A DNA stretch of 64,000 nt, from the IMG/VR virus record IMGVR_UViG_3300027782_004428, positions 1 to 64,000 of that record. One strand, given 5' to 3'. The notes under the pieces are model-generated. The model searched no databases, had not been told where the DNA came from, and saw only the letters and a program-made list of their open reading frames with translations. Below are positions 1-64,000 of this stretch, one piece after another (within the stretch, counting starts at the first letter, position 1; every line of letters starts with the position of its first letter). A program made the translations under genes and the position numbers. This DNA comes from a virus.

Positions 1-136
1 AGCAGATACAGAACATCCAGGGCAAGAAGGCTGGGTCATGGCCACCCCCGTGGGCTATGCAAAAGCGGTAAATAGATTTGATCCCAATGCATTTGCGGCT
101 CAAAATAGACAGAGAAATAATCCGCAACAGGCGTGA
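1..136 (+). CDS. C-terminal fragment of a cut-off phage gene
   Basis: Open from the left edge to a TGA at 134-136, giving 44 residues in the frame that starts at base 2. The fragment is rich in Asn, Gln and Ala and ends NPQQA. I do not recognise it. Virion-like genes follow directly, so a structural role is possible but only by position. Confidence 0.6.
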   Translation, partial: ADTEHPGQEGWVMATPVGYAKAVNRFDPNAFAAQNRQRNNPQQA

Positions 137-150
137 TTTTCCCAAACTGA

Positions 151-178
151 CTAAATAAAAGCAGAGACTAAATGTCTC
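151..178 (+). promoter_or_regulatory. late-type promoter box plus 5' hairpin
   Basis: CTAAATAA at 151-158 resembles the T4 late promoter box TATAAATA. It is followed by a perfect 5-bp hairpin, GAGAC-TAAAT-GTCTC, at 164-178, and then by an AAAGGAAA ribosome site before the ATG at 201. The arrangement suggests a late mRNA with a hairpin close to its 5' end. Confidence 0.45.
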
Positions 179-200
179 ACTAACTTAAAGGAAATTTATC

Positions 201-608
201 ATGGCAGTATTTACAAAAACAAACGGTACGACCCAACCGTCATTCGCACTGGACGTAGCAAACGGTTCCATCGCTGGCACAGCCAACGTAGCAGCTCAAG
301 GCCCAGTTCAGATCCAAGGTCCAAAACTTGACTTCTTCACTTTGACAGCTAACGCAGCGTTGACCAACGCTGGTAACGTTAACGGTTACTTGAACAATGT
401 GTTGACTTCGATCCAACAACTTGGTACAATCGCAATTTACCAAGCCGGTGCTACAGCTGGTACAATCAGCTTGGCTATCTATCCAAGCGGTGCGTACACC
501 ACAGCAACATTGGTTACAGCGGCTCAAACAGCCAACGCAACTGGTGGCTTGAACATTGGTATCCCAACTGCCAACGTGACCACCACAGCCAGCTTCACTA
601 GCCTGTAA
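201..608 (+). CDS. small repetitive virion-type protein
   Basis: This 135-residue protein is rich in Ala, Thr, Asn and Gly, with almost no charged residues and no Cys. That composition is typical of beta-structured phage virion or fibre-associated proteins. Alternating T/A/N-rich strands run over the whole length with no signal peptide. A strong AAAGGAAA ribosome site, a late-type promoter and a downstream terminator make it a stand-alone, probably highly expressed late gene. I cannot name the structural part. Confidence 0.75.
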   Translation: MAVFTKTNGTTQPSFALDVANGSIAGTANVAAQGPVQIQGPKLDFFTLTANAALTNAGNVNGYLNNVLTSIQQLGTIAIYQAGATAGTISLAIYPSGAYTTATLVTAAQTANATGGLNIGIPTANVTTTASFTSL

Positions 609-627
609 TCAGTTTAGACCCACAGCA

Positions 628-660
628 ACCCTGGAAGTAAAAACTCCAGGGTTTCTTTTT
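628..660 (+). terminator. Rho-independent terminator
   Basis: The 7-bp stem CCCTGGA (629-635) / TCCAGGG (645-651) is followed by TTTCTTTTT. It isolates the preceding virion-type gene. Confidence 0.85.
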
Positions 661-664
661 GGCA

Positions 665-672
665 TTAAATAC
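665..672 (+). promoter_or_regulatory. late-type promoter box
   Basis: TTAAATAC lies 7 nt before the ATG at 680, just after the terminator. It resembles the T4 late box and would give a very short or absent leader. Confidence 0.4.
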
Positions 673-679
673 TCACAGA

Positions 680-1111
680 ATGAAGATCATGTGCCGTACC
701 CTTTTTGATTGTAGCCTTACTGGTGTGACTGGACACTACAGATCAAGCGAGATTCCTTTTGTGGATCGTGCCGGACAAACCATACACAATCAACCCGCCT
801 GGAATCATTCGCGTAACCAACAACGCAATTGGGAAACACTCTTGCAAATTATAAGTTTGCGAACACAACCCATTGATCTCTCTGTACCTGTTAAAAAAGA
901 CTCAGTATGGGAGTTTGAATTTAGATCTGAATCGGAGGGTGTGTTTGAAATGCATGGCAATGCAGATCCCTTGGCCGGCCTCAAACAAGATTGTGAAGGG
1001 GTTCCAATGATGTTGAATCTTACCGAACAACCCAGCATGACTCCTACCATTGCCACATCAGGAGATAATCAAAACATTTGGTTCATTACGGTAAATAATG
1101 CATTGGAGTAA
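680..1111 (+). CDS. conserved-looking phage protein, unknown function
   Basis: 143 residues. I chose ATG 680 because the upstream in-frame TTG at 659 lies inside the terminator. Next in-frame ATG is 689. The protein is soluble and mixed alpha/beta, with a basic N-terminal third containing a W-N-H-S-R-N-Q-Q-R-N-W stretch and an acidic middle. No catalytic motif was recognised. It lies in the virion-type block. Confidence 0.7.
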   Translation: MKIMCRTLFDCSLTGVTGHYRSSEIPFVDRAGQTIHNQPAWNHSRNQQRNWETLLQIISLRTQPIDLSVPVKKDSVWEFEFRSESEGVFEMHGNADPLAGLKQDCEGVPMMLNLTEQPSMTPTIATSGDNQNIWFITVNNALE

Positions 1112-1119
1112 CTATAACT

Positions 1120-1383
1120 ATGGTTGACACAACTGATATTGAAAAGAAAAGTCTTGAAGCACACGTTGAATTATGCGCAGAACGTTACCGAGCACTGGAA
1201 CTACAATTAGATTCCATGATTGTGTGCATTGATGAGATCAAAGCAGACGTCAAGGTAGTACATGGCATGGTGCATCAAATGAGCGAACAACGTAACAGTC
1301 AGCTGATCGGCTGGGGTATTGGTGTAATTGGATTTTTAACAGCCACAGTAGGCTGGTTACTTACTCACTACGTATTTAAATGA
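1120..1383 (+). CDS. small tail-anchored membrane protein, holin-accessory-like
   Basis: 87 residues. Residues 1-60 form an amphipathic helix with coiled-coil character, and about 63-84 form one hydrophobic segment (GWGIGVIGFLTATVGWLL). This is the layout of small phage membrane proteins related to XhlA-type holin accessories. No sequence signature proves lysis function. Its stop overlaps the next start (ATGA). Confidence 0.7.
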   Translation: MVDTTDIEKKSLEAHVELCAERYRALELQLDSMIVCIDEIKADVKVVHGMVHQMSEQRNSQLIGWGIGVIGFLTATVGWLLTHYVFK

Positions 1384-1865
1384 GCCAAGAACAAAAACTA
1401 GATGCCTGGGCCGAACGCGAGCTCAAACGCAATATCGATAGTATTATTATAGATGACGGCACTGGGTCTCTTGTGGTTTTTGGAAGATATCGTATACAGC
1501 CGCAGGGTACCAGATTTCAAGTCAGCACCTGGGACAAAACTATTCATTCGTTCAGCACAAAAAAAACAGCCATGAGTTGGTGTACAACAGATCATCAACA
1601 ACAGTACAATCTATCCAATCAGATATTGGTACTAGATCGTAAAAAACAGTCATTAGCGGCGGACATATACTGCCGACAAATTGCTGGCGAGCGCGGTAAA
1701 ACAGAATCATTTTATGAAATCATAAACATGAAACTGCAACCCAAAATAGACCAATATAACTCAGTCACAGCCGAACTAGAGAAATGTGTAAATCAGGCTA
1801 AATATATGCAAATTAAGGGATTTAATAATGAAACTGCAAGAACTATCGGCTCCAACGCCAAGTAA
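1380..1865 (+). CDS. phage protein of unknown function
   Basis: 161 residues, starting in the ATGA overlap with the preceding membrane protein. The N-terminal half looks like a small beta domain (F-G-R-Y-R-I-Q, then R-F-Q-V-S-T-W). Residues about 78-145 are Gln/Lys-rich helix, probably coiled coil. No enzyme motif. The 3' end overlaps the next gene by 38 nt. Confidence 0.7.
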   Translation: MSQEQKLDAWAERELKRNIDSIIIDDGTGSLVVFGRYRIQPQGTRFQVSTWDKTIHSFSTKKTAMSWCTTDHQQQYNLSNQILVLDRKKQSLAADIYCRQIAGERGKTESFYEIINMKLQPKIDQYNSVTAELEKCVNQAKYMQIKGFNNETARTIGSNAK

Positions 1866-2760
1866 GCAAATTGCCAAAGTATTCGAAAGTTACTTTGGTA
1901 GCCGCATTCGCTTTGACCAATTAACACGTGGTCAAACTCAATCAATGCTGGGTAAAGTACGTGGTATCTTGGGCGAGCATCGCAAAACTGCGCAACGTCA
2001 TAACAGTGAGCAAGATCCACGTTATCTGCAATTGGTAATGATGGAACAGGCACTGTCTAGTCGCTTGCAAGAAAATGTCATTCCTCCTGCACCTGGTACT
2101 GCACCTGCAACTCCACAAGCCGCTGTGGCAGGTGGTACGCCTGCTGTGGCTGGAGCAGTGGCTAAAGATCCTAAATTGGCTGCTGCACTTAAAAAGAGTT
2201 CAGCTGGTCAAACATTAAATCCTGAAGAACAAAAGCTAGTGGCCGGCGCCGCAATGATGCAAGCCGAAAGCCGCTTCCGTAGAATGGCACGCCGACTGAA
2301 CGAAAGCGAAATTCAACAAGCACAAGTTGTGTTGGCCGCTCAAGACATGGTTGACAAAATGCAAAGCATGTTGGAAGATGTGAGTGAATTGCAGTTCAAA
2401 GAATTGCCAGCTCTGGTTGACTCAATCAAGAATCAAGTTGGTGTTGATCAAGCCGCACAATTCAATGCAGATTCCACAGCCGCTCTCACAGGCTTGCTAC
2501 AAAACATTCAAGGTGCCAAGCAACAACTTGACGCCGCATTAAATGTAGTAACTGGCGCCGCTCCTGCTGGCGCCGCAGCCGCTGGCGCTATGGGTGCTGA
2601 CATCGCCGCAGGCGCAGGCGACATGGCTGCAGCTGGTGCTGACATGGCCGCCGCAGACAACATGGGTGCCGAGATGGGCGCTGATGCAGAATTAGATGCC
2701 GCAGCCGCTGACGCTGGTGCTGAACCTCCTGCCGCCGCGCTGGGCCGCGCCAAGAGATAA
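1828..2760 (+). CDS. Ala-rich protein, possible head scaffold or virion protein
   Basis: 310 residues. Residues 1-75 form a charged helical domain beginning MKLQELSAPTP. It is followed by an Ala/Pro/Gly linker, a central helical region (about 150-240) and a low-complexity Ala/Gly/Met/Asp tail (about 240-300). A charged helical core with disordered Ala-rich tails suits a scaffolding or internal head protein, but I could not identify a named family. The stop overlaps the next start as TAATG. Confidence 0.7.
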   Translation: MKLQELSAPTPSKQIAKVFESYFGSRIRFDQLTRGQTQSMLGKVRGILGEHRKTAQRHNSEQDPRYLQLVMMEQALSSRLQENVIPPAPGTAPATPQAAVAGGTPAVAGAVAKDPKLAAALKKSSAGQTLNPEEQKLVAGAAMMQAESRFRRMARRLNESEIQQAQVVLAAQDMVDKMQSMLEDVSELQFKELPALVDSIKNQVGVDQAAQFNADSTAALTGLLQNIQGAKQQLDAALNVVTGAAPAGAAAAGAMGADIAAGAGDMAAAGADMAAADNMGAEMGADAELDAAAADAGAEPPAAALGRAKR

Positions 2761-3122
2761 TGAAAATATTTGAAGTTGACAGTAGCATGGGAATGGCGCC
2801 TTTGCCCAACCCAGCGCAACTGTCGGGGCTGGTGCAGTTTCTTAATGGGCGTGCAAACGATACCAATGCTCGAAAAGAAATTAGTCAAGATGCATTTATC
2901 AAATTGGCTAACGATCTGGATATCAACGTTACTCCACAAAATATAGTGGATGTTGTGAGTCAAGAGCCACTCAGCAACTTGTTGGAACCAATGGATCCAA
3001 ACACAGGTGTGTTGATGTTCAAAGGTGCAGGACAACCCAATGTTGCCATGCCAGTAAACAAGGCTCAAGACATTGTGGCAAGTGCTGCCAAATCAGCCAT
3101 GAACAAAGACCGCGGCGTCTAA
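2760..3122 (+). CDS. phage protein of unknown function
   Basis: 120 residues, starting in a TAATG overlap and so translationally coupled to the Ala-rich protein. The first 35 residues are Pro/Asn-rich; the rest is helical and acidic. No motif recognised. It closes the first virion-type block, and a sigma70-type promoter follows. Confidence 0.7.
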   Translation: MKIFEVDSSMGMAPLPNPAQLSGLVQFLNGRANDTNARKEISQDAFIKLANDLDINVTPQNIVDVVSQEPLSNLLEPMDPNTGVLMFKGAGQPNVAMPVNKAQDIVASAAKSAMNKDRGV

Positions 3123-3141
3123 CCAGAACCAGTCAACTAAA

Positions 3142-3172
3142 GGTTGACCAAAAACGTTAAATATAGTATACT
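3142..3172 (+). promoter_or_regulatory. sigma70-type phage promoter
   Basis: TTGACC 3144-3149 and TATACT 3167-3172 with a 17-bp spacer, in the repeated GGTTGACCAA context. It drives the exported His-rich protein and the isc genes. Confidence 0.8.
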
Positions 3173-3190
3173 AAACTGTAGGAGGCGTAT

Positions 3191-3505
3191 ATGAAAAAAC
3201 TCATTGCATCGATTTTGATCACCCTAAGTGCCACAGCAATGGCTCAACCGGGTTTTAGGCATCACCACCACCATCATGGGTATTACTCAGGACCCAATTA
3301 CAGTTGGATAGCCCCTACCATTATTGGTGGCGTGATTGGTTATGAGATTGCACGTAACCAACCTCCTGTAGTGGTGCAACAACCTGTCATAGTGCAACAG
3401 GTTCCGGCCACAGTTTATTATGGACAAAGTCAACAATGTACTGCGTGGACAGAAGTCCAAAATTACGATGGCACAATTACTAGAACAAGGACTTGCTCAC
3501 AATGA
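3191..3505 (+). CDS. exported His-rich small protein
   Basis: 104 residues with a clear Sec signal peptide (about 1-18, cleavage near AMA-Q). A run of six His follows at about 25-30, then Tyr/Gly. A hydrophobic glycine-rich segment (IIGGVIGYEIA) and a Val/Gln-rich repeat come next, and the C-terminus has two Cys. The layout resembles small periplasmic glycine-zipper or metal-binding proteins. Its start has a strong AGGAGG site. As first gene before iscU, a metal-handling role is possible but unproven. Confidence 0.8.
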   Translation: MKKLIASILITLSATAMAQPGFRHHHHHHGYYSGPNYSWIAPTIIGGVIGYEIARNQPPVVVQQPVIVQQVPATVYYGQSQQCTAWTEVQNYDGTITRTRTCSQ

Positions 3506-3633
3506 AACTAAGTAAACTAAGACACAAATTATATAGTGCTATCTTCAAACACGATAACACAAAAGAAAAACGAATTTGGTTCAAGATCCTTAAAAAATCT
3601 ACCAAACACAAACATACTGAGGACATACGATAA
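3502..3633 (+). CDS. small basic protein between exported protein and iscU
   Basis: 43 residues, about one-third Lys/Arg/His. It starts at ATG 3502 overlapping the previous stop (ATGA) and ends at TAA 3631-3633, which overlaps the iscU ATG (TAATG). The double coupling supports a real gene even though its own ribosome site is weak. Function unknown. Confidence 0.6.
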   Translation: MKLSKLRHKLYSAIFKHDNTKEKRIWFKILKKSTKHKHTEDIR

Positions 3634-4019
3634 TGGCTTATTCAGAAAAAGTTGTTGATCACTACGAGAATCCACGTAACGTGGGTAAATTTGAAATTGA
3701 CGACACTGTTGGCACCGGCATGGTTGGTGCACCTGCTTGCGGTGACGTAATGAAGTTGCAGATAAAAGTAGATGAACATGGTATTATTAAAGATGCTCGT
3801 TTCAAAACATACGGATGCGGTTCGGCCATTGCCTCAAGCTCACTCATCACAGAGTTGGTCAAAGGCATGACTTTAGATCAAGCAGGCGCAATTAAAAACA
3901 GCGACATCGCCGAAGAACTGGCTTTACCACCTGTGAAAATACATTGCTCCATTCTTGCAGAAGACGCCATCAAAGCCGCAGTAGCAGATTATCGCAAAAA
4001 GCATGATATCGTTCAGTGA
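3633..4019 (+). CDS. iscU: IscU Fe-S cluster assembly scaffold
   Basis: 128 residues, the normal IscU length. All three cluster-ligand cysteines are present: C36 with D38 (A-C-G-D), C62 (Y-G-C-G-S) and C105 preceded by H104. The LPPVK chaperone-recognition motif is at 98-102. In bacteria IscU receives sulfur from IscS and releases [2Fe-2S] clusters with HscA/HscB. No cysteine desulfurase is visible here, so the phage would use the host IscS and chaperones. It is coupled to iscA. Fe-S clients in the window include three radical-SAM genes. Confidence 0.95.
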   Translation: MAYSEKVVDHYENPRNVGKFEIDDTVGTGMVGAPACGDVMKLQIKVDEHGIIKDARFKTYGCGSAIASSSLITELVKGMTLDQAGAIKNSDIAEELALPPVKIHCSILAEDAIKAAVADYRKKHDIVQ

Positions 4020-4326
4020 TACTGCCAGAAACAAAATACAAAAGCTAGTCACAGCCAAAAACTATGCTGGTATTCGCCTTGGGGTCAAGACCACAGGTTG
4101 CTCCGGGCTTGCTTATGTGTTAGAGTATGTCAAGGAATACACATCAGAACAGTATGTTATCAATTATGCACAGCCAGAGTTTGTTGTGCTAGTAAATCAA
4201 AAAGACAATGTGTATCTTCAAAACATGACAGTGGACTATGTGCGCCAGGGCCTTAACGAAGGCTTTGAATTCTCAAATCCTAATGAACGTGACCGTTGTG
4301 GATGCGGAGAAAGTTTTCGAATATAG
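4003..4326 (+). CDS. iscA: IscA/ErpA-type Fe-S carrier
   Basis: 107 residues, A-type carrier family. The three conserved cysteines are C33 (T-G-C-S-G) and C99/C101 (C-G-C-G near the C-terminus). It overlaps the 3' end of iscU by 17 nt. Family members pass Fe-S clusters from IscU to target enzymes. IscA and ErpA cannot be told apart by eye. Confidence 0.93.
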   Translation: MISFSDTARNKIQKLVTAKNYAGIRLGVKTTGCSGLAYVLEYVKEYTSEQYVINYAQPEFVVLVNQKDNVYLQNMTVDYVRQGLNEGFEFSNPNERDRCGCGESFRI

Positions 4327-4365
4327 TTGACAACTGGACTATAATTGTCTATAATAGACTATAAT
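4327..4365 (+). promoter_or_regulatory. sigma70-type promoter with three tandem TATAAT boxes
   Basis: TTGACA 4327-4332 and TATAAT 4350-4355 have a 17-bp spacer. Extra TATAAT copies sit 10 bp either side, at 4340-4345 and 4360-4365. The ATG at 4367 is only 11 nt past the best -10 box, so the transcript would be almost leaderless. Confidence 0.8.
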
Positions 4366-4366
4366 T

Positions 4367-5083
4367 ATGTATAATCCAAAATTTGACTACCAGCCAATTC
4401 CCAGAGTTACAATAGAAGGCAAGCGTTACTACGCCACCCCGGACGGGCAAAATCTACCAAGTGTAACCACTATCCTTGACCGTACCAAAAGCGAAGCCAG
4501 CAAAGCGGCCCTGCACAACTGGCGTCGAGCAGTAGGCGAAGCCAAAGCACAACAAATCACAACCGAAGCAGCCAATCGTGGCACACGCATGCACACGTAC
4601 CTGGAACGTTATATCAAAGAAGGTGCTGTTCCACCGCGTGGATCTAATCCTTTCTCTTGGCCCAGTCATGTGATGGCAGAAACTGTGATCAAGGACGGAC
4701 TCAAAAACGTCAATGAATTTTGGGGTATTGAAGTTCCATTGTACTTCCCCGGGGTGTACGCAGGCACAACAGACGGCGCAGGCATGCACCTAAATGAAGA
4801 ATCTATCCTGGATTACAAACAAACCAACAAACCCAAAAAGCGCGAGTGGGTCGACGACTACTTTGTGCAACTGTGTGCCTACGCAGAAGCACACAATGAA
4901 TTACATGGTACACGAATACGCAAGGGTGTGATTTTGATGTGTGTCAAACCTGACTTGGATGAGCAACACAACATCATTGGCAAGCCACAATATCAGGAAT
5001 TTGTGCTGGAAGGCGCAGAATTTGAGAAATACCGCACCCTATGGTGGAAAAAGGTCGAACAGTACTACATGCTAAATATGTGA
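4367..5083 (+). CDS. PD-(D/E)XK exonuclease-family protein
   Basis: 238 residues. The pattern fits the RecB/Cas4/MGME1-like nuclease fold: GTRMH (72-76), E122, D136 in TTDG, then D149-Y-K151 as the D-x-K metal-binding core, and a helix with Q-L-x-A-Y after it. Such proteins cut or trim DNA ends during phage replication, recombination or packaging. There is no obvious ribosome site before ATG 4367, consistent with leaderless translation. The exact role is not deducible. Confidence 0.85.
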   Translation: MYNPKFDYQPIPRVTIEGKRYYATPDGQNLPSVTTILDRTKSEASKAALHNWRRAVGEAKAQQITTEAANRGTRMHTYLERYIKEGAVPPRGSNPFSWPSHVMAETVIKDGLKNVNEFWGIEVPLYFPGVYAGTTDGAGMHLNEESILDYKQTNKPKKREWVDDYFVQLCAYAEAHNELHGTRIRKGVILMCVKPDLDEQHNIIGKPQYQEFVLEGAEFEKYRTLWWKKVEQYYMLNM

Positions 5084-5102
5084 TATCCAAAGGACGATCA
5101 CT

Positions 5103-6869
5103 GTGGCAATTGTACAAATATCACGAATCACACAACGCAAGGGTTTATTCAACGATTTACCCGATCCATTAGCAGGCGCTGAACTAGGCTGGGCAACTGA
5201 TACTCGCCAACTTTTTATCGGGAACGGTACACTGGCCGAAGGTGCTCCTATTATTGGTAATACAGAAGTTCTTACTGAATTTTCTGACATCTTGAACTAT
5301 GCCACAGAATACACTTATAAAGGTGATGCGGCTGGCTACACTGTACAAACTGGTGCCACAGCAGGCACACCGGTCAGTCAAAGTCTACAACGCAGACTGG
5401 ACAGTTATGCTGTAATTACAGATTTTGGTGCCACTGGAGATGGTATTACAGATGTCACGGCTGACATCAACCGTGCATTAGATCAAATTTTTTGTCAAGA
5501 CATCAACCCCTTGATCCGCCGAAGCATTTTCTTCCCAGCCGGCACATACATTATCACAGACACATTGTTGATTCCGCCTTACTGTAAACTCTACGGTGAA
5601 GGATCAGACAGTACAATTATCAGTTTCAATGTTCAAACCTGGACCAGTACCATTGGCTATGCCTCGGGGGTGTTGGTAGTGGATGGCGGTGTATACTACA
5701 GAAGCATTGCTATAGTGCCAATTGGTATTGCTATTAGTGATGCCACTTATTGGGGAGTTGAAACACTGCCTGATTACATGTTTAGAACCACAGACAGTCT
5801 TCAACAGACTGGTGCAAACATTGGCACCGGCGGTGCATTGGCACCGGGTCATGTGGAAATATCCAGCATGAAGTTTGCGACCAATGTACCCACCAGCGGA
5901 GCCCTAGTACAGGGTGCAGTAGACTGTGTGTTTGACTGTGTGGCATTTGAAGGCAACGGAACGGCTGCCACACTCACCACAGCCACACTTGCCACAGCCG
6001 GTGTGAGTTTTGCCAATCAAGGCAGTTATGTTTGTACCAATATTGTCTGGAACAATTGTGTGTTTACCAAGATGGCCTGGGGAGTGAACACAGACGAAGC
6101 AGTGGAAGGAGTCACTGTCAGCAACTGTAGATTTGATACCTTGTTCCAAGGTGTGTATCTTGGCATAATCTCTCCTCCGGTAAATTATGTTGGTCCTACT
6201 GGTGTACGTATAACACAAAACATGTTTGATAATATCTATGGCGAAGGCATCACCATTGTGAATTGTAGTCTCAATGCCACGGCCTACAACACGTTCTACG
6301 AGGTTGGAAACAGTTTTAATGGCCAGACCAATCCGGTGACACCTGTAATTGATCTAGATGCAACCAACAATGTCAGCGTTGGGGATATGTTTGAACGCAA
6401 AACATCACAATCATCAGACTTGCATCCTCGCATTGCACTGAATAACAAAAACAATATTGCCCTTGGCATGAACGTGAACAATATTGAATTATATCAAAGT
6501 AATGCGATAAGTCTAACCTTGGCCAATCAGTTGAGTGTGGGCACATACAATCGCATTGCCGGCATACAAGATGTTGTGGCCAACAATGCCACAGCCAACT
6601 TGGCCTATGTGAATGGCACCTACATCAGTAGTTTGCGAATGGACTACACCATAGTCCGTGCAGATCTTCGCCGCACTGGTCAAATGGTAGTTGTAAAAGG
6701 CCAGGCCGCAACTGGAACAGGATTTGCCTTTACAGATGACTTTGTGGAGAACGGTGCGACTGGTGTAACACTAGCTGCCGCGGCTGATGGTGCCAATGTG
6801 AGAATAACATATACTTCAACCAACACAGTGTCGGGCACAATCAACTACTCTATTACCAATCTCGGTTGA
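5103..6869 (+). CDS. tail fibre/spike with beta-helix domain
   Basis: 588 residues, GTG start with an AAAGGA ribosome site. Residues about 1-50 resemble the short N-terminal domain of phage tropism/fibre proteins (GAELGWATDTRQLFIGNG). About 100-125 carry the DFGATGDGITD signature of pectate-lyase-3-type beta-helices. Parallel beta-helix repeats rich in N/V/T/G follow to about 500, then a C-terminal beta domain. It is likely a receptor-binding or polysaccharide-binding fibre; a lyase activity is possible but no catalytic residues were identified. Confidence 0.85.
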   Translation: MAIVQISRITQRKGLFNDLPDPLAGAELGWATDTRQLFIGNGTLAEGAPIIGNTEVLTEFSDILNYATEYTYKGDAAGYTVQTGATAGTPVSQSLQRRLDSYAVITDFGATGDGITDVTADINRALDQIFCQDINPLIRRSIFFPAGTYIITDTLLIPPYCKLYGEGSDSTIISFNVQTWTSTIGYASGVLVVDGGVYYRSIAIVPIGIAISDATYWGVETLPDYMFRTTDSLQQTGANIGTGGALAPGHVEISSMKFATNVPTSGALVQGAVDCVFDCVAFEGNGTAATLTTATLATAGVSFANQGSYVCTNIVWNNCVFTKMAWGVNTDEAVEGVTVSNCRFDTLFQGVYLGIISPPVNYVGPTGVRITQNMFDNIYGEGITIVNCSLNATAYNTFYEVGNSFNGQTNPVTPVIDLDATNNVSVGDMFERKTSQSSDLHPRIALNNKNNIALGMNVNNIELYQSNAISLTLANQLSVGTYNRIAGIQDVVANNATANLAYVNGTYISSLRMDYTIVRADLRRTGQMVVVKGQAATGTGFAFTDDFVENGATGVTLAAAADGANVRITYTSTNTVSGTINYSITNLG

Positions 6870-7294
6870 TGTGGCCTAAAACTTTTGCCGAAAGGCTTGA
6901 GAGTTGGACTCAACTCCGTAAACACACCTCCACCGCCGACGAGGAAACAGCACTCCGTGCCATCAACTCATGGTGGTTTCAAACTCCTTGGAGAGCATAC
7001 CATTTGCACTGGGACGACCGAGCCGTTTGGCCCGATCCCTGGCAATTATTGAGCGATGATCTCTATTGTCCTCTTGCTCGCGGACTAGGAATCCTGTATA
7101 CTATAACTATGCTAGATCGACCAGATCTGCAGGATGCAGTGTTAACAGAGATAGATAGCGACAATTTAGTCCTAGTGAACAAAAAGAAATATATACTGAA
7201 TTGGGATCCAGAGCAGATGTTAAATATCACTCTAGGACGTTCCAAACCCCACCACAGCATTACGCAAGAGCAAATAAAACAACAAATCGGATAA
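6869..7294 (+). CDS. conserved-type phage protein upstream of nrdA
   Basis: 141 residues. ATG 6869 overlaps the fibre stop (TGATG), preferred over TTG 6866. It is Trp-rich at the N-terminus (W-W-F-Q-T-P-W) and has W-P-D-P-W followed by L-A-R-G-L-G-I-L-Y-T. I remember similar proteins in T4-like cyanophages without a function. It is separated from nrdA by 2 nt. Confidence 0.75.
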   Translation: MWPKTFAERLESWTQLRKHTSTADEETALRAINSWWFQTPWRAYHLHWDDRAVWPDPWQLLSDDLYCPLARGLGILYTITMLDRPDLQDAVLTEIDSDNLVLVNKKKYILNWDPEQMLNITLGRSKPHHSITQEQIKQQIG

Positions 7295-7296
7295 CA

Positions 7297-9615
7297 ATGA
7301 AGCAAATTATAGTACAAAAACGCAGTGGACGTCGCGAGCCACTAGCGTTAGAAAAATGGCAAGCACAAATAGCCAAGATTTGTGCAGGCACAGCAGATGT
7401 AAGCCAGAGCATGATAGAGATCAAAGCCCAGTTACACTTTTACGATGGTATCACAACTCACGAAATTGACGGTATTACTTTAAGAGCCATTGTAGATTTA
7501 ATCGACGTTGAATCAAATCCTGACGTTGGTCACACCAACTACCAGTACGTGGCAGGTAAACAACGACTATCAATGTTGCGTAAAGACGTATACGGTTCAT
7601 ACGATCCTCCTCACCTGTTGGAGATTGTAAAGCGGAATGTGGCCACTGGCTTGTACACGCCTGAACTCCTGGAATGGTACTCGGAAGAAGACTGGAATCG
7701 GATGGAAGACATGATTGATCATGTGAAAGACGAACAGTATTCATATGCGGCAGTGGAACAACTGATTGAAAAATATCTTGTGCGTAACCGTTCAACAAAA
7801 GAGATTTATGAAACGCCACAAGTGCGTTACATGATTGCGGCTGCCACGGTGTTCCATAAAGAAGAACCCAATTTACACCGTATGCGTTACATAAAGGAAT
7901 ACTACAATGCTGCAAGTGATGGATTATTTACCCTTGCTACTCCCGTCCTTGCTGGTCTCGGTACCCCTACTAAGCAATTCAGTTCGTGCGTACTCATTCG
8001 CAGTGATGATGACTTGGATAGTATTTTTGCTAGTGGTGAAATGATGGCCAAGTATGCCAGCAAACGTGCTGGCATTGGTTTGGAGATTGGACGCCTGCGT
8101 CCCTTGGGCTCGCCCATACGTGGCGGCGAAATCATGCACACCGGCATGATACCATTTTTAAAGAAATGGTTTGGCGACTTACGCTCATGCTCACAAGGAG
8201 GTATCCGCAATGCAAGTGCTACAGTATTTTATCCTATTTGGCATCTTCAGTTTGATGATCTTATTGTACTTAAAAACAATCAAGGAACCGAAGAAACCCG
8301 AGTCCGTCATATGGATTATGGGGTTGTGCTTAGTGCTTTCTTCTGGAGACGATTTAAAAACAAAGAAAACATAACATTCTTTGATCCCAACGAAGTACCC
8401 GAACTGTACGAAGCGTTCTATGCCAATACTGAACGTTTTGAAAAACTCTATACAGAATACGAAAAGCGTAAAGACCTGCGTACCAAGACAATGAGTGCGG
8501 AAGAAGTGTTCAAGTCAGGCATACTCAAAGAGCGCACTGATACAGGTCGTATCTATTTGGTGTTCATTGACAATGTCATGAACCAAGGCCCGTTTGACAC
8601 TGAATATCATACCATTTACCAGAGTAACCTTTGCTGTGAAATCCTATTACCAACTAAACCGTTTAAGCGCCTGGATGATGATGCAGGGCGAATCGCGCTG
8701 TGTACGCTGGGAAGTATTAACTGGGGTGCATTCCGGAATCCTGAAGACATGCGCCGAGCTTGTAGAATTCTGCAGAGATCCTTGTGTAATATCCTTGACT
8801 ACCAAGACTTCCTGTCAATCCAGAGTCAGTTATCAAATGACGAAATTCAGCCGCTTGGTATCGGTATTACTAACTTGGCTTACTGGCATGCCAAGCGAGG
8901 ACTCCAATATGGTAACAAGGACTCTTTGGCCGAAGTCAAGTCGTGGATGGAACATCAGGCTTTCTACCTTACCGAAGCAACAGTTGAACTTGCTAAGGAG
9001 CGGGGCCGTTGCAAAGATAGTGACCGCACATACTACGGTCGTGGTATATTTCCCTGGGAGAGACGTGCCAAGGGCGTAAATGAACTCGCAGACTTCACTC
9101 CTGAACTGAACTGGGAAAGCCTACGTGCTGACATGCGGGCATACGGTGTGCGTAACGCTACACTAATGGCCATTGCTCCAGTGGAGTCAAGCTCAGTTGT
9201 AATTAACTCTACCAATGGTATTGAAATGCCAATGAGTCTAATCTCAGTGAAAGAATCCAAAGCAGGATCATTAACACAAGTAGTTCCAGAGTATCACAAG
9301 TTAAAAAACAAATATCAAATGATGTGGGCGCAGAAAGACTGTGACGGCTATTTAAAAACAGCGGCTGTGTTAGCGGCCTATGTTGATCAGTCTATCTCAA
9401 CAAACACATTCTATAACCCAGCACACTTTGCAGACCGCAAAGTGCCCACAACATTGATTGCCCGGAACTTGATGCAGGCCCACTACTGGGGGTTGAAAAC
9501 ATTCTACTACAGCCTGATCAACAAAGCAGGATCAAAACAAACTGCCGAAGAAGTAGCACCACTTGAGGCCATTGACTTTGATCTTGAGGAAGATTGCGAG
9601 GCCTGCAAGTTATGA
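7297..9615 (+). CDS. nrdA: class I ribonucleotide reductase, large subunit
   Basis: 772 residues, reduces ribonucleoside diphosphates to dNDPs with NrdB. ATG 7297 is chosen over an upstream in-frame GTG at 7201 that lies inside the previous gene. An N-terminal ATP-cone-like region (about 1-90) is present. Active-site elements are the first redox Cys in FSSCVLI, radical-site Cys/Glu in NLCCEI, the second redox Cys in ALCTLGS, the paired Tyr of the radical path in TFYYS, and the C-terminal C-x-x-C (EDCEACKL). All elements needed for activity appear intact. Confidence 0.97.
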   Translation: MKQIIVQKRSGRREPLALEKWQAQIAKICAGTADVSQSMIEIKAQLHFYDGITTHEIDGITLRAIVDLIDVESNPDVGHTNYQYVAGKQRLSMLRKDVYGSYDPPHLLEIVKRNVATGLYTPELLEWYSEEDWNRMEDMIDHVKDEQYSYAAVEQLIEKYLVRNRSTKEIYETPQVRYMIAAATVFHKEEPNLHRMRYIKEYYNAASDGLFTLATPVLAGLGTPTKQFSSCVLIRSDDDLDSIFASGEMMAKYASKRAGIGLEIGRLRPLGSPIRGGEIMHTGMIPFLKKWFGDLRSCSQGGIRNASATVFYPIWHLQFDDLIVLKNNQGTEETRVRHMDYGVVLSAFFWRRFKNKENITFFDPNEVPELYEAFYANTERFEKLYTEYEKRKDLRTKTMSAEEVFKSGILKERTDTGRIYLVFIDNVMNQGPFDTEYHTIYQSNLCCEILLPTKPFKRLDDDAGRIALCTLGSINWGAFRNPEDMRRACRILQRSLCNILDYQDFLSIQSQLSNDEIQPLGIGITNLAYWHAKRGLQYGNKDSLAEVKSWMEHQAFYLTEATVELAKERGRCKDSDRTYYGRGIFPWERRAKGVNELADFTPELNWESLRADMRAYGVRNATLMAIAPVESSSVVINSTNGIEMPMSLISVKESKAGSLTQVVPEYHKLKNKYQMMWAQKDCDGYLKTAAVLAAYVDQSISTNTFYNPAHFADRKVPTTLIARNLMQAHYWGLKTFYYSLINKAGSKQTAEEVAPLEAIDFDLEEDCEACKL

Positions 9616-9803
9616 ACAGCATAGAAAAAGTCTGGGCACGAGCCACAGGCCACCTGATGGGCGAGTCAGATCATGATCGTCCGAATGTGCCTATATTGAC
9701 TCTTCGAGAAGCCCGATTGGCCTTGTTCTTCAAGACCTTTTGGGTTGTGATACATGTTGTGACCTGTGGGTTCATCATAGCCAACACAATTAGACATTGG
9801 TAA
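9612..9803 (+). CDS. small membrane protein between nrdA and nrdB
   Basis: 63 residues, starting in an ATGA overlap with the nrdA stop. It is hydrophilic up to about residue 33, with a single transmembrane segment at about 37-58 (F-W-V-V-I-H-V-V-T). Function unknown; its place inside the nrd operon may be incidental. Confidence 0.7.
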   Translation: MNSIEKVWARATGHLMGESDHDRPNVPILTLREARLALFFKTFWVVIHVVTCGFIIANTIRHW

Positions 9804-9808
9804 AAATT

Positions 9809-10909
9809 ATGTCAAAACAACAATACAATTTAAAAACAAAAACAGACTATCTCAACAGAAAGATGTTCTTGGACCCAGCAGGTCCAGTAACAGTACAACG
9901 ATTTGAAGAAGTCAAGTACAACAAACTGGTCAAGTACGAGCAAGAAGCACGTGGCTTCTTTTGGGTGCCAGAAGAGATCAGTTTGACCAAAGATGCACAA
10001 GACTTCAAAGATGCCTCAGATACTGTCAAACATATCTTTACATCAAACTTGTTACGTCAAACCGCCTTGGACAGTTTGCAAGGACGTGGGCCAAGCCAAA
10101 TCTTCACACCTGTTGTTTCAATTCCAGAACTAGAAGCCTTGGTCTACAACTGGACCTTCTTTGAAACCAACATTCACTCACGTAGTTATAGCCACATCAT
10201 TCGCAACATCTACAACGTGCCCAAGGATGTGTTCAACACAATTCACGACACACAAGAAATTGCAGACATGGCATCCAGTGTGGGCAACTACTATGATCGA
10301 CTGCACATGATCAACTGTCGCAAAGAATTACTAGAAGAGTTTCCAGAACATGAACACATCAAGGCCATCTGGTTGGCACTCAATGCCAGTTACGCCTTAG
10401 AAGCATTCCGCTTCATGGTAAGTTTTGCCACAAGTTTGGCCATGGTAGAGAATCGTATCTTCATTGGCAATGGCAATATTATTCAATTGATCTTGCAAGA
10501 TGAAGTGCTACACAAAGAGTGGACTGGTTGGTTGATTAATCAAGTGGTCAAAGAAGATGCTCGCTTTGCCGAGGTTAAGGTCGAATGCGAAGGCGAAGTG
10601 TATCAGATGTACCTGGATGTGATCCGTGAAGAAAAAGCCTGGGCTGACTACTTGTTCAACAAAGGTCCTGTGATTGGTCTCAATGCAAACATTCTCAAAG
10701 ACTTTGTGGACTTTACTGCGTTCAATGCACTCAAAGAAATTGGTATCAAGTATAGCGAGCCAGCACCACGTTCAACACCCATACCTTGGTTTACCAAACA
10801 CGTGGATACCAGCAAGAAACAAACTGCACTCCAAGAGAACGAATCAACTAACTATGTTATTGGAGTTATGAGTGACAGCATTGACTACGACGAGTTACCT
10901 GAACTATGA
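9809..10909 (+). CDS. nrdB: class I ribonucleotide reductase, small subunit
   Basis: 366 residues. R2 metal ligands are D88, E119 and H123 (in F-F-E-T-N-I-H-S-R-S-Y), E198 and E232/H235 (D-E-V-L-H). The radical Tyr is Y127. The spacing E-x3-H differs from the E-x2-H of E. coli R2. ATG 9809 is chosen over TTG 9797. NrdB generates the tyrosyl radical passed to NrdA. It is followed by an ATGA-coupled gene. Confidence 0.96.
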   Translation: MSKQQYNLKTKTDYLNRKMFLDPAGPVTVQRFEEVKYNKLVKYEQEARGFFWVPEEISLTKDAQDFKDASDTVKHIFTSNLLRQTALDSLQGRGPSQIFTPVVSIPELEALVYNWTFFETNIHSRSYSHIIRNIYNVPKDVFNTIHDTQEIADMASSVGNYYDRLHMINCRKELLEEFPEHEHIKAIWLALNASYALEAFRFMVSFATSLAMVENRIFIGNGNIIQLILQDEVLHKEWTGWLINQVVKEDARFAEVKVECEGEVYQMYLDVIREEKAWADYLFNKGPVIGLNANILKDFVDFTAFNALKEIGIKYSEPAPRSTPIPWFTKHVDTSKKQTALQENESTNYVIGVMSDSIDYDELPEL

Positions 10910-11358
10910 GAAACTTAATTAATTTAATGGAAGACCAAGGCGTTACAGATGCATGGTTCCGTGACGGCGGATTTGAAACTTTTAAAAAGCCTATTCCTGT
11001 TCCATATACTATTGCAAAGCAGGACGGTGTTACTAAAACTTTAGAAGGTCCTGTTCCTCATAAGAGGGGTCATTACATTATGGGCCCGGGTGCCAAAGGA
11101 GAATTTTGGCCCATGGATCCAGATAACTTTCACAGCAAGTATGATGATAACGGGGATGGTACTGGCACACCAAAAGGCGGCGTTACCAAACTGGCCAAAC
11201 TGGCAGACCATGACGGTATAATTAAAGCCACTTGGGGCAACTTAGAATACACTCGTGGCAACGACTACATTGTGCGCCATGGCCCGGGTGATTACGGCCC
11301 GGTTAAGAAAGATATCTTTTTCAAAACGTACGACACATCACAACTACAAGGAAAATAA
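10906..11358 (+). CDS. PGDYG-family phage protein
   Basis: 150 residues. The C-terminal part contains H-G-P-G-D-Y-G-P, the signature of the PGDYG family of small proteins of unknown function, after a conserved-looking K-A-T-W-G-N region. It starts in the nrdB stop (ATGA) and precedes the glutaredoxin gene by 1 nt, so it is part of the nucleotide-metabolism operon. A link to dNTP supply is contextual only. Confidence 0.75.
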   Translation: MRNLINLMEDQGVTDAWFRDGGFETFKKPIPVPYTIAKQDGVTKTLEGPVPHKRGHYIMGPGAKGEFWPMDPDNFHSKYDDNGDGTGTPKGGVTKLAKLADHDGIIKATWGNLEYTRGNDYIVRHGPGDYGPVKKDIFFKTYDTSQLQGK

Positions 11359-11359
11359 A

Positions 11360-11581
11360 ATGAAAGCAATTGTATGGTCAAAAGACCAGTGCCCTTATTG
11401 CGATCAAGCTAAAAACTTGCTCAAGATGAAAGGTATTGAATTTGAAGAACGAAACGTTTCCAAGGATTGGACCCGTGAACAACTATTAGAAGCAGTCCCA
11501 AATGCTCGCACCGTGCCACAAATATTTCTTGGTGAAGAGCTAGTGGGAGGCTTTAATGAGCTTAGACAACGTCTCGCTTGA
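11360..11581 (+). CDS. glutaredoxin
   Basis: 73 residues, a short phage-type glutaredoxin. Redox motif C11-P-Y-C14, cis-Pro motif T51-V-P53 and GG at 63-64 are all present. It probably reduces the NrdA C-terminal C-x-x-C, as T4 NrdC does. The upstream ribosome site AAGGAAAA fits ATG 11360. It overlaps the next gene by 26 nt. Confidence 0.95.
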   Translation: MKAIVWSKDQCPYCDQAKNLLKMKGIEFEERNVSKDWTREQLLEAVPNARTVPQIFLGEELVGGFNELRQRLA

Positions 11582-12221
11582 TGGTATCACAATAGACTGG
11601 TTTCGACAAAACATTCCAGACTTTGAGACCAAGCCATTTTTTACTGCTGATTGGTTTTCCAACGGCTTGGTAAATTTTAACTTTGTTAAAGAACATGCTG
11701 AACAAAAGTTATCTAGTATCTTGGAGATTGGGTCGCACGAAGGTCGTGCCACTTGTTGGATGCTGGAAAATTTGTTGGCTGAAGATGGTACAGTAACTTG
11801 TGTTGATCCGTTTGGTAATACACCAATGAATGCATACAAGAATGATGAGTTGCCTGAACAACGTGTCATTCAAGACATACACAAGCACAATACAGATTTA
11901 ATAAAGTTACCTACACAAACAGTCGAAGTCTTGCCCGTCATGAGTTATCATGGTCTGGCACAATTAATTGTTGATCGTCGAGAGTTTGATTTGATATATG
12001 TAGACGGCAGTCATTGTTCAGATGCTGTGTTAGCAGATGCTACCATGGCATTTGGTTTACTCAAACACGACGGCTACATGATATTCGACGATTATTTGTG
12101 GAACGAGTCCCCGGATGTGTTGGACCATCCTAAAATGTCCATTGATGCTTTTGTGAACATGTTTCAAAAACATATTCGCATTGGCATGATCAATTATCAA
12201 TACGTTATACAGAAAGTTTAA
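11556..12221 (+). CDS. class I SAM-dependent methyltransferase
   Basis: 221 residues. Motif I is I-L-E57-I-G-S-H-E-G63, an acidic residue follows in V-D-P-F-G, and D-L-I-Y-V-D-G-S-H plus G-Y-M-I-F-D-D-Y complete a Methyltransferase_24-like Rossmann core. The substrate is unknown; this subgroup often acts on small molecules or sugars. It overlaps the glutaredoxin gene, with the next gene 1 nt downstream. Confidence 0.85.
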   Translation: MSLDNVSLDGITIDWFRQNIPDFETKPFFTADWFSNGLVNFNFVKEHAEQKLSSILEIGSHEGRATCWMLENLLAEDGTVTCVDPFGNTPMNAYKNDELPEQRVIQDIHKHNTDLIKLPTQTVEVLPVMSYHGLAQLIVDRREFDLIYVDGSHCSDAVLADATMAFGLLKHDGYMIFDDYLWNESPDVLDHPKMSIDAFVNMFQKHIRIGMINYQYVIQKV

Positions 12222-12222
12222 A

Positions 12223-12528
12223 ATGCAATTAGTAGCAGAAACAGGTAAAGTTTACACCTTTAAGTTAAACTCAGGTGAAGAGCTCATTGCTAAAGTCAGA
12301 GCAATCGATGGTGAATGCTTGACCATTGAAAATCCTGTGAGCGTTGCACCGGGACCGCAAGGGCTTGGTCTAGTGCCGTCGATGTTTACCGCAGATCCTG
12401 ACGCAGAAATCAAGCTAAATAGCAATAGTGTGTCGATTTATGCACTAACTGATGATTCAGTTAAAATGAAATATATTGAAGCCACAACTGGTATCAAAGT
12501 GCCAGAGAAAAAACTAATACTAGGATGA
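12223..12528 (+). CDS. small beta-barrel protein, Sm-like
   Basis: 101 residues. The beginning (F-K-L-N-S-G-E-E-L-I-A-K-V) has the strand-turn-strand pattern of Sm/Hfq-like barrels. I recall similar small proteins in T4-like marine phages. RNA binding is only a guess from the fold. It lies just ahead of the PAAR gene. Confidence 0.65.
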   Translation: MQLVAETGKVYTFKLNSGEELIAKVRAIDGECLTIENPVSVAPGPQGLGLVPSMFTADPDAEIKLNSNSVSIYALTDDSVKMKYIEATTGIKVPEKKLILG

Positions 12529-12529
12529 T

Positions 12530-12823
12530 ATGCCAGCAGTACAGCGAGTAGGTGATGCAAACGGAGCCGGTGGGGTAGCCCAAGGTGGCGTTGCCTCTGT
12601 GCGTGTGAATGGGCAGTCTATAATTGTTGATGGCAACCCAGTAACCGCTCATGCACCCTGGCCACAAAGACGGAATAATCCACACCCTCCACATGCGGCA
12701 GCTACTACCACTGGCGGCAACGGCACAGTCAAAGCTGGTGGCATACCTGTAGTCACAACTGGATGCGCTGACACCTGCGGACATGCCCGTGCTGGCGGTT
12801 CGGGTGATGTAAGGGCAGGATAA
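12530..12823 (+). CDS. PAAR-motif spike-tip protein (T4 gp5.4-like)
   Basis: 97 residues, nearly all Gly/Ala/Val/Pro/His. It has the PAAR layout: VQRVGD and G-Q-S-I-I-V-D-G-N-P early, a His-rich middle, and a G-x-P-V-V-T-T-G-C-A-D-T-C-G-H end that can supply Cys/His zinc ligands. PAAR proteins form the sharp tip of the baseplate spike that pierces the outer membrane. Its stop overlaps the following large gene, matching a baseplate context. Confidence 0.85.
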   Translation: MPAVQRVGDANGAGGVAQGGVASVRVNGQSIIVDGNPVTAHAPWPQRRNNPHPPHAAATTTGGNGTVKAGGIPVVTTGCADTCGHARAGGSGDVRAG

Positions 12824-14892
12824 TGCCCAGCATACTAACACCACTACAATTGACTGCGGCGGCATCCATGTTGAGCAACAGTGGATTAAAAGGATTTCCC
12901 ACAGCGTTGCAAACGGCCATTGCCACATTCAATGCCACCACAGTGATTGCTAATTTCATTGCCGCGGTGAACTTTTATAAATCTCAGTCATTTGCAACAT
13001 CAAGCACGTTGACTAGTTTGTTGAGCATTGGCAGTACAGTGTGTCCAGCCTTGGGCAACAGCATACCAGCCAGCCCAGTGGGAACCTACACTTATCTCAA
13101 TAGCGAATACCTGATCAACTATCTTGACCCGGTTGACGGATCAACCATTGATCCCAGTGGATTTTCTAACTTGATTGAACAAACCTGCGCGGCCTACCTG
13201 GGCGATGGTGACTATGGTCGATTCAGTCAAGGATTTGTTGCTGTGCAAGGTTATATTGCCAGCACCAACCAGTATATCAATTCGGCAGCAAATGCCAATC
13301 AATTTCTTGGCCCAACCTTTACCAACATGGATTCATTGACCACCGCAGGAATCAGTGGGGTAAACAGCGACCTTGAAAAGTTAGGTGTGGACTTGGCCAA
13401 GCAAGGTAATCTTGTGAATCTTCAGAAACTTGATCTTTACGGCACTCCTGCTGGTTTAATACAACAGACGTCTCGCCTGGCCGGGGTCAGTAGACAAGCT
13501 GTGCCTGCTGTGCAATCAGTCATGAATGCAGCAGGCCTCACAGACAGCGACATTGAAAATATTGTGACAGACAATCGTGTGGGCCTCAATAGACCCAATG
13601 GTCTCAGTCAAAACGAGTTTGATCGCATACAAAAAACTGCCTATTCAGCGTTGTCAACAGTGACAGGTGATGATCTTGCTCAAATCTTGTCAATCCTGGA
13701 TGTGACTACTCCTAACATAACCAATCTGGCACAGTTGTTGGATCCTGTCAAGGTGTTTCCGTTAAGTTATCCAACCATGCTGACTCCCACGCCCACAGGA
13801 GCAGTACCTATATTTGGCACAGGTGGTAGTGTGAATTCCAGCATCACGCCCATTGTCAATTCATATCTGCCCACAGCATCGGGCTGTGATGAACTGGGCA
13901 AAATTATTCCGCCTGCTGATGCAGTGGCCAACAAGGCCATTGAAGTGGCGCTGAAACAAATCAACAACATTGTCACAACCACACTGCCCGAACTAGCGGA
14001 AACAATACTGGGCACAGTAGATCGCGACTGGGATCCAGAACAAGAATATCTTGCCAATGATGTGGTCAAGGTGGACTCAGATGTAGCACCCACATTCTAT
14101 CGAGCCAAATCGCCAGGTTGTACACCGGGTAATTTTGAAGTACCAGCCGGGGTGGACATTACAGACACCAACTACTGGGCAGAAACCACACTGGGTGGAC
14201 TTAGCACTATGAAAGATTTGCCGCTGATACAGGCACAAACCACACCAGTGCCAGCTAGTGTGGCTGAGTTTTTTGCAACTGAAGTGGCCACAGGCACAGG
14301 ACCATGCGGAGTGCTGACCACATACGATGTGCTGGGTCTAGCACTAGACAGCAATGACTTTGCCGCAAGACTAAACACCGCCACCACAGCAATCAATGTG
14401 TTGCAAGCCGCAGGTAGTCTTGCCGCACTGAATACTGCATACTCTAACATTTTGTTGGCTGCAAACAATGCCGCAGTGATAACATTAATTGGTAATGCCA
14501 ACACTGCTATTGCCGCACTCAGTGCCAATCCCAATGTGACCACCTTGAACACAGCATGGACCTACATAGCCAACTTGATGAACATCAGCGCCAAGTACAC
14601 AACACAAGCCGGGGTTGATTATTTCTTATTGCAAGCAAACGATACAAATAGTACCAAGAGTTTTGTGCAAAATTTACCACAATATGGTCGACTCTCTGCC
14701 AACGGCGATGCTGCACAGTTTCTAGAAAATCTAGCAGACACCGCAACGCTGGGTGGCCAGGCAATTGTTGGTACCATGAGAGAAGGCCGCAATCAGGAAC
14801 GGTTGAATGCCAGCGGCTTGTATAACAACACTCAGACACCCAGCGATGCTGTGGTAGCACCAATTCCGGTAATACTCCCAGTTAATACATAA
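12823..14892 (+). CDS. large baseplate/tail-associated structural protein
   Basis: 689 residues, Ala/Thr/Asn-rich, with no signal peptide or membrane segment. At about residues 400-450 there is a W-x-Y-x-D-V-V-x-Y-R-A-x-W pattern like chitin-binding CBM5/12 modules, inserted between helical regions. The gene is coupled to the PAAR tip gene (stop-start overlap), suggesting a baseplate or spike-associated protein carrying a carbohydrate-binding insert. No T4 gene can be assigned. Confidence 0.7.
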   Translation: MPSILTPLQLTAAASMLSNSGLKGFPTALQTAIATFNATTVIANFIAAVNFYKSQSFATSSTLTSLLSIGSTVCPALGNSIPASPVGTYTYLNSEYLINYLDPVDGSTIDPSGFSNLIEQTCAAYLGDGDYGRFSQGFVAVQGYIASTNQYINSAANANQFLGPTFTNMDSLTTAGISGVNSDLEKLGVDLAKQGNLVNLQKLDLYGTPAGLIQQTSRLAGVSRQAVPAVQSVMNAAGLTDSDIENIVTDNRVGLNRPNGLSQNEFDRIQKTAYSALSTVTGDDLAQILSILDVTTPNITNLAQLLDPVKVFPLSYPTMLTPTPTGAVPIFGTGGSVNSSITPIVNSYLPTASGCDELGKIIPPADAVANKAIEVALKQINNIVTTTLPELAETILGTVDRDWDPEQEYLANDVVKVDSDVAPTFYRAKSPGCTPGNFEVPAGVDITDTNYWAETTLGGLSTMKDLPLIQAQTTPVPASVAEFFATEVATGTGPCGVLTTYDVLGLALDSNDFAARLNTATTAINVLQAAGSLAALNTAYSNILLAANNAAVITLIGNANTAIAALSANPNVTTLNTAWTYIANLMNISAKYTTQAGVDYFLLQANDTNSTKSFVQNLPQYGRLSANGDAAQFLENLADTATLGGQAIVGTMREGRNQERLNASGLYNNTQTPSDAVVAPIPVILPVNT

Positions 14893-14919
14893 AACGGTTA
14901 CTTTGAGGTTGATTTTGTG

Positions 14920-14948
14920 TTGACTTTGTACACATACTGCTATATAAT
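14920..14948 (+). promoter_or_regulatory. sigma70-type promoter
   Basis: TTGACT 14920-14925 and TATAAT 14943-14948, 17-bp spacer. It drives the porin-like gene with a leader of about 36 nt ending in AAAAGGAAAAA. Confidence 0.8.
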
Positions 14949-14990
14949 ACAGATTGACTTATGTCATTCTATTTTAAAAGGAAAAACTAA

Positions 14991-15536
14991 ATGAAGAAAA
15001 TCTTCGCAATCTTGGCCGTGGCCATTTCCGGTACTGCTTTTGCAGCCGACAGTTTCACAGTTGAAGGTCAACATGTGAACAACGCAGGTGCCGCGGCACA
15101 ACAAACTTATGTTTTAGGTGTAAAGAAAGAGTTCAGCGGCTTTGCCGGCGACTTGGCATTCTCTAACACACAAACAGAAGGTACTGGCGTATTGACCACA
15201 CGCCTGGAAGCAGGTTTAACCGCCGCCGGTCCAATGGGTTTGTATGTTCGTGCCGCAACAGGACAAAAATATTCTAACACAACTGATTTTGCATACTACT
15301 CTGTAGAGCCAGGCATTGCTGCCGCAGTTCCAGGTGTTGCAGGGTTGACTGCCAAAGTTGGCTACCGCTGGCGTTCGGCGTTTGATTCCAGCGCAAGCGG
15401 AGATCAAACACACACAGCCCGTTACTCATTGGCTTATGCTTTGAGCAAGAACGATACTGTTGCTGTCAAGTATGACCGTGTCAACGGAGACAACAACCAA
15501 AAAATTATTGCAGTAGCATACACACGTGGTTTCTAA
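14991..15536 (+). CDS. small outer-membrane beta-barrel, porin-like
   Basis: 181 residues with a Sec signal peptide (1-18, A-F-A-A-D). Alternating amphipathic strands run to a C-terminal Phe (Y-T-R-G-F), the typical signal for outer-membrane barrel assembly. Length suits an 8-strand OmpW/OprF-like barrel. It has its own promoter and terminator, so it behaves like a stand-alone moron gene. It could alter host permeability or mask the receptor against other phages; both are inference. Confidence 0.85.
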   Translation: MKKIFAILAVAISGTAFAADSFTVEGQHVNNAGAAAQQTYVLGVKKEFSGFAGDLAFSNTQTEGTGVLTTRLEAGLTAAGPMGLYVRAATGQKYSNTTDFAYYSVEPGIAAAVPGVAGLTAKVGYRWRSAFDSSASGDQTHTARYSLAYALSKNDTVAVKYDRVNGDNNQKIIAVAYTRGF

Positions 15537-15558
15537 AAAGTAATACTTTAGTACTACA

Positions 15559-15588
15559 AAAGCCCTACTGCATGTAGGGCTTTTTTTA
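15559..15588 (+). terminator. Rho-independent terminator
   Basis: AGCCCTAC / GTAGGGCT stem followed by TTTTTTT, closing the porin-like gene just before the next promoter. Confidence 0.9.
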
Positions 15589-15589
15589 T

Positions 15590-15620
15590 GGTTGACCAAT
15601 AATTCCCATTTTGCTATAAT
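15590..15620 (+). promoter_or_regulatory. sigma70-type phage promoter (GGTTGACC class)
   Basis: TTGACC 15592-15597 and TATAAT 15615-15620, 17-bp spacer. The downstream leader ATAGACATAGAGTAACAAAA is the same as that after the promoter at 44464. Confidence 0.9.
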
Positions 15621-15652
15621 ATAGACATAGAGTAACAAAACAGGAGCCCAGC

Positions 15653-15964
15653 ATGGAAAAACTCACATCAATTCAGCAACTTAACAGGTCTATCATGTTT
15701 GGCACGTGGACCGACGTTGAACTTCGAAGCATGGCCGATGCCATTCGTTTCAATCAGATCAGTCTCCGCAAGCAGGTCAAACGTAGTCTGGACGTGGGCG
15801 TTCGGGTGCGTTGGGTCAGTTCCAAGAACCCCGCAGGTGCCACAGGCACAGTGAAAAAGATTGCCATCAAGTATGTCACAGTTCGTAACGACAGAGACGG
15901 CGGCTTGTGGAAGATCCCGGCCAATATGTTGGAGATCGTTGAAGGTCAGATGGTGACAGCATGA
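15653..15964 (+). CDS. small protein with SH3/KOW-like domain
   Basis: 103 residues. The N-terminal half is helical and basic. Residues about 50-95 (V-R-V-R-W then G-A-T-G-T-V-K-K-I, then W-K-I-P-A-N-M-L) look like a KOW/SH3-type small barrel. Nucleic-acid binding is plausible but unproven. A CAGGAG ribosome site is present; the stop overlaps the next gene. Confidence 0.75.
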   Translation: MEKLTSIQQLNRSIMFGTWTDVELRSMADAIRFNQISLRKQVKRSLDVGVRVRWVSSKNPAGATGTVKKIAIKYVTVRNDRDGGLWKIPANMLEIVEGQMVTA

Positions 15965-16191
15965 AATTATACACACCACGAAGTTTTACATTTGATGTCA
16001 TAGTTAGAGAAACTGCCGATGGCTGTATCACTAGAACCTCCAAGGGCGGACCATGGTTGCGATTGGCTATGAAAATGGCCAAGTCTGGCAAGGCCCAGTT
16101 GACCTGTGAGGGCAAAGGATTTTACGGATACGGTCGCTCTTACGATGTTGGTTATACCTGTGTAAGTTATACCGTGACGGAGATTGTATGA
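15961..16191 (+). CDS. small phage protein, unknown
   Basis: 76 residues, beta-rich and basic with three Cys, ending in V-S-Y-T-V-T-E. ATGA-coupled on both sides. No motif recognised. Confidence 0.65.
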   Translation: MKLYTPRSFTFDVIVRETADGCITRTSKGGPWLRLAMKMAKSGKAQLTCEGKGFYGYGRSYDVGYTCVSYTVTEIV

Positions 16192-16343
16192 ACTTTCGTT
16201 CTTGGTGCAGAGAAAAGTGGTACGAGCATATGGACGAACTGATCAGTTACGGGCTCAAACCACAGTTAACCGCACAAGAATATTTCAACAGATATAAATT
16301 TTGGCTCAAACGTGAATATAGACATCAACAAGGAGTGAAATAA
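16188..16343 (+). CDS. 51-residue basic protein
   Basis: Starts at ATG 16188 in the previous stop and ends at TAA 16341-16343, overlapping the next start (TAATG). It is helical and rich in Arg/Lys/Tyr/Trp. Coupling on both sides supports it as a true gene. Function unknown. Confidence 0.6.
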   Translation: MNFRSWCREKWYEHMDELISYGLKPQLTAQEYFNRYKFWLKREYRHQQGVK

Positions 16344-16699
16344 TGGGTCTCGACATGTATGCATACACTGCCGCCAAAGAACAGGCAGATTCGGAAACTG
16401 GTCAGCGTGAAATTGCCTACTGGCGTAAACACCCTAATCTGCACGGTTGGATGGAACGACTTGCGGAATCTAAAAATGTGGAGTACAGCACATTCAACGG
16501 GGTTGAACTAGGACTCACCTGGGAGGATCTAGATGAACTAGAACGTGCAGTAACGCATAATCAATTACCCTCTACCCAAGGCTTCTTTTTTGGCAACGAG
16601 TCAGATGACTTTTACAAAGAACAAGATCTTGAATTTATCAAGAAAGCCCGAGCAGAATTGTTCATGGGACTTAAAGTGTTTTATAACTCTTCATGGTAA
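16343..16699 (+). CDS. conserved-type phage protein (MGLDMYAY...)
   Basis: 118 residues. It starts M-G-L-D-M-Y-A-Y and has A-Y-W-R-K-H-P-N-L-H-G-W-M, a pattern I recall in small proteins of many phages with no known role. Ribosome site AAGGAG. It ends just before the ligase gene. Confidence 0.75.
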   Translation: MGLDMYAYTAAKEQADSETGQREIAYWRKHPNLHGWMERLAESKNVEYSTFNGVELGLTWEDLDELERAVTHNQLPSTQGFFFGNESDDFYKEQDLEFIKKARAELFMGLKVFYNSSW

Positions 16700-16711
16700 C
16701 CACTTAAATAT

Positions 16712-18085
16712 ATGAATGAAACCAACTTCTCAAACGAAAGGTTTGACAGCATAGTGGCGGCAGGATGGATCCGTGATCTAGAAAGTTCAGACAGTCGCAT
16801 ACACAAAGAAAAAACAATTGAAAAAGCATTGATGGCCGCCAAACTGGGCAGTGCCGATGCACAATGTTTCCTCTTTAATTGCTACCAGGCTTACAATCCT
16901 TTCTACACTTTTAACATCCGTCAGGTGCCCGAGACAGAGGGGCTGACTGATAGGCCCAATCCTTGGACAAAATTTTGGGGGTTGTTGGAGGCCTTGCGTA
17001 CAAGGTCTACTACAGGTAATCGTGCTAGAGAAGCTATTGAACAAATGAGCCAACAGTTTGACTCAGACGAGTGGAACAACTTGGCTCGCCGTGTGATGAT
17101 CAAGGATCTGCGTTGTGGCATTTCAGAGAAAACACTAAACAAAGTACTGGGCAAGACTGAGTACAAGATTCCTGTGTTTACTTGCCAACTGGCACAAGAT
17201 TCTACAGACCAACCCAAGAAGTTGAAAGGCGTCAAACGCCTGGAAGTCAAACTGGATGGTGTGCGAGTACTGGCAGTGGTTGACGGTAGCAATGTCACCT
17301 TGTTCAGTCGCAATGGCAAAGAGTTTGAGAACTTTCCACAGATTGTAGATGCAATCGAAGATGCTCGCAAGCACTTTCAATGGGGTCGTGGCACAGGCGG
17401 ACGTTTTGTATTGGATGGCGAGATTGTGGGCGAGAGTTTCCAGAAACTCATGAAGCAGGCACATCGTAAGAGTGATGCTCGAACTGATGGCATGGTATAT
17501 CACATTTTTGATATTCTTCCATTAGATTCACTGCAAGAAGGTCATTGTAACATACAGCAGTACAAACGCATTGAATGGATTGAAAGTGCTCGAGATCGTC
17601 TTTTGGAAACACCTTGCTTGAGAATCATGAACGGCCTGGATGTGGATTTGGACACAGCGGAAGGGCATGACATCATGAACCGTTTTGCCCAAGACGCTGT
17701 GGCTGAAGGGTTTGAAGGCATCATGATCAAGAGTCTGGATGCACCTTATGAGTGCAAACGTTCAGACTTTTGGATGAAATGGAAACCTACTATCAGTGTT
17801 GATCTCAATATAGTGGGTTTTGAAGAAGGAACTGGTCGCAATGCGGGCCGGTTGGGTGCTATAATATGTGAAGGAGAAGACAATGACCGTAGAATTTGTG
17901 TTAATGTTGGTACTGGCTTTAGCGATACTGTTCGTGATGAGTATTGGGCCTCAAGGGATCAGTTACTTGGTCACTTGGTTGAAGTCCAAGCGGACGCAGT
18001 CACCCAAAATCAAGACGGAACCTACAGTCTCCGATTCCCGAGATTCTTGAGATTTCGAGACTTTGACGCCGGAGAAAAAGTTTGA
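16712..18085 (+). CDS. ATP-dependent DNA ligase, T4 gp30-like
   Basis: 457 residues. The nucleotidyltransferase motif I is K180-L-D-G-V-R, with K180 the AMP-accepting lysine. Later motifs include F-S-R-N-G (III), L-D-G-E-I-V (IIIa), E-G-F-E-G-I-M-I-K (IV), and W-M-K-W-K-P (V), followed by an OB-fold domain. Residues 1-150 are a helical N-terminal region as in T4 ligase. It seals nicks during replication and repair. A TTAAATA box directly precedes the start. Confidence 0.95.
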   Translation: MNETNFSNERFDSIVAAGWIRDLESSDSRIHKEKTIEKALMAAKLGSADAQCFLFNCYQAYNPFYTFNIRQVPETEGLTDRPNPWTKFWGLLEALRTRSTTGNRAREAIEQMSQQFDSDEWNNLARRVMIKDLRCGISEKTLNKVLGKTEYKIPVFTCQLAQDSTDQPKKLKGVKRLEVKLDGVRVLAVVDGSNVTLFSRNGKEFENFPQIVDAIEDARKHFQWGRGTGGRFVLDGEIVGESFQKLMKQAHRKSDARTDGMVYHIFDILPLDSLQEGHCNIQQYKRIEWIESARDRLLETPCLRIMNGLDVDLDTAEGHDIMNRFAQDAVAEGFEGIMIKSLDAPYECKRSDFWMKWKPTISVDLNIVGFEEGTGRNAGRLGAIICEGEDNDRRICVNVGTGFSDTVRDEYWASRDQLLGHLVEVQADAVTQNQDGTYSLRFPRFLRFRDFDAGEKV

Positions 18086-18288
18086 TGACACCATTGTACG
18101 AAATAGTGCTAGTGGCAGTCATGGTAACTCAGAGTTCAACAGGTGGACCTCTAACCTTGGATTATCAACCTCTAGACTACTACACGTCATGGAGCACTTG
18201 TCTTAAAGAAGAACGTAGACTGCAAGCACGACTCAAAGAACGAGAAAGAATCAAAGCCTATATTTGTTTGAAAGTTGACAGAGACTAA
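18085..18288 (+). CDS. small exported or membrane protein
   Basis: 67 residues from ATG 18085, overlapping the ligase stop (TGATG). The N-terminus is weakly hydrophobic (L-Y-E-I-V-L-V-A-V-M-V), then there is a polar, basic helix with two Cys. It may be exported, but the signal is weak. Function unknown. Confidence 0.6.
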   Translation: MTPLYEIVLVAVMVTQSSTGGPLTLDYQPLDYYTSWSTCLKEERRLQARLKERERIKAYICLKVDRD

Positions 18289-18297
18289 AGGAACAGT

Positions 18298-18729
18298 ATG
18301 AAAATTGGATTAAGTTACAGCCGTTGTATTCGTGACATTGTGGATGGTAAAGTTGACATCAACGATGTGTTGGTGCTGATCACTCGTACGGATTTTGATC
18401 CGCATGATGATGAACAATGGGCGGGTATATGGACTGGATACGGCGGCGGCCACGTATTTGGCAATCCGTTTAGTAATCCAGAATGGATGAACTATTCTGC
18501 TGAGTATGAAGATACGTTTAGAAGCATTAGCAAACAACTTTGGGATCAAGGCAAATTTCATCAACCACGCAAATTTGGTGCTCGTCCTCACCGACTACCT
18601 TACTACTGGCTTGAAACAATCGTGGCCAATGACGAGTTAGAAAACTCGCCTACAGTTAAAGACGCATGGGACAAATTCCAAATGGTATCAGGCCTCAAAG
18701 GCACCCCATTGAAAGCACACAATGAATAA
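18298..18729 (+). CDS. phage protein of unknown function
   Basis: 143 residues beginning M-K-I-G-L-S-Y-S-R-C, with an acidic middle (D-F-D-P-H-D-D-E) and G-Y-G-G-G-H. AAAGGA ribosome site. I recall similar starts in other large phages. No function assigned. It overlaps the next gene by 8 nt. Confidence 0.7.
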   Translation: MKIGLSYSRCIRDIVDGKVDINDVLVLITRTDFDPHDDEQWAGIWTGYGGGHVFGNPFSNPEWMNYSAEYEDTFRSISKQLWDQGKFHQPRKFGARPHRLPYYWLETIVANDELENSPTVKDAWDKFQMVSGLKGTPLKAHNE

Positions 18730-18952
18730 ACGAGTTGGACCTATTACCCTGGACAGCGAAGCCGCTGACCGCATCACTATGCTCACTCTCAAAGAGCAAA
18801 GAGCTTACCTCAAGAAAGAACTCACAGAGTGGAAAAAGGATCCGCGCACAGATACCAATCCTGGCGGCAAGTGGATGCATCCTGAGGATGTGGAAATCAA
18901 CACTCGCATGATTGAAGCATTGAATACAGTTATCAAGTACTTTGGCGAATGA
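18722..18952 (+). CDS. small helical protein, unknown
   Basis: 76 residues, Lys/Glu-rich, mainly helical with possible coiled coil at 25-40. It overlaps both neighbours by a few bases, so it is translationally coupled. No motif recognised. Confidence 0.65.
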   Translation: MNKRVGPITLDSEAADRITMLTLKEQRAYLKKELTEWKKDPRTDTNPGGKWMHPEDVEINTRMIEALNTVIKYFGE

Positions 18953-19176
18953 CACATAAATCAGCAAATGGTGTTTGCGGGCACCTATTAAATTTAATTG
19001 ATGGCACTGTGGTGTTTCGGGTGTATGATTCTGAACACAACTTTGTAGACTATGATTTACATCACAGTGACTTGTGTGTTACAATCGATGATACAGATGC
19101 ATACTTTTATCGAGATAACAATCGAGATATACTAGACCATGCACCTATGACATTGGGGTTAACAGATGATAATTGA
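18949..19176 (+). CDS. small acidic protein, unknown
   Basis: 75 residues, strongly acidic with many Asp and His. ATGA-coupled to the previous gene. Beta-rich in the first half. Function unknown. Confidence 0.65.
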   Translation: MTHKSANGVCGHLLNLIDGTVVFRVYDSEHNFVDYDLHHSDLCVTIDDTDAYFYRDNNRDILDHAPMTLGLTDDN

Positions 19177-19285
19177 AATATTTTTGTACGGTTTTATCAC
19201 AGCATTTGGTTGGTGGAGTGCCACACACTATGTGATTGAGCCACACTTTCCTCCACCTATTGAAAAGAAAGCGGAACAAAAGTGA
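19166..19285 (+). CDS. 39-residue membrane protein
   Basis: Starts at ATG 19166 inside the end of the previous gene and stops at TGA 19283-19285, overlapping the next GTG. A single hydrophobic segment at about 3-22 contains F-G-W-W-S-A-T-H-Y, followed by a Pro-rich, Lys-ending tail. I recall very similar tiny proteins in T4-like cyanophages. Function unknown. Confidence 0.6.
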   Translation: MIIEIFLYGFITAFGWWSATHYVIEPHFPPPIEKKAEQK

Positions 19286-19740
19286 AAAAAATCTACTACG
19301 AAAAACGTGGACGCAGATATATTCCCGTGGCTGAAAACGACTATGACATGTTTGACGCTTTTCCTAAAGGATCACATCTTGTGATGTGTTACCCAGGCGG
19401 GCAAAGCAAACGCTACAACATCAATCCCAACCATGCGGCCTTGCTTGCGGCCAGTCGTGTGGCTGAGTTTGCCATGTGCGATGCTCTGCGCAAGGCCAGC
19501 GAAGTACAGCCAAGTCGTATACCTCTTACACCTGAACAAATGGCAGCTTGGAATCACTTGATCGAAGTGTTTGGTGAAGATGCCAGATCACTATCTCGGG
19601 CCAGTGCTCACGACATTGCCGAAGCAGGATTGAAAGCATTGCAGGCAGAAGCAGATCAATTAATGAAACATGCAAGTGTAAAAAGTGCATACGAACAATT
19701 CCTGTTGGTATGTGAACTGACCAGGAAGGAGAACACATGA
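19282..19740 (+). CDS. phage protein of unknown function
   Basis: 152 residues with a GTG start overlapping the previous stop (GTGA). The N-terminus is a basic beta segment; the C-terminal 100 residues are Ala-rich helices. No recognisable motif. Confidence 0.7.
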   Translation: MKKIYYEKRGRRYIPVAENDYDMFDAFPKGSHLVMCYPGGQSKRYNINPNHAALLAASRVAEFAMCDALRKASEVQPSRIPLTPEQMAAWNHLIEVFGEDARSLSRASAHDIAEAGLKALQAEADQLMKHASVKSAYEQFLLVCELTRKENT

Positions 19741-19850
19741 GGTGTATCTCATCCAGGAATCTTGAAATACAGTTACCATGGGAACCAGGCCTACTGGAAT
19801 GGTTACAACAACACTATCCTGCTTCGGGATATTTTTTAATAGAGGATTAA
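19737..19850 (+). CDS. 37-residue protein
   Basis: ATG 19737 overlaps the previous stop, with a strong AGGAAGGAGA ribosome site; TAA at 19848-19850. Contains P-W-E-P-G-L-L-E-W-L-Q. The strong site and tight packing support translation. Function unknown. Confidence 0.55.
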   Translation: MRCISSRNLEIQLPWEPGLLEWLQQHYPASGYFLIED

Positions 19851-19851
19851 C

Positions 19852-21060
19852 ATGGCCACCATTGAAGAACAACAAAAACTCATTGAAGTTTTGAAATTTA
19901 CTCCAAGAACTTACAAAGTCAGTATGTGGGGCTATGGTGGCGAAAAAGTCATGGGCACAGTAGAACGCGATGTATGGGACTACTGCATGGAGAACCAAGT
20001 TGATCTTTCTGAAATTGCCTGGAGCGATGAAGAAACTGTGCAAGATGACATGAACCTTGATGTGGACCGGTTGCCATTCCCTCCAGGCTCCTGGTATGAA
20101 TGTGATGACATGGCACATGTCAATGGCGTTAGCCGCAGTGCCGGTACGCTACAGATCGAGGACGAGAACGGTACAGTCGTATTTGAAAAGAGATTAGAAG
20201 ATATGGATGGAGGCAGTGACGATGTTCCTGAATGGTCTTGCAATGACGAAGCATGGATTGGCAGTAAGCCCGAGGGTACCGTGGTGTTTATTGGTAGCAG
20301 TAACGAAAAAGGCACATTCTTCGAAGGCAATATTGAACTTACACAACCCTTTGACATTACCAAACTAACTCTGGGTTACGATGACATTGACGGTGAGGAA
20401 CTGGTCAACAGCGTGACCTATGATGATGAAGACATTGATAACTTCGGCGGTAGCACAGACGGTAAGAGTTCAGACTTTGGAATGTATCTTGTAATGGATA
20501 ACAATACCTGGGAAACCTATGCACCCGAAGAGAAAGACTGGGGCCATCCTCCGCATGGATCAAGTCCCAGCACCTGGGAAAAGTCTAAAACATTTAAGTT
20601 CAATAAAGTCCAACCCACACTGCCTGGCTATTACAGTTGTACATGGAAGCACTTCGGCACAACATATGGCACAGCATACTGGGATGGCACACAGTTTGGC
20701 GAATGGGAATACGGCAAGTTCAATCCTATCACAGGAGAGATTGTGACTTGGTCAGGATACAACTGGGACACCGGTTCGTGGGTTAACCAACCACCAGAAC
20801 CTGTAGATATTGCGTGTGACAATAAAAAATGTGGTTGGGTAGGCAAGAGTGAGGATCGTCGCACTGACGATGACTACAACGATCACTGCCCTGAATGCGA
20901 CGGCACAGAGTTTACTTGGATTGACTATGACCCGGACTCAGCAGTTGGCCGAAAGAATCGTGCTAAGTACTGCGAAGAGTGGGATCCTGCGATTGCAATG
21001 GATCGAATCGTGGCATCAGCAGATGAAGAACCGGCCAAGTGGCCAGCAACAAGACCTTAA
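19852..21060 (+). CDS. large acidic protein with C-terminal zinc ribbon
   Basis: 402 residues, very acidic (many Asp/Glu) over 50-330 and rich in Trp/Gly/Thr. Near residues 320-350 a C-x4-C ... C-P-E-C pattern suggests a zinc ribbon. No catalytic motif. It could be a DNA-mimic or structural protein, but there is no direct support. It starts 1 nt after the preceding small gene. Confidence 0.7.
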   Translation: MATIEEQQKLIEVLKFTPRTYKVSMWGYGGEKVMGTVERDVWDYCMENQVDLSEIAWSDEETVQDDMNLDVDRLPFPPGSWYECDDMAHVNGVSRSAGTLQIEDENGTVVFEKRLEDMDGGSDDVPEWSCNDEAWIGSKPEGTVVFIGSSNEKGTFFEGNIELTQPFDITKLTLGYDDIDGEELVNSVTYDDEDIDNFGGSTDGKSSDFGMYLVMDNNTWETYAPEEKDWGHPPHGSSPSTWEKSKTFKFNKVQPTLPGYYSCTWKHFGTTYGTAYWDGTQFGEWEYGKFNPITGEIVTWSGYNWDTGSWVNQPPEPVDIACDNKKCGWVGKSEDRRTDDDYNDHCPECDGTEFTWIDYDPDSAVGRKNRAKYCEEWDPAIAMDRIVASADEEPAKWPATRP

Positions 21061-21071
21061 AGGAGAAAACT

Positions 21072-21761
21072 ATGAATGATACACTTGTATTTAATGATGA
21101 ACAATACCGTTCAGCAGAACAAATCAACTCGGCCATGGGCCGTGTTTACGGACACATGAGCCTAGCAGTTGTTGTGTCAATGCTGATCAGTTACTGGGTA
21201 GGCACCACACCCGAGTTGCTACAGTTCTTTTTTACCGGCATAATGAAATGGATTGTGATCTTTGCACCCTTGGCAGCCATATTTGGTGTGAGCATGGTAC
21301 TGGGTAATAACCCAAGTAAACCCATGGCACAGTTATGCCTACATGGCTTTGCAGCCTTGATGGGCTTGAGTTTCTCAATGATCTTTGCTGTGTTTGCCAT
21401 GGGATCAATTGTGAGTGCCTTTATGGGTGCGGCCATCTTGTTTGGTGTAATGAGTGGATATGGCTACTTTACCAAACGCAGTCTTGACAGCATGGGCAAG
21501 TTCATGATTGTAGGTTTGATCGCCATCTGTATTGCCAGTATTGTGAACATCTTTATTGGCAGCACCGTGATGCAGATGGTGATCTCTGCACTGGCTATCA
21601 TAATCTTCCTTGGTCTCACTGCATATGACACACAACAGATCCGTGAAGAACTCAGTGTAGAAACTACTGATGCCGCAGAAGTGCGTGGTGCGTTGACCTT
21701 GTACATGGACTTTATCAACTTGTTCTTGAATTTGTTACAACTGTTTGGCGATAGAAAATAA
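21072..21761 (+). CDS. Bax-inhibitor-1/YccA-family membrane protein
   Basis: 229 residues with seven predicted transmembrane segments and the family-type C-terminal helix (A-Y-D-T-Q-Q-I-R, then Y-M-D-F-I-N-L-F-L-N-L-L). ATG 21072 has a perfect AAGGAGA site. In bacteria, YccA of this family binds and inhibits the FtsH protease. A phage copy could protect phage proteins, such as lysogeny- or lysis-related ones, from FtsH; this role is inferred. It stands near clpX, hsp20 and clpS. Confidence 0.88.
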   Translation: MNDTLVFNDEQYRSAEQINSAMGRVYGHMSLAVVVSMLISYWVGTTPELLQFFFTGIMKWIVIFAPLAAIFGVSMVLGNNPSKPMAQLCLHGFAALMGLSFSMIFAVFAMGSIVSAFMGAAILFGVMSGYGYFTKRSLDSMGKFMIVGLIAICIASIVNIFIGSTVMQMVISALAIIIFLGLTAYDTQQIREELSVETTDAAEVRGALTLYMDFINLFLNLLQLFGDRK

Positions 21762-21789
21762 ACATTACTGATTTTAGAACAACAATAAG

Positions 21790-21818
21790 TTGACACGCCA
21801 CCACTTTCTTTGTATAAT
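21790..21818 (+). promoter_or_regulatory. sigma70-type promoter
   Basis: TTGACA 21790-21795, TATAAT 21813-21818, 17-bp spacer. It gives an unusually long leader of about 190 nt. Confidence 0.85.
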
Positions 21819-21824
21819 GTACAT

Positions 21825-22018
21825 GTGCATGAGCAAGGAGATTGGTGGCGATCTAATGGTATGAGCGGGGTGATCGATTCGCCCGGGCCCGACATAACCG
21901 TGGCAGGTAGATATAAGATCCACTAGGTTGAGACACTGTCCAAGATCTAGCAATAGGTCAAAACCGGCTGGTACCCGGTGTATGCTTCAGTTGGAAATCA
22001 CAGTGAAAGGAAGTTTAA
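21825..22018 (+). ncRNA. long structured 5' leader or small RNA
   Basis: No credible ORF fills this 194-nt stretch between the promoter and ATG 22019. Hairpins visible by eye: GGGTG (21879 area) with CGCCC around a 7-nt loop, and ACCGG/CCGGT near 21963-21980. A D-arm-like AATGGTA occurs upstream, but no full tRNA cloverleaf can be drawn. Read as a structured leader that may control the downstream membrane-protein operon. Confidence 0.35.
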
Positions 22019-22336
22019 ATGTCTGTTAAAATAGAAGCCTCTGATTCCATGCTTCCGTCCCTTGACTCTCTTAAAACAACGGCTTTGCCCATGCACAAAT
22101 TATATTTCGAATTGTCAAGTGTGGACACATGGTACACTATCATGCGAGAAGCACGAGCACAGTTTGGTAAAAACTGGCGTAGTCAAGCACATGTCAAACG
22201 ACGACTAGAACATGCCGGCCTTTGGCGACTAGGCAACCCTGCAGAACGGGTGTGGTTTGAAGTGCCTGATCCCAAGTTTGGAACCTGGATAGCAATTAAA
22301 CATGCTGTTAGACAGGTTGACCCCACCGGTAAATAA
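22019..22336 (+). CDS. phage protein of unknown function
   Basis: 105 residues, mixed composition with a basic helix at about 50-70 (S-Q-A-H-V-K-R-R-L). AAAGGAAG ribosome site. No motif recognised. It is the first gene after the long leader. Confidence 0.7.
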   Translation: MSVKIEASDSMLPSLDSLKTTALPMHKLYFELSSVDTWYTIMREARAQFGKNWRSQAHVKRRLEHAGLWRLGNPAERVWFEVPDPKFGTWIAIKHAVRQVDPTGK

Positions 22337-22337
22337 T
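22330..22337 (+). promoter_or_regulatory. late-type promoter box
   Basis: TAAATAAT lies 5 nt before ATG 22343, overlapping the previous stop codon. It resembles the T4 late box. Confidence 0.35.
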
Positions 22338-22342
22338 ACTCT

Positions 22343-23896
22343 ATGATATTTGGTTTCAGCATCCTGTTCACTGCAATCTTGTTGAGTGCAGTGGCCGCTT
22401 ACTACTCAGTAGCAGGCCTTACTGCCATCTTCAGTGCGGCAACTATTCCTGTGATTATCATGGGCGGTAGCCTGGAACTGGGCAAGATTGTGGCCACTGT
22501 TTGGTTGCACAACAACTGGAAACGTGCTGGATTTTTGTTCAAAGCATATCTAGTGCCAGCGGTAATGTTCTTGATGCTGTTGACCTCAATGGGTATCTTT
22601 GGATACCTTTCCAAAGCACACTCAGATCAAAGTCTAGTATCAGGCGACAGCGTTGCAAAGGTGGCAATCTATGATGAAAAGATCAAAATATCTCGTGACA
22701 ATATTGATGCCAACCGCAAAGCACTTAAACAGATGGATGAGGCAGTGGACCAAGTTATGGGCCGAAGCCAAGATGAAAAAGGTGCCGACAAAGCAGTTGC
22801 AATACGAAGAGGCCAGCAAAAAGAACGGGCTAGGATACTTGTTGACATTGAAACCGAACAGAAAAAAATTACTAGCCTTAATGAAGAGCGGGCACCACTA
22901 GCGGCCGAGTTTCGTAAGGTTGAGTCGGAAGTTGGTCCAATCAAATACATTGCGGCCTTGATCTATGGAGATAACCCTGACTCAAATGTACTAGAACGTG
23001 CGGTACGTCTTGTTATTATCATGATTGTGCTGGTGTTCGATCCACTGGCACTTACATTGATTCTGGCCGCCAACAAACAATTCCAATGGGCTAGAGAAGG
23101 CACAGGTGGCTTCATACATGACGAGCCCCGGTACGAGCCCGACGATGGTCCACTAACTCAAGACCAAATTGATCAACTTGATAAATCGGTACAAGCATTC
23201 CGAACAAAGCCGCCCGATGATCCTATACCTTGCCACAAGTGTGGCACTTCTTTAGTTGATGCACCGGGCATTGGTTTGTTCTGTCCCAACCGAGAATGTG
23301 ATGTTTTTGACAATGTCAAAGGTGAAGAACCCATTACCTTTACAACACCAATTAAGTACCAGTTCTTGGATGAACATCACGAACCTGATATTCATGTGTA
23401 TGACAATGAACGTCTGGTATCAAAGTTTGATAAAATGCAGGAAGTTGAGCCGCCAGACGAAGAACTCAACGATGATGATGCACTCAGAGCCGCTGTCAGA
23501 CAATGGAAAGCCGCCAATCCCGAAGATACGTTGAAGAATCAGCGTTTCAAATTGATCAGAGGAGAAATTTCCGAATTACCTTGGATGGGGCTATTGGCTG
23601 ATAATGAATCGAGAAAAGAAATAAACAGTGGCTTTGGCACACAGTTTCCACTACATGCTGAACGAGGAGATACCTTTGTAAGAGTTGACCGTCTACCCAG
23701 TGTGGTCTATAAGTACAATGGTAACGACTGGATGGAAGTTAACAAAAATCTAACAGACAGTTATACTTACGATATTGCTTATATTGATCACCTGATAGAA
23801 CGCATTACATCTGGCGAATATGATGTTGAACTATTGAGTGAGACTGAGCGTGAGCAAGTAACACAACGTTTACAACAACAAAATACAAACACATGA
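22343..23896 (+). CDS. large membrane protein with coiled coil and zinc ribbon
   Basis: 517 residues. There are about three N-terminal transmembrane helices (5-28, 33-55, 70-92), then a long charged coiled coil (100-190), another membrane helix near 225-245 ending F-D-P-L-A-L-T-L, and a soluble C-terminal half. The latter carries C-x2-C ... C-x4-C (P-C-H-K-C-G ... F-C-P-N-R-E-C), probably a zinc ribbon. I recall proteins of this layout in T4-like cyanophages. Function unknown. Its stop overlaps clpX (ATGA). Confidence 0.75.
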   Translation: MIFGFSILFTAILLSAVAAYYSVAGLTAIFSAATIPVIIMGGSLELGKIVATVWLHNNWKRAGFLFKAYLVPAVMFLMLLTSMGIFGYLSKAHSDQSLVSGDSVAKVAIYDEKIKISRDNIDANRKALKQMDEAVDQVMGRSQDEKGADKAVAIRRGQQKERARILVDIETEQKKITSLNEERAPLAAEFRKVESEVGPIKYIAALIYGDNPDSNVLERAVRLVIIMIVLVFDPLALTLILAANKQFQWAREGTGGFIHDEPRYEPDDGPLTQDQIDQLDKSVQAFRTKPPDDPIPCHKCGTSLVDAPGIGLFCPNRECDVFDNVKGEEPITFTTPIKYQFLDEHHEPDIHVYDNERLVSKFDKMQEVEPPDEELNDDDALRAAVRQWKAANPEDTLKNQRFKLIRGEISELPWMGLLADNESRKEINSGFGTQFPLHAERGDTFVRVDRLPSVVYKYNGNDWMEVNKNLTDSYTYDIAYIDHLIERITSGEYDVELLSETEREQVTQRLQQQNTNT

Positions 23897-25107
23897 AATC
23901 AACAGACCCAATCACAACTTGTAGTTTTTGTGCAAAACACAAAGACGCCGTGGCTAAATTAATAGTAGGAGAAGATGTTTCCATTTGCAATGAGTGTGTG
24001 GAATTATGCGAGACATTACTCAGAGATGAAAACATAATTAAACCCGTTGAGATGACTACATTGGATCCCGAAGATATTAAAAATCATCTGGATCAATATG
24101 TTATTGGACAAGATCGAGCCAAACAAGTACTGAGTGTGGCAGTGGTCAACCACTACAAACGCATTACCAATCCTAACCCTGATATAGAAATTGAAAAGTG
24201 CAACATACTCATGCTTGGCCCAACAGGATCAGGCAAAACACTACTGGCCAAGACAGTGGCACGTTATTTAGATGTGCCGTTTGTGATTGCAGATGCCACA
24301 AGTCTTACCGAAGCTGGTTATGTGGGAGACGATGTTGAGAGCTTGATCAGTCGTTTGTTTGCAGCCGCAGGCGGCGACATTGCTAAAACTCAGCGTGGCA
24401 TTGTATTCATTGACGAAATTGACAAGATCAGCCGTCGTAGTGAAAGTGCCAGTATAACTCGAGATGTGTCTGGCGAAGGTGTACAGCAGGCCTTGCTTAA
24501 ACTGGTAGAAGGTACCAAGTGCAGAGTCACTCCCACAGGCAATCGCAAGCATCCTTCAGGTGACATGATTGAGATTGACACCACCAACATCTTGTTTATC
24601 GCTGGCGGTGCATTTGTGGGACTTGATAACGTGGTCAAGAATCGTGTGCAAGGAACTAGCATTGGGTTCAGTGCCAAAATCAAAGATGACACAGAAACAC
24701 ACTTAGATCAAGTCACACCAGAAGATCTGATCAAGTTTGGTATGATTCCAGAGTTTGTGGGTCGTTTCCCCAGCTGGGTAGCACTCAATGAACTCAGCAA
24801 AGAAGATTTAATTCGTATTTTGCTAGATGTCAAGCACAGTTATATTGCACAATACTCTTGGTTGTTTGAGCAGGACAAAGTAGAACTAGAATTCTCACCT
24901 GAGGCTTTAGAAATGATCGCAGATCGCACTATTTTAAACAAAACTGGGGCCAGAGGATTGCACAGTGAATTAGAGCGTGTGCTATTGCCACACATGTTCT
25001 ATTTGGCCAGTTATCGCAAGCAAGGAATAAACCGTGTATATATTGACACAGATCAGGTAAATACTCCTACCGAACTAAAGGAAGCGAATGGAAAAGCTAA
25101 GAGGTAG
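23893..25107 (+). CDS. clpX: ClpX AAA+ unfoldase
   Basis: 404 residues, a full-length ClpX. N-terminal zinc-binding domain C10-x2-C13 ... C32-x2-C35. Walker A G109-P-T-G-S-G-K-T116, pore loop G-Y-V-G 142-145, Walker B with D174-E175. The IGF loop I257-G-F259 that docks on ClpP is intact. It unfolds substrates and feeds them to ClpP. With phage clpP genes at 39098 and 41290 and clpS at 25913, a phage-made Clp protease is likely. Phage ClpX may also retarget the host ClpP. Confidence 0.97.
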
Positions 25108-25312
25108 ATCAGTACTAGTCACAGACGGCAACGTAGACAAAGCTCTACGTAAATTTAAAAAGAAAATTCAAACATCGGGCATTTTAGACGATGTGCGAGC
25201 CAAAGAATTCTACGAAAAACCCACAACCGAACGCAAACGCAAAAAGTCAGCGGCTGCAAATCGCTGGCGCAAAAAACTAGCCGAACAGGCTTTGCCAAAG
25301 AAACTTTACTAA
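25088..25312 (+). CDS. rpsU: ribosomal protein bS21
   Basis: 74 residues and strongly basic. It has the bS21 pattern: [15 protein letters not shown], then F-Y-E-K-P, then a Lys/Arg-rich C-terminal helix. It overlaps the end of clpX by 20 nt. bS21 sits near the anti-Shine-Dalgarno end of 16S rRNA, so phage copies are thought to bias host ribosomes toward phage mRNAs. A link to the leaderless mRNAs here is speculation. Confidence 0.93.
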
Positions 25313-25333
25313 GTCAATTTTTTTCTGTATAAT
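25305..25333 (+). promoter_or_regulatory. weak sigma70-type promoter
   Basis: TATAAT at 25328-25333, with only a poor TTTACT at 25305-25310 as -35 (17-bp spacer). It drives hsp20. Confidence 0.55.
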
Positions 25334-25340
25334 AAATAAC

Positions 25341-25368
25341 AATGTAGTGCCCATGGTGGGGCTACATT
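25341..25368 (+). promoter_or_regulatory. 5' leader hairpin of the hsp20 mRNA
   Basis: Stem AATGTAG (25341-25347) / CTACATT (25362-25368), extended by CCC/GGG inside. It starts about 8 nt after the -10 box, so it lies at the mRNA 5' end. It may stabilise the RNA or act as a thermosensor; untested. Confidence 0.55.
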
Positions 25369-25402
25369 ACAAGTCATCTTGCTTATATAAAGGAGAAAAC
25401 AA

Positions 25403-25855
25403 ATGACAAAAACTCTCACCCTTCGCTCTTTCGATATTCCCGCGCTTCACAAATTTGGTATCGGTTTCGATAACATGTTTGATGATCTCATGCGTGTGAG
25501 TACTCAACAATCCACTTCAAACTATCCACCTTACAACATTGTGCAAATAAATGAAGATGAGTACATGATCAGTCTTGCTGTGGCTGGATTTGGACTCGAT
25601 AATCTTTCAGTTACCAAGGACAAAAAGTTCTTGATTATTGAAGGCAAAGAGTATCAACCCGATAGCGAAAACATCGTGCCAAACTATTTGCACAAAGGTA
25701 TTAGCAATAGAGATTTCCGTAGAGAATTTCAACTTGCGGACCATGTGGAAATCAGCAATGCTCACCTTGAACTTGGTATTCTAAGTGTTCACTTGCGACG
25801 TGAAGTGCCAGAAGATGCCAAGCCAAAGACTATTGCTATCACATACACTTCGTAA
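25403..25855 (+). CDS. small heat-shock protein (Hsp20/IbpA-like)
   Basis: 150 residues. An alpha-crystallin domain at about 40-135 contains Y-P-P-Y-N-I, then V-A-G-F, and H-K-G-I-S-N-R-D-F-R-R-E-F-Q-L, as in IbpA. The C-terminal I-x-I type motif (T-I-A-I) follows. It holds unfolding proteins in a refoldable state. AAAGGAGAAAAC ribosome site; single gene with a hairpin leader. T4-like marine phages often carry such a gene. Confidence 0.93.
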   Translation: MTKTLTLRSFDIPALHKFGIGFDNMFDDLMRVSTQQSTSNYPPYNIVQINEDEYMISLAVAGFGLDNLSVTKDKKFLIIEGKEYQPDSENIVPNYLHKGISNRDFRREFQLADHVEISNAHLELGILSVHLRREVPEDAKPKTIAITYTS

Positions 25856-25896
25856 TATAATAGTGTAAATACAGTAGGGGCACAATGTCCCTACTG
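25833..25896 (+). promoter_or_regulatory. promoter and 5' hairpin of clpS
   Basis: TTGCTA 25833-25838 and TATAAT 25856-25861 with a 17-bp spacer. An 8-bp hairpin follows: CAGTAGGG (25872-25879) / CCCTACTG (25889-25896). Confidence 0.6.
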
Positions 25897-25912
25897 CTAA
25901 TAAGGAACTGAA

Positions 25913-26224
25913 ATGGCACAAAGCGACACAAAAACACGTATCAAACCACTAGAGGCCATCAAAGAGCCGCCTTTGTATCGTGTGGTATATCTCAATGACA
26001 ACCAAACCACATATGAATTTGTAGTCGAAACCTTGATTGAATACTTTGATTACACCGCGGAAACCGCAGAACAAATCACAATAGACATTCACGATGCAGG
26101 TTCGGCTGTGGTGGCAGTGTTGCCATACGAAATTGCCGAACAAAAAGGTGTAGAAGTAACCATGCTGGCACGAGCACAAAGTTATCCACTGCAAATCAAA
26201 CTTGAACCAGAGATTGTGGGCTAA
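25913..26224 (+). CDS. clpS: ClpS adaptor protein
   Basis: 103 residues, normal ClpS length. P-P-L-Y-R-V-V-Y-L-N-D then T-T-Y-E-F-V-V-E-T-L, H-D-A-G-S-A-V-V, and K-G-V-E-V-T-M-L-A-R-A fit the N-degron-binding fold. ClpS normally delivers N-degron substrates to ClpA. No ClpA is visible here, so it would act on the host ClpAP or block it. AAGGAAC ribosome site. Confidence 0.92.
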   Translation: MAQSDTKTRIKPLEAIKEPPLYRVVYLNDNQTTYEFVVETLIEYFDYTAETAEQITIDIHDAGSAVVAVLPYEIAEQKGVEVTMLARAQSYPLQIKLEPEIVG

Positions 26225-27009
26225 AAGTCAACCACAATACGTTGTGGGTGGTACACATGTTTTGAATACATGGTGCCACTTCTACCGCGACAGTTGTTGA
26301 CAAACCGTATGCCTGACCGAGTTTGATCTATTGAGCCGTGATAGTGACCAAAACACCAGGTATGAATCTTGTTTTCAGTGTCAGCGGCCATGGCCTGCAT
26401 CATGAGTCTGTTGCCCATGGTATTAAATTTCATGTGACCTTCTAGATCAATATCATGTGCAATCAAGGCAGGATCAGGCACAGTATGAGTAACCATCACA
26501 ATCTTTTGCACATCTGTATGCAGTTGCAGTTTCTGTACACTAGCAATCATGTAGCTGGCATCCGTGTTGCTCATCCTTGCTATGCTTTTGGTAGCACCGG
26601 CACTCATATGATATTTTTCCTGACACCATTGATCCACTTGTTCAGGATCAATGCCAAGGTCAAAATCAAAGCCAAACCAACCGTTGGTGCCTAAAATAGC
26701 AACGCCGTCGACAATTACCACGTTATCTTGTAAATACACTACATTGGGTATGCGCCTAATGCGCCGCACAAGATCACTGTAGCTGGAACCAAGATCTTCA
26801 AGGTAACTATAATGCTCATCATTTCCGTCAATATAAAACACAGCCTGATAACATCTACCAAGATGTCTAAGAGTACGTGTGACTGTGTCGCGGTCTCGGG
26901 CAATATCTCCGGCCAAAACACACACAGGACTGGTAGCCCGATGATCCCAATCAAATTGGCCCCAGGTTTCTACGTGTAGGTCGGAAATTAAATCAAATGC
27001 AAAACTCAT
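26221..27009 (-). CDS. calcineurin-like metallophosphoesterase, altered GNH motif
   Basis: 262 residues. Metal-binding motifs: D10-L-H12, G-D35, T-H near 170, and G-H-Y-H near 220. The usual G-N-H-E is G62-N-D64-E-H, so the conserved catalytic His is replaced by Asp. The paralogous enzyme at 50107 has the intact motif. Substrate unknown; activity may be changed. Its stop overlaps the clpS stop (convergent). A TAAATA box lies 6 nt before its ATG. Confidence 0.85.
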   Translation of the reverse strand: MSFAFDLISDLHVETWGQFDWDHRATSPVCVLAGDIARDRDTVTRTLRHLGRCYQAVFYIDGNDEHYSYLEDLGSSYSDLVRRIRRIPNVVYLQDNVVIVDGVAILGTNGWFGFDFDLGIDPEQVDQWCQEKYHMSAGATKSIARMSNTDASYMIASVQKLQLHTDVQKIVMVTHTVPDPALIAHDIDLEGHMKFNTMGNRLMMQAMAADTENKIHTWCFGHYHGSIDQTRSGIRFVNNCRGRSGTMYSKHVYHPQRIVVDF

Positions 27010-27015
27010 GATACA

Positions 27016-27023
27016 TATTTAAA
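27016..27023 (-). promoter_or_regulatory. late-type promoter box (minus strand)
   Basis: On the minus strand this reads TTTAAATA, 6 nt upstream of the ATG at 27009. It resembles the T4 late box and implies a short leader. Confidence 0.4.
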
Positions 27024-27033
27024 AGGAAACAAC

Positions 27034-27384
27034 ATGAACATAATATTTGGCGATGCCATTAAAGAAATCCCGGACAGTTTTACAATATTAGAACTAGACA
27101 CGTTTCGTACTCCCAATCAAGAGATTCGAACCGCGTACTGTGTGGTAGAAACCATACCACTGTCTGAATTTGCCACACTAGATGACTATAAAAAAATACA
27201 TGCAGATCTTGTGAAATTCTATCGGGAACGGCAATGGAACTATTGTGAGAATGCAATAGAAGGACTCATGGGCCGTTGGAACGGTGAGATTGACACATTC
27301 TACACCAATCTATTGAGTCGTGTGATGCATTTCAAAGAAAACCCGCCATCTGATGACTGGGATGGATTTACTGGAGTCATGTGA
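27034..27384 (+). CDS. conserved-type phage protein
   Basis: 116 residues. Starts M-N-I-I-F-G-D-A and has L-E-L-D-T-F-R, A-Y-C-V-V-E-T-I-P-L and R-Q-W-N-Y-C-E-N-A-I. I recall closely similar proteins in T4-like cyanophages, with no known function. AAAGGAAAC ribosome site. Confidence 0.75.
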   Translation: MNIIFGDAIKEIPDSFTILELDTFRTPNQEIRTAYCVVETIPLSEFATLDDYKKIHADLVKFYRERQWNYCENAIEGLMGRWNGEIDTFYTNLLSRVMHFKENPPSDDWDGFTGVM

Positions 27385-28612
27385 CAGAATTGGGCAAAGC
27401 AAGTAGACTTTGCATGCGTTGATTGTAGTCGGTTATAGCACTATCAAAATTCTGTTTGAATTCACCAATCAATTGGTCGTGCCATTCTGCTGAGAAAAAT
27501 CTTTGTTGATTATACTCAGCAATTGATCTTAGTGCAGCATAAACTTGTTGTTTAGCATCATGCGGCAATGTTGTAATGCGTTTCATCTCGATCAAAATGG
27601 CTTGCAGCCTTTGTGCAGGGTCGGCAATGGTGTCGTAGGTTTCATCGATTATGTTATGAAATGTTTTGAACCCGTAACCGCGAAGATATTCCAGACTGCC
27701 CTGTGTGGCTGCCAGCATAAACGGATGTCCACAAGCAATTGGTCTAAGTATTTTTTCTGTGAGCTGTAATCTATCATCATCGAACAAGGTTTCTAGCACA
27801 ACTTCTATATTGGTAGTTTGATAATCATGCGCACAGTAATCAGCACTTGAGTTACTATCACTTGTGTTGTGGAAAAAATACTGCTCAAGATCTTCTCGTT
27901 GGATTTGGAATTTTTTATTTTGAAATTGATGTTGACGATAATCAACGGAATCTTCACTGTTGAATCCCATGTTGCAATATGGATGCAGTTCATGCTGAAC
28001 CACTAGTTCAGCAAATTTTAATCTATATTCTCTAGTGCCTGACCAAGCACGGTTGTATATCAAAAAGTCTTTGTGTGGATTTCGTTTTGATAATAACAAA
28101 TCATGTTGTGCATATCTAAACCAATCTCTAGCAATCACGCCGTGACACCACCAGTATACTGACACAAAATCTATGTCTTGATACTTTTTCAAATTATTTG
28201 ATCGTTGTTCAGAATGTATTAACAAAACTGGAACTTTATAAAGTGAAAAAGCGTGAATCATCTTGAGATTTAGGTATTGTGTAATTTTTCCTGATAAGTC
28301 TTTAACCATGTTTGTAACAAAATCATCTTGATCTGGCATGAGTTGGAAATCGGGATACAACGATTCAAATACGTCTTGCGACGAATAGAGATCGAAATTC
28401 AATGGCTCTTGATCATGAATGAATATGTTTTTTCTATTTGTTACATTTTGATGTTGTTCTAGGTATGTCTTACTAAGATCATTTGATTTTCCTAGCTTGG
28501 TGATATCGGTGATTTTTCTTGAGCCATGTGGAAAAAAGCCATAAATTACTAGATCGTGATGGTTGCAAACATCATGTAAAAAGTTGTATAATCTATGTAA
28601 AGGAACACTCAT
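27377..28612 (-). CDS. glycosyltransferase-like protein
   Basis: 411 residues. The C-terminal region I-L-R-P-I-A-C-G-H-P-F-M ... G-S-L-E-Y-L-R-G-Y-G-F-K-T-F resembles the donor-site region of GT-B-type glycosyltransferases of phage and surface-polysaccharide loci. I-H-D-Q-E-P-L-N-F-D occurs near residue 65. No signal peptide. It is divergent from the UDP-sugar dehydrogenase gene and shares the CATATG start region. It likely transfers a sugar, with substrate unknown. Confidence 0.6.
   Translation of the reverse strand: MSVPLHRLYNFLHDVCNHHDLVIYGFFPHGSRKITDITKLGKSNDLSKTYLEQHQNVTNRKNIFIHDQEPLNFDLYSSQDVFESLYPDFQLMPDQDDFVTNMVKDLSGKITQYLNLKMIHAFSLYKVPVLLIHSEQRSNNLKKYQDIDFVSVYWWCHGVIARDWFRYAQHDLLLSKRNPHKDFLIYNRAWSGTREYRLKFAELVVQHELHPYCNMGFNSEDSVDYRQHQFQNKKFQIQREDLEQYFFHNTSDSNSSADYCAHDYQTTNIEVVLETLFDDDRLQLTEKILRPIACGHPFMLAATQGSLEYLRGYGFKTFHNIIDETYDTIADPAQRLQAILIEMKRITTLPHDAKQQVYAALRSIAEYNQQRFFSAEWHDQLIGEFKQNFDSAITDYNQRMQSLLALPNSVT
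28563..28592 (+). promoter_or_regulatory. sigma70-type promoter inside the divergent gene
   Basis: TTGCAA 28563-28568 and TATAAT 28587-28592 with an 18-bp spacer. It lies inside the 5' end of the minus-strand gene and points at the dehydrogenase gene. Confidence 0.5.
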
Positions 28613-29851
28613 ATGAAAAAAATTGGATTTATTGGTATCGGCAAACTAGGACTTGACTGCGCGGAAGTTATGGCAGAGAAGCACGAAGTCAGAGGCTACG
28701 ATATTTACCCGCGCACTAGCGACTCAGTAAAAGTTTGCGATATTGATGAATTGGTCAATGAAAGCGAATGGATTTTTATTGCTGTGCCTACCCCACATGC
28801 TGAAGGTTATGATGGGTCTGTGCCCAGCTCACATATGGAGCCCAGAGACTTTGGTCATGATGCTGTGATCAGTGCTATCAACAGTGTCAACAAGTACGCA
28901 AAATCACCAAAGAAGGTTGTGTTAATCTCTACAGTATTACCTGGCACAACACGTCGCAAGTTTTATCCACTGTTAGACAAACAACATCAGTTCTTGTACA
29001 ATCCTTATTTGATTGCCATGGGATCAGTCAAGTGGGACATGGTCAATCCTGAGATGGTCATGATTGGTACCGAAGATGGCAACCCCAATGCACTAGCCGG
29101 CGAGTTAATTGACCTGTACAAGACCATGATGGTAAATGATCCTCGCTATGAAATTGGCACCTGGGACGAATGCGAAGCTATCAAGATCTTCTACAACACA
29201 TTCATTTCTGCCAAAGTTGGCCTGGTCAACATGATTCAAGACTTTGCACTACGTATTGGTCATATCAACGTTGACGTTGTGACAGATGCTTTGGCACGCT
29301 CAACCATGCGTATCATGGGACCTAAGTACATGACAGCAGGCATGGGCGATGCAGGCGCTTGCCACCCACGTGACAACATTGCACTGCGTTGGTTGGCCAA
29401 AGAATATGACATTGGTTATGACTTGTTTGACACAGTGATGCATGCTCGTGAAATCCAAGCCAAGAACCTTGCCATGTTCCTGGTTGAACAGGCCAAACAA
29501 CACAGCATGAGCATTGTGATTCACGGCAAGGCCTACAAACCTGATGTTGAATATTGTATTGGATCATACTCTACGCTGGTAGGACACTATGTTAAACAAG
29601 CAGGACATGATGTGAGATATCTTGACCCATTGGCAGATGATCCTGCTGACGTTATTTCAGAATTGGCTGGTCCTGTGGTCATCCTGTGGGCACACAATCG
29701 CAAGATCACTTATGAGTACACCGGTGATCAACTTGACACATTGCCGTATTGCCCAATTCCACATGGTAGTGTGGTGGTTGATCCATGGCGTAAACTGCCA
29801 CAGATTGAGAACTTGACCGTGGTACATTATGGTAACACACGCAATTCTTAA
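28613..29851 (+). CDS. UDP-glucose/GDP-mannose dehydrogenase family
   Basis: 412 residues. NAD-binding G8-I-G10-K-L-G13, V-P-T-P at about 58, catalytic Cys C250 in G-A-C-H-P-R-D, and K near 201 in I-S-A-K-V-G. This family oxidises UDP-glucose to UDP-glucuronate, or related UDP/GDP sugars, in two steps. ATG 28613 has AAAGGAA upstream. Possible roles are making UDP-glucuronate for a glycan or a glycolipid. It overlaps the next gene by 23 nt. Confidence 0.9.
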   Translation: MKKIGFIGIGKLGLDCAEVMAEKHEVRGYDIYPRTSDSVKVCDIDELVNESEWIFIAVPTPHAEGYDGSVPSSHMEPRDFGHDAVISAINSVNKYAKSPKKVVLISTVLPGTTRRKFYPLLDKQHQFLYNPYLIAMGSVKWDMVNPEMVMIGTEDGNPNALAGELIDLYKTMMVNDPRYEIGTWDECEAIKIFYNTFISAKVGLVNMIQDFALRIGHINVDVVTDALARSTMRIMGPKYMTAGMGDAGACHPRDNIALRWLAKEYDIGYDLFDTVMHAREIQAKNLAMFLVEQAKQHSMSIVIHGKAYKPDVEYCIGSYSTLVGHYVKQAGHDVRYLDPLADDPADVISELAGPVVILWAHNRKITYEYTGDQLDTLPYCPIPHGSVVVDPWRKLPQIENLTVVHYGNTRNS

Positions 29852-30347
29852 ATATCATATTCCCAAGTTTTGGGATGATGAGTTTAAAGAACTGCTCTAC
29901 ATCAACGAACAATTCAATGATGCGGAAAGCCTCGAACGTTGGACCGCTCAGGGCTATGCCAACCGATTCACTGGAGACATGTGTGACATGCGCAGTACTC
30001 AACCTAGTTGGAATGATCGTTTTGTCAACATCTATCGTGAACTAGGTTGGAAAGATATTGGCACCAGTTACTATAGAATGGGCACAGGTACGATTCTTCC
30101 AACTCACGGTGACTTGTATTTGCGTTATGTTGACTTGTTTAATCTTCAGGGCAAAGAGCAACGCATACGCAGAGCCATTGTGTTCTTGGAAGACTGGAAA
30201 CCTGGGCATTATGCAGAATACAATAGCACGGCCAAGGTTGATTGGCGAGCAGGAGATGTAGTCGAGTGGTGTTACGATGCGCCACACATGGCTGCCAACC
30301 TTGGGCTAGAACCGAGGTACACATTACAAATCACAGGATGGGTATGA
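29829..30347 (+). CDS. 2-oxoglutarate/Fe(II)-type hydroxylase, aspartyl-hydroxylase-like
   Basis: 172 residues. A jelly-roll core holds metal ligands H93-x-D95 (P-T-H-G-D) and distal H153, with R163 (R-Y-T-L-Q) placed for 2-oxoglutarate binding. The order matches the aspartyl/asparaginyl beta-hydroxylase-like group. The substrate is unknown; in this operon it may hydroxylate a sugar-linked or guanidino compound. It is coupled to both neighbours. Confidence 0.8.
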   Translation: MVTHAILKYHIPKFWDDEFKELLYINEQFNDAESLERWTAQGYANRFTGDMCDMRSTQPSWNDRFVNIYRELGWKDIGTSYYRMGTGTILPTHGDLYLRYVDLFNLQGKEQRIRRAIVFLEDWKPGHYAEYNSTAKVDWRAGDVVEWCYDAPHMAANLGLEPRYTLQITGWV

Positions 30348-31261
30348 TTAACAGTCACGACGAGTGGAGTCCACTAAAACGCATAGTAGTAGGTTCGGCC
30401 ACCGACGCTAACTGGCCTGTAAATGATCCTGTGTTTGCCAAAGAATCAGAAAAGACAACCTGGAAAGAAACACCTGTTCCGCGTGGACCTGTGCCCCAGT
30501 GGATAATTGACGAAGCCAACGAAGACCTGGATATTCTAGCAACGACCCTGATCGGTCTAGGCGTAGAAGTAGTGCGTCCGGATCCACTCAACTTTCAGAC
30601 CCACGATGGCATGTACAATTATTGCCCACGCGACAGGCTTCTTGTACACGGCTCAACTATTATTGATCCTGCCATGATGTATCCTTGCAGGGACATGGAA
30701 TTACAATGCTATCATGACATTGCGGATGAAGCAGAAAATTATTTGTTCATGCCTCGAAACGAAGGTATGGTGTTGGATGCTGCCAACATACTGCGTCTTG
30801 GTCCCGACAAACTGTTGTATCTAGAAAGTGCCAGCGGTAACAAAGCCGCTTATTATTGGTTGCTGGCCAATTTACCAACCAACACCAGCATTGAACTATG
30901 TAATTTTTATGCCGGTGTGCATATTGATTCAACTATTGTGCCTTTGCGTGAAGGTTTGGTCATGCTCAATGCTAGTCGTGTAACATTTGATAATGTACCT
31001 AGAGTGTTTGATGGGTGGCACAAAATTTGGGTAAACGATGTGGTAGCACAAGGATTCCACGAATATCCTTATGCATCAAAATGGATTGCCATGAACATGT
31101 TGGTGGTAGATCCAAACACAGTCATATGCGACCGAAACCAAACCGAATTGATTAAAACGCTCAAAAGTTATCGATTCGAAGTGATACCTTTAGAACTACG
31201 CCATAGTCGTACACTGGGTGGTGGCTTTCATTGTGTAACACTGGATTTAGAACGCGGTTGA
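30344..31261 (+). CDS. amidinotransferase (arginine:X amidinotransferase family)
   Basis: 305 residues, starting in the ATGA overlap at 30344. The start (S-H-D-E-W-S-P-L-K-R-I-V-V-G) and catalytic triad fit glycine amidinotransferase relatives: D145 (L-D-A-A-N), H193 (G-V-H-I-D-S-T) and C297 (G-F-H-C-V-T). These enzymes move the amidino group from arginine to an amine acceptor such as glycine or an inosamine. The acceptor here is unknown. Its stop codon lies inside the next promoter. Confidence 0.9.
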   Translation: MINSHDEWSPLKRIVVGSATDANWPVNDPVFAKESEKTTWKETPVPRGPVPQWIIDEANEDLDILATTLIGLGVEVVRPDPLNFQTHDGMYNYCPRDRLLVHGSTIIDPAMMYPCRDMELQCYHDIADEAENYLFMPRNEGMVLDAANILRLGPDKLLYLESASGNKAAYYWLLANLPTNTSIELCNFYAGVHIDSTIVPLREGLVMLNASRVTFDNVPRVFDGWHKIWVNDVVAQGFHEYPYASKWIAMNMLVVDPNTVICDRNQTELIKTLKSYRFEVIPLELRHSRTLGGGFHCVTLDLERG

Positions 31262-31286
31262 CCATTAATTTCAAATGCTGTATAAT
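31256..31286 (+). promoter_or_regulatory. sigma70-type promoter giving a leaderless mRNA
   Basis: TTGACC 31258-31263 and TATAAT 31281-31286, 17-bp spacer. The previous TGA (31259-31261) lies in the -35 box. ATG 31293 falls at the expected transcription start. Confidence 0.85.
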
Positions 31287-31292
31287 TATAGC

Positions 31293-32324
31293 ATGACTAC
31301 ACCTAAAATTGGCTTTTGTTGCAAGTGGCTCAATGATCCCACAGAATGTGGGGGCATGAAAGTCAATGCAAAGGACCGTGACTTAAACGGCAGATCAACT
31401 ACCATGCGGTGGCTTCGCGAACACAAAGACGAAGCAGAACAACGCCAATGGGACATCATGAATCACAATGCATCGGCGGCTGTGAAGATGATTGAGCGTG
31501 TGGCCACATTGCCAGAAGGCAGACGCATGGTGCGACTGGGCAGTGAAATGCTACAAGGCTACACTGAACCATCGTGGATTGACTGGTGGCAACGTACTGA
31601 AATTCAAGATCACTGTACAAAGATATTTGCTCCTGTGGGCGAGACAGCAAAACGTCTTGGTGTTAGACTAAGTTTCCATCCTGGGCAGTTTTGTGTGCTG
31701 GCTAGTGAGAGTGATGAAATTGTAGAACGCAGTATCTTAGAGTTTGAGTATCATGCAGACATGGCTCGTTGGATGGGCTATGGTCGTGAATGGCATGATC
31801 ATGGATTTAAAATTAATGTGCATTTATCGGGTAAAGGTGGTCCCGCTAAATTCCTGAAGACCTTGGGTCGTCTCACTCCAGAGGCCAGGAACTTGATAAC
31901 CATCGAGAATGACGAGATGACAAATGGATTGGACACTACTTTGGCTGTGGCTCAGCATGTGGCTCTTGTGTTGGATGTACACCACCACTGGATCAACAGC
32001 GGCGAATACATCGAACCGCAGGACGTTCGTACAAGTAGGGTTATTGACAGCTGGCGCGGTGTTCGTCCTGCAATGCATTTTAGTACTAGTCGCGAGGACG
32101 TTTTGGTCGACCATGATCGAAGCGTTCGACCAGACCTTGCTGAACTTCTTGCTAGAGGTCATAAGAAGCAGAAGCTCCGAGCACACAGTGACTTCTGTTG
32201 GAATTCAGCTGTGAACGACTGGGTCTTAGGCTTTCGTGATCAGTTTGATATACAAGTAGAAGCCAAGGGCAAAAACTTGGCAAGTGAACAACTGTATGAA
32301 CAATATATTTCTCAACATCTTTGA
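31293..32324 (+). CDS. UV-damage endonuclease (UVDE family)
   Basis: 343 residues, TIM-barrel UVDE. Recognisable parts: G-F-C-C-K-W start, L-S-F-H-P-G-Q-F, N-V-H-L-S-G-K-G-G, I-E-N-D-E, L-D-V-H-H-H-W, and H-S-D-F-C-W-N. These His/Asp/Glu residues bind the metal cluster. It nicks 5' of UV photoproducts, an alternative to nucleotide-excision repair useful to a sunlit-water phage. ATG 31293 is preferred because ATG 31275 lies upstream of the -10 box; with no leader it is likely translated from the 5' end. Confidence 0.93.
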   Translation: MTTPKIGFCCKWLNDPTECGGMKVNAKDRDLNGRSTTMRWLREHKDEAEQRQWDIMNHNASAAVKMIERVATLPEGRRMVRLGSEMLQGYTEPSWIDWWQRTEIQDHCTKIFAPVGETAKRLGVRLSFHPGQFCVLASESDEIVERSILEFEYHADMARWMGYGREWHDHGFKINVHLSGKGGPAKFLKTLGRLTPEARNLITIENDEMTNGLDTTLAVAQHVALVLDVHHHWINSGEYIEPQDVRTSRVIDSWRGVRPAMHFSTSREDVLVDHDRSVRPDLAELLARGHKKQKLRAHSDFCWNSAVNDWVLGFRDQFDIQVEAKGKNLASEQLYEQYISQHL

Positions 32325-32583
32325 TTGGATTCGAAGTGACTACAAAACTAACCCACTTAGGTTTTTCGTGGAAGTACTGGCTTGGGCTGTGTCTATTGGG
32401 TGCAGTATTACGATGGCTGCCACTGTACCTAATCCCCCTCTCGTGGTACTTTACCCTATATGGATTAGTGGTTGTGCTATGTATGCTTGGGCTAGTTGGA
32501 CTCGTCAATCGTTTGGTATGTTGGCCAACTACATCCTCTTAGTCAGTATTGACACAGTGGGCCTAATTAGAATGCTATCTTAG
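32296..32583 (+). CDS. small three-helix membrane protein
   Basis: 95 residues from ATG 32296 (an in-frame GTG lies at 32284). Hydrophobic segments at about 24-42, 47-65 and 72-92, with S-I-G-C-S-I-T-M and W-I-S-G-C-A. I recall a similar small membrane protein in T4-like marine phages. The function is unknown; a transporter-like role cannot be shown. It overlaps the UVDE gene. Confidence 0.7.
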   Translation: MNNIFLNIFDWIRSDYKTNPLRFFVEVLAWAVSIGCSITMAATVPNPPLVVLYPIWISGCAMYAWASWTRQSFGMLANYILLVSIDTVGLIRMLS

Positions 32584-32607
32584 TAATATCATTGTAATAT
32601 ATACGCC

Positions 32608-32692
32608 TATAAATAAATGCAACCGACCACAATGATAGAGTGGCACTGGAACTCGTAACCAGTAGATACCCCAAAATTTGGGGTATTTTTTG
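32608..32692 (+). ncRNA. candidate small RNA with late-type promoter and terminator
   Basis: A perfect TATAAATA box (32608-32615) is followed by about 50 nt without an ORF, then a strong terminator ATACCCC/GGGGTAT (32666-32686) plus T-run. Inside, ACTGG/CCAGT at 32645-32663 forms a 5-bp stem with a 9-nt loop containing CTCGTAA, which looks like a tRNA anticodon arm. No T-arm or acceptor is present, so it is not an intact tRNA. No other gene occupies 32584-32733. Confidence 0.45.
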
Positions 32693-32722
32693 TGTCATAA
32701 AACTGTCAAAAAATCACGGTCA

Positions 32723-32730
32723 CTAAATAC
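32723..32730 (+). promoter_or_regulatory. late-type promoter box
   Basis: CTAAATAC ends 3 nt before ATG 32734. It resembles the T4 late box and would give a leaderless mRNA. Confidence 0.4.
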
Positions 32731-32733
32731 TGA

Positions 32734-33396
32734 ATGAAACCCACCATAGCCCTTTTCCTGCACGACCCTAAGTGCAGTGTACAAAGCGGCAATGGGCTCA
32801 TGCGAGCCCTAGGCGATCATTACAAGTTCAAAATATTTGGTAAAAACAAATTAGAAGACGTGTTCTTTGACGACGTAGACATGATTGCTGTGCCTGGCGG
32901 CTTTGGTGATGCTGATTCATTTGAATCACTTTTTAAACACAATGCCGACCGTGTGCGACAATTTCTTGCTCGTGGCGGCCGATATCTGGGCATCTGCATG
33001 GGCGCATACTGGGCCGGCAGCGAGTATCTTGATATCTTAGATGGTGTGGATGCAGTACAGTATATCCGACGTCCCGGCACAGATACACATAGACCACATG
33101 CCAAGAACTTGCCTGTACTGTGGCGAGATCGGTATGGAAACATTGAACCTTGGAGCATGTTTTTTTATGACGGCTGTGCCTTGGTGGGCGACAAAACCAA
33201 GTTTAAGACTATGGCCACATACATCAACGGTGATGCTATGGCCATTATACAAAACAACATTGGATTAATTGGTTGTCATCCTGAAAGTGAACAATTCTGG
33301 TACGACAGTTACTCCTGGATGCGTGGTCGATATCATAGGGGTCAACATCACACACTGTTGTTGGATTTTGTGGACCAAATGTTTGTAACAAAATAG
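32734..33396 (+). CDS. glutamine-amidotransferase-like (BPL_N type) protein
   Basis: 220 residues. Nucleophile C88 in G-I-C-M-G-A-Y, V-P-G-G-F-G for the oxyanion region, and H-P-E-S-E near 185 for the His/Glu pair. Sequence resembles the class I GATase-like domain attached to biotin-protein ligases (BPL_N), whose function is poorly known. It may hydrolyse or transfer ammonia. No obvious partner synthetase is adjacent. Confidence 0.85.
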   Translation: MKPTIALFLHDPKCSVQSGNGLMRALGDHYKFKIFGKNKLEDVFFDDVDMIAVPGGFGDADSFESLFKHNADRVRQFLARGGRYLGICMGAYWAGSEYLDILDGVDAVQYIRRPGTDTHRPHAKNLPVLWRDRYGNIEPWSMFFYDGCALVGDKTKFKTMATYINGDAMAIIQNNIGLIGCHPESEQFWYDSYSWMRGRYHRGQHHTLLLDFVDQMFVTK

Positions 33397-33410
33397 TAAC
33401 ACAAATATGC

Positions 33411-33418
33411 CTAAATAC
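33411..33418 (+). promoter_or_regulatory. late-type promoter box
   Basis: CTAAATAC ends 3 nt before ATG 33422 of the phosphoesterase gene. Confidence 0.4.
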
Positions 33419-33421
33419 TAG

Positions 33422-34216
33422 ATGCCAAAAATATACCGCAGTATTTTTATCAGTGATGTGCATCTTGGCACAAGAGACTGCAAGGCAGAAGAACTAAACA
33501 ATTTTTTAAAGCACAACTCGTGCGATACCCTGTACCTAGTGGGTGACATCATTGACGCCTGGAAGATACAACAAAACCGGTGGCGATGGAAACAAAGCCA
33601 CACCAATGTGGTACGTCGTATACTGGGTCATGCCAAACGCGGCACTCGCGTGGTATTCATAGCAGGCAATCATGATGAATTCCTGCGTCCCATGATACCA
33701 TATGGTTTTAGTTTTGGACTAATAGAGATTCAAAATCAAACTGAACACATTGGTGCAGACGGCCGACATTATCTTGTGGTGCATGGAGACCTGTTTGATG
33801 GTATCACAAGACTGGCACCGTGGATAGCATTTTTAGGAGACCGAGCATATGACTTTATTCTTGCGCTTAATAGCCGATTTAATTGGCTACTGCATCGTTT
33901 TGGTATTGGGTACTTTAGTCTTAGCCAGTACCTTAAAAAGCGAGTAAAGAAGGCTGTAGACTTTATTTTTCACTTTGAAAAAAATCTAGCCAATTACTGT
34001 CGAAAGCGCGGCTACGACGGTGTCATATGCGGACACATACATCACGCAGAAATAAAAGAGATCAACGGCGTGATTTACATGAATGACGGCGATTGGGTTG
34101 AGTCATGCACAGCACTGGTAGAACATCATGACGGTGCTTGGGAGATTGTAACATGGACACGAAAAAATGACCAAGAAGATACTGATAATAACAGACAACT
34201 TACCGGATCAGATTAA
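33422..34216 (+). CDS. PlcP/LpxH-type metallophosphoesterase
   Basis: 264 residues. Motifs: D12-V-H14, G-D43, G-N84-H85-D-E, V-H122-G-D124, and G-H205-I-H207, all intact. This family (COG2908-like) includes LpxH of lipid A synthesis and PlcP, a phospholipase C used by marine and soil bacteria to release diacylglycerol from phospholipids under phosphate limitation. LpxH and PlcP cannot be separated by eye. The next gene is a GT4 glycosyltransferase, as in plcP-agt pairs, which favours PlcP. It overlaps that gene by 50 nt. Confidence 0.85.
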   Translation: MPKIYRSIFISDVHLGTRDCKAEELNNFLKHNSCDTLYLVGDIIDAWKIQQNRWRWKQSHTNVVRRILGHAKRGTRVVFIAGNHDEFLRPMIPYGFSFGLIEIQNQTEHIGADGRHYLVVHGDLFDGITRLAPWIAFLGDRAYDFILALNSRFNWLLHRFGIGYFSLSQYLKKRVKKAVDFIFHFEKNLANYCRKRGYDGVICGHIHHAEIKEINGVIYMNDGDWVESCTALVEHHDGAWEIVTWTRKNDQEDTDNNRQLTGSD

Positions 34217-35177
34217 TGGTGTGGTCACCACTTACAAGAACATTGAGGCTTGTGCGGTACTGGATGGTTATACTGTGGATTATATTGACCCCGGGCGGTT
34301 CCGCTATGTTGATTGTCCTGGCTACAACGAAGTCAAACTTGCCATTCCGCGGGCAATGGGCAAGAAGATCGAAGAGATTGATCCGGATCATATCCACATC
34401 GCCACAGAAGGTCCTCTTGGTCTGTGGGCTAGAAAGTATCTTTCAATATGCGATTATAGGTATAACACCGCTTATCATACTAAGTTTCCTGAAGGTCTAA
34501 AAAAGTTATTTGGTATTCCCGAAGCAGTGACTTGGCCGCTGGTGCGTTGGTTCCACAAGCATTCGGGAAAAGTTCTAACCACAACCGAAACCATGGTACG
34601 TGAATTACAATCACACGGGTTTCGGGGCGAAATTGTTCCGTGGACTCGTGGTGTAGACCGTACAATCTTTAATCCCACTCACAGACAAAAAACTATCAGT
34701 CGCTACATCTTGTGTGTTAGTCGTGTAAGTAAAGAAAAGAATCTTGAAAAGTTTCTTGAGATGGACTATCCAGGTTTCTTAAAAATCATGGTAGGTGATG
34801 GACCCATGCTGGAAACCTATCGTCGGCAGTATCCTGCGGTTCACTTTACAGGATTCAAAACAGGAGTAGATCTAGCCAAATACTATGCCAATGCCGAAGT
34901 ATTTGTGTTTCCTAGCCAGTGGGAAACATTTGGCATTGTAATGATCGAAGCCATGGCTTGCGGCACACCTGTCGCTGCATATCCATGTCAAGGCCCAGAA
35001 GATGTTATTGACGAAGGTGTCACTGGCTGTATGAATGCGGACTTAAAGCAGGCCGTCACTGATTGTTTGTTTTTGAATAGAAATCAAGTATGGTCGGGTA
35101 GTCAACGTTGGTCATGGGATCGTGCCTGGGCGATATTCAGAGACAATCTAATTCCGGCGAAGCCGAGCAAGTCCTAG
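34167..35177 (+). CDS. GT4 glycosyltransferase, Agt-like
   Basis: 336 residues. N-terminal G-V-V-T-T-Y loop and the GT-B C-terminal motif E-x7-E (W-E-T-F-G-I-V-M-I-E) with A-C-G-T-P-V-A. It resembles diacylglycerol glycosyltransferases of the Agt and sulfoquinovosyl-type branch of GT4. With the upstream phosphoesterase it could put glucose or glucuronate on diacylglycerol. The 3' end overlaps the desaturase end by 30 nt on the other strand. Acceptor specificity is inference. Confidence 0.88.
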   Translation: MTKKILIITDNLPDQINGVVTTYKNIEACAVLDGYTVDYIDPGRFRYVDCPGYNEVKLAIPRAMGKKIEEIDPDHIHIATEGPLGLWARKYLSICDYRYNTAYHTKFPEGLKKLFGIPEAVTWPLVRWFHKHSGKVLTTTETMVRELQSHGFRGEIVPWTRGVDRTIFNPTHRQKTISRYILCVSRVSKEKNLEKFLEMDYPGFLKIMVGDGPMLETYRRQYPAVHFTGFKTGVDLAKYYANAEVFVFPSQWETFGIVMIEAMACGTPVAAYPCQGPEDVIDEGVTGCMNADLKQAVTDCLFLNRNQVWSGSQRWSWDRAWAIFRDNLIPAKPSKS

Positions 35178-35855
35178 TGTTCTGAACAGGCTGAGCCACA
35201 TCCAGCCTATATCAAATTCATACCAGTTCTTAGAGAGGCGGGCACTCGCTGGGTCCAAGTGGTGGTTGTTGTGCAACTCTTCACCGCCAATAACAATACC
35301 CCAAGGCACAATATTACGACTATGATCTTTAGTTTTGCCATTTCTATATCCAATCCAATGTCCAACGCCGTTTATGACTCCGGCTGCCCAGAAAGGTATC
35401 CATATCATCTGGATGCCCCAGATTACCGGACCCCACCATCCAAACACCAAGACGTCTAGCACAAAGAGAATGCCAATGCCAAGTCTAGAGTAAGGCTGGT
35501 ATACGTGAAGCTCCATCCAATCAGCAGGAGTACCACGACCGTATGTATCAACCATAGTTTTATCTTTTGATGCCGCATGATATAGTACTGCCCCTTTAAA
35601 TAATACCTGCCATATACCGTACACATGAGGGGTATGCGGATCACCTTCCACATCACTGTATCTGTGATGCTTGCGATGTATGGCCACCCATTGCTTGGTT
35701 ACCATGCCTGTGGTCAGCCATAACCAAAATCTCATGAAATGTTCAAGTGCAGGATGAAACTCTATGCCCTTGTGGGCCTGGCCACGATGCAAATACAAAG
35801 TGACACAGACGATGGTAATGTGTGTCATTACCAATGTTGCTATTAATTCTATCAT
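35148..35855 (-). CDS. fatty-acid (acyl-lipid/acyl-CoA) desaturase
   Basis: 235 residues, membrane di-iron desaturase. All three His boxes are present: H23-R-G-Q-A-H28, H60-R-K-H-H64, and H195-N-N-H-H199. Hydrophobic helices lie between them. Enzymes of this group introduce double bonds, usually delta-9. No ferredoxin is nearby, so host electron donors would be needed. It converges on the glycosyltransferase gene and starts 4 nt after a TTAAATAC box. Confidence 0.93.
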   Translation of the reverse strand: MIELIATLVMTHITIVCVTLYLHRGQAHKGIEFHPALEHFMRFWLWLTTGMVTKQWVAIHRKHHRYSDVEGDPHTPHVYGIWQVLFKGAVLYHAASKDKTMVDTYGRGTPADWMELHVYQPYSRLGIGILFVLDVLVFGWWGPVIWGIQMIWIPFWAAGVINGVGHWIGYRNGKTKDHSRNIVPWGIVIGGEELHNNHHLDPASARLSKNWYEFDIGWMWLSLFRTLGLARLRRN

Positions 35856-35859
35856 TGTG

Positions 35860-35867
35860 TATTTAAC
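35860..35867 (-). promoter_or_regulatory. late-type promoter box for the desaturase
   Basis: Minus-strand TTAAATAC ends 4 nt before the ATG at 35855, just after the terminator of the upstream gene. Confidence 0.45.
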
Positions 35868-35888
35868 GAAAAAGCCCCTCTCGGGGCT
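35866..35888 (-). terminator. Rho-independent terminator (minus strand)
   Basis: AGCCCC/GGGGCT stem with a 4-nt loop, followed by TTTTT on the minus strand. Confidence 0.85.
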
Positions 35889-35891
35889 GAT

Positions 35892-36143
35892 TTATTTTGC
35901 AGGGGGTTTCCGTACTCGGGGCTTCTTGGCCGCCACTGCTGGTTTCGCAACAGGTGCTGCTTTGGGACGAGCCGGTGCTCTTGGCTTTTTGGCAGGAGCA
36001 GTTGTGGCCACTGGAACGGGTTCCGGAGCAATTTCACTTGCCTTGGGAAACGGCCAATCAGTGCTGGGTGCCTCAACTTTGTACGGTGCTGAAGTATCTG
36101 GGTGTTTTGGTTTGGCAAAAAAGCCTTTTAAAAATCGTAGCAT
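35892..36143 (-). CDS. small basic protein with Ala/Pro/Lys tail
   Basis: 83 residues. N-terminus M-L-R-F-L-K-G-F-F-A, then a disordered linker and a C-terminal tail with repeated P-x-A-K/P-R-x-x-K units like histone H1. DNA or RNA binding is possible. GGAGAA ribosome site, with its own terminator downstream. A TAAATA box lies at 36162-36167. Confidence 0.65.
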   Translation of the reverse strand: MLRFLKGFFAKPKHPDTSAPYKVEAPSTDWPFPKASEIAPEPVPVATTAPAKKPRAPARPKAAPVAKPAVAAKKPRVRKPPAK

Positions 36144-36161
36144 AATGTTCTCCTGTATAGT

Positions 36162-36167
36162 TATTTA
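36162..36167 (-). promoter_or_regulatory. late-type promoter box (minus strand)
   Basis: Minus-strand TAAATA about 18 nt before the ATG at 36143, with a GGAGAA site between. Confidence 0.35.
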
Positions 36168-36194
36168 TTAGTGATAGCTCACTAGAGAAATGTG

Positions 36195-36258
36195 TTGCAT
36201 TGCAACATCATTGTCATATATAATAGTACATAGGACGCTGGATAGGCCGGGTCCTATG
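36195..36258 (+). promoter_or_regulatory. promoter and leader hairpin of the phasin-like gene
   Basis: TATAAT 36219-36224 with TTGCAT 36195-36200 as a weak -35 (18 bp). The leader has an 8-bp stem, CATAGGAC (36229-36236) / GTCCTATG (36251-36258). Confidence 0.55.
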
Positions 36259-36285
36259 GCAACTTGCTTAATTAAGGAGAACATT

Positions 36286-36564
36286 ATGTTTACAGCAGAC
36301 GCATTCATCGACACCGTTCAAACCGGTAAAAAAACTTTCGTTAACACATTCGTCACAAACGAAACCGCCAAAGAAGCAATGATCAAGTTCATTGATTCAC
36401 AAGCAGAGTACACCAAAAAGGCCGCCAAGGTTGGCATGGATGCATTCACCACAGTCACAAGCGAAGCTGTTAAGGCCGCTCAAGAAGCTACCAAATTTGA
36501 CTATGTGAAATTTGGCGAAGGCATCATGAAGGCTTACACAGCCCAAACAGCCAAAGCAAAGTAA
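36286..36564 (+). CDS. phasin-like protein
   Basis: 92 residues from ATG 36286 with AAGGAGA. An amphipathic, Ala/Lys/Thr-rich helix throughout, with F-x-x-N-x-x-A-K-E-A and Y-T-K-K-A-A spaced as in phasins, the surface proteins of polyhydroxyalkanoate granules. The match is by pattern only; other helical small proteins could look similar. It has its own promoter, hairpin leader and terminator, so probably high expression. Confidence 0.65.
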   Translation: MFTADAFIDTVQTGKKTFVNTFVTNETAKEAMIKFIDSQAEYTKKAAKVGMDAFTTVTSEAVKAAQEATKFDYVKFGEGIMKAYTAQTAKAK

Positions 36565-36585
36565 TACTCAAGTACTACCAAAAAA

Positions 36586-36608
36586 GCCCCAAAATCTGGG
36601 GTTTTTTT
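36586..36608 (+). terminator. Rho-independent terminator
   Basis: AGCCCC ... GGGGT stem with a 7-nt loop, followed by seven T. Confidence 0.85.
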
Positions 36609-36610
36609 AT

Positions 36611-36641
36611 GGTTGACCAATAAATGCCCAAATGCTATAAT
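36611..36641 (+). promoter_or_regulatory. sigma70-type phage promoter (GGTTGACC class)
   Basis: TTGACC 36613-36618 and TATAAT 36636-36641, 17-bp spacer; leader ends AAAAAGGAG. Confidence 0.9.
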
Positions 36642-36671
36642 ATACACATAAACAGCAAAAAGGAGCCAGAT

Positions 36672-36935
36672 ATGAAAGCACTACAAGCCTACATTGATCG
36701 TCAAAATAAGTGGAATGTAATTTTTAAAGGTCGTCAATATGAGATTGATACTTTTGAAGGTCGCAAGCAAGTGGCTCAAATGATTGATGCCGCACTGAGT
36801 CCTGAAAATTTGACCTGCGATGGTGAACTACCCCGTAGTCAGGTGCAAGCCCGTTATCGTGAATTGACTGCCGCGGCAAAGGATCTGATTAAGATGGATC
36901 CAAGGGTTGCCCAGTATATGTACGAGTTTGGTTGA
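36672..36935 (+). CDS. small helical protein, unknown
   Basis: 87 residues from ATG 36672. Begins with a helix containing Y-I-D-R-Q-N-K-W, then E-I-D-T-F-E-G-R. Its TGA stop lies within the -35 box of the next promoter. No function recognised. Confidence 0.7.
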   Translation: MKALQAYIDRQNKWNVIFKGRQYEIDTFEGRKQVAQMIDAALSPENLTCDGELPRSQVQARYRELTAAAKDLIKMDPRVAQYMYEFG

Positions 36936-36960
36936 CCAATAAATCCCAATTTGCTATAAT
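36930..36960 (+). promoter_or_regulatory. sigma70-type promoter, near-leaderless
   Basis: TTGACC 36932-36937 and TATAAT 36955-36960, 17-bp spacer. ATG 36970 is 9 nt past the -10 box. Confidence 0.9.
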
Positions 36961-36969
36961 TACACTATT

Positions 36970-37119
36970 ATGAAGCCCATACATTTCACACTAGCACCCG
37001 TAAAGGAACGTCGTCATCGAGCTCTGTTCGATTCGGCTCTGCCGTTCCGCGGTCGTGTGGAACGTCCCAAGACTGAGTACCGGCGCAAGCCCAAGCACAA
37101 AAATCAAGGTGAAGAATGA
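36970..37119 (+). CDS. 49-residue basic protein
   Basis: ATG 36970, stop TGA 37117-37119 overlapping the next ATG. Rich in Arg/Lys/Pro (R-R-H-R, R-R-K-P-K-H-K). It follows a near-leaderless promoter. Possibly nucleic-acid binding; function unknown. Confidence 0.6.
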   Translation: MKPIHFTLAPVKERRHRALFDSALPFRGRVERPKTEYRRKPKHKNQGEE

Positions 37120-37361
37120 AACTGGTTATACCTCTGTTGCTGTCACTGTTGGTAGGCTGTGCTTCACAATCTAGTACACCACCAGCGTCAGTTGCGGCCA
37201 TGCCCAATGACTGTGCCAATCGACAAGCAATTATCAATTGGCTAGAAACTCAATCCGCAATTCCTCGACAGGCCTTTGAAAGTGAAAAACACTATGAACA
37301 AACACGCTCGCAGATTCGTCACCGCTTGTGGCATGTGCGTTATAACTGTCAGCCTGTCTAG
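37116..37361 (+). CDS. small lipoprotein
   Basis: 81 residues with a signal peptide and a good lipobox L12-V-G-C15. The mature part is polar and short with two further Cys. Likely anchored in the envelope. First of three consecutive envelope proteins. Function unknown; possible superinfection or lysis role. Confidence 0.75.
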   Translation: MKLVIPLLLSLLVGCASQSSTPPASVAAMPNDCANRQAIINWLETQSAIPRQAFESEKHYEQTRSQIRHRLWHVRYNCQPV

Positions 37362-37617
37362 TGGTTGTGCCACTCACCCAGATGCCACCCGCATACCCAT
37401 GGCCACAATAGATCTTAACCACTTTCAAGTTGACTGTAGGGTCAAAGATCAGCAGGTGGCCATGTTGCAAGCCATGCGTCAAACACCCAACGAACAATTT
37501 GGCAGTCGCATGCGAGCCATGAATCCTTTTGTTTGGACCAGCGACCATGATGTGGCATTTAACAATCCCAACAAATACATCAACTATCATCTCAACAATT
37601 TGAGGTATTGCCCATGA
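37294..37617 (+). CDS. probable lipoprotein
   Basis: 107 residues from ATG 37294 (TTG 37276 also in frame). A hydrophobic N-terminus leads to S-S-G-C25, a weaker lipobox, then a Pro/Asn-rich mature part. It overlaps the previous gene by 68 nt and the next by 4. Confidence 0.65.
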   Translation: MNKHARRFVTACGMCVITVSLSSGCATHPDATRIPMATIDLNHFQVDCRVKDQQVAMLQAMRQTPNEQFGSRMRAMNPFVWTSDHDVAFNNPNKYINYHLNNLRYCP

Positions 37618-38174
37618 AACGACTTCTACTTGCCGCACTGATACCTGCCAGTGTCATGGCAACTGAGTGTGTGCTGAATGATCGAACTGTGACAGCCAGT
37701 GCCGCGCAAATTGAAGAACGATCTGGTCTACGTCAAGAGGTCGTAACAGCACCAGATGGTGCTCGTAGATGCATTGCAAGTTTCAAAGCCAGAATTGGCG
37801 CCTCGTGGTATTGGACACAAGGACAATATGACTGGACAGATGGTCGTCCCCGGGCAGAAGCCTGTGCAGTGGCAGTGGCCCGAGCAGAAGATGCAGTCAA
37901 AACACAAGTTGAACCCACTCATGTTCGCAGTGAAAAGGTTATGATTTGTACAGACCAAAAAGATTTAGAGTTGCTTCGCAGTACCAATCCAGGTAGTGTG
38001 GGACGACTACACCAATTCCGACCTCATCCAGATTTTCCAAAGAGATTCTGGCATAATGGTGCCCAGTGCAAATTCTTTTTGGATAGTGCATTTCGGAATC
38101 AAGACGTTTATACCTATCAGGGTGTGATATGTCTGGTCCAAAAGGATCAATGGGTAGTGGTTGACAAGTTTTGA
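37614..38174 (+). CDS. exported protein, unknown
   Basis: 186 residues with a clear signal peptide (about 1-18, S-V-M-A-T). Mature part has Cys pairs and a W-Y-W-T-Q-G-Q-Y segment, and ends V-V-V-D-K-F. Soluble periplasmic protein without a known motif. Its final codons run into the next promoter. Confidence 0.75.
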   Translation: MKRLLLAALIPASVMATECVLNDRTVTASAAQIEERSGLRQEVVTAPDGARRCIASFKARIGASWYWTQGQYDWTDGRPRAEACAVAVARAEDAVKTQVEPTHVRSEKVMICTDQKDLELLRSTNPGSVGRLHQFRPHPDFPKRFWHNGAQCKFFLDSAFRNQDVYTYQGVICLVQKDQWVVVDKF

Positions 38175-38189
38175 CCATTTGTGTATAAT
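38161..38189 (+). promoter_or_regulatory. sigma70-type promoter
   Basis: TTGACA 38161-38166 and TATAAT 38184-38189, 17-bp spacer. The -35 box is inside the last codons of the previous gene. Confidence 0.85.
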
Positions 38190-38223
38190 AGAAGTATCGT
38201 GTAACTAACCTGAAAGGTTTTGT

Positions 38224-39039
38224 ATGTTAATCAAACGTTTATCCGTGTTAGCAGTAGCCACAAGTCTTGTGGCATGTGCAAGCACCACGGCACCAAAAGC
38301 CGAAACTGCGACTCCCACTCCGGTGGCTCGTGTGGTTGAAATAGCGCCGCAAGTGGTCCCTGTGCATGCTTATGCAATGCCGGCTCGCCAGGCTCGTGTG
38401 GTGCCACAAGCACCTGAGTGGTATGTCCGCATGCCAGAAGACACCGCAGACATGACATTTGCTGTGGGTACTGCAACATCAACAGATGAGCAGATGGCGT
38501 ACGACAAAGCACGTATGGCCGCAGAGCGCAAACTAGTTGAACAAATGTATGCTAGAATCACCACACAGACCAACAGCTTCAAGGCTGATCGTGGTAGTGC
38601 TACAATTGAAAACTACCAGCAAGTCACACGCAAAAATGCACGTGGCGAACTGAGTGGCGCCCAACGTGTGGATAGTCAAGTCACACATGATGGACAATCC
38701 TACAAGGTCTATGTACTATTGCGACTGCCAGTAGGTGCCAGCAACACAATGCAAACACGTCGTGATCAACAACGTATGCAACGTGAAGGGGAAACCCGTG
38801 GTCGTGCCGCAGAGCGTGACATGGACACAAACGAAGCACGTGACGCACGAATTGAACAAGAAAATACTCGTTCACTTGAACGCAGTCTTGAACCCCAGAG
38901 CCGAGTTACCCCTGTAACTGTACCTACCACTTCGGGAGAACTTAAACTACTGGATGTTGACAACGCTGAATATCGGCAAAAACGAGCAGAAGCACTACAA
39001 AAACCAGGTGCTGTAGTAGGACAGACAGTAGTTAGATAA
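38224..39039 (+). CDS. LPP20-type outer-membrane lipoprotein
   Basis: 271 residues. Signal peptide with lipobox L-V-A-C18, a Pro/Ala linker, then an LPP20-like domain (P-E-W-Y near residue 66, then A-Y-D-K-A-R and E-R-K-L). The C-terminal third is a charged Arg/Glu-rich helix. LPP20 proteins are envelope lipoproteins of poorly known function. A host-like origin is plausible. AAAGG ribosome site. Confidence 0.8.
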   Translation: MLIKRLSVLAVATSLVACASTTAPKAETATPTPVARVVEIAPQVVPVHAYAMPARQARVVPQAPEWYVRMPEDTADMTFAVGTATSTDEQMAYDKARMAAERKLVEQMYARITTQTNSFKADRGSATIENYQQVTRKNARGELSGAQRVDSQVTHDGQSYKVYVLLRLPVGASNTMQTRRDQQRMQREGETRGRAAERDMDTNEARDARIEQENTRSLERSLEPQSRVTPVTVPTTSGELKLLDVDNAEYRQKRAEALQKPGAVVGQTVVR

Positions 39040-39053
39040 GTCCAAAAACGGCG

Positions 39054-39084
39054 TATAAATACAAGCGGTGTTACCACACCGCTT
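39054..39084 (+). promoter_or_regulatory. perfect late-type promoter and hairpin leader
   Basis: TATAAATA 39054-39061 is identical to the T4 late consensus. A 9-bp hairpin, AAGCGGTGT/ACACCGCTT with loop TACC, follows at 39063-39084, right at the expected 5' end. Confidence 0.6.
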
Positions 39085-39097
39085 TCTTCACTTTAAA

Positions 39098-39673
39098 ATG
39101 ACCACCGAAACCACACAAACAATTGAGCAGACCCACACCCAAGCCTTGGCCGATGCAGGAATGTATGTTTTTATGGGGGAAGTTGATCGCGACAACATCA
39201 AACCCATAATTGAATGGATCCTGCACGAGAACTTTGTGGCCAAGAGAAAACGCAAAGAACTCTTGTTGATGATTTGCTCCGAAGGCGGAGACATGAGTTC
39301 TGCATTTGCCTTGATTGATGTCATGCGCAGTTCTGTCATTCCTATCAAAGCTGTGGGACTGGGGCAAATTGCCAGTGCCGGATTGTTGATCTTTTTGGCA
39401 GGAACACCGGGTCGTAGAACGCTTACTCCAAACACAAGTATTATGAGTCACCAATATGCCTGGGGCAGTGATGGCAAGCATCACGAGCTGTTGGCCACAA
39501 TCAAAGAGTTTGAGCTAACACAAACCCGTATGGTACAGCACTACATAGATTGTACAGGTCTAAACGAAGAACAAATCAAACAACACCTGTTGCCACCGCA
39601 TGATGTTTATTTGGGTGCGGATGATGCCTTGCGGTTGGGCATCTGCGACCATATCAGCCAACTGTCTCGTTAG
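39098..39673 (+). CDS. ClpP-like protease subunit
   Basis: 191 residues, ATG 39098. Serine-protease triad in ClpP positions: S93 (I-A-S-A-G), H118 (M-S-H-Q), D169 (P-H-D-V-Y). Overall divergent from the canonical ClpP at 41290, for example I-C-S-E-G-G in place of I-N-S-P-G-G. It may form mixed rings with it, like ClpP/ClpR pairs, or have its own partner. Its end overlaps the convergent gene by 4 nt. Confidence 0.88.
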   Translation: MTTETTQTIEQTHTQALADAGMYVFMGEVDRDNIKPIIEWILHENFVAKRKRKELLLMICSEGGDMSSAFALIDVMRSSVIPIKAVGLGQIASAGLLIFLAGTPGRRTLTPNTSIMSHQYAWGSDGKHHELLATIKEFELTQTRMVQHYIDCTGLNEEQIKQHLLPPHDVYLGADDALRLGICDHISQLSR

Positions 39674-41238
39674 CCCTTTTTCTTACGTCCCAGCGTCTTT
39701 TCGTCAAAGTCGGGCTCTTGACTTTGTCTGGATGCTCGAGCACCCGGACCAGACAGTCTAGGTTCCTGACCTACCTGATCAAGTTTTGCATTTTCAGCAT
39801 CAGTATCGCCTACCGCAGTAACGTCCACATCAGTATCTTTGTCACCACCGCCATTGTAACTAAAACTCACACGACCAATAATACCTGTGGCTGAATAACA
39901 CTTGGTAGCATCCAGTCCCACAGTGCCCTTAAAGTCTGGTGGGTATTTGCTGGTAAACCCAGTGACAGTATAATTGCCGGCTTTTTCTGACCCGTTTAGA
40001 TGTAACTGAATAATAGGACTAGAGTTCAAAAACTTCAAACATGCTTTGCCAAACTTTGGGTCCTGGTTGATGTTTTTAGATACTCGTCGAGCCAAAGCAG
40101 CCAATGCATGGTACCCTGTGTTGTAACGGGGATTATCTGTTTTGGCATTGATGTCGCCCATGAGATCTAGGATAGCCGGATTGGTAGGTGTGGCATTGGT
40201 TTTAACCAATTGCTTGATTTCTGCTCCGGTTTCCTGATCAATGATGCCTTGCTCTACGCCATACACAATGGGAAAATCTAGTGAGCTTAACTGACCAACA
40301 CGTTCAATAACTTCTACCTGGTCTGCGTATTCTGTTAGCAATTCTGTCATGTCTTTTTGTCTTGCAGTTTTGACACCGTCTGAAATGTTCTTAACTGAGG
40401 CACTGGCACCTTTTTCGCCTTTGCTAGAGATACCAATCTCAACACCGCCTGGATGCAACAAGTAACTATCAACCAGGAGATTGTTTTTACCAGCTGGGAA
40501 ATTAATTGCGCTTCCATCATAGGTACCGTCTTCGCCAAGTATATCTTTACGTGCGGCCTCGGCACCCACGCCCATGTTCATACCTTGTATCAAAGCAATA
40601 GGCCCAATAGTTTCACCGAGATCATCACGCACAGCAGTGACCATGTCGCCCATGTTTTCAAACCTGGGCAATTGACCAGCCAGCAACTGATCCATACCTG
40701 GGCGTACTTTGTCAATGCTGGACATTTGATCGGGTGTTATTCCTGGTCGAGTGCCCATAGCGGCCACAGTATCTGCTGGTGTAGCAAAGATTGAATTTTC
40801 GGGAAATAAATCTGCTGGTTTGAGTTTGTAGTAGGAACCTTTTAAACTTACCGCTTTGTTTAACTGCCAGCCGCCAGGCAACTCAGAGTTTTTCCAGAAA
40901 CCTGCCATGTCAGGTTTGATCTCGCTGAAAAATCTACCAAAATATGTTTTTTGGCCTGCCGCAGGACCGTTAAATGTTAAAATAGCAAAGGCCTTGCTGG
41001 CTTGTGTAGGTTTGTTACTCCAGGTAATACTGGGATATTGGTTGAACAAATCTGCACCTGTTTGCGACATTTCATCATAGTTGGCATAGGCACCTGGCAT
41101 GCCAGGAAAGTAATCAACCTTGTCAAATACAATTTCGGCGGTGGGATTATCTTTGGATCCTTGAAAAAACGAGTCGCCCTGATCACGATACAACAATCCG
41201 CGACTTTTTTCCATGATAATATTGATAAGATCTCTCAT
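39670..41238 (-). CDS. large phage protein of unknown function
   Basis: 522 residues from the ATG at 41238 (an upstream in-frame TTG at 41250 is possible). Contains [20 protein letters not shown] near residue 270, a stretch reminiscent of a nuclease-like or virion core, and a disordered Pro/Ser/Arg-rich C-terminal tail. Not assigned. It lies between the two clpP genes on the opposite strand. Confidence 0.6.
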
Positions 41239-41266
41239 TGCGTTTTCCAAATAATTATGTTATACT
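41238..41266 (+). promoter_or_regulatory. sigma70-type promoter for clpP
   Basis: TTGCGT 41238-41243 and TATACT 41261-41266, 17-bp spacer, overlapping the start of the opposite gene. Confidence 0.6.
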
Positions 41267-41289
41267 TATGCTTTCAACAAGGAGACCCT

Positions 41290-41883
41290 ATGCCAAATCT
41301 AGTACCAATCGTGCTTGAACAAACCTCAAAAGGTGAACGCAGTTATGACATCTACAGCCGATTGCTAAAGGATCGTGTGATCATGCTGGACACAGAAGTT
41401 TCAGAACACACTGCCAGTTTGCTGGTAGCACAAATGTTGTTTTTGGAAAGTGACAATCCAGACAAAGATATTTCCTTATACATCAACTCACCTGGAGGAT
41501 CAGTCACAGCAGGCATGGCCATCTATGATACCATGCAGTTTATTAAATGTGATGTACAGACCATTGTGATGGGACAGGCCTGCAGCATGGGAAGTCTGCT
41601 AAGTACAGCAGGAGCCGCAGGCAAACGTATGATCCTGCCCCATGCCCGACACATGATTCACCAACCATCAGGTGGTGCTCATGGACAAGCCACAGACATC
41701 CAAATCCAAGCACGTGAAATTCAAAAGATGAAAGAATATCTGACCACGATCTATGTCAAGCACAACTCAGCGGGTAAAACCTTTGAGCAGTTGAGTGCAG
41801 ACATGGAACGTGATTTCTTTATGAGTGCTCAAGAAGCCCTGGACTACGGACTAGTGGACAAGATACTTGACCGCCGTGCCTAA
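41290..41883 (+). CDS. clpP: ClpP protease subunit
   Basis: 197 residues, standard ClpP length. Triad S99 (G-Q-A-C-S-M-G-S), H124 (M-I-H-Q-P) and an acidic residue near D171-D175 (M-E-R-D-F-F); I-N-S-P-G-G motif at 65-70. Start at ATG 41290 with AAGGAG; an upstream in-frame extension is noncoding leader. It should pair with ClpX (23893). Two clpP genes plus clpX and clpS form a nearly complete protease set. Confidence 0.96.
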
Positions 41884-43165
41884 CTCAAACATATTCTGCA
41901 ATACTCCGTGGTATGAGCTACACATCTATTGGGATGGTAGTTTAGGTATCTGTTGTCAAGAGTCTCACAAACTCTATGACGACAACAGTTACAACATTGC
42001 CACGACTAGTATTGCAGAATGGTTTAACTCTGACCCTGTACGACATTTTAGGCAAGGTGTCTTGGGCGATCGCCCGGTGAGTGCGTGTTCTAGATGTTAT
42101 CAAGAAGAGATCGTGGGCGGCAATAGTCGTCGCATCAAAAGCAATCAAAAAAGTGTTATCTTCCAGCAGGCGTTTGAGGACAGTTTTGAACAAAGTCCTG
42201 GCCGTAGACATTTTGATGAGTCTGGAACCACTGGTACCCATCCCATTGACATACATGTGGATCTTGGAAACTATTGCAACCTGGCCTGCAAGATGTGCGA
42301 TGCTCAGGCGTCCAGTATCATTGCTTCACAACAGGTCAAGTGGGGGATTGAGTCTAGTAGACAATACCTTGGCACAGATTGGACACAAGATCAACAGGTG
42401 TGGAACAGTTTCCTAACGCAACTGATACACATACCTAAATTAAACAACATTCACTTCATGGGCGGTGAAACACTGTTGACTCGCCGCTTTGAGGATCTTG
42501 TGGATCACTTGATTGCACATGATCGCCTGGATGTGTGTTTCTCTTTTGTGACCAACGGTACTACATTCAAGCCTGAGTTGATGACCAAACTAAAAAAATT
42601 TCGCAGAGTGGGCATAGAAGTCAGCATAGAAACTGTGGATGCACACAATGTTTACCAACGTCAGGGCACAGACAATCAGTTGGTCATGGCCAATCTTGAT
42701 CGATATCAAGATTTGTGCAACGGATCAAACATAACACTCACAGCAAGACCTGCGGTCAGTGCCCTAACCATTGGATACTTTCCGGGACTGCTGGAATACT
42801 GCTTGGATAAAAACTTAATAGTCAAGAGTTTGTTGGTTACCAATCCACAATTCTTAAACGCAGTGATCTTGCCCGACACAGTGAAACAACAATATCTCAA
42901 GCATTATCAAGTTCTACTAGACAGATTAAATAGTGTACAAGTTCCCAAGGACTACAATGCCAGTGATCCAAACAATCATGACATGATTGTGAAAGAACAG
43001 GTGCAAATGTGCATGAATATTTTGCGTCAACCGGCGCCCCCAGACGTAGAACAACAGCGCAAACTCATGGTAGAGCATTGTCGCAAATGGGATCAGGTAT
43101 ATGGGTATGATGCTAGAACATTGTATCCGGAACTGGCAGAGGTATGGACACAGTATGACTACTAA
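41876..43165 (+). CDS. radical-SAM enzyme, twitch/SPASM type
   Basis: 429 residues from GTG 41876 (TTG 41867 is an alternative). N-terminal F-C-N-T-P-W and G-I-C-C give SPASM-like cysteines; the radical-SAM C-x3-C-x2-C is C-N-L-A-C-K-M-C, followed by a partial TIM barrel (F-M-G-G-E-T). A [4Fe-4S]-dependent enzyme producing a 5'-deoxyadenosyl radical. Substrate unknown. It overlaps the clpP end. Confidence 0.85.
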
Positions 43166-43568
43166 AGTAAAAATGTGTGTGACGTTGGACCCAGTGGGCA
43201 AGCCCTGGATAATTGCAGAAGCCAATGGCCGAGGGCAACTTCAACAACTGTTGACCACAACTGATTTCAGTTTTGACTTTAGAGCAGATGATAGTGGGTA
43301 TTTAAAAATCACACACTTTGCCAAAGCAGATCACGATCACGATACCGCGGTGATTGTGAAAGAAATCAAATTTTTTGATATCTCGGATCCCAGATTTGTC
43401 TGGGCTGGGATATACTATCCTGAATATCCTGAACACTATCCCGATAAGACATCTCCGTTGCCAGGGCATGGATACCTTGGATGGAACGGCGTTTATAAAC
43501 TAGAGTTCTCAGTACCAGTGTTTACCTGGATGCACAAAATTAAAAATTTTGGATGGATTTACGGATGA
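43155..43568 (+). CDS. beta-sandwich protein, CBM-like
   Basis: 137 residues from ATG 43155. Composition and motifs D-T-A-V-I-V-K-E-I, F-V-W-A-G-I-Y and Y-P-D-K-T-S-P-L suggest a beta-sandwich, like carbohydrate-binding modules found in phage proteins. No catalytic residues. It overlaps the radical-SAM stop. Confidence 0.7.
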   Translation: MTTKVKMCVTLDPVGKPWIIAEANGRGQLQQLLTTTDFSFDFRADDSGYLKITHFAKADHDHDTAVIVKEIKFFDISDPRFVWAGIYYPEYPEHYPDKTSPLPGHGYLGWNGVYKLEFSVPVFTWMHKIKNFGWIYG

Positions 43569-43621
43569 ACTTCCCAGCCTTCACGTGCCCAGCGACACAG
43601 CATCAATAGATCTGCAATCAT
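43559..43621 (-). CDS. 20-residue possible peptide gene
   Basis: ATG at 43621 overlaps the stop of the neighbouring minus gene (ATGA); stop at 43559-43561. Hydrophobic with C-R-W-A-R. Only its coupling supports it; too short to judge further. Confidence 0.25.
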   Translation of the reverse strand: MIADLLMLCRWAREGWEVHP

Positions 43622-43737
43622 TTTGCGTAGATTGCTTTGGCTTCGGTTATTTTACCAGCTCTGGCCAATACTGAGGCTGCACGAGCTTCGCCCATGGCTT
43701 CAAGAAAATTCCAAATTGAGTCTAAAAATTGTTTCAT
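43618..43737 (-). CDS. 39-residue helical protein
   Basis: Starts in the ATGA overlap with the upstream minus gene at 43737 and ends at 43618. A short helix (F-L-D-S-I-W-N-F-L-E-A) followed by an Ala/Arg/Lys helix. The two overlaps support translation. Function unknown. Confidence 0.5.
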   Translation of the reverse strand: MKQFLDSIWNFLEAMGEARAASVLARAGKITEAKAIYAK

Positions 43738-43904
43738 AAGAAATTCCTATCTGATTGTTTGTGGTACTGGCGTGACCAGTACTCTACGTCTGATGCGCTG
43801 GCGATGCATTTGGTACTCAAATACTGTTCCAAGCGAGATTGGTAATTTTGCTTGGGGAACATCTCAGCAAGACGTTCTACTAATTGAATAAACATTTGTG
43901 ACAT
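43734..43904 (-). CDS. 56-residue protein
   Basis: ATG at 43904 with a GGAGAAAA ribosome site. A helix with L-V-E-R-L-A-E-M-F-P-K, then Y-W-S-R-Q-Y-H-K. A TAAATA box lies just upstream. First gene of a short minus-strand operon; function unknown. Confidence 0.6.
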   Translation of the reverse strand: MSQMFIQLVERLAEMFPKQNYQSRLEQYLSTKCIASASDVEYWSRQYHKQSDRNFL

Positions 43905-43922
43905 TTATTTTCTCCTTCTCAG

Positions 43923-43928
43923 TATTTA
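43923..43928 (-). promoter_or_regulatory. late-type promoter box (minus strand)
   Basis: Minus-strand TAAATACT-type box upstream of the operon at 43904, with the GGAGAA site between. Confidence 0.4.
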
Positions 43929-43996
43929 CCATGAGACAATGTTGCACCGCACAAAAACTCGTGGTTTCTACTGAGTTTAGTAACTGCTCACTAAAC

Positions 43997-44027
43997 GGTT
44001 GACCAATAATTCACCTTTTGCTATAAT
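43997..44027 (+). promoter_or_regulatory. sigma70-type promoter, leaderless
   Basis: TTGACC 43999-44004 and TATAAT 44022-44027, 17-bp spacer; ATG 44034 is only 6 nt after the -10 box. Confidence 0.9.
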
Positions 44028-44033
44028 ACTTGT

Positions 44034-44450
44034 ATGCTTTACTTCGCTTATGGAATGAACACAAACCGGTCAGAAATGACCCATCGTTGCCCTGGGGCTC
44101 TGAGCCTGGGCCATGCCCGGCTGGTTGACCGTATATTTAGATTTGCAACCCACGCTGATGTGGTCAAGTGCAAAGGCTCCTATGTGGACGGAGTACTGTG
44201 GACCATTGATGATTTTCATCTAAACGCCCTGGATCGACTGGAAGGTTATCCCTACTACTACAACCGCAGAAGTCTCAGAGTGGCTCATGACAATCGTATT
44301 GTCATGGCAGAAACCTACTTCATGCAACCGGGGAATCTGGATAGCCTGCCCAGTCAGGGCTATTTTGACATGGTGGTTGAGGGCTATAATCAGCACAATA
44401 TACCCCTAGATCAGGTGTATAATAGTGTGTACGAAAGTACTACTTTTTAA
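44034..44450 (+). CDS. gamma-glutamylcyclotransferase-like (AIG2 fold)
   Basis: 138 residues. Substrate loop Y-G-M-N at 6-9 and catalytic E70 in L-E-G-Y-P, as in GGCT/AIG2-like proteins. Family enzymes release 5-oxoproline from gamma-glutamyl peptides such as glutathione. It starts at the 5' end of a leaderless mRNA. Activity here is not proven. Confidence 0.85.
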   Translation: MLYFAYGMNTNRSEMTHRCPGALSLGHARLVDRIFRFATHADVVKCKGSYVDGVLWTIDDFHLNALDRLEGYPYYYNRRSLRVAHDNRIVMAETYFMQPGNLDSLPSQGYFDMVVEGYNQHNIPLDQVYNSVYESTTF

Positions 44451-44463
44451 CTAGTGCTATTTT

Positions 44464-44494
44464 GGTTGACCAATAATGGCTCTTTTGCTATAAT
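44464..44494 (+). promoter_or_regulatory. sigma70-type phage promoter (GGTTGACC class)
   Basis: TTGACC 44466-44471 and TATAAT 44489-44494, 17-bp spacer; leader is near-identical to that at 15620. Confidence 0.9.
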
Positions 44495-44526
44495 ATAGAC
44501 ATAGAGTAACAAAACAGGAGTCCCAA

Positions 44527-44778
44527 ATGCGCCACGTAGCAGGTTTTAGTAACAGCACCAAAATTCGTTTTATCGTCAACGGTTTTGGCATGTACGGTAC
44601 TATCAACGATATCTACACAAAAACAGCCACAGTCACGCATGGTGCCGCTCTGCGACTGGCCATCCAAAAATTGGCTTACGATCGCCGTCGCAGTCCCTTT
44701 ACAGGCGAAGGTCGTCCAGTGGGTGTGAACATCACCCACGAAGGACATGACGTGCAAATCACCTTGATGGCCAATTGA
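44527..44778 (+). CDS. small protein, unknown
   Basis: 83 residues, CAGGAG site. Beta-rich start (K-I-R-F-I-V-N-G-F) and a basic middle (D-R-R-R-S). Single-gene unit between two promoters. Function unknown. Confidence 0.7.
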   Translation: MRHVAGFSNSTKIRFIVNGFGMYGTINDIYTKTATVTHGAALRLAIQKLAYDRRRSPFTGEGRPVGVNITHEGHDVQITLMAN

Positions 44779-44782
44779 TTTT

Positions 44783-44813
44783 GGTTGACCAGAATTCCCC
44801 GATTTGCTATAAT
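44783..44813 (+). promoter_or_regulatory. sigma70-type phage promoter (GGTTGACC class)
   Basis: TTGACC 44785-44790 and TATAAT 44808-44813, 17-bp spacer. Confidence 0.9.
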
Positions 44814-44843
44814 ATACACATAGACACACAAAAGGAGCCCCAA

Positions 44844-45122
44844 ATGTCATACGTAATTGTTGCAAAAGGTACTGGTTTAATCGTTACAGACGGTCCCAAC
44901 AAAACCCGTGCATACAAAACTTTTGGTGCCGCCAAGGCAACTCGTACCCGTCTCTGCCACAAAGCAGGTTGGAACGAAAGCCAACTGAACATTATTGCTC
45001 GCGACACTTACAAGTCTCCTAAAATAATTGTCAAGAATTTGATGAGTGGCAAGCCTGTAGAAATCGACGCAGACACCCCTTGGTGTTGCAACCCAGCCTC
45101 CGAAACTTACTGGAGCATGTGA
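44844..45122 (+). CDS. small protein, unknown
   Basis: 92 residues from ATG 44844 with AAAAGGAG. Beta start then basic helix; P-W-C-C-N-P near the end. Stop overlaps the next ATG (TGATG). No motif recognised. Confidence 0.7.
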   Translation: MSYVIVAKGTGLIVTDGPNKTRAYKTFGAAKATRTRLCHKAGWNESQLNIIARDTYKSPKIIVKNLMSGKPVEIDADTPWCCNPASETYWSM

Positions 45123-45274
45123 TGAACAAAGAAAATCAAGTTTGGACTATGAGTTGGACTCAGCCGTATTCAACTTGGCCCAAGTCAAAACCAGTAGAAC
45201 TCAAAGAATCTGAGATCACAGACTTTACTGAGGCTCGTGAAGTGCTGGCTCGTATCATGCAAAAGAGGACTTGA
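45122..45274 (+). CDS. 50-residue protein, unknown
   Basis: Starts in the TGATG overlap with the previous gene. Pro/Ser/Trp start, then an acidic helix. Function unknown. Confidence 0.6.
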   Translation: MNKENQVWTMSWTQPYSTWPKSKPVELKESEITDFTEAREVLARIMQKRT

Positions 45275-45276
45275 TC

Positions 45277-45477
45277 ATGTGGACTGTGATTTTGATCTTG
45301 GCCACTGGCACACAAAATGTAGGACAATATTCCACTGCCCAGGCCTGTGAGGCCGCGGCCCTAAAGTTCCAGCAACAAAAGGTTGTGGCCGCATGTGTGC
45401 CACAAGAAACACCCGAACAAGGTCTGGTTCGCATGCAAGCCATTATGAAAACTTTGGTAGAAAGCATGCCCAAATGA
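45277..45477 (+). CDS. small exported protein
   Basis: 66 residues from ATG 45277. The hydrophobic N-terminus (M-W-T-V-I-L-I-L-A-T-G-T) suggests export; two Cys follow in an Ala/Gln-rich helix. It overlaps the next gene by 4 nt. Function unknown. Confidence 0.6.
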   Translation: MWTVILILATGTQNVGQYSTAQACEAAALKFQQQKVVAACVPQETPEQGLVRMQAIMKTLVESMPK

Positions 45478-45821
45478 AATGGTTTGCTGAAACAACTAAT
45501 TGGGAAGACTCCACCCCCAACGGCATCTACTTGCTGGATGATGGCAAGACCAAGATGTATGCGTTCCGGCCCTTTGGCACAGGTGAGATCAAAGTATTTA
45601 AAAACCCAATCCGCATTGATCTGCGTGGTCGTAAGTTTGTGATTAACTCTGTGCAATTCAAGACTGAGTTAAAAGAACCCAAACCCGAAGGTCGTGTGAT
45701 CGAAGTGCGTGGTAGCAAAGGTGACATTTATAAGGTAACTGATGTCAACGGCAATCTCTCTTGCACTTGTTCAGGTTTTCGATTCCGTGGAGACTGTAAA
45801 CACATCAAGGAGCTGGCATGA
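45474..45821 (+). CDS. SWIM zinc-finger-like protein
   Basis: 115 residues from ATG 45474. Its C-terminus C-T-C-S-G-F-R-F-R-G-D-C-K-H fits the SWIM-type C-x-C ... C-x-H zinc finger. SWIM domains bind DNA or protein. The first half is a beta domain. Function unknown. Confidence 0.8.
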   Translation: MKWFAETTNWEDSTPNGIYLLDDGKTKMYAFRPFGTGEIKVFKNPIRIDLRGRKFVINSVQFKTELKEPKPEGRVIEVRGSKGDIYKVTDVNGNLSCTCSGFRFRGDCKHIKELA

Positions 45822-46126
45822 AATATCTTGTGATTTTATTTTTAGCAGTGACCAATGTCTGGGCACAACCACAACCACAGGTGGGCAAGCATGACATGGT
45901 CTTCACAGCACAGCCCGCATATCCAGTCAAACGGGTAGAGTGGATTGTGACTGATCAGGTGGACGAAATGTGTCAAGGCTTTGCATCGCTTAGCCAGGGC
46001 CGCCGGTATGTTGCCTGCACCAAATTCAATGATGCTGTGTGTATAGTGTACACCAGACCCAATTTGACCTTGGCTGAGTTGGGACACGAAATGCGTCATT
46101 GCTTTGAAGGCCATTGGCACCGATGA
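45818..46126 (+). CDS. exported HExxH metallopeptidase-like protein
   Basis: 102 residues with a signal peptide (about 1-16). The C-terminus has H90-E91-M-R-H94 followed by H99 and H101, a zinc-metallopeptidase-like HExxH. No second half of a normal protease domain is present, so it is a small zincin-like protein. It could act in envelope or wall degradation; unproven. Confidence 0.7.
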   Translation: MKYLVILFLAVTNVWAQPQPQVGKHDMVFTAQPAYPVKRVEWIVTDQVDEMCQGFASLSQGRRYVACTKFNDAVCIVYTRPNLTLAELGHEMRHCFEGHWHR

Positions 46127-46305
46127 AATACCTTGTGATTTTATTTTTGTTTGGTACGGCTGTGGCACAGACTGTAACCACTACTACCCAGACCATTCGT
46201 GAAGAAACAACCATCGTCACAGTGACTCAAAACGGAAGCACAACCACACAATCCAGTGTTCCAATTGTGTACCGGTGCAACGGGCGAACGTGCGTCAAGC
46301 CCTAG
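46123..46305 (+). CDS. small exported Thr-rich protein
   Basis: 60 residues, ATGA-coupled. Its signal peptide M-K-Y-L-V-I-L-F-L is nearly the same as that of the previous gene, hinting at duplication. The mature part is Thr/Val-rich with two Cys. Function unknown. Confidence 0.7.
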   Translation: MKYLVILFLFGTAVAQTVTTTTQTIREETTIVTVTQNGSTTTQSSVPIVYRCNGRTCVKP

Positions 46306-46311
46306 CCACAA

Positions 46312-46333
46312 GAAAGCCCCTTTCGGGGCTTTC
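46312..46333. terminator. bidirectional Rho-independent terminator
   Basis: GAAAGCCCC / GGGGCTTTC stem with a 4-nt loop between convergent genes. Confidence 0.8.
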
Positions 46334-46338
46334 ATCTT

Positions 46339-46566
46339 TTACGCAGCGTCTACAAACTTTTTAAGTTCTTCGGCCTTGACCACAATGTCCGTACTGGACG
46401 GGAAATCGGGCATGGTTGGATAAGGAAGAGTTCCGCGATTGGCATCATTCAGTTTGGAATGATATTCGTCGCTTAGACTACTGCGTTTTTCGTAGACTGG
46501 CGCTTGAAGAATTTCCTTGGCCAAGGTCAAGAGTTCGAGACGGATCTCGTAAGGTGTTTTGCTCAT
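46339..46566 (-). CDS. small phage protein, unknown
   Basis: 75 residues from ATG 46566 (GGAGAAAAAC site). Starts M-S-K-T-P-Y-E-I-R-L-E-L-L and is helical; similar starts occur in T4-like phages as I recall. Function unknown. Confidence 0.65.
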   Translation of the reverse strand: MSKTPYEIRLELLTLAKEILQAPVYEKRSSLSDEYHSKLNDANRGTLPYPTMPDFPSSTDIVVKAEELKKFVDAA

Positions 46567-46638
46567 GTTTTTCTCCTGTGTATGTGTGTGTCGTTCAAGT
46601 CCCGCCCTATGCAGGACAAGATTGCTACACGAGCACAA

Positions 46639-47070
46639 TTACTTATAGATGTAATTAACAGTGTCAGAATTTTCGCGGTAGATGCCTGCACCATTCTTCA
46701 AATGAAAACGTTTGGCCATCTCGGTCTTGGGACTGAGTGTAACGTAGGTATCAATGTCCGGAAATTCCGCTTTGATTGATTCTTGAGCTCGAACAATCAG
46801 TTCACGCCCTGCTCCAGACGCATACGACCAAATTGTGTAAAATACCGCAGTTTTGGCACTCCCGACCAACTCCACCAAGTCATCCACTGCTGCAGGAATA
46901 GCATCCAAAAACTTTACACAGGTCACTGCACGAGTTTGGTCTCCATCTTTCAGCATGTATATTCGACTGTTCGAGTTCACACGGTCAGTCACAGGTATCT
47001 CAGGGCGCACTGGGTCGTCCTTTAGGAGATTGACAATTTCGTCGGTAATACTTGTGATGGTGTGTAACAT
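46639..47070 (-). CDS. GNAT-like protein, possible acetyltransferase
   Basis: 143 residues. G-R-E-L-I-V-R-A-Q-E-S-I then L-S-P-K-T-E-M-A-K-R-F-H-L-K-N-G-A near the end fit the acetyl-CoA part of a GNAT fold. Substrate unknown. It lies in a minus-strand block with its neighbours. Confidence 0.6.
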   Translation of the reverse strand: MLHTITSITDEIVNLLKDDPVRPEIPVTDRVNSNSRIYMLKDGDQTRAVTCVKFLDAIPAAVDDLVELVGSAKTAVFYTIWSYASGAGRELIVRAQESIKAEFPDIDTYVTLSPKTEMAKRFHLKNGAGIYRENSDTVNYIYK

Positions 47071-47114
47071 AATACGCTCTTTATATGCTTGTAAACCTAT
47101 TTATCAAACACACG

Positions 47115-47146
47115 TAGAAAAAGAAAAACAGGGCCTTTCAGCCCTG
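47115..47146 (-). terminator. Rho-independent terminator (minus strand)
   Basis: CAGGGC (47129-47134) / GCCCTG (47141-47146) stem, with a T-rich tail on the minus strand. Confidence 0.8.
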
Positions 47147-47404
47147 CACTTCTTGATACTTTTGTAAAGCCCGTACCCTGGCCACGAGTAATCTAATCTT
47201 CACATAGTCACTGAGTTCGTCGTCATCCAGTTCTGGTTGAAATGGTTGAACCCTGGGCTTACGTGCCAGACTAGAACACAGGAATTCATCATCCGGTGCA
47301 TCGTATGGGTTGGTACCCTGCAACCGGATTGATGTAAACCGGTTGGGATTACTTCTTAGTAGTTTCGGCTTTGGCGGCAGGCGTACCCGTTGTGCTTTTG
47401 GCAT
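47138..47404 (-). CDS. small phage protein, start uncertain
   Basis: 88 residues if ATG 47404 is used, though this overlaps the next gene by 56 nt; a TTG near L29 is an alternative. The C-terminal D-D-E-L-S-D-Y-V-K-I-R-L-L-V-A-R-V-R-A-L is a conserved-looking helical segment. The stop lies in its own terminator. Function unknown. Confidence 0.55.
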   Translation of the reverse strand: MPKAQRVRLPPKPKLLRSNPNRFTSIRLQGTNPYDAPDDEFLCSSLARKPRVQPFQPELDDDELSDYVKIRLLVARVRALQKYQEVQG

Positions 47405-47549
47405 CAGCCTTGGCAGGAGTACTGGCTGCTGTAGCAGGCGCAGTAACAGCAGGCTTGGCTTCTACTTTCTTTTCTTCTTTCTTGGGTGCATCTGCGGCAA
47501 ACACAGAAACGGCAAACACGGTAGCGATGAGAGCGATAAATTGTTTCAT
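47349..47549 (-). CDS. small exported Ala/Lys-rich protein
   Basis: 66 residues. Signal peptide (about 1-19, V-F-A-A-D), then a disordered Lys/Ala/Pro-rich tail, probably periplasmic. AGGAGA ribosome site. Function unknown. Confidence 0.7.
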   Translation of the reverse strand: MKQFIALIATVFAVSVFAADAPKKEEKKVEAKPAVTAPATAASTPAKADAKSTTGTPAAKAETTKK

Positions 47550-47657
47550 AGTAATCTCCTTTGATTTGAAACTATAGCAAGAACCTTCCTGCTATACATA
47601 TACAACGCCATAGCCCTGCAAAAGGTTGACACAGTCTGGCAATGTTGCCAAAACATA

Positions 47658-47686
47658 TTGCGATTGTGTGACAACTGTCTTATAAT
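47658..47686 (+). promoter_or_regulatory. sigma70-type promoter
   Basis: TTGCGA 47658-47663 and TATAAT 47681-47686, 17-bp spacer. A TTGACA at 47626-47631 has no partner -10 box. Confidence 0.65.
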
Positions 47687-47732
47687 ACTTAAATGCTGTA
47701 CGCAACGGCTACTACTATGAAAGGTAAAAAAT

Positions 47733-47999
47733 ATGCGTTTTAATCCAGAAACTAAGACTTACAAAGTGTTCAATGCACTTTACAACGGCGAGACTTTGAC
47801 TCCATCAGAAGCAAAGAAGCGTTTTGGCGTGGGTAACTTGAGTGCTGAAGCCAGCCGCATCCGTGCTGCCGGTTTTGCTGTTTACTCAAACAGCCGCACC
47901 GCCGGTAACGGTGTCAAGGTTACAGAATATGTAATTGGCAAGCCAAGCCGCAAAATTGTAGCCGCTGGTTACAAAGCAATGGCCATGGGCCTGGTCTAA
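47733..47999 (+). CDS. small HTH-type protein
   Basis: 88 residues. L-T-P-S-E-A-K-K-R-F-G-V-G-N-L ... R-I-R-A-A-G has the shape of a helix-turn-helix; then a basic beta part. It resembles small DNA-binding proteins in T4-like phages. AAAGGTAAA site. A regulator role is possible. Confidence 0.7.
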   Translation: MRFNPETKTYKVFNALYNGETLTPSEAKKRFGVGNLSAEASRIRAAGFAVYSNSRTAGNGVKVTEYVIGKPSRKIVAAGYKAMAMGLV

Positions 48000-48010
48000 A
48001 ATTTAGACAC

Positions 48011-48067
48011 GCTGTCCAATTCAGACTGGACACATTGAAAAACCCTGCCCACGGTAGGGTTTTTTCT
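48011..48067 (+). terminator. double hairpin and terminator
   Basis: A TGTCCA/TGGACA stem (48013-48032), then ACCCT/AGGGT (48042-48060) with TTTTTTCTT. The second is a good Rho-independent terminator. Confidence 0.75.
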
Positions 48068-48074
48068 TTAAATA
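48068..48074 (+). promoter_or_regulatory. late-type promoter box
   Basis: TTAAATA ends 4 nt before ATG 48079, resembling the T4 late box; the mRNA would be leaderless. Confidence 0.4.
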
Positions 48075-48078
48075 TCCC

Positions 48079-48969
48079 ATGCACATAGAACCCACCAGCA
48101 GATGCACTTTATCTTGTCCAGCCTGTCCTAGAACATGGTTTTCTGACAGATTAAATCGCGCATTTCCCAAACAAGATTTAGACTTAGATCATCTTGAACA
48201 TTTTTTGGATTGCAAAAGCGGTCATCAAATCAAATCATTCATGCTCAATGGCAATCATGGTGATCCGATTTATTATCCTGATCTTTTGCCCCTGATAGCT
48301 CGATTTAGAAATACCAAATCATTTAAAATCAGCACCAATGGCAGTTACCAAACACCAAAATTCTGGCAAGAGTTATCAAACCAGTTAACAGACAAAGACA
48401 CTGTGTTTTTTAGCATCGATGGACTTGAGCACAACAATCATTTGTATCGAAAAAACAGTGACTGGAAATCAATCATGCAAGGACTGGAAATCATGTCTCA
48501 GGGTCCGGCTCGCGTGGTTTGGAAAACTCTGATATTTTCTTATAACGCAAATGAACTAGATCAAATTCAAGATGTTGCACACAGTCGCGGGGTAGAATTC
48601 ATTGCCGAATCAACCAGCAGATTTGGCGATGATGCCTTGGTCCCGGATACCCACCTGATTGATACCAGTCGTTTGTACAAAAATATTCAAGAACAAGTAA
48701 CCATCCAACCACAGTGTAGCACACAAGAATATATTTCAGCAGATGGATACTATTGGCCGTGTTGTCTAATCACTTCAATGTTTACTTTACATAAAACAGA
48801 ATTATGGAAACAAAGGAAAAATTGGGCTATTCAAAATCAGACGTTAGATCAAACTAGGTTACATTTGAACCACTGGAAACAATCTATTTTGGACAGCCCA
48901 GAGACTGCGCATGATGTGTGTAAAATGAGTTGTAAACCAGGTCAGGAATTTGGTTGGTCCAAAATGTGA
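48079..48969 (+). CDS. radical-SAM enzyme with SPASM-like C-terminus
   Basis: 296 residues. C-x3-C-x2-C is C9-T-L-S-C-P-A-C16, then N-G-N-H-G-D-P and a short barrel. The C-terminus has G-Y-Y-W-P-C-C and C-K-M-S-C, like SPASM auxiliary-cluster ligands. Substrate unknown. It precedes a promoter in which its stop region lies. Confidence 0.88.
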   Translation: MHIEPTSRCTLSCPACPRTWFSDRLNRAFPKQDLDLDHLEHFLDCKSGHQIKSFMLNGNHGDPIYYPDLLPLIARFRNTKSFKISTNGSYQTPKFWQELSNQLTDKDTVFFSIDGLEHNNHLYRKNSDWKSIMQGLEIMSQGPARVVWKTLIFSYNANELDQIQDVAHSRGVEFIAESTSRFGDDALVPDTHLIDTSRLYKNIQEQVTIQPQCSTQEYISADGYYWPCCLITSMFTLHKTELWKQRKNWAIQNQTLDQTRLHLNHWKQSILDSPETAHDVCKMSCKPGQEFGWSKM

Positions 48970-48998
48970 TTGACCAATTATTCTAGATCCTGTATAAT
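48968..48998 (+). promoter_or_regulatory. sigma70-type promoter, leaderless
   Basis: TTGACC 48970-48975 and TATAAT 48993-48998, 17-bp spacer; ATG 49005 is 6 nt after the -10 box. Confidence 0.9.
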
Positions 48999-49004
48999 AA
49001 CTAT

Positions 49005-49457
49005 ATGCTTAAAAAACTCTTTCAACGCTGGGGACGGTACCGTGTGATCATGGACCGTGTGGAAAACGAACCCTATCTGGAACGCTACTACGTGTTCCTC
49101 AAGGATAGAAATAGATTTCCATTCAATGTTTTTGTACACAAGTTTCTCAAGAGTGACCCCGATGACGTGCATGACCATCCTTGGCCGTTCCTGACCGTAA
49201 TCCTTCGGGGCGGCTACTGGGAATGGAGACCGCAATTCAACTCAAAAGGCGCCAAGGTTAGCGAAATTGCCAAATGGTGTGGTCCTGGTAGCGTCCGTTG
49301 GGCCAGTGCCAGTCAGTATCACAGAGTAGAACTAGACCCAGATGTCACATGTTGGACCTTGTTCTGCCCTGGCATCAAACAACGTGATTGGGGATTCCTG
49401 GTCCAGAACCAGTGGGTGCAGTGGGAACAATATTTAAAGCAAAGGAAAACAGTATGA
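49005..49457 (+). CDS. cupin-like phage protein
   Basis: 150 residues. H-D-H-P-W-P-F-L-T-V-I-L-R-G-G-Y-W-E then Y-H-R-V and W-T-L-F-C-P-G fit a cupin with metal-binding His. Widespread in phages by my recollection; function unknown. Translated from a leaderless mRNA. Confidence 0.78.
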   Translation: MLKKLFQRWGRYRVIMDRVENEPYLERYYVFLKDRNRFPFNVFVHKFLKSDPDDVHDHPWPFLTVILRGGYWEWRPQFNSKGAKVSEIAKWCGPGSVRWASASQYHRVELDPDVTCWTLFCPGIKQRDWGFLVQNQWVQWEQYLKQRKTV

Positions 49458-49759
49458 ATTGGTTAAAACGTTGGTTGGCCCGAGCAGTGGTTGAAGGCCA
49501 TGAAGACTCTTCTGATCGGTCAGATCGTATATACGGAACTTTGGCCAGCACCAAAAAACGTGCCGTTGGGCAAGATGTTGAAAGCGATGAAGGACTCAAC
49601 ATCACAGTACGCAAGGCCATTGGTGGCAGGATTGTGACGTTTAGGCACTATGATGCCAAAACTGACCGCCACAATCACCGGCTGTATGTAATCCCCGAAG
49701 AGCTTGACTTTGAGCGAGAATTGGGCAAGATGATCACCCTAGAATCCATGAGAGGCTGA
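49454..49759 (+). CDS. small phage protein, unknown
   Basis: 101 residues from ATG 49454, in the ATGA overlap. M-N-W-L-K-R-W-L start, then charged regions. No motif recognised. Confidence 0.65.
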   Translation: MNWLKRWLARAVVEGHEDSSDRSDRIYGTLASTKKRAVGQDVESDEGLNITVRKAIGGRIVTFRHYDAKTDRHNHRLYVIPEELDFERELGKMITLESMRG

Positions 49760-49762
49760 AAG

Positions 49763-49769
49763 TAAATAC
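49763..49769 (+). promoter_or_regulatory. late-type promoter box
   Basis: TAAATAC ends 3 nt before ATG 49773. Confidence 0.35.
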
Positions 49770-49772
49770 ACT

Positions 49773-50129
49773 ATGGAACTAATAAATTTTATACTTGATC
49801 TTGTGTTTTGGGGCATGGTGTCCTGGTTCGTGTTTACCTGGTTGGTGAGTCGTTATTTGGAGTCACGCCAGGTTGATTCGGTGGTACATGATCTTGATCA
49901 GGAACGGCTGATCCCACTCACAGTAGAGGTTGACCAAAATCAATATTTCTGCTACAATAGTATTACTAAGGCATTTGTGTGCCAAGGTTACAGTTTGAAG
50001 GAAATTGTAGAACGTTTTAAACAACTGTATCCAGAAAAGGCAGCCGCCATTTATGACGGCGACGAAACAGCAGTACGTATACTTAAATCACAATTGAAAG
50101 AACTAGATGAAAATCGCAATAGCATCTGA
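49773..50129 (+). CDS. small membrane protein, unknown
   Basis: 118 residues. One N-terminal transmembrane helix (about 5-27), then a soluble part with V-E-V-D-Q-N-Q-Y-F. An internal promoter-like element lies inside the gene (49928-49958). Function unknown. Overlaps the next gene. Confidence 0.7.
   Translation: MELINFILDLVFWGMVSWFVFTWLVSRYLESRQVDSVVHDLDQERLIPLTVEVDQNQYFCYNSITKAFVCQGYSLKEIVERFKQLYPEKAAAIYDGDETAVRILKSQLKELDENRNSI
49928..49958 (+). promoter_or_regulatory. internal sigma70-type promoter
   Basis: TTGACC 49930-49935 and TACAAT 49953-49958, 17-bp spacer, inside a coding region and pointing to the phosphoesterase at 50107. Confidence 0.55.
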
Positions 50130-51030
50130 CCTCCATCTTGAATTTGGTGACCTTGAAATCACCAATGACAATCAGGCTGATGTGTTGATCTTGAGCGGCG
50201 ACATCCTTGTTGCCAAAGACATCACACAACGTGATCCTCATGGCGTGATGGGCCCAGAATATCGTAGCAATCGTTTTCATGATTTCATGCAACGATGCTC
50301 GGCACAATTCCCACACGTTATCTACATATTGGGTAACCATGAGCACTACCATGGTGACTTTGCCAATACAGAAAAACACCTGAAGGAAGTGCTGGGCTAC
50401 TTGTCCAACGTGTACATTCTAGAACGTGAGATCAAGGCAATCGATGATGTTACTTTTATTGGTGGCACATTGTGGACCGACATGAACAACGGTGATGAAC
50501 TTACTTTGTATCACATGAAGACCATGATGAACGACTTTGTTTGTGTGCAAAACTCTAACCGGGTTGTGAACTACCGAGCAGATGTTCTTAAAGACAAGCC
50601 AGTGGGCATGACTGACGACGAATTTTTGATGTTGCCCACTTGTGATCGATTCAAAACAGTGTTCAAGACTCGTACTGCAAAATTTCAGCCCGAAGATGCG
50701 GCGGCGGAGCATGCTCAGACCAAAGGCTACATTCAGCAAATTATTGAAGGCAAACCAGATCAAAAGTTTGTGGTAGTGGGACACCATGCTCCAAGCCGCA
50801 AAAGCACACATGAAATGTATGTTAAAGATACTGTCATGAACGGTGGTTACAGTAGCAACATGGACGAGTTTATCATGGATCATCCACAGATTCGACTGTG
50901 GACACATGGACACACGCATCATGTGTTTGACTATGTGATTGGTGAAACCCGTGTGGTTTGCAATCCACGCGGTTATATTAACTATGAAGCGAGGGCAAGT
51001 GAATGGAAACTCCTGACCGTGGATATCTAG
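50107..51030 (+). CDS. calcineurin-like metallophosphoesterase
   Basis: 307 residues. S-D-L-H-L-E, S-G-D-I, G-N-H-E-H-Y, G-H-H-A-P and G-H-T-H-H are all intact, so it should be active. It shares the start S-D-L-H-x-E with the enzyme at 26221, suggesting they are paralogues. Substrate unknown. Confidence 0.9.
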   Translation: MKIAIASDLHLEFGDLEITNDNQADVLILSGDILVAKDITQRDPHGVMGPEYRSNRFHDFMQRCSAQFPHVIYILGNHEHYHGDFANTEKHLKEVLGYLSNVYILEREIKAIDDVTFIGGTLWTDMNNGDELTLYHMKTMMNDFVCVQNSNRVVNYRADVLKDKPVGMTDDEFLMLPTCDRFKTVFKTRTAKFQPEDAAAEHAQTKGYIQQIIEGKPDQKFVVVGHHAPSRKSTHEMYVKDTVMNGGYSSNMDEFIMDHPQIRLWTHGHTHHVFDYVIGETRVVCNPRGYINYEARASEWKLLTVDI

Positions 51031-51209
51031 ACTGGTTTCGATACAGTGGGATCAGTGTTATCGTTACACTGAACCCACTGCATTGGCGTTTGATTCCTGG
51101 TGCCAGACGTGAATATAACGATGGTTGGCCCAGCCCCAATGAACGCACCTGGAGCGTGAGTTGGTTGTTCTTGACCATACGTGGTTGGGTAGACAATGGT
51201 GATTGGTAA
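51003..51209 (+). CDS. small hydrophobic phage protein
   Basis: 68 residues overlapping the previous gene by 28 nt. P-D-R-G-Y-L-D-W-F-R-Y-S-G then Trp-rich regions; similar small proteins occur in T4-like phages as I recall. Function unknown. Confidence 0.65.
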   Translation: METPDRGYLDWFRYSGISVIVTLNPLHWRLIPGARREYNDGWPSPNERTWSVSWLFLTIRGWVDNGDW

Positions 51210-51361
51210 TGCGAGAGCATGCGGAGTGGATCATACTCTCGGTGCTGATCCTGTTGTCTTATCTCAACAACTCTGAAATGGGTCTAGATCGTGAACGTGC
51301 AGAATTGGCTAGACTACGAGACTCAAGTGGATACTTAATACGATATGAACCAACAGACTAA
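51209..51361 (+). CDS. 50-residue single-helix membrane protein
   Basis: Starts in the TAATG overlap. Hydrophobic I-I-L-S-V-L-I-L-L-S-Y-L at 8-19, then a charged C-terminal helix. Could be a spanin- or holin-like small protein; no proof. Confidence 0.55.
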   Translation: MREHAEWIILSVLILLSYLNNSEMGLDRERAELARLRDSSGYLIRYEPTD

Positions 51362-51617
51362 ACAACTAGCAGAACAGGCAGGCTTTGTTCTAGATGACTT
51401 ACCGGACACGGTACTACAGCCATTGGAAACATTTGCTGATCTATTGCGAGCCTCCAACACTCGTGAAGTGGTTGCATTGTGCGCCAACACAATCAACCGC
51501 AACCTCAATGAGCAAAAGCAAAAAACAAAACATCGTTGGGAAATCGTAGAAGCTGTGGTGATCGTAACAGCAATGATAGCCTGGGCCACCTGGTGGTACA
51601 CTCAGTCACACACTTAA
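51345..51617 (+). CDS. small tail-anchored membrane protein
   Basis: 90 residues. Helical soluble part and a single transmembrane segment near 67-85 (V-V-I-V-T-A-M-I-A-W-A). Layout matches the small membrane protein at 1120. Function unknown. Confidence 0.65.
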   Translation: MNQQTKQLAEQAGFVLDDLPDTVLQPLETFADLLRASNTREVVALCANTINRNLNEQKQKTKHRWEIVEAVVIVTAMIAWATWWYTQSHT

Positions 51618-51627
51618 AGGATAAAAC

Positions 51628-52341
51628 ATGAAAGTATACATTAGCAAATATCGAGATCACTGGATCTCACCTTACACCATGTTGGACTATGCATTCTTTT
51701 GGACCGACTGGAGCAAGTGCAGTCGTGACCGGCGTATTCGCAGTCTTGAAGAAGAAAGCAAATATATAGAACATCCAGAGTGGGTAGAACGCTGGAGCGA
51801 TCGCCTGACTCCGGTTAGCCAAGTGATCCAGTGGGTATGGGACCGTGTGCATCCTCCCATCAACTATATAAAAATTGATCACTACGATACCTGGAGCATG
51901 GATTATACTTTGAGTCCCATTATACTGCCCATGCTGAAACAGCTCAAAGAAGCCAAGCACGGTGCTCCGTTTGTGGATGATGAAGATGTGCCTGATCATT
52001 TGAAATCCACAGCCGCACCTGCCAAAGAAAACGAGTGGGACACTGATGCCAATCACTTTGCTCGTTGGGATTGGGCCATGGACGAAATGATCTTTGCGTT
52101 TGAATGCAAAACAGATGACCTCTGGGAAGAGGCTTTCCGTGAAGGAGAGATTGACATGCTGTGGGTGCCTGTGGACAAGGACGGCAATGAAGTACCCAAA
52201 GGTGAGCACCGGTACTATCAAATGAAAGACGGTCCTAAAAATACCTACAAGTGCGATTACGAAGGAATGAAAGTGGTTGAAGCACGTATCCAAAACGGCT
52301 TCCGTTTGTTCGGCAAGTATTATCAAGCACTGTGGGATTGA
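51628..52341 (+). CDS. conserved-type phage protein, unknown
   Basis: 237 residues. Starts M-K-V-Y-I-S-K-Y-R-D-H-W-I-S-P-Y and is Trp/Asp-rich. I recall very similar starts in many phages without a known role. Stop overlaps the next start (TGATG). Confidence 0.75.
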   Translation: MKVYISKYRDHWISPYTMLDYAFFWTDWSKCSRDRRIRSLEEESKYIEHPEWVERWSDRLTPVSQVIQWVWDRVHPPINYIKIDHYDTWSMDYTLSPIILPMLKQLKEAKHGAPFVDDEDVPDHLKSTAAPAKENEWDTDANHFARWDWAMDEMIFAFECKTDDLWEEAFREGEIDMLWVPVDKDGNEVPKGEHRYYQMKDGPKNTYKCDYEGMKVVEARIQNGFRLFGKYYQALWD

Positions 52342-52901
52342 TGAAAATCGTTCGTGTAGAACCTGTTGTGCCCATGGTGAGCATGACCTGGATGATAGGT
52401 TCACGCTGTAACTATGCGTGTTCTTATTGTCCTCCAGAATTACACGACGATACAAGTCCGCATCCTGATCTAGATCGACTAAAATTGGTATGGCAAAACT
52501 TTTATTCAAAGACCCAACAAACCGGACTGCCTTACAAAATATCATTTACCGGCGGTGAAGTCACTGCCAACAAAAGTTTTTTGCCCTTGATAGAATATCT
52601 ACGTAGCAACTACGTCATTGGACAAATGCTTGTGACCACAAATGGTAGTGCCAGCACAGCCTACTATCTGCAACTGTCCGAACTAGTAGATGCAATTAGT
52701 TTTAGTACACATTCAGAATACTGGGATGAACACAAGTTTTTTGAAACAGTGACAGCAGTAAATAAAGTCATGATCCGTCCTGAAAAAAGTTGTCATGTGA
52801 ACATCATGGACGAATCTTGGAATAGAGAAAACTTCCCACACTATCAAGAATTGTTAACTCAACACGGTGTGAGTCACAGTATCAATCTTATCCATGATTA
52901 A
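52341..52901 (+). CDS. radical-SAM enzyme, N-terminal half (split gene)
   Basis: 186 residues from ATG 52341. C-N-Y-A-C-S-Y-C gives the C-x3-C-x2-C motif, then F-T-G-G-E-V. It ends early for a radical-SAM protein, and the missing SPASM-like part is encoded in the next, +1-shifted ORF. Confidence 0.8.
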   Translation: MKIVRVEPVVPMVSMTWMIGSRCNYACSYCPPELHDDTSPHPDLDRLKLVWQNFYSKTQQTGLPYKISFTGGEVTANKSFLPLIEYLRSNYVIGQMLVTTNGSASTAYYLQLSELVDAISFSTHSEYWDEHKFFETVTAVNKVMIRPEKSCHVNIMDESWNRENFPHYQELLTQHGVSHSINLIHD

Positions 52902-53196
52902 ACACAAAAATTACAACTGTCGAGCAACAGACGAACAAGGGCGCGAACACCTAGTGTATGCCAATTGGTTGCACAATGAAGGATTAGATACTTGGCACGG
53001 ATATCATTGCGATGCTGGCCATACTAGATTTTATATTGACAAAAATTTTGATGTCTGGAGTGGCGAATGTAAAAACAACCATCTTGGTAGTGCATTAACT
53101 GATTGGTCTCCCAAGACTGACACAGTATGCAAACGCACAACCTGTACAGGTTGCACAGATGATTTAATCACAAGAAAGTATCAAAATGACATTTAA
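52894..53196 (+). CDS. SPASM-like C-terminal part of the split radical-SAM
   Basis: 100 residues, starting in the 8-nt overlap with the previous ORF. Contains H-C-D-A-G-H and C-K-N-N-H, then C-K-R-T-T-C-T-G-C, a Cys-rich pattern fitting SPASM auxiliary clusters. It is probably translated by coupling or a +1 shift; a recent frameshift mutation is the alternative. Confidence 0.65.
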   Translation: MIKHKNYNCRATDEQGREHLVYANWLHNEGLDTWHGYHCDAGHTRFYIDKNFDVWSGECKNNHLGSALTDWSPKTDTVCKRTTCTGCTDDLITRKYQNDI

Positions 53197-53440
53197 ACAC
53201 ATGATCAGAGACATGATGACCTACCACGCCGACTTGGGAGTAGAATTCACTCCCAACTCAATCCCCCGAAGCGATTACGAGCAGTGGCGGAAACAGTACA
53301 CCTGGGACGCTCTGCATGATCTACGCTATGGCCAAAGTTTCTGCAACTACTTTGGCGTCACAGATCAACGAATCTTCTATGAGCGAAACTGGCAAACTTG
53401 TGACACAGTGATTCAGCGAGAGTGGCTTGCAAGATCCTAA
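53186..53440 (+). CDS. small phage protein, unknown
   Basis: 84 residues overlapping both neighbours. W-R-K-Q-Y-T-W-D-A and G-Q-S-F-C-N-Y-F. Similar to small proteins in T4-like phages by recollection. Function unknown. Confidence 0.65.
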   Translation: MTFKHMIRDMMTYHADLGVEFTPNSIPRSDYEQWRKQYTWDALHDLRYGQSFCNYFGVTDQRIFYERNWQTCDTVIQREWLARS

Positions 53441-53669
53441 CTTTCCACACGGTGCTCAAATATCATGGGGCAGAGAGTATGACACAATCACAGCCTGGGA
53501 CACAATTGCCACCTGGGGTGTAGAGTTTTTTGGCCTGCCCGGCGATCGTTATGTCACCGACATTCACATCAACGATATGACCTGGTGGTTTCGATCCGAA
53601 CATGATCGGTTGCTGTTTGTTTTACGCAACGGCCTGGCTCGATGCATACAGTTAGAGTCCACAACATAG
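53427..53669 (+). CDS. small protein of a tandem paralogue group
   Basis: 80 residues with a TTG start. Pattern W-D-T-I-A-T-W-G, G-D-R-Y, F-R-S-E-H-D-R-L-L-F-V-L-R. It seems related to the two following genes. Start codon uncertain. Confidence 0.6.
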   Translation: MQDPNFPHGAQISWGREYDTITAWDTIATWGVEFFGLPGDRYVTDIHINDMTWWFRSEHDRLLFVLRNGLARCIQLESTT

Positions 53670-53860
53670 AAGTTTTTGATGCAATTGACCTAAAGAATCA
53701 ATTGCTCCAGGCGGGCCTGGCAATAGAGCAAGACTTTGAATGGGCCTGGATCACTGCTGAATACAACAACGTAGAAGGATGGACACGGCAGAAACATGCA
53801 GAATTTCGATTCCATGATCCAGCCTTGGCCACGTTTTATCAGTTGAAATGGGCACGATAA
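53642..53860 (+). CDS. small protein of a tandem paralogue group
   Basis: 72 residues. F-E-W-A-W ... F-R-F-H-D-P-A-L-A-T-F-Y-Q-L-K-W fits the same end pattern as its neighbours. Function unknown. Confidence 0.6.
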   Translation: MHTVRVHNIEVFDAIDLKNQLLQAGLAIEQDFEWAWITAEYNNVEGWTRQKHAEFRFHDPALATFYQLKWAR

Positions 53861-53872
53861 TAAGTATTGTTG

Positions 53873-54112
53873 ATGAAGCGCACTCATGCACCCCTGTTTG
53901 AAATTCGTCCAGGCGATAGTTTTAACTATGCCCGGGAAATCAACAAACCGTTTGGTGAACTGGATCGGGTGCTGGCCTGGTGCAAAACTGAACTAACCGG
54001 CGAATGGCGTTGGCAACTGGTAGATGTCAGCACAGATCAACGTCCTGGTCGCTACATTTTCTACTTTGATTCTGAACGTGACTACTTTGCATTCACGCTG
54101 TACTGGCAGTAA
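53873..54112 (+). CDS. small protein of a tandem paralogue group
   Basis: 79 residues from ATG 53873. G-R-Y-I-F-Y-F-D-S-E-R-D-Y-F-A-F-T-L-Y-W at the end matches the same pattern. Last member of the group; function unknown. Confidence 0.6.
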   Translation: MKRTHAPLFEIRPGDSFNYAREINKPFGELDRVLAWCKTELTGEWRWQLVDVSTDQRPGRYIFYFDSERDYFAFTLYWQ

Positions 54113-54133
54113 AAACTAGTACTTTTGCTGTAC

Positions 54134-54162
54134 TTGACAACAAACCCCAAATCCTGTATAAT
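54134..54162 (+). promoter_or_regulatory. sigma70-type promoter
   Basis: TTGACA 54134-54139 and TATAAT 54157-54162, 17-bp spacer. Confidence 0.85.
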
Positions 54163-54193
54163 TTAGACATAGAAACTTTTAATAGGTGTCACT

Positions 54194-54430
54194 TTGTCTA
54201 TCCAAATCGAAAACTTAACTCCCGAGCAGGTTGAAATGTGCGACATCATGTGGAGTTTTGAATCTGCTGAAGAATACGTTGAATGGTATGAACTGCTGGA
54301 CGACGAAGACAAACGTCAGGCGGATGTACTGCAACGCATGATCATTCTTGAAAGCATGGAAGAAATGTTGGCCGAGGTCAACGACAACTATCGACAAGCC
54401 CGCAACTATTTGAAAAAGTTTCGTCTATGA
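54194..54430 (+). CDS. small acidic helical protein
   Basis: 78 residues with a TTG start after an AGGTG site. L-T-P-E-Q-V-E-M-C-D-I-M-W-S start, then acidic helices. Common type in T4-like phages by recollection; unknown function. Coupled to the next gene. Confidence 0.7.
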   Translation: MSIQIENLTPEQVEMCDIMWSFESAEEYVEWYELLDDEDKRQADVLQRMIILESMEEMLAEVNDNYRQARNYLKKFRL

Positions 54431-54759
54431 ACCACCACTTTGTTGTTATGTGGGATAATACCGGCCTGGAGTACATAGGCGATATCACTGCGGACGAAAC
54501 CAATCGTAGTTGGTCGGCGCTGAAAGGCAAACCCGTTGGTAGTGCCTTGCCCAATCTCAACCATATGATGCTCCGTGCTAGATACAACCCACAGCGTCAC
54601 TATGAGATCTATCAGGTAGAAGCCACAGATGGTATCACGGCTGATGACATACGAAACATGTTTGCGGCCAGTCCCCAAACAGCCGCGGACACAATCCGCA
54701 GACTTGGTCACTGCTACTTTAGTGATCGAGTGCAAGAAGATCAAGTGGTAATTCGGTAA
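54427..54759 (+). CDS. phage protein, unknown
   Basis: 110 residues, ATGA-coupled. Y-E-I-Y-Q-V-E-A-T-D-G then an Ala-rich helical end. No motif recognised. Confidence 0.65.
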   Translation: MNHHFVVMWDNTGLEYIGDITADETNRSWSALKGKPVGSALPNLNHMMLRARYNPQRHYEIYQVEATDGITADDIRNMFAASPQTAADTIRRLGHCYFSDRVQEDQVVIR

Positions 54760-54762
54760 CAG

Positions 54763-54850
54763 TTGACAGCATGGTGTATTTGCTATATAATACACACAAG
54801 TTAGCCAGGTATGGTACCAGGCGGCTTATTAATCTGACGTATTGCACGTC
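54763..54850 (+). promoter_or_regulatory. promoter and structured leader
   Basis: TTGACA 54763-54768 and TATAAT 54786-54791, 17-bp spacer. The leader contains a palindromic TGGTACCA and a GACGT/ACGTC hairpin near 54836-54850, before GAAAGGAAAC and ATG 54867. Confidence 0.75.
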
Positions 54851-54866
54851 ACTGAAAGGAAACTAA

Positions 54867-55919
54867 ATGGCACAAAAACGTCTCACACGCAAACTCACTG
54901 ATGTGATTGCTGAAGTTGAAAAACAACTCCGAGCACACTACAACGTGACTCAAAAAGACCTTGATGCATGGCGAGCCCGTGCAAAGGCTTTATCACACAA
55001 ATTCCCCAACAGTTCAATGATTGCCATTGAAGATCTTTGGATTGATTATGAAGTCCAGCGTGATGTGTTACACAAGCATATTATCAACATCATGCGAAAA
55101 TGGGATCCACGTATCTGTTCACCTGGGTCTGCTTGTCGGTTTGGAGGAAAACCTCCAATCTATTTGTATGATGCACAACACCGTACCATTGCGGCTGGCC
55201 TACTAGGTTATACAGAAATTCCTTGTGCTGTAGTAGAAACAAACGAACTTAATTTTGCAAGTTATGCATTTGAAATGCTCAACGACACTGGAGTCAAACG
55301 CCTCACTCCGGGGGACCTGCACCGTAATGCCTTGGTGCGTTACAAGAACGGTAGTCGAGACAAGAAGGTTGTGGATGCTCGGACGATGCAGGACCAGTTT
55401 GATACCGCAGGCATTGACTTACAGGACAAAGGTTCACGTGCCTCAGATAACTTGCGTGGCGACAACGATTACTTTATGAGTCACTTTAAATATGCACAAA
55501 AAGGCATTGAGATTGACGACAGTGGCAAAGTATTGCTGGACATATTGACAGCCGTCAAAGACACATTCCCCTTGCAGCAAGAAATTGATCAAGGTTGCTA
55601 TATTGGATTGTACGAGCTCCATCGGATCTCAAGCAACAGTGCTAATAGTAAATTACCTGCTGGATGGATGAAGGCGGTGTTAGAAGCAATTAAACCCACA
55701 TTCAAGAGTTCAGCATTGATACACGCCAAGGCCAAAGTTCAATGGGAACATGTGAATCCAGGTGCAACCTGGTCAGCCCCCAGTGCTATGGCTAACTTTT
55801 TACGTGAATTATACATCCGTGGCGGTGGCATGCTTAACTTGCCGTACCACGGTGAAGGTGCCAAGATGGGTGTGGAAGAAGGCAATGTTGCCCCGGGCTT
55901 GTTTCCTGAAGGAGCATAA
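54867..55919 (+). CDS. ParB-like (ParB/sulfiredoxin-fold) protein
   Basis: 350 residues. Y-D-A-Q-H-R-T-I-A-A-G near residue 107 matches the D-G-x-H-R motif of ParB-type N-terminal domains, which bind CTP or ATP. Then F-E-M-L-N-D-T-G and a helical end. A DNA-processing or partition-type role is possible. It precedes an HNH gene. Confidence 0.78.
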   Translation: MAQKRLTRKLTDVIAEVEKQLRAHYNVTQKDLDAWRARAKALSHKFPNSSMIAIEDLWIDYEVQRDVLHKHIINIMRKWDPRICSPGSACRFGGKPPIYLYDAQHRTIAAGLLGYTEIPCAVVETNELNFASYAFEMLNDTGVKRLTPGDLHRNALVRYKNGSRDKKVVDARTMQDQFDTAGIDLQDKGSRASDNLRGDNDYFMSHFKYAQKGIEIDDSGKVLLDILTAVKDTFPLQQEIDQGCYIGLYELHRISSNSANSKLPAGWMKAVLEAIKPTFKSSALIHAKAKVQWEHVNPGATWSAPSAMANFLRELYIRGGGMLNLPYHGEGAKMGVEEGNVAPGLFPEGA

Positions 55920-55920
55920 C

Positions 55921-56373
55921 ATGAGACCTGTGTGTATTAACTATGGATGTGACAGCGGTGTTTCTGTAATGACAGGAAGTATACATGATGACAACCCACG
56001 ATGGCGTGTACACTGCGGTCATTGCCAGGCCGCAAGTTATGGCAAATGGCCTCATCGCGCTGGAGTAACTCCGTACAAAACTGGTCGATGTAGTAACACT
56101 GATGGGCACCTTGGATTCGATTGTTCGATCAACTGGAAAAAAATTCCGCCCTGGGCCACTGGTATGACCGAAGTTGATCATATTGATGGAGATTTTTCAA
56201 ACAATGGTCTAAGCAACTTAGATGAATTGTGCCCAATTTGTCACAAAATTAAGGGACAACAATCAGGTGATTTTGATAACACAAGACGCCACTCACTCAA
56301 ACTACCAGTTGGATACAAAGGCAAGACCAGTGCCCGCAGCCAATTTAATACATTATTTGAGTTACAAGAATGA
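55921..56373 (+). CDS. HNH-type endonuclease
   Basis: 150 residues from ATG 55921 (AAGGAG site). Zinc Cys pairs (C-G-H-C and later C-P-I-C-H) and the HNH-like core V-D-H-I-D-G-D-F-S-N-N-G-L-S-N-L. It could be a homing or DNA-processing nuclease. Coupled to the next gene (ATGA). Confidence 0.85.
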   Translation: MRPVCINYGCDSGVSVMTGSIHDDNPRWRVHCGHCQAASYGKWPHRAGVTPYKTGRCSNTDGHLGFDCSINWKKIPPWATGMTEVDHIDGDFSNNGLSNLDELCPICHKIKGQQSGDFDNTRRHSLKLPVGYKGKTSARSQFNTLFELQE

Positions 56374-56933
56374 ACTTAAAAGAATCTTTAGACCAATTCA
56401 CAGCGCCAGTGTATGGCAAGACACGGCGTACCACCGACACTTACAAAACTGTAGCTGACTACTGCCGACGCAACTTGGTTCGCTTGGTTGCAGAGTATCA
56501 TGCTGTTGAAAACGATCAACAACTCTTGAGAGAAATCCGCAATGATATTGACACATATCTGCGTAGATATCACGAGTACTGTATCCAACAACGTGACGGT
56601 ATGAAAGCACACTATCACGAAGTTGGCGCAGATGAAGATTGTGACTTTGAACACTTGATCCCGGCCGCACGAATTCGTAACTTACTTTTAGTCAGTGCCA
56701 TTTCTGTGGAGCAGGCTCTTAATGCACCAACTGTAAGATTAAGTCGGTCTAAACATGCCGCTCTCAAAGACGCAGGTTGGGCCAGTAACACTCCGGACAT
56801 GTGGCTTCCTTTCCGGCGTTATACTCAAGTGTTTGACTCCACGTACGAAACACATGATGGAACAGCTATTGATCCTAACACCTGGACTTTACAACAGCAT
56901 TTTGACTATTTCAAGCATCTTGTGATCAACTAA
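56370..56933 (+). CDS. phage protein next to the HNH gene, unknown
   Basis: 187 residues, helical and basic/acidic, with F-E-H-L-I-P-A-A-R and L-S-R-S-K-H-A-A-L. It may work with the HNH protein; no catalytic motif seen. Confidence 0.65.
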   Translation: MNLKESLDQFTAPVYGKTRRTTDTYKTVADYCRRNLVRLVAEYHAVENDQQLLREIRNDIDTYLRRYHEYCIQQRDGMKAHYHEVGADEDCDFEHLIPAARIRNLLLVSAISVEQALNAPTVRLSRSKHAALKDAGWASNTPDMWLPFRRYTQVFDSTYETHDGTAIDPNTWTLQQHFDYFKHLVIN

Positions 56934-56942
56934 GGAGATTCA

Positions 56943-57188
56943 ATGAGTGTATTGCATTTTAAATCTAGACCGTGGACGGTGTTTGATGCCGCCAACAAAG
57001 AACACAGACTTTGGTACAATCAGTTCGTCACACACGGTGGTTGGGGATCGTGTCCTTACCGATTCATTGTGCCCGAAGATCACGGAGACTTGATAACTAT
57101 GTGCCAACGTAGTCTTGTGCGTTACTATGTGGCACATGAGTTTAACAAAAAGCCGCGCCAGACTGTGCTTTTCCAAAAACGCCGATGA
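56943..57188 (+). CDS. small phage protein, unknown
   Basis: 81 residues with AAGGAG. W-G-S-C-P-Y-R-F and R-Y-Y-V-A-H-E-F. Overlaps the methyltransferase start. Function unknown. Confidence 0.65.
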   Translation: MSVLHFKSRPWTVFDAANKEHRLWYNQFVTHGGWGSCPYRFIVPEDHGDLITMCQRSLVRYYVAHEFNKKPRQTVLFQKRR

Positions 57189-58309
57189 TTCAAAATCTTT
57201 ATAGTCAGTGGACAATCCAATCACATCATGTGCATGGTGATTGTTTCACTGGCTATGAACCCATATATGATCAACTGGAAAAATTTACCAACGGCACCTA
57301 TGCAAAAGACCCCGAGGGTACCATTGCCCAGGTCAAGGCCTTGTACCGAAGTATCAACTTGGTGCCCATTGATTACTACACTGAAACAGGCTTGATTGAT
57401 CACTTGCGACAGTTTAGAGATCAAGCAATAAATCCAGTGACCGACAATGTGCTGGGCCTGGGCAACAATCAAGGGCAGAAATTAAATCGTTTCTTGTTTC
57501 CCAACATGATGACTGCGGAGCCCAAGGGCCGTGGATCAAACAGCCTACGAGATAGATTCTATGACGATGCCAAACTGGAACGTGCCATCAGAATCTGCTT
57601 TGAATTTAGAACCGGCAATAGACTGGTTCATCCCACCGCTCTACGCCGAAGCCTGGAATTGGTCACAGGTGAAAACATACAAAACTTCAAGCCTCAAAAT
57701 GCTCGAGCCTTGGTAGAACACTTGTGCCCTGTGATGTGGGGCAGGGTGTATGATTACTCAGCTGGGTATGGTGGACGATTGCTGGGCATTACCAGCAGTC
57801 GCCGGGGGTATGATTATACTGGTGTAGATCCCAACACAGAAACATTTCAAAATTTGCAATACCTGGCTCAGTTGATTGACACCGCATTTGGCCGCGGGGC
57901 CACATTGAACTGTGATGTGAGTGAAAACTTCCAACCCTCAGACATTGATCTTGCATTTTCAAGTCCGCCGTATTTCAATTTGGAAAAATACTCAGACGAG
58001 CCCACACAATGCATGGTCCGATGTGCCACACTGGATGACTGGTTTGAACTGTATGTCGCACCTACCATGCAACGCATACATCAAGGTCTCAACGCAGATG
58101 GAGTGTTTGCTACCAACATTGCCGACTACAAAACTGGTGCCAAGCAAGAATACCAAGTGGTTGACAGATGGATCTCCTTGGCTGAGAAACTGGGATTTCG
58201 ATATCAAAAGGTCATACGCATGATGCTGAACACAAGACCCGGTGTGGGCAATCACAAAACAGCCGGCCGACAAAAGTGGGAAGGCGTGTATGTGTTTACC
58301 AAGAACTAG
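57185..58309 (+). CDS. DNA methyltransferase (N6-A or N4-C type)
   Basis: 374 residues. Motif I-like D-Y-S-A-G-Y-G-G-R-L-L-G near 190 and catalytic S260-P-P-Y263. The N-terminal 180 residues may hold target recognition. Motif IV before or after motif I order is not certain by eye. It may protect phage DNA from restriction. No cognate endonuclease is visible. Confidence 0.88.
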   Translation: MIQNLYSQWTIQSHHVHGDCFTGYEPIYDQLEKFTNGTYAKDPEGTIAQVKALYRSINLVPIDYYTETGLIDHLRQFRDQAINPVTDNVLGLGNNQGQKLNRFLFPNMMTAEPKGRGSNSLRDRFYDDAKLERAIRICFEFRTGNRLVHPTALRRSLELVTGENIQNFKPQNARALVEHLCPVMWGRVYDYSAGYGGRLLGITSSRRGYDYTGVDPNTETFQNLQYLAQLIDTAFGRGATLNCDVSENFQPSDIDLAFSSPPYFNLEKYSDEPTQCMVRCATLDDWFELYVAPTMQRIHQGLNADGVFATNIADYKTGAKQEYQVVDRWISLAEKLGFRYQKVIRMMLNTRPGVGNHKTAGRQKWEGVYVFTKN

Positions 58310-58310
58310 A

Positions 58311-59264
58311 TCATGCTGTTTTGATTTTGTTGATGAATGTTTGACCAAACATAGGAGTGTATTTGTCATAGATCATAGTGGCACGATCACGAAATTGCTT
58401 TTGAATTTCTGCATCTGGGTCATTCACTGTGATTCCGTCATCAAGGCATAACTGTCTATGCACGTGGTCATCTTCGATAGCGTCCACACGTTCGTCTTGC
58501 GCGGCCAGCAAGGCTGCCTGCTCGATCACTTGTTGCAGATCTGCGTCAAGACCGGACCAGAAATCTTGATTCACAAGTATACTGGTCAAGAATATATTGT
58601 GATTGGAATGTAGAATACTGTCAGTGTGTTCTTGAGCGTTGGCATCATACAGACGTCTGTATGTTATCTCAGCCGCATCAATTTTGTTTGAGGTCAGTGC
58701 AGCAGGGATCTCACTCAGTTCCATCATGACTGGTTCCATTCCCAGCGTCTTGAAGTAGTCTTGAATTACTGGGCTATGCGGTACGCGAACTTTCAACCCT
58801 TGCAAATCTTCAACACTGCGAATAGCACGATTGGTACTGATCACAGTGAATCCACCCGAGTAGGTAAATGACAACCCTTTGATGTTTTTGGTGCCTGGCT
58901 GGTTCTGCAATGTGCTCAGTATTTTTTGTCCGATTGGACCATCAAGCACTCGGCTGGCATGATCATCGTCGGTAAACAAAAACGGCAAATCTAATGCACG
59001 AAACCATGATGAATGACGGCCTAGCGAGTGTGTGTACATCTGTGTCATTTCTATCTTGCCTTCGTTCATGTACCGGATAAGGTCTGAGTAGGACACAGTC
59101 ACGCCATTGTTGTACTTTTCAGAGTATTCACCGAGTGATAAAATTTCCACTGCAAGTTCGCTGTTGGACATCTGATACACTTGATCAGCAAATTTTTCAG
59201 CGGCTCTTAAGAAAATGTCTAGTGGTTCGTGGGCCAATACCCAGCGAATGGTTTTTGTTGGCAT
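58311..59264 (-). CDS. TRAP-transporter solute-binding protein (DctP-like)
   Basis: 317 residues, clear DctP fold: F-T-Y-S-G-G-F, L-K-V-R-V-P, A-L-T-S-N-K-I-D-A-A-E. It starts directly with the mature-like domain M-P-T-K-T-I-R-W and shows no signal peptide, so it may stay in the cytoplasm or be exported another way. No TRAP membrane subunits in the window. TRAP proteins normally bind organic acids. Confidence 0.9.
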   Translation of the reverse strand: MPTKTIRWVLAHEPLDIFLRAAEKFADQVYQMSNSELAVEILSLGEYSEKYNNGVTVSYSDLIRYMNEGKIEMTQMYTHSLGRHSSWFRALDLPFLFTDDDHASRVLDGPIGQKILSTLQNQPGTKNIKGLSFTYSGGFTVISTNRAIRSVEDLQGLKVRVPHSPVIQDYFKTLGMEPVMMELSEIPAALTSNKIDAAEITYRRLYDANAQEHTDSILHSNHNIFLTSILVNQDFWSGLDADLQQVIEQAALLAAQDERVDAIEDDHVHRQLCLDDGITVNDPDAEIQKQFRDRATMIYDKYTPMFGQTFINKIKTA

Positions 59265-59288
59265 AAGGGATTCTCCAATTATTTTGAG

Positions 59289-59296
59289 TATTTATG
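59289..59296 (-). promoter_or_regulatory. late-type promoter box (minus strand)
   Basis: Minus-strand ATAAATAC about 24 nt upstream of the ATG at 59264, with GGAGAA between. Confidence 0.4.
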
Positions 59297-59376
59297 TAAA
59301 AAATTAATACTTTTGTACTAACTCAAAAAGTAACACTCAAGTACTACTTTTGTTGCGTTTATTTATGCCAAATTCT

Positions 59377-59407
59377 GGTTGACCGAATATTCCCTTTTTG
59401 CTATAAT
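59377..59407 (+). promoter_or_regulatory. sigma70-type phage promoter (GGTTGACC class)
   Basis: TTGACC 59379-59384 and TATAAT 59402-59407, 17-bp spacer. The leader TTGTATAGAAACTAAAAAGG repeats at 59743-59762. Confidence 0.9.
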
Positions 59408-59437
59408 ACTTGTATAGAAACTAAAAAGGAGTCAGAG

Positions 59438-59722
59438 ATGACAAATTACGCAAACGAAGTTCTTTTTGTACTTGACCCAAACAACATTGAAGTGGTGTAT
59501 ATTACTGCTCGCGATGACTATCGAACAGAAAAAGCACTTGCTACCGAAGTTCCACGATATTTTGGGTCTGATTTTGTATTTGTGCGTAAACTAGTAGTCG
59601 AATCTGGACTGACAAAAGATCAAGCAGAATCAGGACGCCGGGCGTTGTTGGCTTACTATGAAGCAATGGGCAGAACAATCCTTAATGTCAAGGATGCTCC
59701 GATGCTTTTGGTTGACCAATAA
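59438..59722 (+). CDS. small phage protein, unknown
   Basis: 94 residues, AAAAGGAG site. Helical second half with L-L-A-Y-Y-E. Its last codons (L-V-D-Q-stop) are the start of the next promoter. Function unknown. Confidence 0.7.
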   Translation: MTNYANEVLFVLDPNNIEVVYITARDDYRTEKALATEVPRYFGSDFVFVRKLVVESGLTKDQAESGRRALLAYYEAMGRTILNVKDAPMLLVDQ

Positions 59723-59740
59723 TTCCCATTTTGCTATAAT
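59710..59740 (+). promoter_or_regulatory. sigma70-type phage promoter (GGTTGACC class)
   Basis: TTGACC 59712-59717 and TATAAT 59735-59740, 17-bp spacer, overlapping the stop of the previous gene. Confidence 0.9.
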
Positions 59741-59770
59741 ACTTGTATAGAAACTAAAAAGGGGTTCAAA

Positions 59771-60241
59771 ATGGGTACACGCAGTCGCATTGCAGTCATG
59801 CACGGTTCAATCGCCAAGTCAATCTATTGTCATTGGGACGGCTATCTAGAGCACAACGGTGCCATCCTGCAAGAACACTATAACTCGGCCAAAGCCAACC
59901 AACTGGTTGCCATGGGTGATATGAGTAGCCTACGTCCTGAGATTGGCGTCAAACATCCTTTTAGTTGTCTGGATCCTGAGGCTGGTAGCGACTATGAAGA
60001 ACGTTATGGCAACATGTGTACCTTTTACGATCGCGACCGCGGTGAAACAGAATGCACCTGGTCAGTAGATCACACGTTTGAAGACTTCTTGGACCGTGCT
60101 AAAGGTTGTGCCGCTGAGTTTTACTATGTGATGAAAGATGGCACATGGTATGTGGGCGACACTTATGGCTCTACTGAATTAAGTAATAAGTTAACACCAC
60201 TTGCAGAAGCCATGCAAGCCGTGGAAACGGTTGACCAATAA
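59771..60241 (+). CDS. conserved-type phage protein, unknown
   Basis: 156 residues. M-G-T-R-S-R-I-A-V-M start and C-H-W-D-G-Y-L-E-H-N-G-A-I-L; I recall this in T4-like phages with no assigned function. Its end V-D-Q-stop is part of the next promoter. Confidence 0.75.
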   Translation: MGTRSRIAVMHGSIAKSIYCHWDGYLEHNGAILQEHYNSAKANQLVAMGDMSSLRPEIGVKHPFSCLDPEAGSDYEERYGNMCTFYDRDRGETECTWSVDHTFEDFLDRAKGCAAEFYYVMKDGTWYVGDTYGSTELSNKLTPLAEAMQAVETVDQ

Positions 60242-60259
60242 TCGCAGAACTGCTATAAT
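60229..60259 (+). promoter_or_regulatory. sigma70-type phage promoter (GGTTGACC class)
   Basis: TTGACC 60231-60236 and TATAAT 60254-60259, 17-bp spacer. Confidence 0.9.
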
Positions 60260-60288
60260 ATACACATATTAAGACACAAGGAGCCCAT

Positions 60289-61065
60289 ATGCCAGGATTT
60301 GTAGACGTATCAAACATGACAGCCCGTGAAGTTCGCATGATGGATCATGCGGCTGACGCTGATGAAACTTATCAGCCCCGTCGAACTTGGAAACCCCAAG
60401 CCAAGCTCGCAGGTGTTACTTACTCTGTGGACAATGTGTGGGGTGCGGCAGTGGCGGCACAACGCATCAACGGTTCTTATGTGAAAGAAACTCAGCACCG
60501 GTTAGATGATACCATTGGTACCATTATTGTAGACAAACGTCGCAACCGCGACATCATGCTTGACATCTTGGCCAACCCTGCTCAACTCACTGTGGAAGAT
60601 ATTGCACAGGGCCAGGAGTGCCGCAAGTTCCTGCAACAAGACATTACCTTCCGTGCCCTCAAAGGCCGGCTGACAGAGTTTGACTCTTCAACCAGCAAGG
60701 TCATTGCTGTGGAAGATGAATTTGATACGGCTAAGCACCGGTTGGAACTGGCTGTGGTAGCATGTCTGCCTGCAAGTTATGTTCGCAGTCTAGAACGTCA
60801 AGCAGTTCAAGAACGTGTACGCCAAACATCAGGAGCCTTGATTGGCACACCCGGCGACAAAGTCACTTTGGCAGTTGAGATTGTGAAATCCAACTACAGT
60901 CAGCAATGGAACACCTGGTATGCCACTGGCGTTACCCAAGACAACTCTGCTGTGTTTTTTGCATACCGCCAAGAACTGGCCAAGGGTGCCAAACACACCA
61001 TCGTGGGAACCGTTAAAGCTCACAGAGACGGCTCCACTCAACTCAACCGTGTGAGCATTACCTAA
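60289..61065 (+). CDS. phage protein with OB-fold-like C-terminus
   Basis: 258 residues, CAAGGAG site. N-terminal two-thirds helical; about residues 185-258 (G-D-K-V-T-L-A-V-E-I-V ... V-G-T-V-K-A-H-R ... L-N-R-V) look like an OB-fold strand set. Single-stranded nucleic-acid binding is possible but unproven. Confidence 0.7.
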   Translation: MPGFVDVSNMTAREVRMMDHAADADETYQPRRTWKPQAKLAGVTYSVDNVWGAAVAAQRINGSYVKETQHRLDDTIGTIIVDKRRNRDIMLDILANPAQLTVEDIAQGQECRKFLQQDITFRALKGRLTEFDSSTSKVIAVEDEFDTAKHRLELAVVACLPASYVRSLERQAVQERVRQTSGALIGTPGDKVTLAVEIVKSNYSQQWNTWYATGVTQDNSAVFFAYRQELAKGAKHTIVGTVKAHRDGSTQLNRVSIT

Positions 61066-61074
61066 GGAAATTGT

Positions 61075-61203
61075 ATGCGTAACTTTGTACTTGGTATCAT
61101 TTTTGGACTGGTAATAGCCACGGTAGGCTTCTCCGGATTGGCACGTATGTTTGACAAAGGTGTCCATACCATCCAACAAACCAGCAAGGAACTGGCTCAG
61201 TAA
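61075..61203 (+). CDS. 42-residue membrane protein
   Basis: ATG 61075 with AAGGAAA; TAA 61201-61203. One transmembrane helix (L-G-I-I-F-G-L-V-I-A-T-V-G-F), then a charged tail. A familiar type in T4-like phages by recollection; unknown function. Confidence 0.6.
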   Translation: MRNFVLGIIFGLVIATVGFSGLARMFDKGVHTIQQTSKELAQ

Positions 61204-61238
61204 TTTGGGCAAATTGAACCAAAAATTATTGCAAAAAT

Positions 61239-61269
61239 GGTTGACCAATATCACATCTTTTGTTATAAT
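61239..61269 (+). promoter_or_regulatory. sigma70-type phage promoter (GGTTGACC class)
   Basis: TTGACC 61241-61246 and TATAAT 61264-61269, 17-bp spacer; leader of about 60 nt. Confidence 0.9.
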
Positions 61270-61336
61270 TTAGGTATGTTGTGCAGAGATGCAAAACATT
61301 TTTTAAACTTTAGGCAACTTTGAAAGGCAACCTATT

Positions 61337-61672
61337 ATGTCAGCAGACAAACTCTTTACAGTGGCGGGCACTGCAACAAACCCAGATGGTACTACTAAGG
61401 CTCGCTTTGCGAACGACTTGGTAGCCCGCATTAAGATCCTTAACAAGGCTAAATGCACCAACATCAACTTGGTAGAATTGCCCCGTGCAATGACCAAGTT
61501 AGAGGCTCTTCAGTTCTTGACTGAGCAGGGCATTACAGACGGCGACGCCGGCTATGCTGTGGCCAACAAATTGGCTGAGAAGTCAAAGGTTGCCAAGAAA
61601 GGCGAAGTCATGGTCAAGGCTGTGAAAGCTTCTGCACCCAAGACCACTGCCAAGACTGCTGTGACAGCGTAA
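61337..61672 (+). CDS. small phage protein with basic tail
   Basis: 111 residues. Helical middle (L-E-A-L-Q-F-L-T-E-Q-G-I) and a Lys/Ala/Thr-rich tail. Stand-alone unit with terminator, probably abundant. Function unknown; DNA binding possible. Confidence 0.7.
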   Translation: MSADKLFTVAGTATNPDGTTKARFANDLVARIKILNKAKCTNINLVELPRAMTKLEALQFLTEQGITDGDAGYAVANKLAEKSKVAKKGEVMVKAVKASAPKTTAKTAVTA

Positions 61673-61689
61673 GCACACTGGAGTGCCAA

Positions 61690-61714
61690 AAAGGCGGCTT
61701 TCGGGCCGCTTTTC
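61690..61714 (+). terminator. Rho-independent terminator
   Basis: GCGGC (61694-61698) / GCCGC (61705-61709) stem, then TTTTC. Confidence 0.75.
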
Positions 61715-61747
61715 TATGGCTTTTTGCTCAAGACAATAATTAATACT

Positions 61748-62002
61748 ATGTTAGAACAAGACGAATTCTTACACGAGCGTATCAAAACGGTTATGCTGGA
61801 TGTTATGGCTGTGCTTTATGACAATGGTATCAAACATGTACACATGGGTGCCATGATGAGATTGTTGGGAGTTGACGATGTCAAGGCTTCTGAGCATGAC
61901 AACGAACTGATAGAACTGGACGAAAAGTTTGGCGCCATGTTATCTCAGTTAAATAAAAATGTAGCACCTGTAGAAGTTCCCAAAGACGCTACCTTCCATT
62001 AA
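61748..62002 (+). CDS. small phage protein, unknown
   Basis: 84 residues from ATG 61748 (TTG 61724 also in frame). Helical; D-N-G-I-K-H-V-H-M-G-A-M-M-R-L-L-G is conserved-looking among phages. Coupled to the next gene (TAATG). Confidence 0.65.
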   Translation: MLEQDEFLHERIKTVMLDVMAVLYDNGIKHVHMGAMMRLLGVDDVKASEHDNELIELDEKFGAMLSQLNKNVAPVEVPKDATFH

Positions 62003-62250
62003 TGACCATATCTAATTATCGCGCAGTGGAGCCACTGTTTATTGTGTTCCTGCGCAACAGCAATCAGGCCGAACAACTGTTCCGAGCCTGGATCAAACAA
62101 AATCGAATTGAACACGCCAACGTCTCCAGCAACAGAATGATGTTGCATGACCAACGTGCGTTTGAACAATTTCGTGTGACTTGGACTCATGGCCTTGAAT
62201 CAGTCACAGTCTGGGACACCTGGTTAAAAAGACACATTTACTTTGACTAA
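62002..62250 (+). CDS. small phage protein, unknown
   Basis: 82 residues in a TAATG overlap. Beta/helix mix with F-I-V-F-L-R-N-S-N. Function unknown. Confidence 0.65.
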   Translation: MTISNYRAVEPLFIVFLRNSNQAEQLFRAWIKQNRIEHANVSSNRMMLHDQRAFEQFRVTWTHGLESVTVWDTWLKRHIYFD

Positions 62251-62277
62251 CAAGAGTGCCAAAAACCTGGCATTTTA

Positions 62278-62306
62278 TTGACAACCGCCTTGTATGACTG
62301 TATAAT
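62278..62306 (+). promoter_or_regulatory. sigma70-type promoter
   Basis: TTGACA 62278-62283 and TATAAT 62301-62306, 17-bp spacer. Confidence 0.85.
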
Positions 62307-62333
62307 TACTATTGTCAACACAAGGAGAAACAA

Positions 62334-62519
62334 ATGACACAACACGAACAGATCGTAGCCGCTTATGAAAACTACTTGGCGGAGAATGCCAAGTTCACTG
62401 AAAAAGGTGTCAAAGCCGCTGCCGCCCGTGCTCGAAAAGCACTGCAAGAAATGAGCAAGGGCATCAAAGAGCGCCGCAAAGAAATCACTACAGAAAAAGA
62501 AGCATTGACTGTCAAGTAA
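62334..62519 (+). CDS. small basic histone-like protein
   Basis: 61 residues with AAGGAGAAAC. Lys/Arg/Ala-rich helix (K-G-V-K-A-A-A-A-R-A-R-K-A-L, then K-E-R-R-K-E). Familiar in T4-like phages; likely nucleic-acid binding. Coupled to the next gene. Confidence 0.7.
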   Translation: MTQHEQIVAAYENYLAENAKFTEKGVKAAAARARKALQEMSKGIKERRKEITTEKEALTVK

Positions 62520-62716
62520 TGCCAACAGTTACAGTCCAAGTAGTTGAAGACCCAGATAATCCAGGAGAGCTACTCTTGGATTTGGGTAACGAATTGTGTG
62601 CTGAAATTGGATGGAAAGTAGGCGACACAATAGAATGGATAGACCGAAAGGATGGCTCATGGCTATTACAATCAACCTCGCAGAAGAGCAAGAAAACAAC
62701 ACAACAGACACAATAA
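62519..62716 (+). CDS. small AbrB-like or beta protein
   Basis: 65 residues, TAATG-coupled. G-W-K-V-G-D-T-I-E-W resembles swapped-hairpin AbrB-type strands; then a Lys/Gln tail. Function unknown. Overlaps the next gene. Confidence 0.6.
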   Translation: MPTVTVQVVEDPDNPGELLLDLGNELCAEIGWKVGDTIEWIDRKDGSWLLQSTSQKSKKTTQQTQ

Positions 62717-63237
62717 ATTTTTCCAGTGGATTGACAGTGGGCGGATTTTCAGATTACAACTATGGTGCAATTCCATCGTTGGCCACTGTTGATCTTTCCA
62801 AACTGACAACATCAAGTATCACAATATCAAATACTGCACCATCATACAGTATCAGCAACAGCGGCATCAGCAACCATCGTGCTAGTTTAGGACAGTCAAA
62901 TACAGTTTGGACCACATCGGGCACAGGCAGTATAAATTGGAACCAAAGCGCCGTGGGCGGAGTTTATCATAACCCAGCCATGGAAGTTAACCAAGGTGGA
63001 CAAGTCTCTCTTAAAGGCGACAACGCTGACATTGATATCAATGGCAAGAGCCTGGTCAAATGGATGCAGGTCATGGAGGAACGCATGAACTGGATGCAAC
63101 CCAACGTGGAACTGGAAAAAGAATGGGACGATTTGAAGAAGCTGGGAGACCGCTATCGCAAGTTGGAACAGAAGTGCCGAGAAAAAGCAGACATGTGGAA
63201 GAAACTTAAATCAATGCCCAAACCGGAGATCAGATGA
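62659..63237 (+). CDS. virion-type protein with coiled-coil end
   Basis: 192 residues from ATG 62659. Ser/Thr/Asn/Gly-rich first part, D-I-D-I-N-G-K-S-L, then a charged coiled coil (E-L-E-K-E-W-D-D-L-K-K-L). The pattern resembles virion-associated proteins of marine T4-like phages as I recall. Overlaps nadE (ATGA). Confidence 0.68.
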   Translation: MAITINLAEEQENNTTDTINFSSGLTVGGFSDYNYGAIPSLATVDLSKLTTSSITISNTAPSYSISNSGISNHRASLGQSNTVWTTSGTGSINWNQSAVGGVYHNPAMEVNQGGQVSLKGDNADIDINGKSLVKWMQVMEERMNWMQPNVELEKEWDDLKKLGDRYRKLEQKCREKADMWKKLKSMPKPEIR

Positions 63238-64000
63238 CCCCTAAGCAACGCATCCGACACATCACAAAGTGGATTCGACAATACGCAACAAAAAACAAGA
63301 TCTCTACGCTAGTTGTAGGTATCTCGGGCGGTATTGACAGCTCTGTGGTCAGCACACTTTGCGCAGAAACCGGACTCAAGACCATTGTGGTCCAGATGCC
63401 TATTCGTCAGAATCGCAAGCTGGACAACCGCAGTTCAATGCAGGCCGACTGGTTACTGGAACGCTACAAAAACGTCACTTATGTAAGCATGGATCTAACC
63501 CCGGTGTTCACAGCATTTGAAAAGAAACTTGAGCCCATTTGTCGGGACAGCACGGATATAACTTTGGCATTTGCCAACTCACGTGCTAGACTACGCATGA
63601 TGACCCTGTATCAAATTGCTCAAAGTTACGGCGGCATTGTTGTGGGCACAGGCAACCGCGTGGAGGACTTTGGGGTGGGGTTTTTTACCAAATACGGTGA
63701 CGGTGGCGTGGATATTTCACCCATTGGCGACTGTATGAAAACTGCTGTTTGGGCCATGGGCCGCGAGTTTGGCTTGCCACAAGAGATCATTGATGCCGCA
63801 CCCACAGACGGACTCTGGGATGATGACCGCACTGACGAAGGACAACTGGGCATGACCTATCCTGAACTGGAGAAAGCCATGGACCAAGACACATACTCAG
63901 AACTTGAGCTGTATGCCACCGGTCCTGAAAAGAAAAATCTCAAGAAATATCGAGCAATTCGAGCTAGAAACCTGCACAAAATGGAACCAATTCCTGTGTG
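63234..64000 (+). CDS. nadE: NAD+ synthetase, 3' end cut off by the window
   Basis: 255 residues before the edge; family members are near 275. ATP P-loop S31-G-G-I-D-S36, then G-T-G-N-R and G-G-V-D-I-S-P-I-G-D, as in ammonia-dependent NadE. It makes NAD+ from nicotinate adenine dinucleotide. No glutaminase domain is present upstream. A phage copy would boost NAD supply during infection. Confidence 0.93.
   Translation, partial: MTPKQRIRHITKWIRQYATKNKISTLVVGISGGIDSSVVSTLCAETGLKTIVVQMPIRQNRKLDNRSSMQADWLLERYKNVTYVSMDLTPVFTAFEKKLEPICRDSTDITLAFANSRARLRMMTLYQIAQSYGGIVVGTGNRVEDFGVGFFTKYGDGGVDISPIGDCMKTAVWAMGREFGLPQEIIDAAPTDGLWDDDRTDEGQLGMTYPELEKAMDQDTYSELELYATGPEKKNLKKYRAIRARNLHKMEPIPV

Follow-up and report, generated by a model that had tools for sequence, protein, structure and literature searches.

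The four genes at positions 27377-31261 seem, on balance, to encode the distal half of a phage pathway for the synthesis of a guanidino-bearing sugar and its attachment to a glycan or protein. They lie in a 64,000-nt stretch of DNA (hereafter the window) from a 90-kb IMG/VR virus record, and comprise a GT-B-like glycosyltransferase of 411 aa (GT, 27377-28612, minus strand), a nucleotide-sugar 6-dehydrogenase of the UGD family of 412 aa (UGD, 28613-29851, plus strand), a 2OG-Fe(II) hydroxylase of 172 aa (2OG, 29829-30347, plus strand), and a StrB1-type amidinotransferase of 307 aa (AMT, 30338-31261, plus strand). The original prediction had proposed four genes in this interval, and all four ORFs were located where it had placed them. 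Since these genes are conserved across hundreds of relatives, a chance origin of the set is excluded. The gene identities, the active sites (kept except for a Glu of UGD), the co-occurrence of the genes, and their fusions were observed directly.

The three plus-strand genes overlap, by 23 bp between UGD and 2OG and by 10 bp between 2OG and AMT. GT is oriented divergently from UGD, and the start codons of the two genes abut (CAT/ATG) within positions 28599-28615. Judged from the sequence and its conservation in relatives, a Shine-Dalgarno-like site of UGD (AAAGGA, 28599-28604, plus strand) is contained in codons 2-5 of GT, within the GT N-terminus MSVPL, which is conserved. The exact abutment of the GT and UGD starts was found in 20 of 75 scored relatives.

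AMT has no match in Pfam. In phmmer searches, its best solved relative is StrB1 (PDB 1bwd; 1.2e-64, 222 bits), with HsvA (101 bits), AGAT (93 bits), and SxtG (85 bits) scoring lower. The catalytic and donor residues of StrB1, an inosamine-phosphate amidinotransferase with scyllo-inosamine 4-phosphate as its acceptor, are the same as in the phage AMT, which is ~40 residues shorter. C299, H195, and D147 of AMT align to the catalytic C407, H303, and D254 of human AGAT, and D99, D197, R214, and S247 correspond to the arginine-donor site of AGAT (Asp170, Asp305, Arg322, and Ser355). We take the catalytic and arginine-binding roles of these AGAT residues as established. The catalytic and donor residues are practically invariant among ~190 distinct phage sequences, with Asp or Glu at position 147. 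In both the streptidine pathway of StrB1 and the phage module, a DegT/StrS-type aminotransferase is the likely functional partner. However, no Gfo/Idh inositol dehydrogenase was found in the long relatives of this phage (PF01408, 0/13 records searched), which have UGD, 2OG, and GT instead. The streptidine route proper was therefore rejected for the sampled records, although a DegT-type protein is present. A second, deeply separate amidinotransferase-like family occurs in related jumbo phages, either after UvsE or beside the half-length DegT-type gene described below (L051:10427-11587, L060:11974-13113, L067:11700-12848, L070:11977-13116 and 13192-14250, and L212:2048-3064).

UGD matches Pfam PF03721 and PF00984, PHROG 9148 (UDP-glucose dehydrogenase), and UDP-glucose dehydrogenases in the PDB. 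It shares with the known UDP-glucose/GDP-mannose 6-dehydrogenases the NAD-binding and central domains and the active-site Thr, Lys, Asn, Cys, and Asp, and Thr107, Lys191, Asn195, Cys250, and Asp254 are kept in all scored rows (173-175). Unlike those enzymes, the phage UGD has a C-terminal domain that barely matches PF03720, and the glutamates of NPE...EG have changed to NPY...MG throughout a phage-wide subfamily: Tyr132 replaces the Glu of NPE (Tyr in 172 of 173 distinct rows), and Met replaces the Glu of the subsequent EG motif. In known UDP-glucose dehydrogenases, the NPE Glu is linked to thioester hydrolysis and occupies the general base position. Since this catalytic Glu is replaced, the product of UGD appears uncertain from its sequence, and we speculate that the Glu-less enzyme could stop at the aldehyde or employ another base. 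A UDP-sugar acid, which the original prediction had named as the product, is not supported by an enzyme with Tyr132 in place of the Glu tied to thioester hydrolysis. The accompanying claim that UGD, 2OG, and AMT all keep their catalytic residues holds for AMT and 2OG, and for UGD only in part (five residues kept, the NPE Glu replaced).

2OG matched no family, and it was assigned from an AlphaFold model, which was run without the cultured cyanophage row, together with conserved site residues. The model (pLDDT 91.6) adopts a double-stranded beta-helix fold, and its best Foldseek match is the Pseudomonas prolyl-4-hydroxylase 4j25 (E 1e-5), with other 2OG oxygenases and cupins scoring lower. The site HxD...H...R is formed by H93, D95, H153, and R163. 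Over 202 rows, H93 and D95 are conserved in 202, H153 in 201, and the 2OG-binding R163 in 189, with Lys in 8. The predicted fold, the HxD...H motif, and the 2OG-binding basic residue are the features that define the 2OG-Fe(II) dioxygenase superfamily, and they bear out the hydroxylase call originally made for this gene.

GT likewise matched no family profile. Its AlphaFold model (pLDDT 90.0) finds GT-B glycosyltransferases as the best PDB matches, weakly (E 6.5e-3, TM 0.33), and strongly matches uncharacterised phage proteins, one of which has 788 aa and is named as a UDP-glucose dehydrogenase. The protein contains an invariant motif, SE/R/TEK...PF. GT is a fast-diverging member of the module, found in 74 of the 80 nearest loci with a median identity of 47%, versus 66-83% for UGD, 2OG, and AMT.

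Among 2.9 million viral contigs scanned, at least 199 AMT relatives were found, and in the best 80 loci, which were compared, UGD, 2OG, and AMT adjoin one another with unchanged order in 80/80. Since the entire region from ClpX to UvsE is syntenic in these loci, the adjacency there is weak evidence by itself, and more distant relatives were therefore examined. A query led by the cultured Synechococcus phage S-SCSM2R, in which DegT, rSAM, GT, 2OG, AMT, and GT2 genes form one cluster, yielded at least 488 stretches. The best of these belong to a separate, fully supported AMT clade that is deeply apart from that of the phage studied here. The gene order in the second clade varies (DegT-2OG-AMT, DegT-AMT-2OG, 2OG...DegT-AMT-UGD, or with UGD divergent), and AMT-seeded loci of at least 15 kb contain 2OG in 35/35, a half-length DegT-type protein (mini-DegT) in 35/35, and UGD in 22/35. 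AMT was present in 31 of 32 2OG-seeded loci and in 19 of 45 UGD-seeded loci. Among 80 UGD-seeded loci, 23 contain both 2OG and AMT, 4 AMT alone, 1 2OG alone, and 52 neither, so that 2OG tracks AMT (Fisher 6e-15, with loci that are not independent). The tight core thus consists of mini-DegT, AMT, and 2OG. UGD frequently accompanies this core and also occurs in other sugar clusters, for instance together with NadE-like and carbamoyltransferase genes in phages Bellamy and HTVC008M. Since many UGD loci lack AMT, the enzyme may act in the synthesis of other sugars.

Further linkage is provided by gene fusions. A single ORF encodes 2OG-GT in L285, L368, and L370 and UGD-GT in L289, L368, and L370, and in L195 a 2OG-GT-UGD ORF directly follows mini-DegT and AMT. 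These fusions join GT, 2OG, and UGD in a single process, and they suggest that hydroxylation and glycosyl transfer are successive steps. A 2OG hydroxylase is similarly fused to a glycosyltransferase in Mimivirus L230 and the lysyl hydroxylase LH3, although their hydroxylase and glycosyltransferase families presumably differ from those here. The mutual coupling that had been claimed for UGD, 2OG, and AMT is therefore upheld by their adjacency, by linkage that persists when the genes are reshuffled, and by the fusions, and their homologues, far from being always scattered, are linked in two AMT clades. Two AMT relatives come from contigs assigned to bacteria. L105, with a halogenase and a carbamoyltransferase, is in a Chloroflexi MAG and appears to be phage DNA placed there by binning. 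A Bdellovibrionota MAG contig (L100:521-4890) with UvrC, 2OG next to AMT, and a GT-like ORF nearby looks like a real chromosome, judging by UvrC, and is possibly a cellular version of the module.

Mini-DegT, a DegT/DnrJ/EryC1/StrS-type protein of ~197 aa, occurs in 75 of 80 marine loci. Among its profile matches are sugar aminotransferases such as perosamine synthetase, ArnB, and WbpE, and the PLP-binding D86 and K110 are invariant in the alignment, although much of the usual length is absent. Such half-length PLP proteins are widespread in phages (e.g., L184:7227-7820, L195:7415-8017, and L081:9293-9880). At about half the usual length, mini-DegT might not transaminate. In the lineage of the window, the gene is not near UGD, 2OG, and AMT, and it is absent from the window and the remainder of the 90-kb record; it was thus not available to the original prediction. 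Of eight relatives of at least 200 kb, six encode it elsewhere in the genome and two (G006 and G008) lack it. In several long relatives, mini-DegT adjoins a GalE-type epimerase that scores above the NCBIfam cut-off, and in one it lies beside a second amidinotransferase-like gene. With mini-DegT absent both from the 90-kb record and from those two relatives, a source of the amine in this phage has to be presumed.

In the proposed pathway, a nucleotide sugar would be oxidised by UGD and/or remodelled by the GalE-type epimerase that adjoins mini-DegT in relatives, after which mini-DegT would install an amine. AMT would then transfer the amidino group of arginine to this amine, yielding ornithine and a guanidino sugar with a positive charge, and GT would transfer the guanidino sugar. 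2OG may hydroxylate either the sugar or an acceptor side chain, which would then be glycosylated by GT. The acceptor side chain is an attractive, unproven substrate, because the 2OG domain is fused with GT and resembles prolyl hydroxylases. We infer the order of these steps, the position of the amine on a sugar, and the target. A guanidino-modified sugar, as first suggested for this locus, is the best-supported class of product, given the intact arginine-donor site, the linked sugar aminotransferase, and the fusions of GT with 2OG and UGD.

A virion protein (e.g., a tail fibre) or a host-surface glycan is more likely than DNA as the target. In the marine loci, one neighbouring family matches a tail-fibre PHROG (9/80 loci), which is a weak hint at the virion; a second neighbouring family looks collar-like by eye and has no Pfam or PHROG match. 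More specifically, cyanophages and freshwater jumbo phages might share a dedicated guanidino-sugar route that acts on their own virion proteins, in which 2OG hydroxylates a side chain, GT glycosylates it, and the sugar comes from the Glu-less UGD, the half-size DegT, and AMT, producing a cationic protein glycan. We regard this extended form as tentative and rather unlikely, and we know of no precedent for a cationic guanidino-sugar protein glycan.

Among the other explanations, the one that survives best is that the enzymes make a soluble secondary metabolite, a diffusible guanidino sugar or amino-acid compound acting as an antibiotic or signal, and not a glycan. StrB1, the closest solved relative of AMT, comes from streptomycin-type biosynthesis, and the marine relatives have genes for halogenase, carbamoyltransferase, rSAM, and TPP enzymes as neighbours. 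Clusters of sugar- and amino-acid-modifying enzymes, of the kind in which these marine relatives lie, were described for cyanophages in 2021 by Iyer et al. (PMC7824862, section 3.4.10). They hold glycosyltransferases, epimerases, 2OG and cupin-like enzymes, carbamoyltransferases, and a halogenase, and decoration of surface polysaccharides or, as one option, metabolite synthesis was proposed for them. On the other hand, the GT-2OG and GT-UGD fusions and the many glycosyltransferases point to glycosylation, and the lack of PF01408 in the 13 records searched also speaks against the soluble compound, which we consider unlikely. The word fragment "amidino" has 0 occurrences in the text of PMC7824862, which does not mention a core of UGD, 2OG, and AMT/mini-DegT, and the window comes from another group of large aquatic phages, in which UGD, 2OG, and AMT are arranged compactly. 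No earlier report of the UGD-2OG-AMT/mini-DegT module was found in the literature searched, which mostly excluded subscription papers. We consider the module a variant of the described cyanophage sugar-modification clusters (PMC7824862) with an apparently unreported core.

The guanidino sugar could instead be placed on phage DNA bases. In favour of this, the phages concerned are large and rich in modification genes, and the DNA of some phages is known to be glycosylated. However, PF00303 (the thymidylate synthase/dCMP hydroxymethylase fold) was detected in 0 of 12 records, where contigs may be incomplete and other routes exist, no base-modification neighbour was seen, and the fold of 2OG is nearest to a prolyl hydroxylase in the PDB search. 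DNA, which had been listed among the possible targets, is not supported by these results, and we judge such hypermodification improbable.

It is still less probable that AMT acts on free amines as an arginine:glycine (or lysine/polyamine) amidinotransferase in guanidinoacetate/creatine-type metabolism. Campylobacter phages have homologues with the annotation glycine amidinotransferase, and one paper credits ocean viruses with a creatine-pathway gene, reading a viral guanidinoacetate methyltransferase as creatine synthesis (PMC11360552). Against this stand the scores of AMT, far higher for StrB1 than for AGAT, and the constancy of its sugar-enzyme neighbours. In the Campylobacter phages CP220 and CPt10, the putative glycine amidinotransferase and radical SAM genes form an exchangeable module (PMC2853527, 2010), and this modification cluster resembles ours in having an amidinotransferase of the same superfamily and nucleotide-sugar transferase-like genes. 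However, the CP220/CPt10 enzyme is only 24% identical to the phage AMT studied here, and no UGD was seen in the CP220/CPt10 stretch examined. CP220 gp085, just upstream of the amidinotransferase, was considered as a 2OG homologue and rejected, since it does not align. The least probable alternative, that the genes act independently and are linked only by the shared synteny of the phage lineage, accounts for the conserved ClpX-UvsE stretch of the nearest 80 loci, but it is already largely refuted by the different gene orders of the second AMT clade and by the fusions.

If the guanidino-sugar pathway is correct, chemistry linked until now to aminoglycoside antibiotics is encoded by hundreds of aquatic phages and serves them in making cationic sugars, which would change the recognition, adsorption, or superinfection of phage particles or infected cells. 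Viral annotations as "glycine amidinotransferase" or "creatine" genes may then be wrong. The module also offers enzymes open to testing, namely a sugar aminotransferase of half the usual size, a UGD that lacks its catalytic Glu, and fusions of a hydroxylase with a glycosyltransferase.

Several other genes in the window were noted. ClpX, Hsp20, and ClpS-like genes, named from sequence, stand in a row at 23893-26224 and are conserved across the lineage. Close to the module, an LpxH-like phosphoesterase, a GT4 glycosyltransferase, and a DesA-type fatty acid desaturase (33422-35855) suggest remodelling of envelope lipids. Of three radical SAM proteins (41867-43165, 48079-48969, and 52332-52901), the first and third match families of the marine sugar clusters. 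A DctP-type TRAP solute-binding protein is encoded on this phage contig at 58311-59264 (minus strand), and an NadE-type NAD synthase, whose NadE-like counterparts neighbour UGD in Bellamy and HTVC008M, lies at the end of the window (63234-63998).
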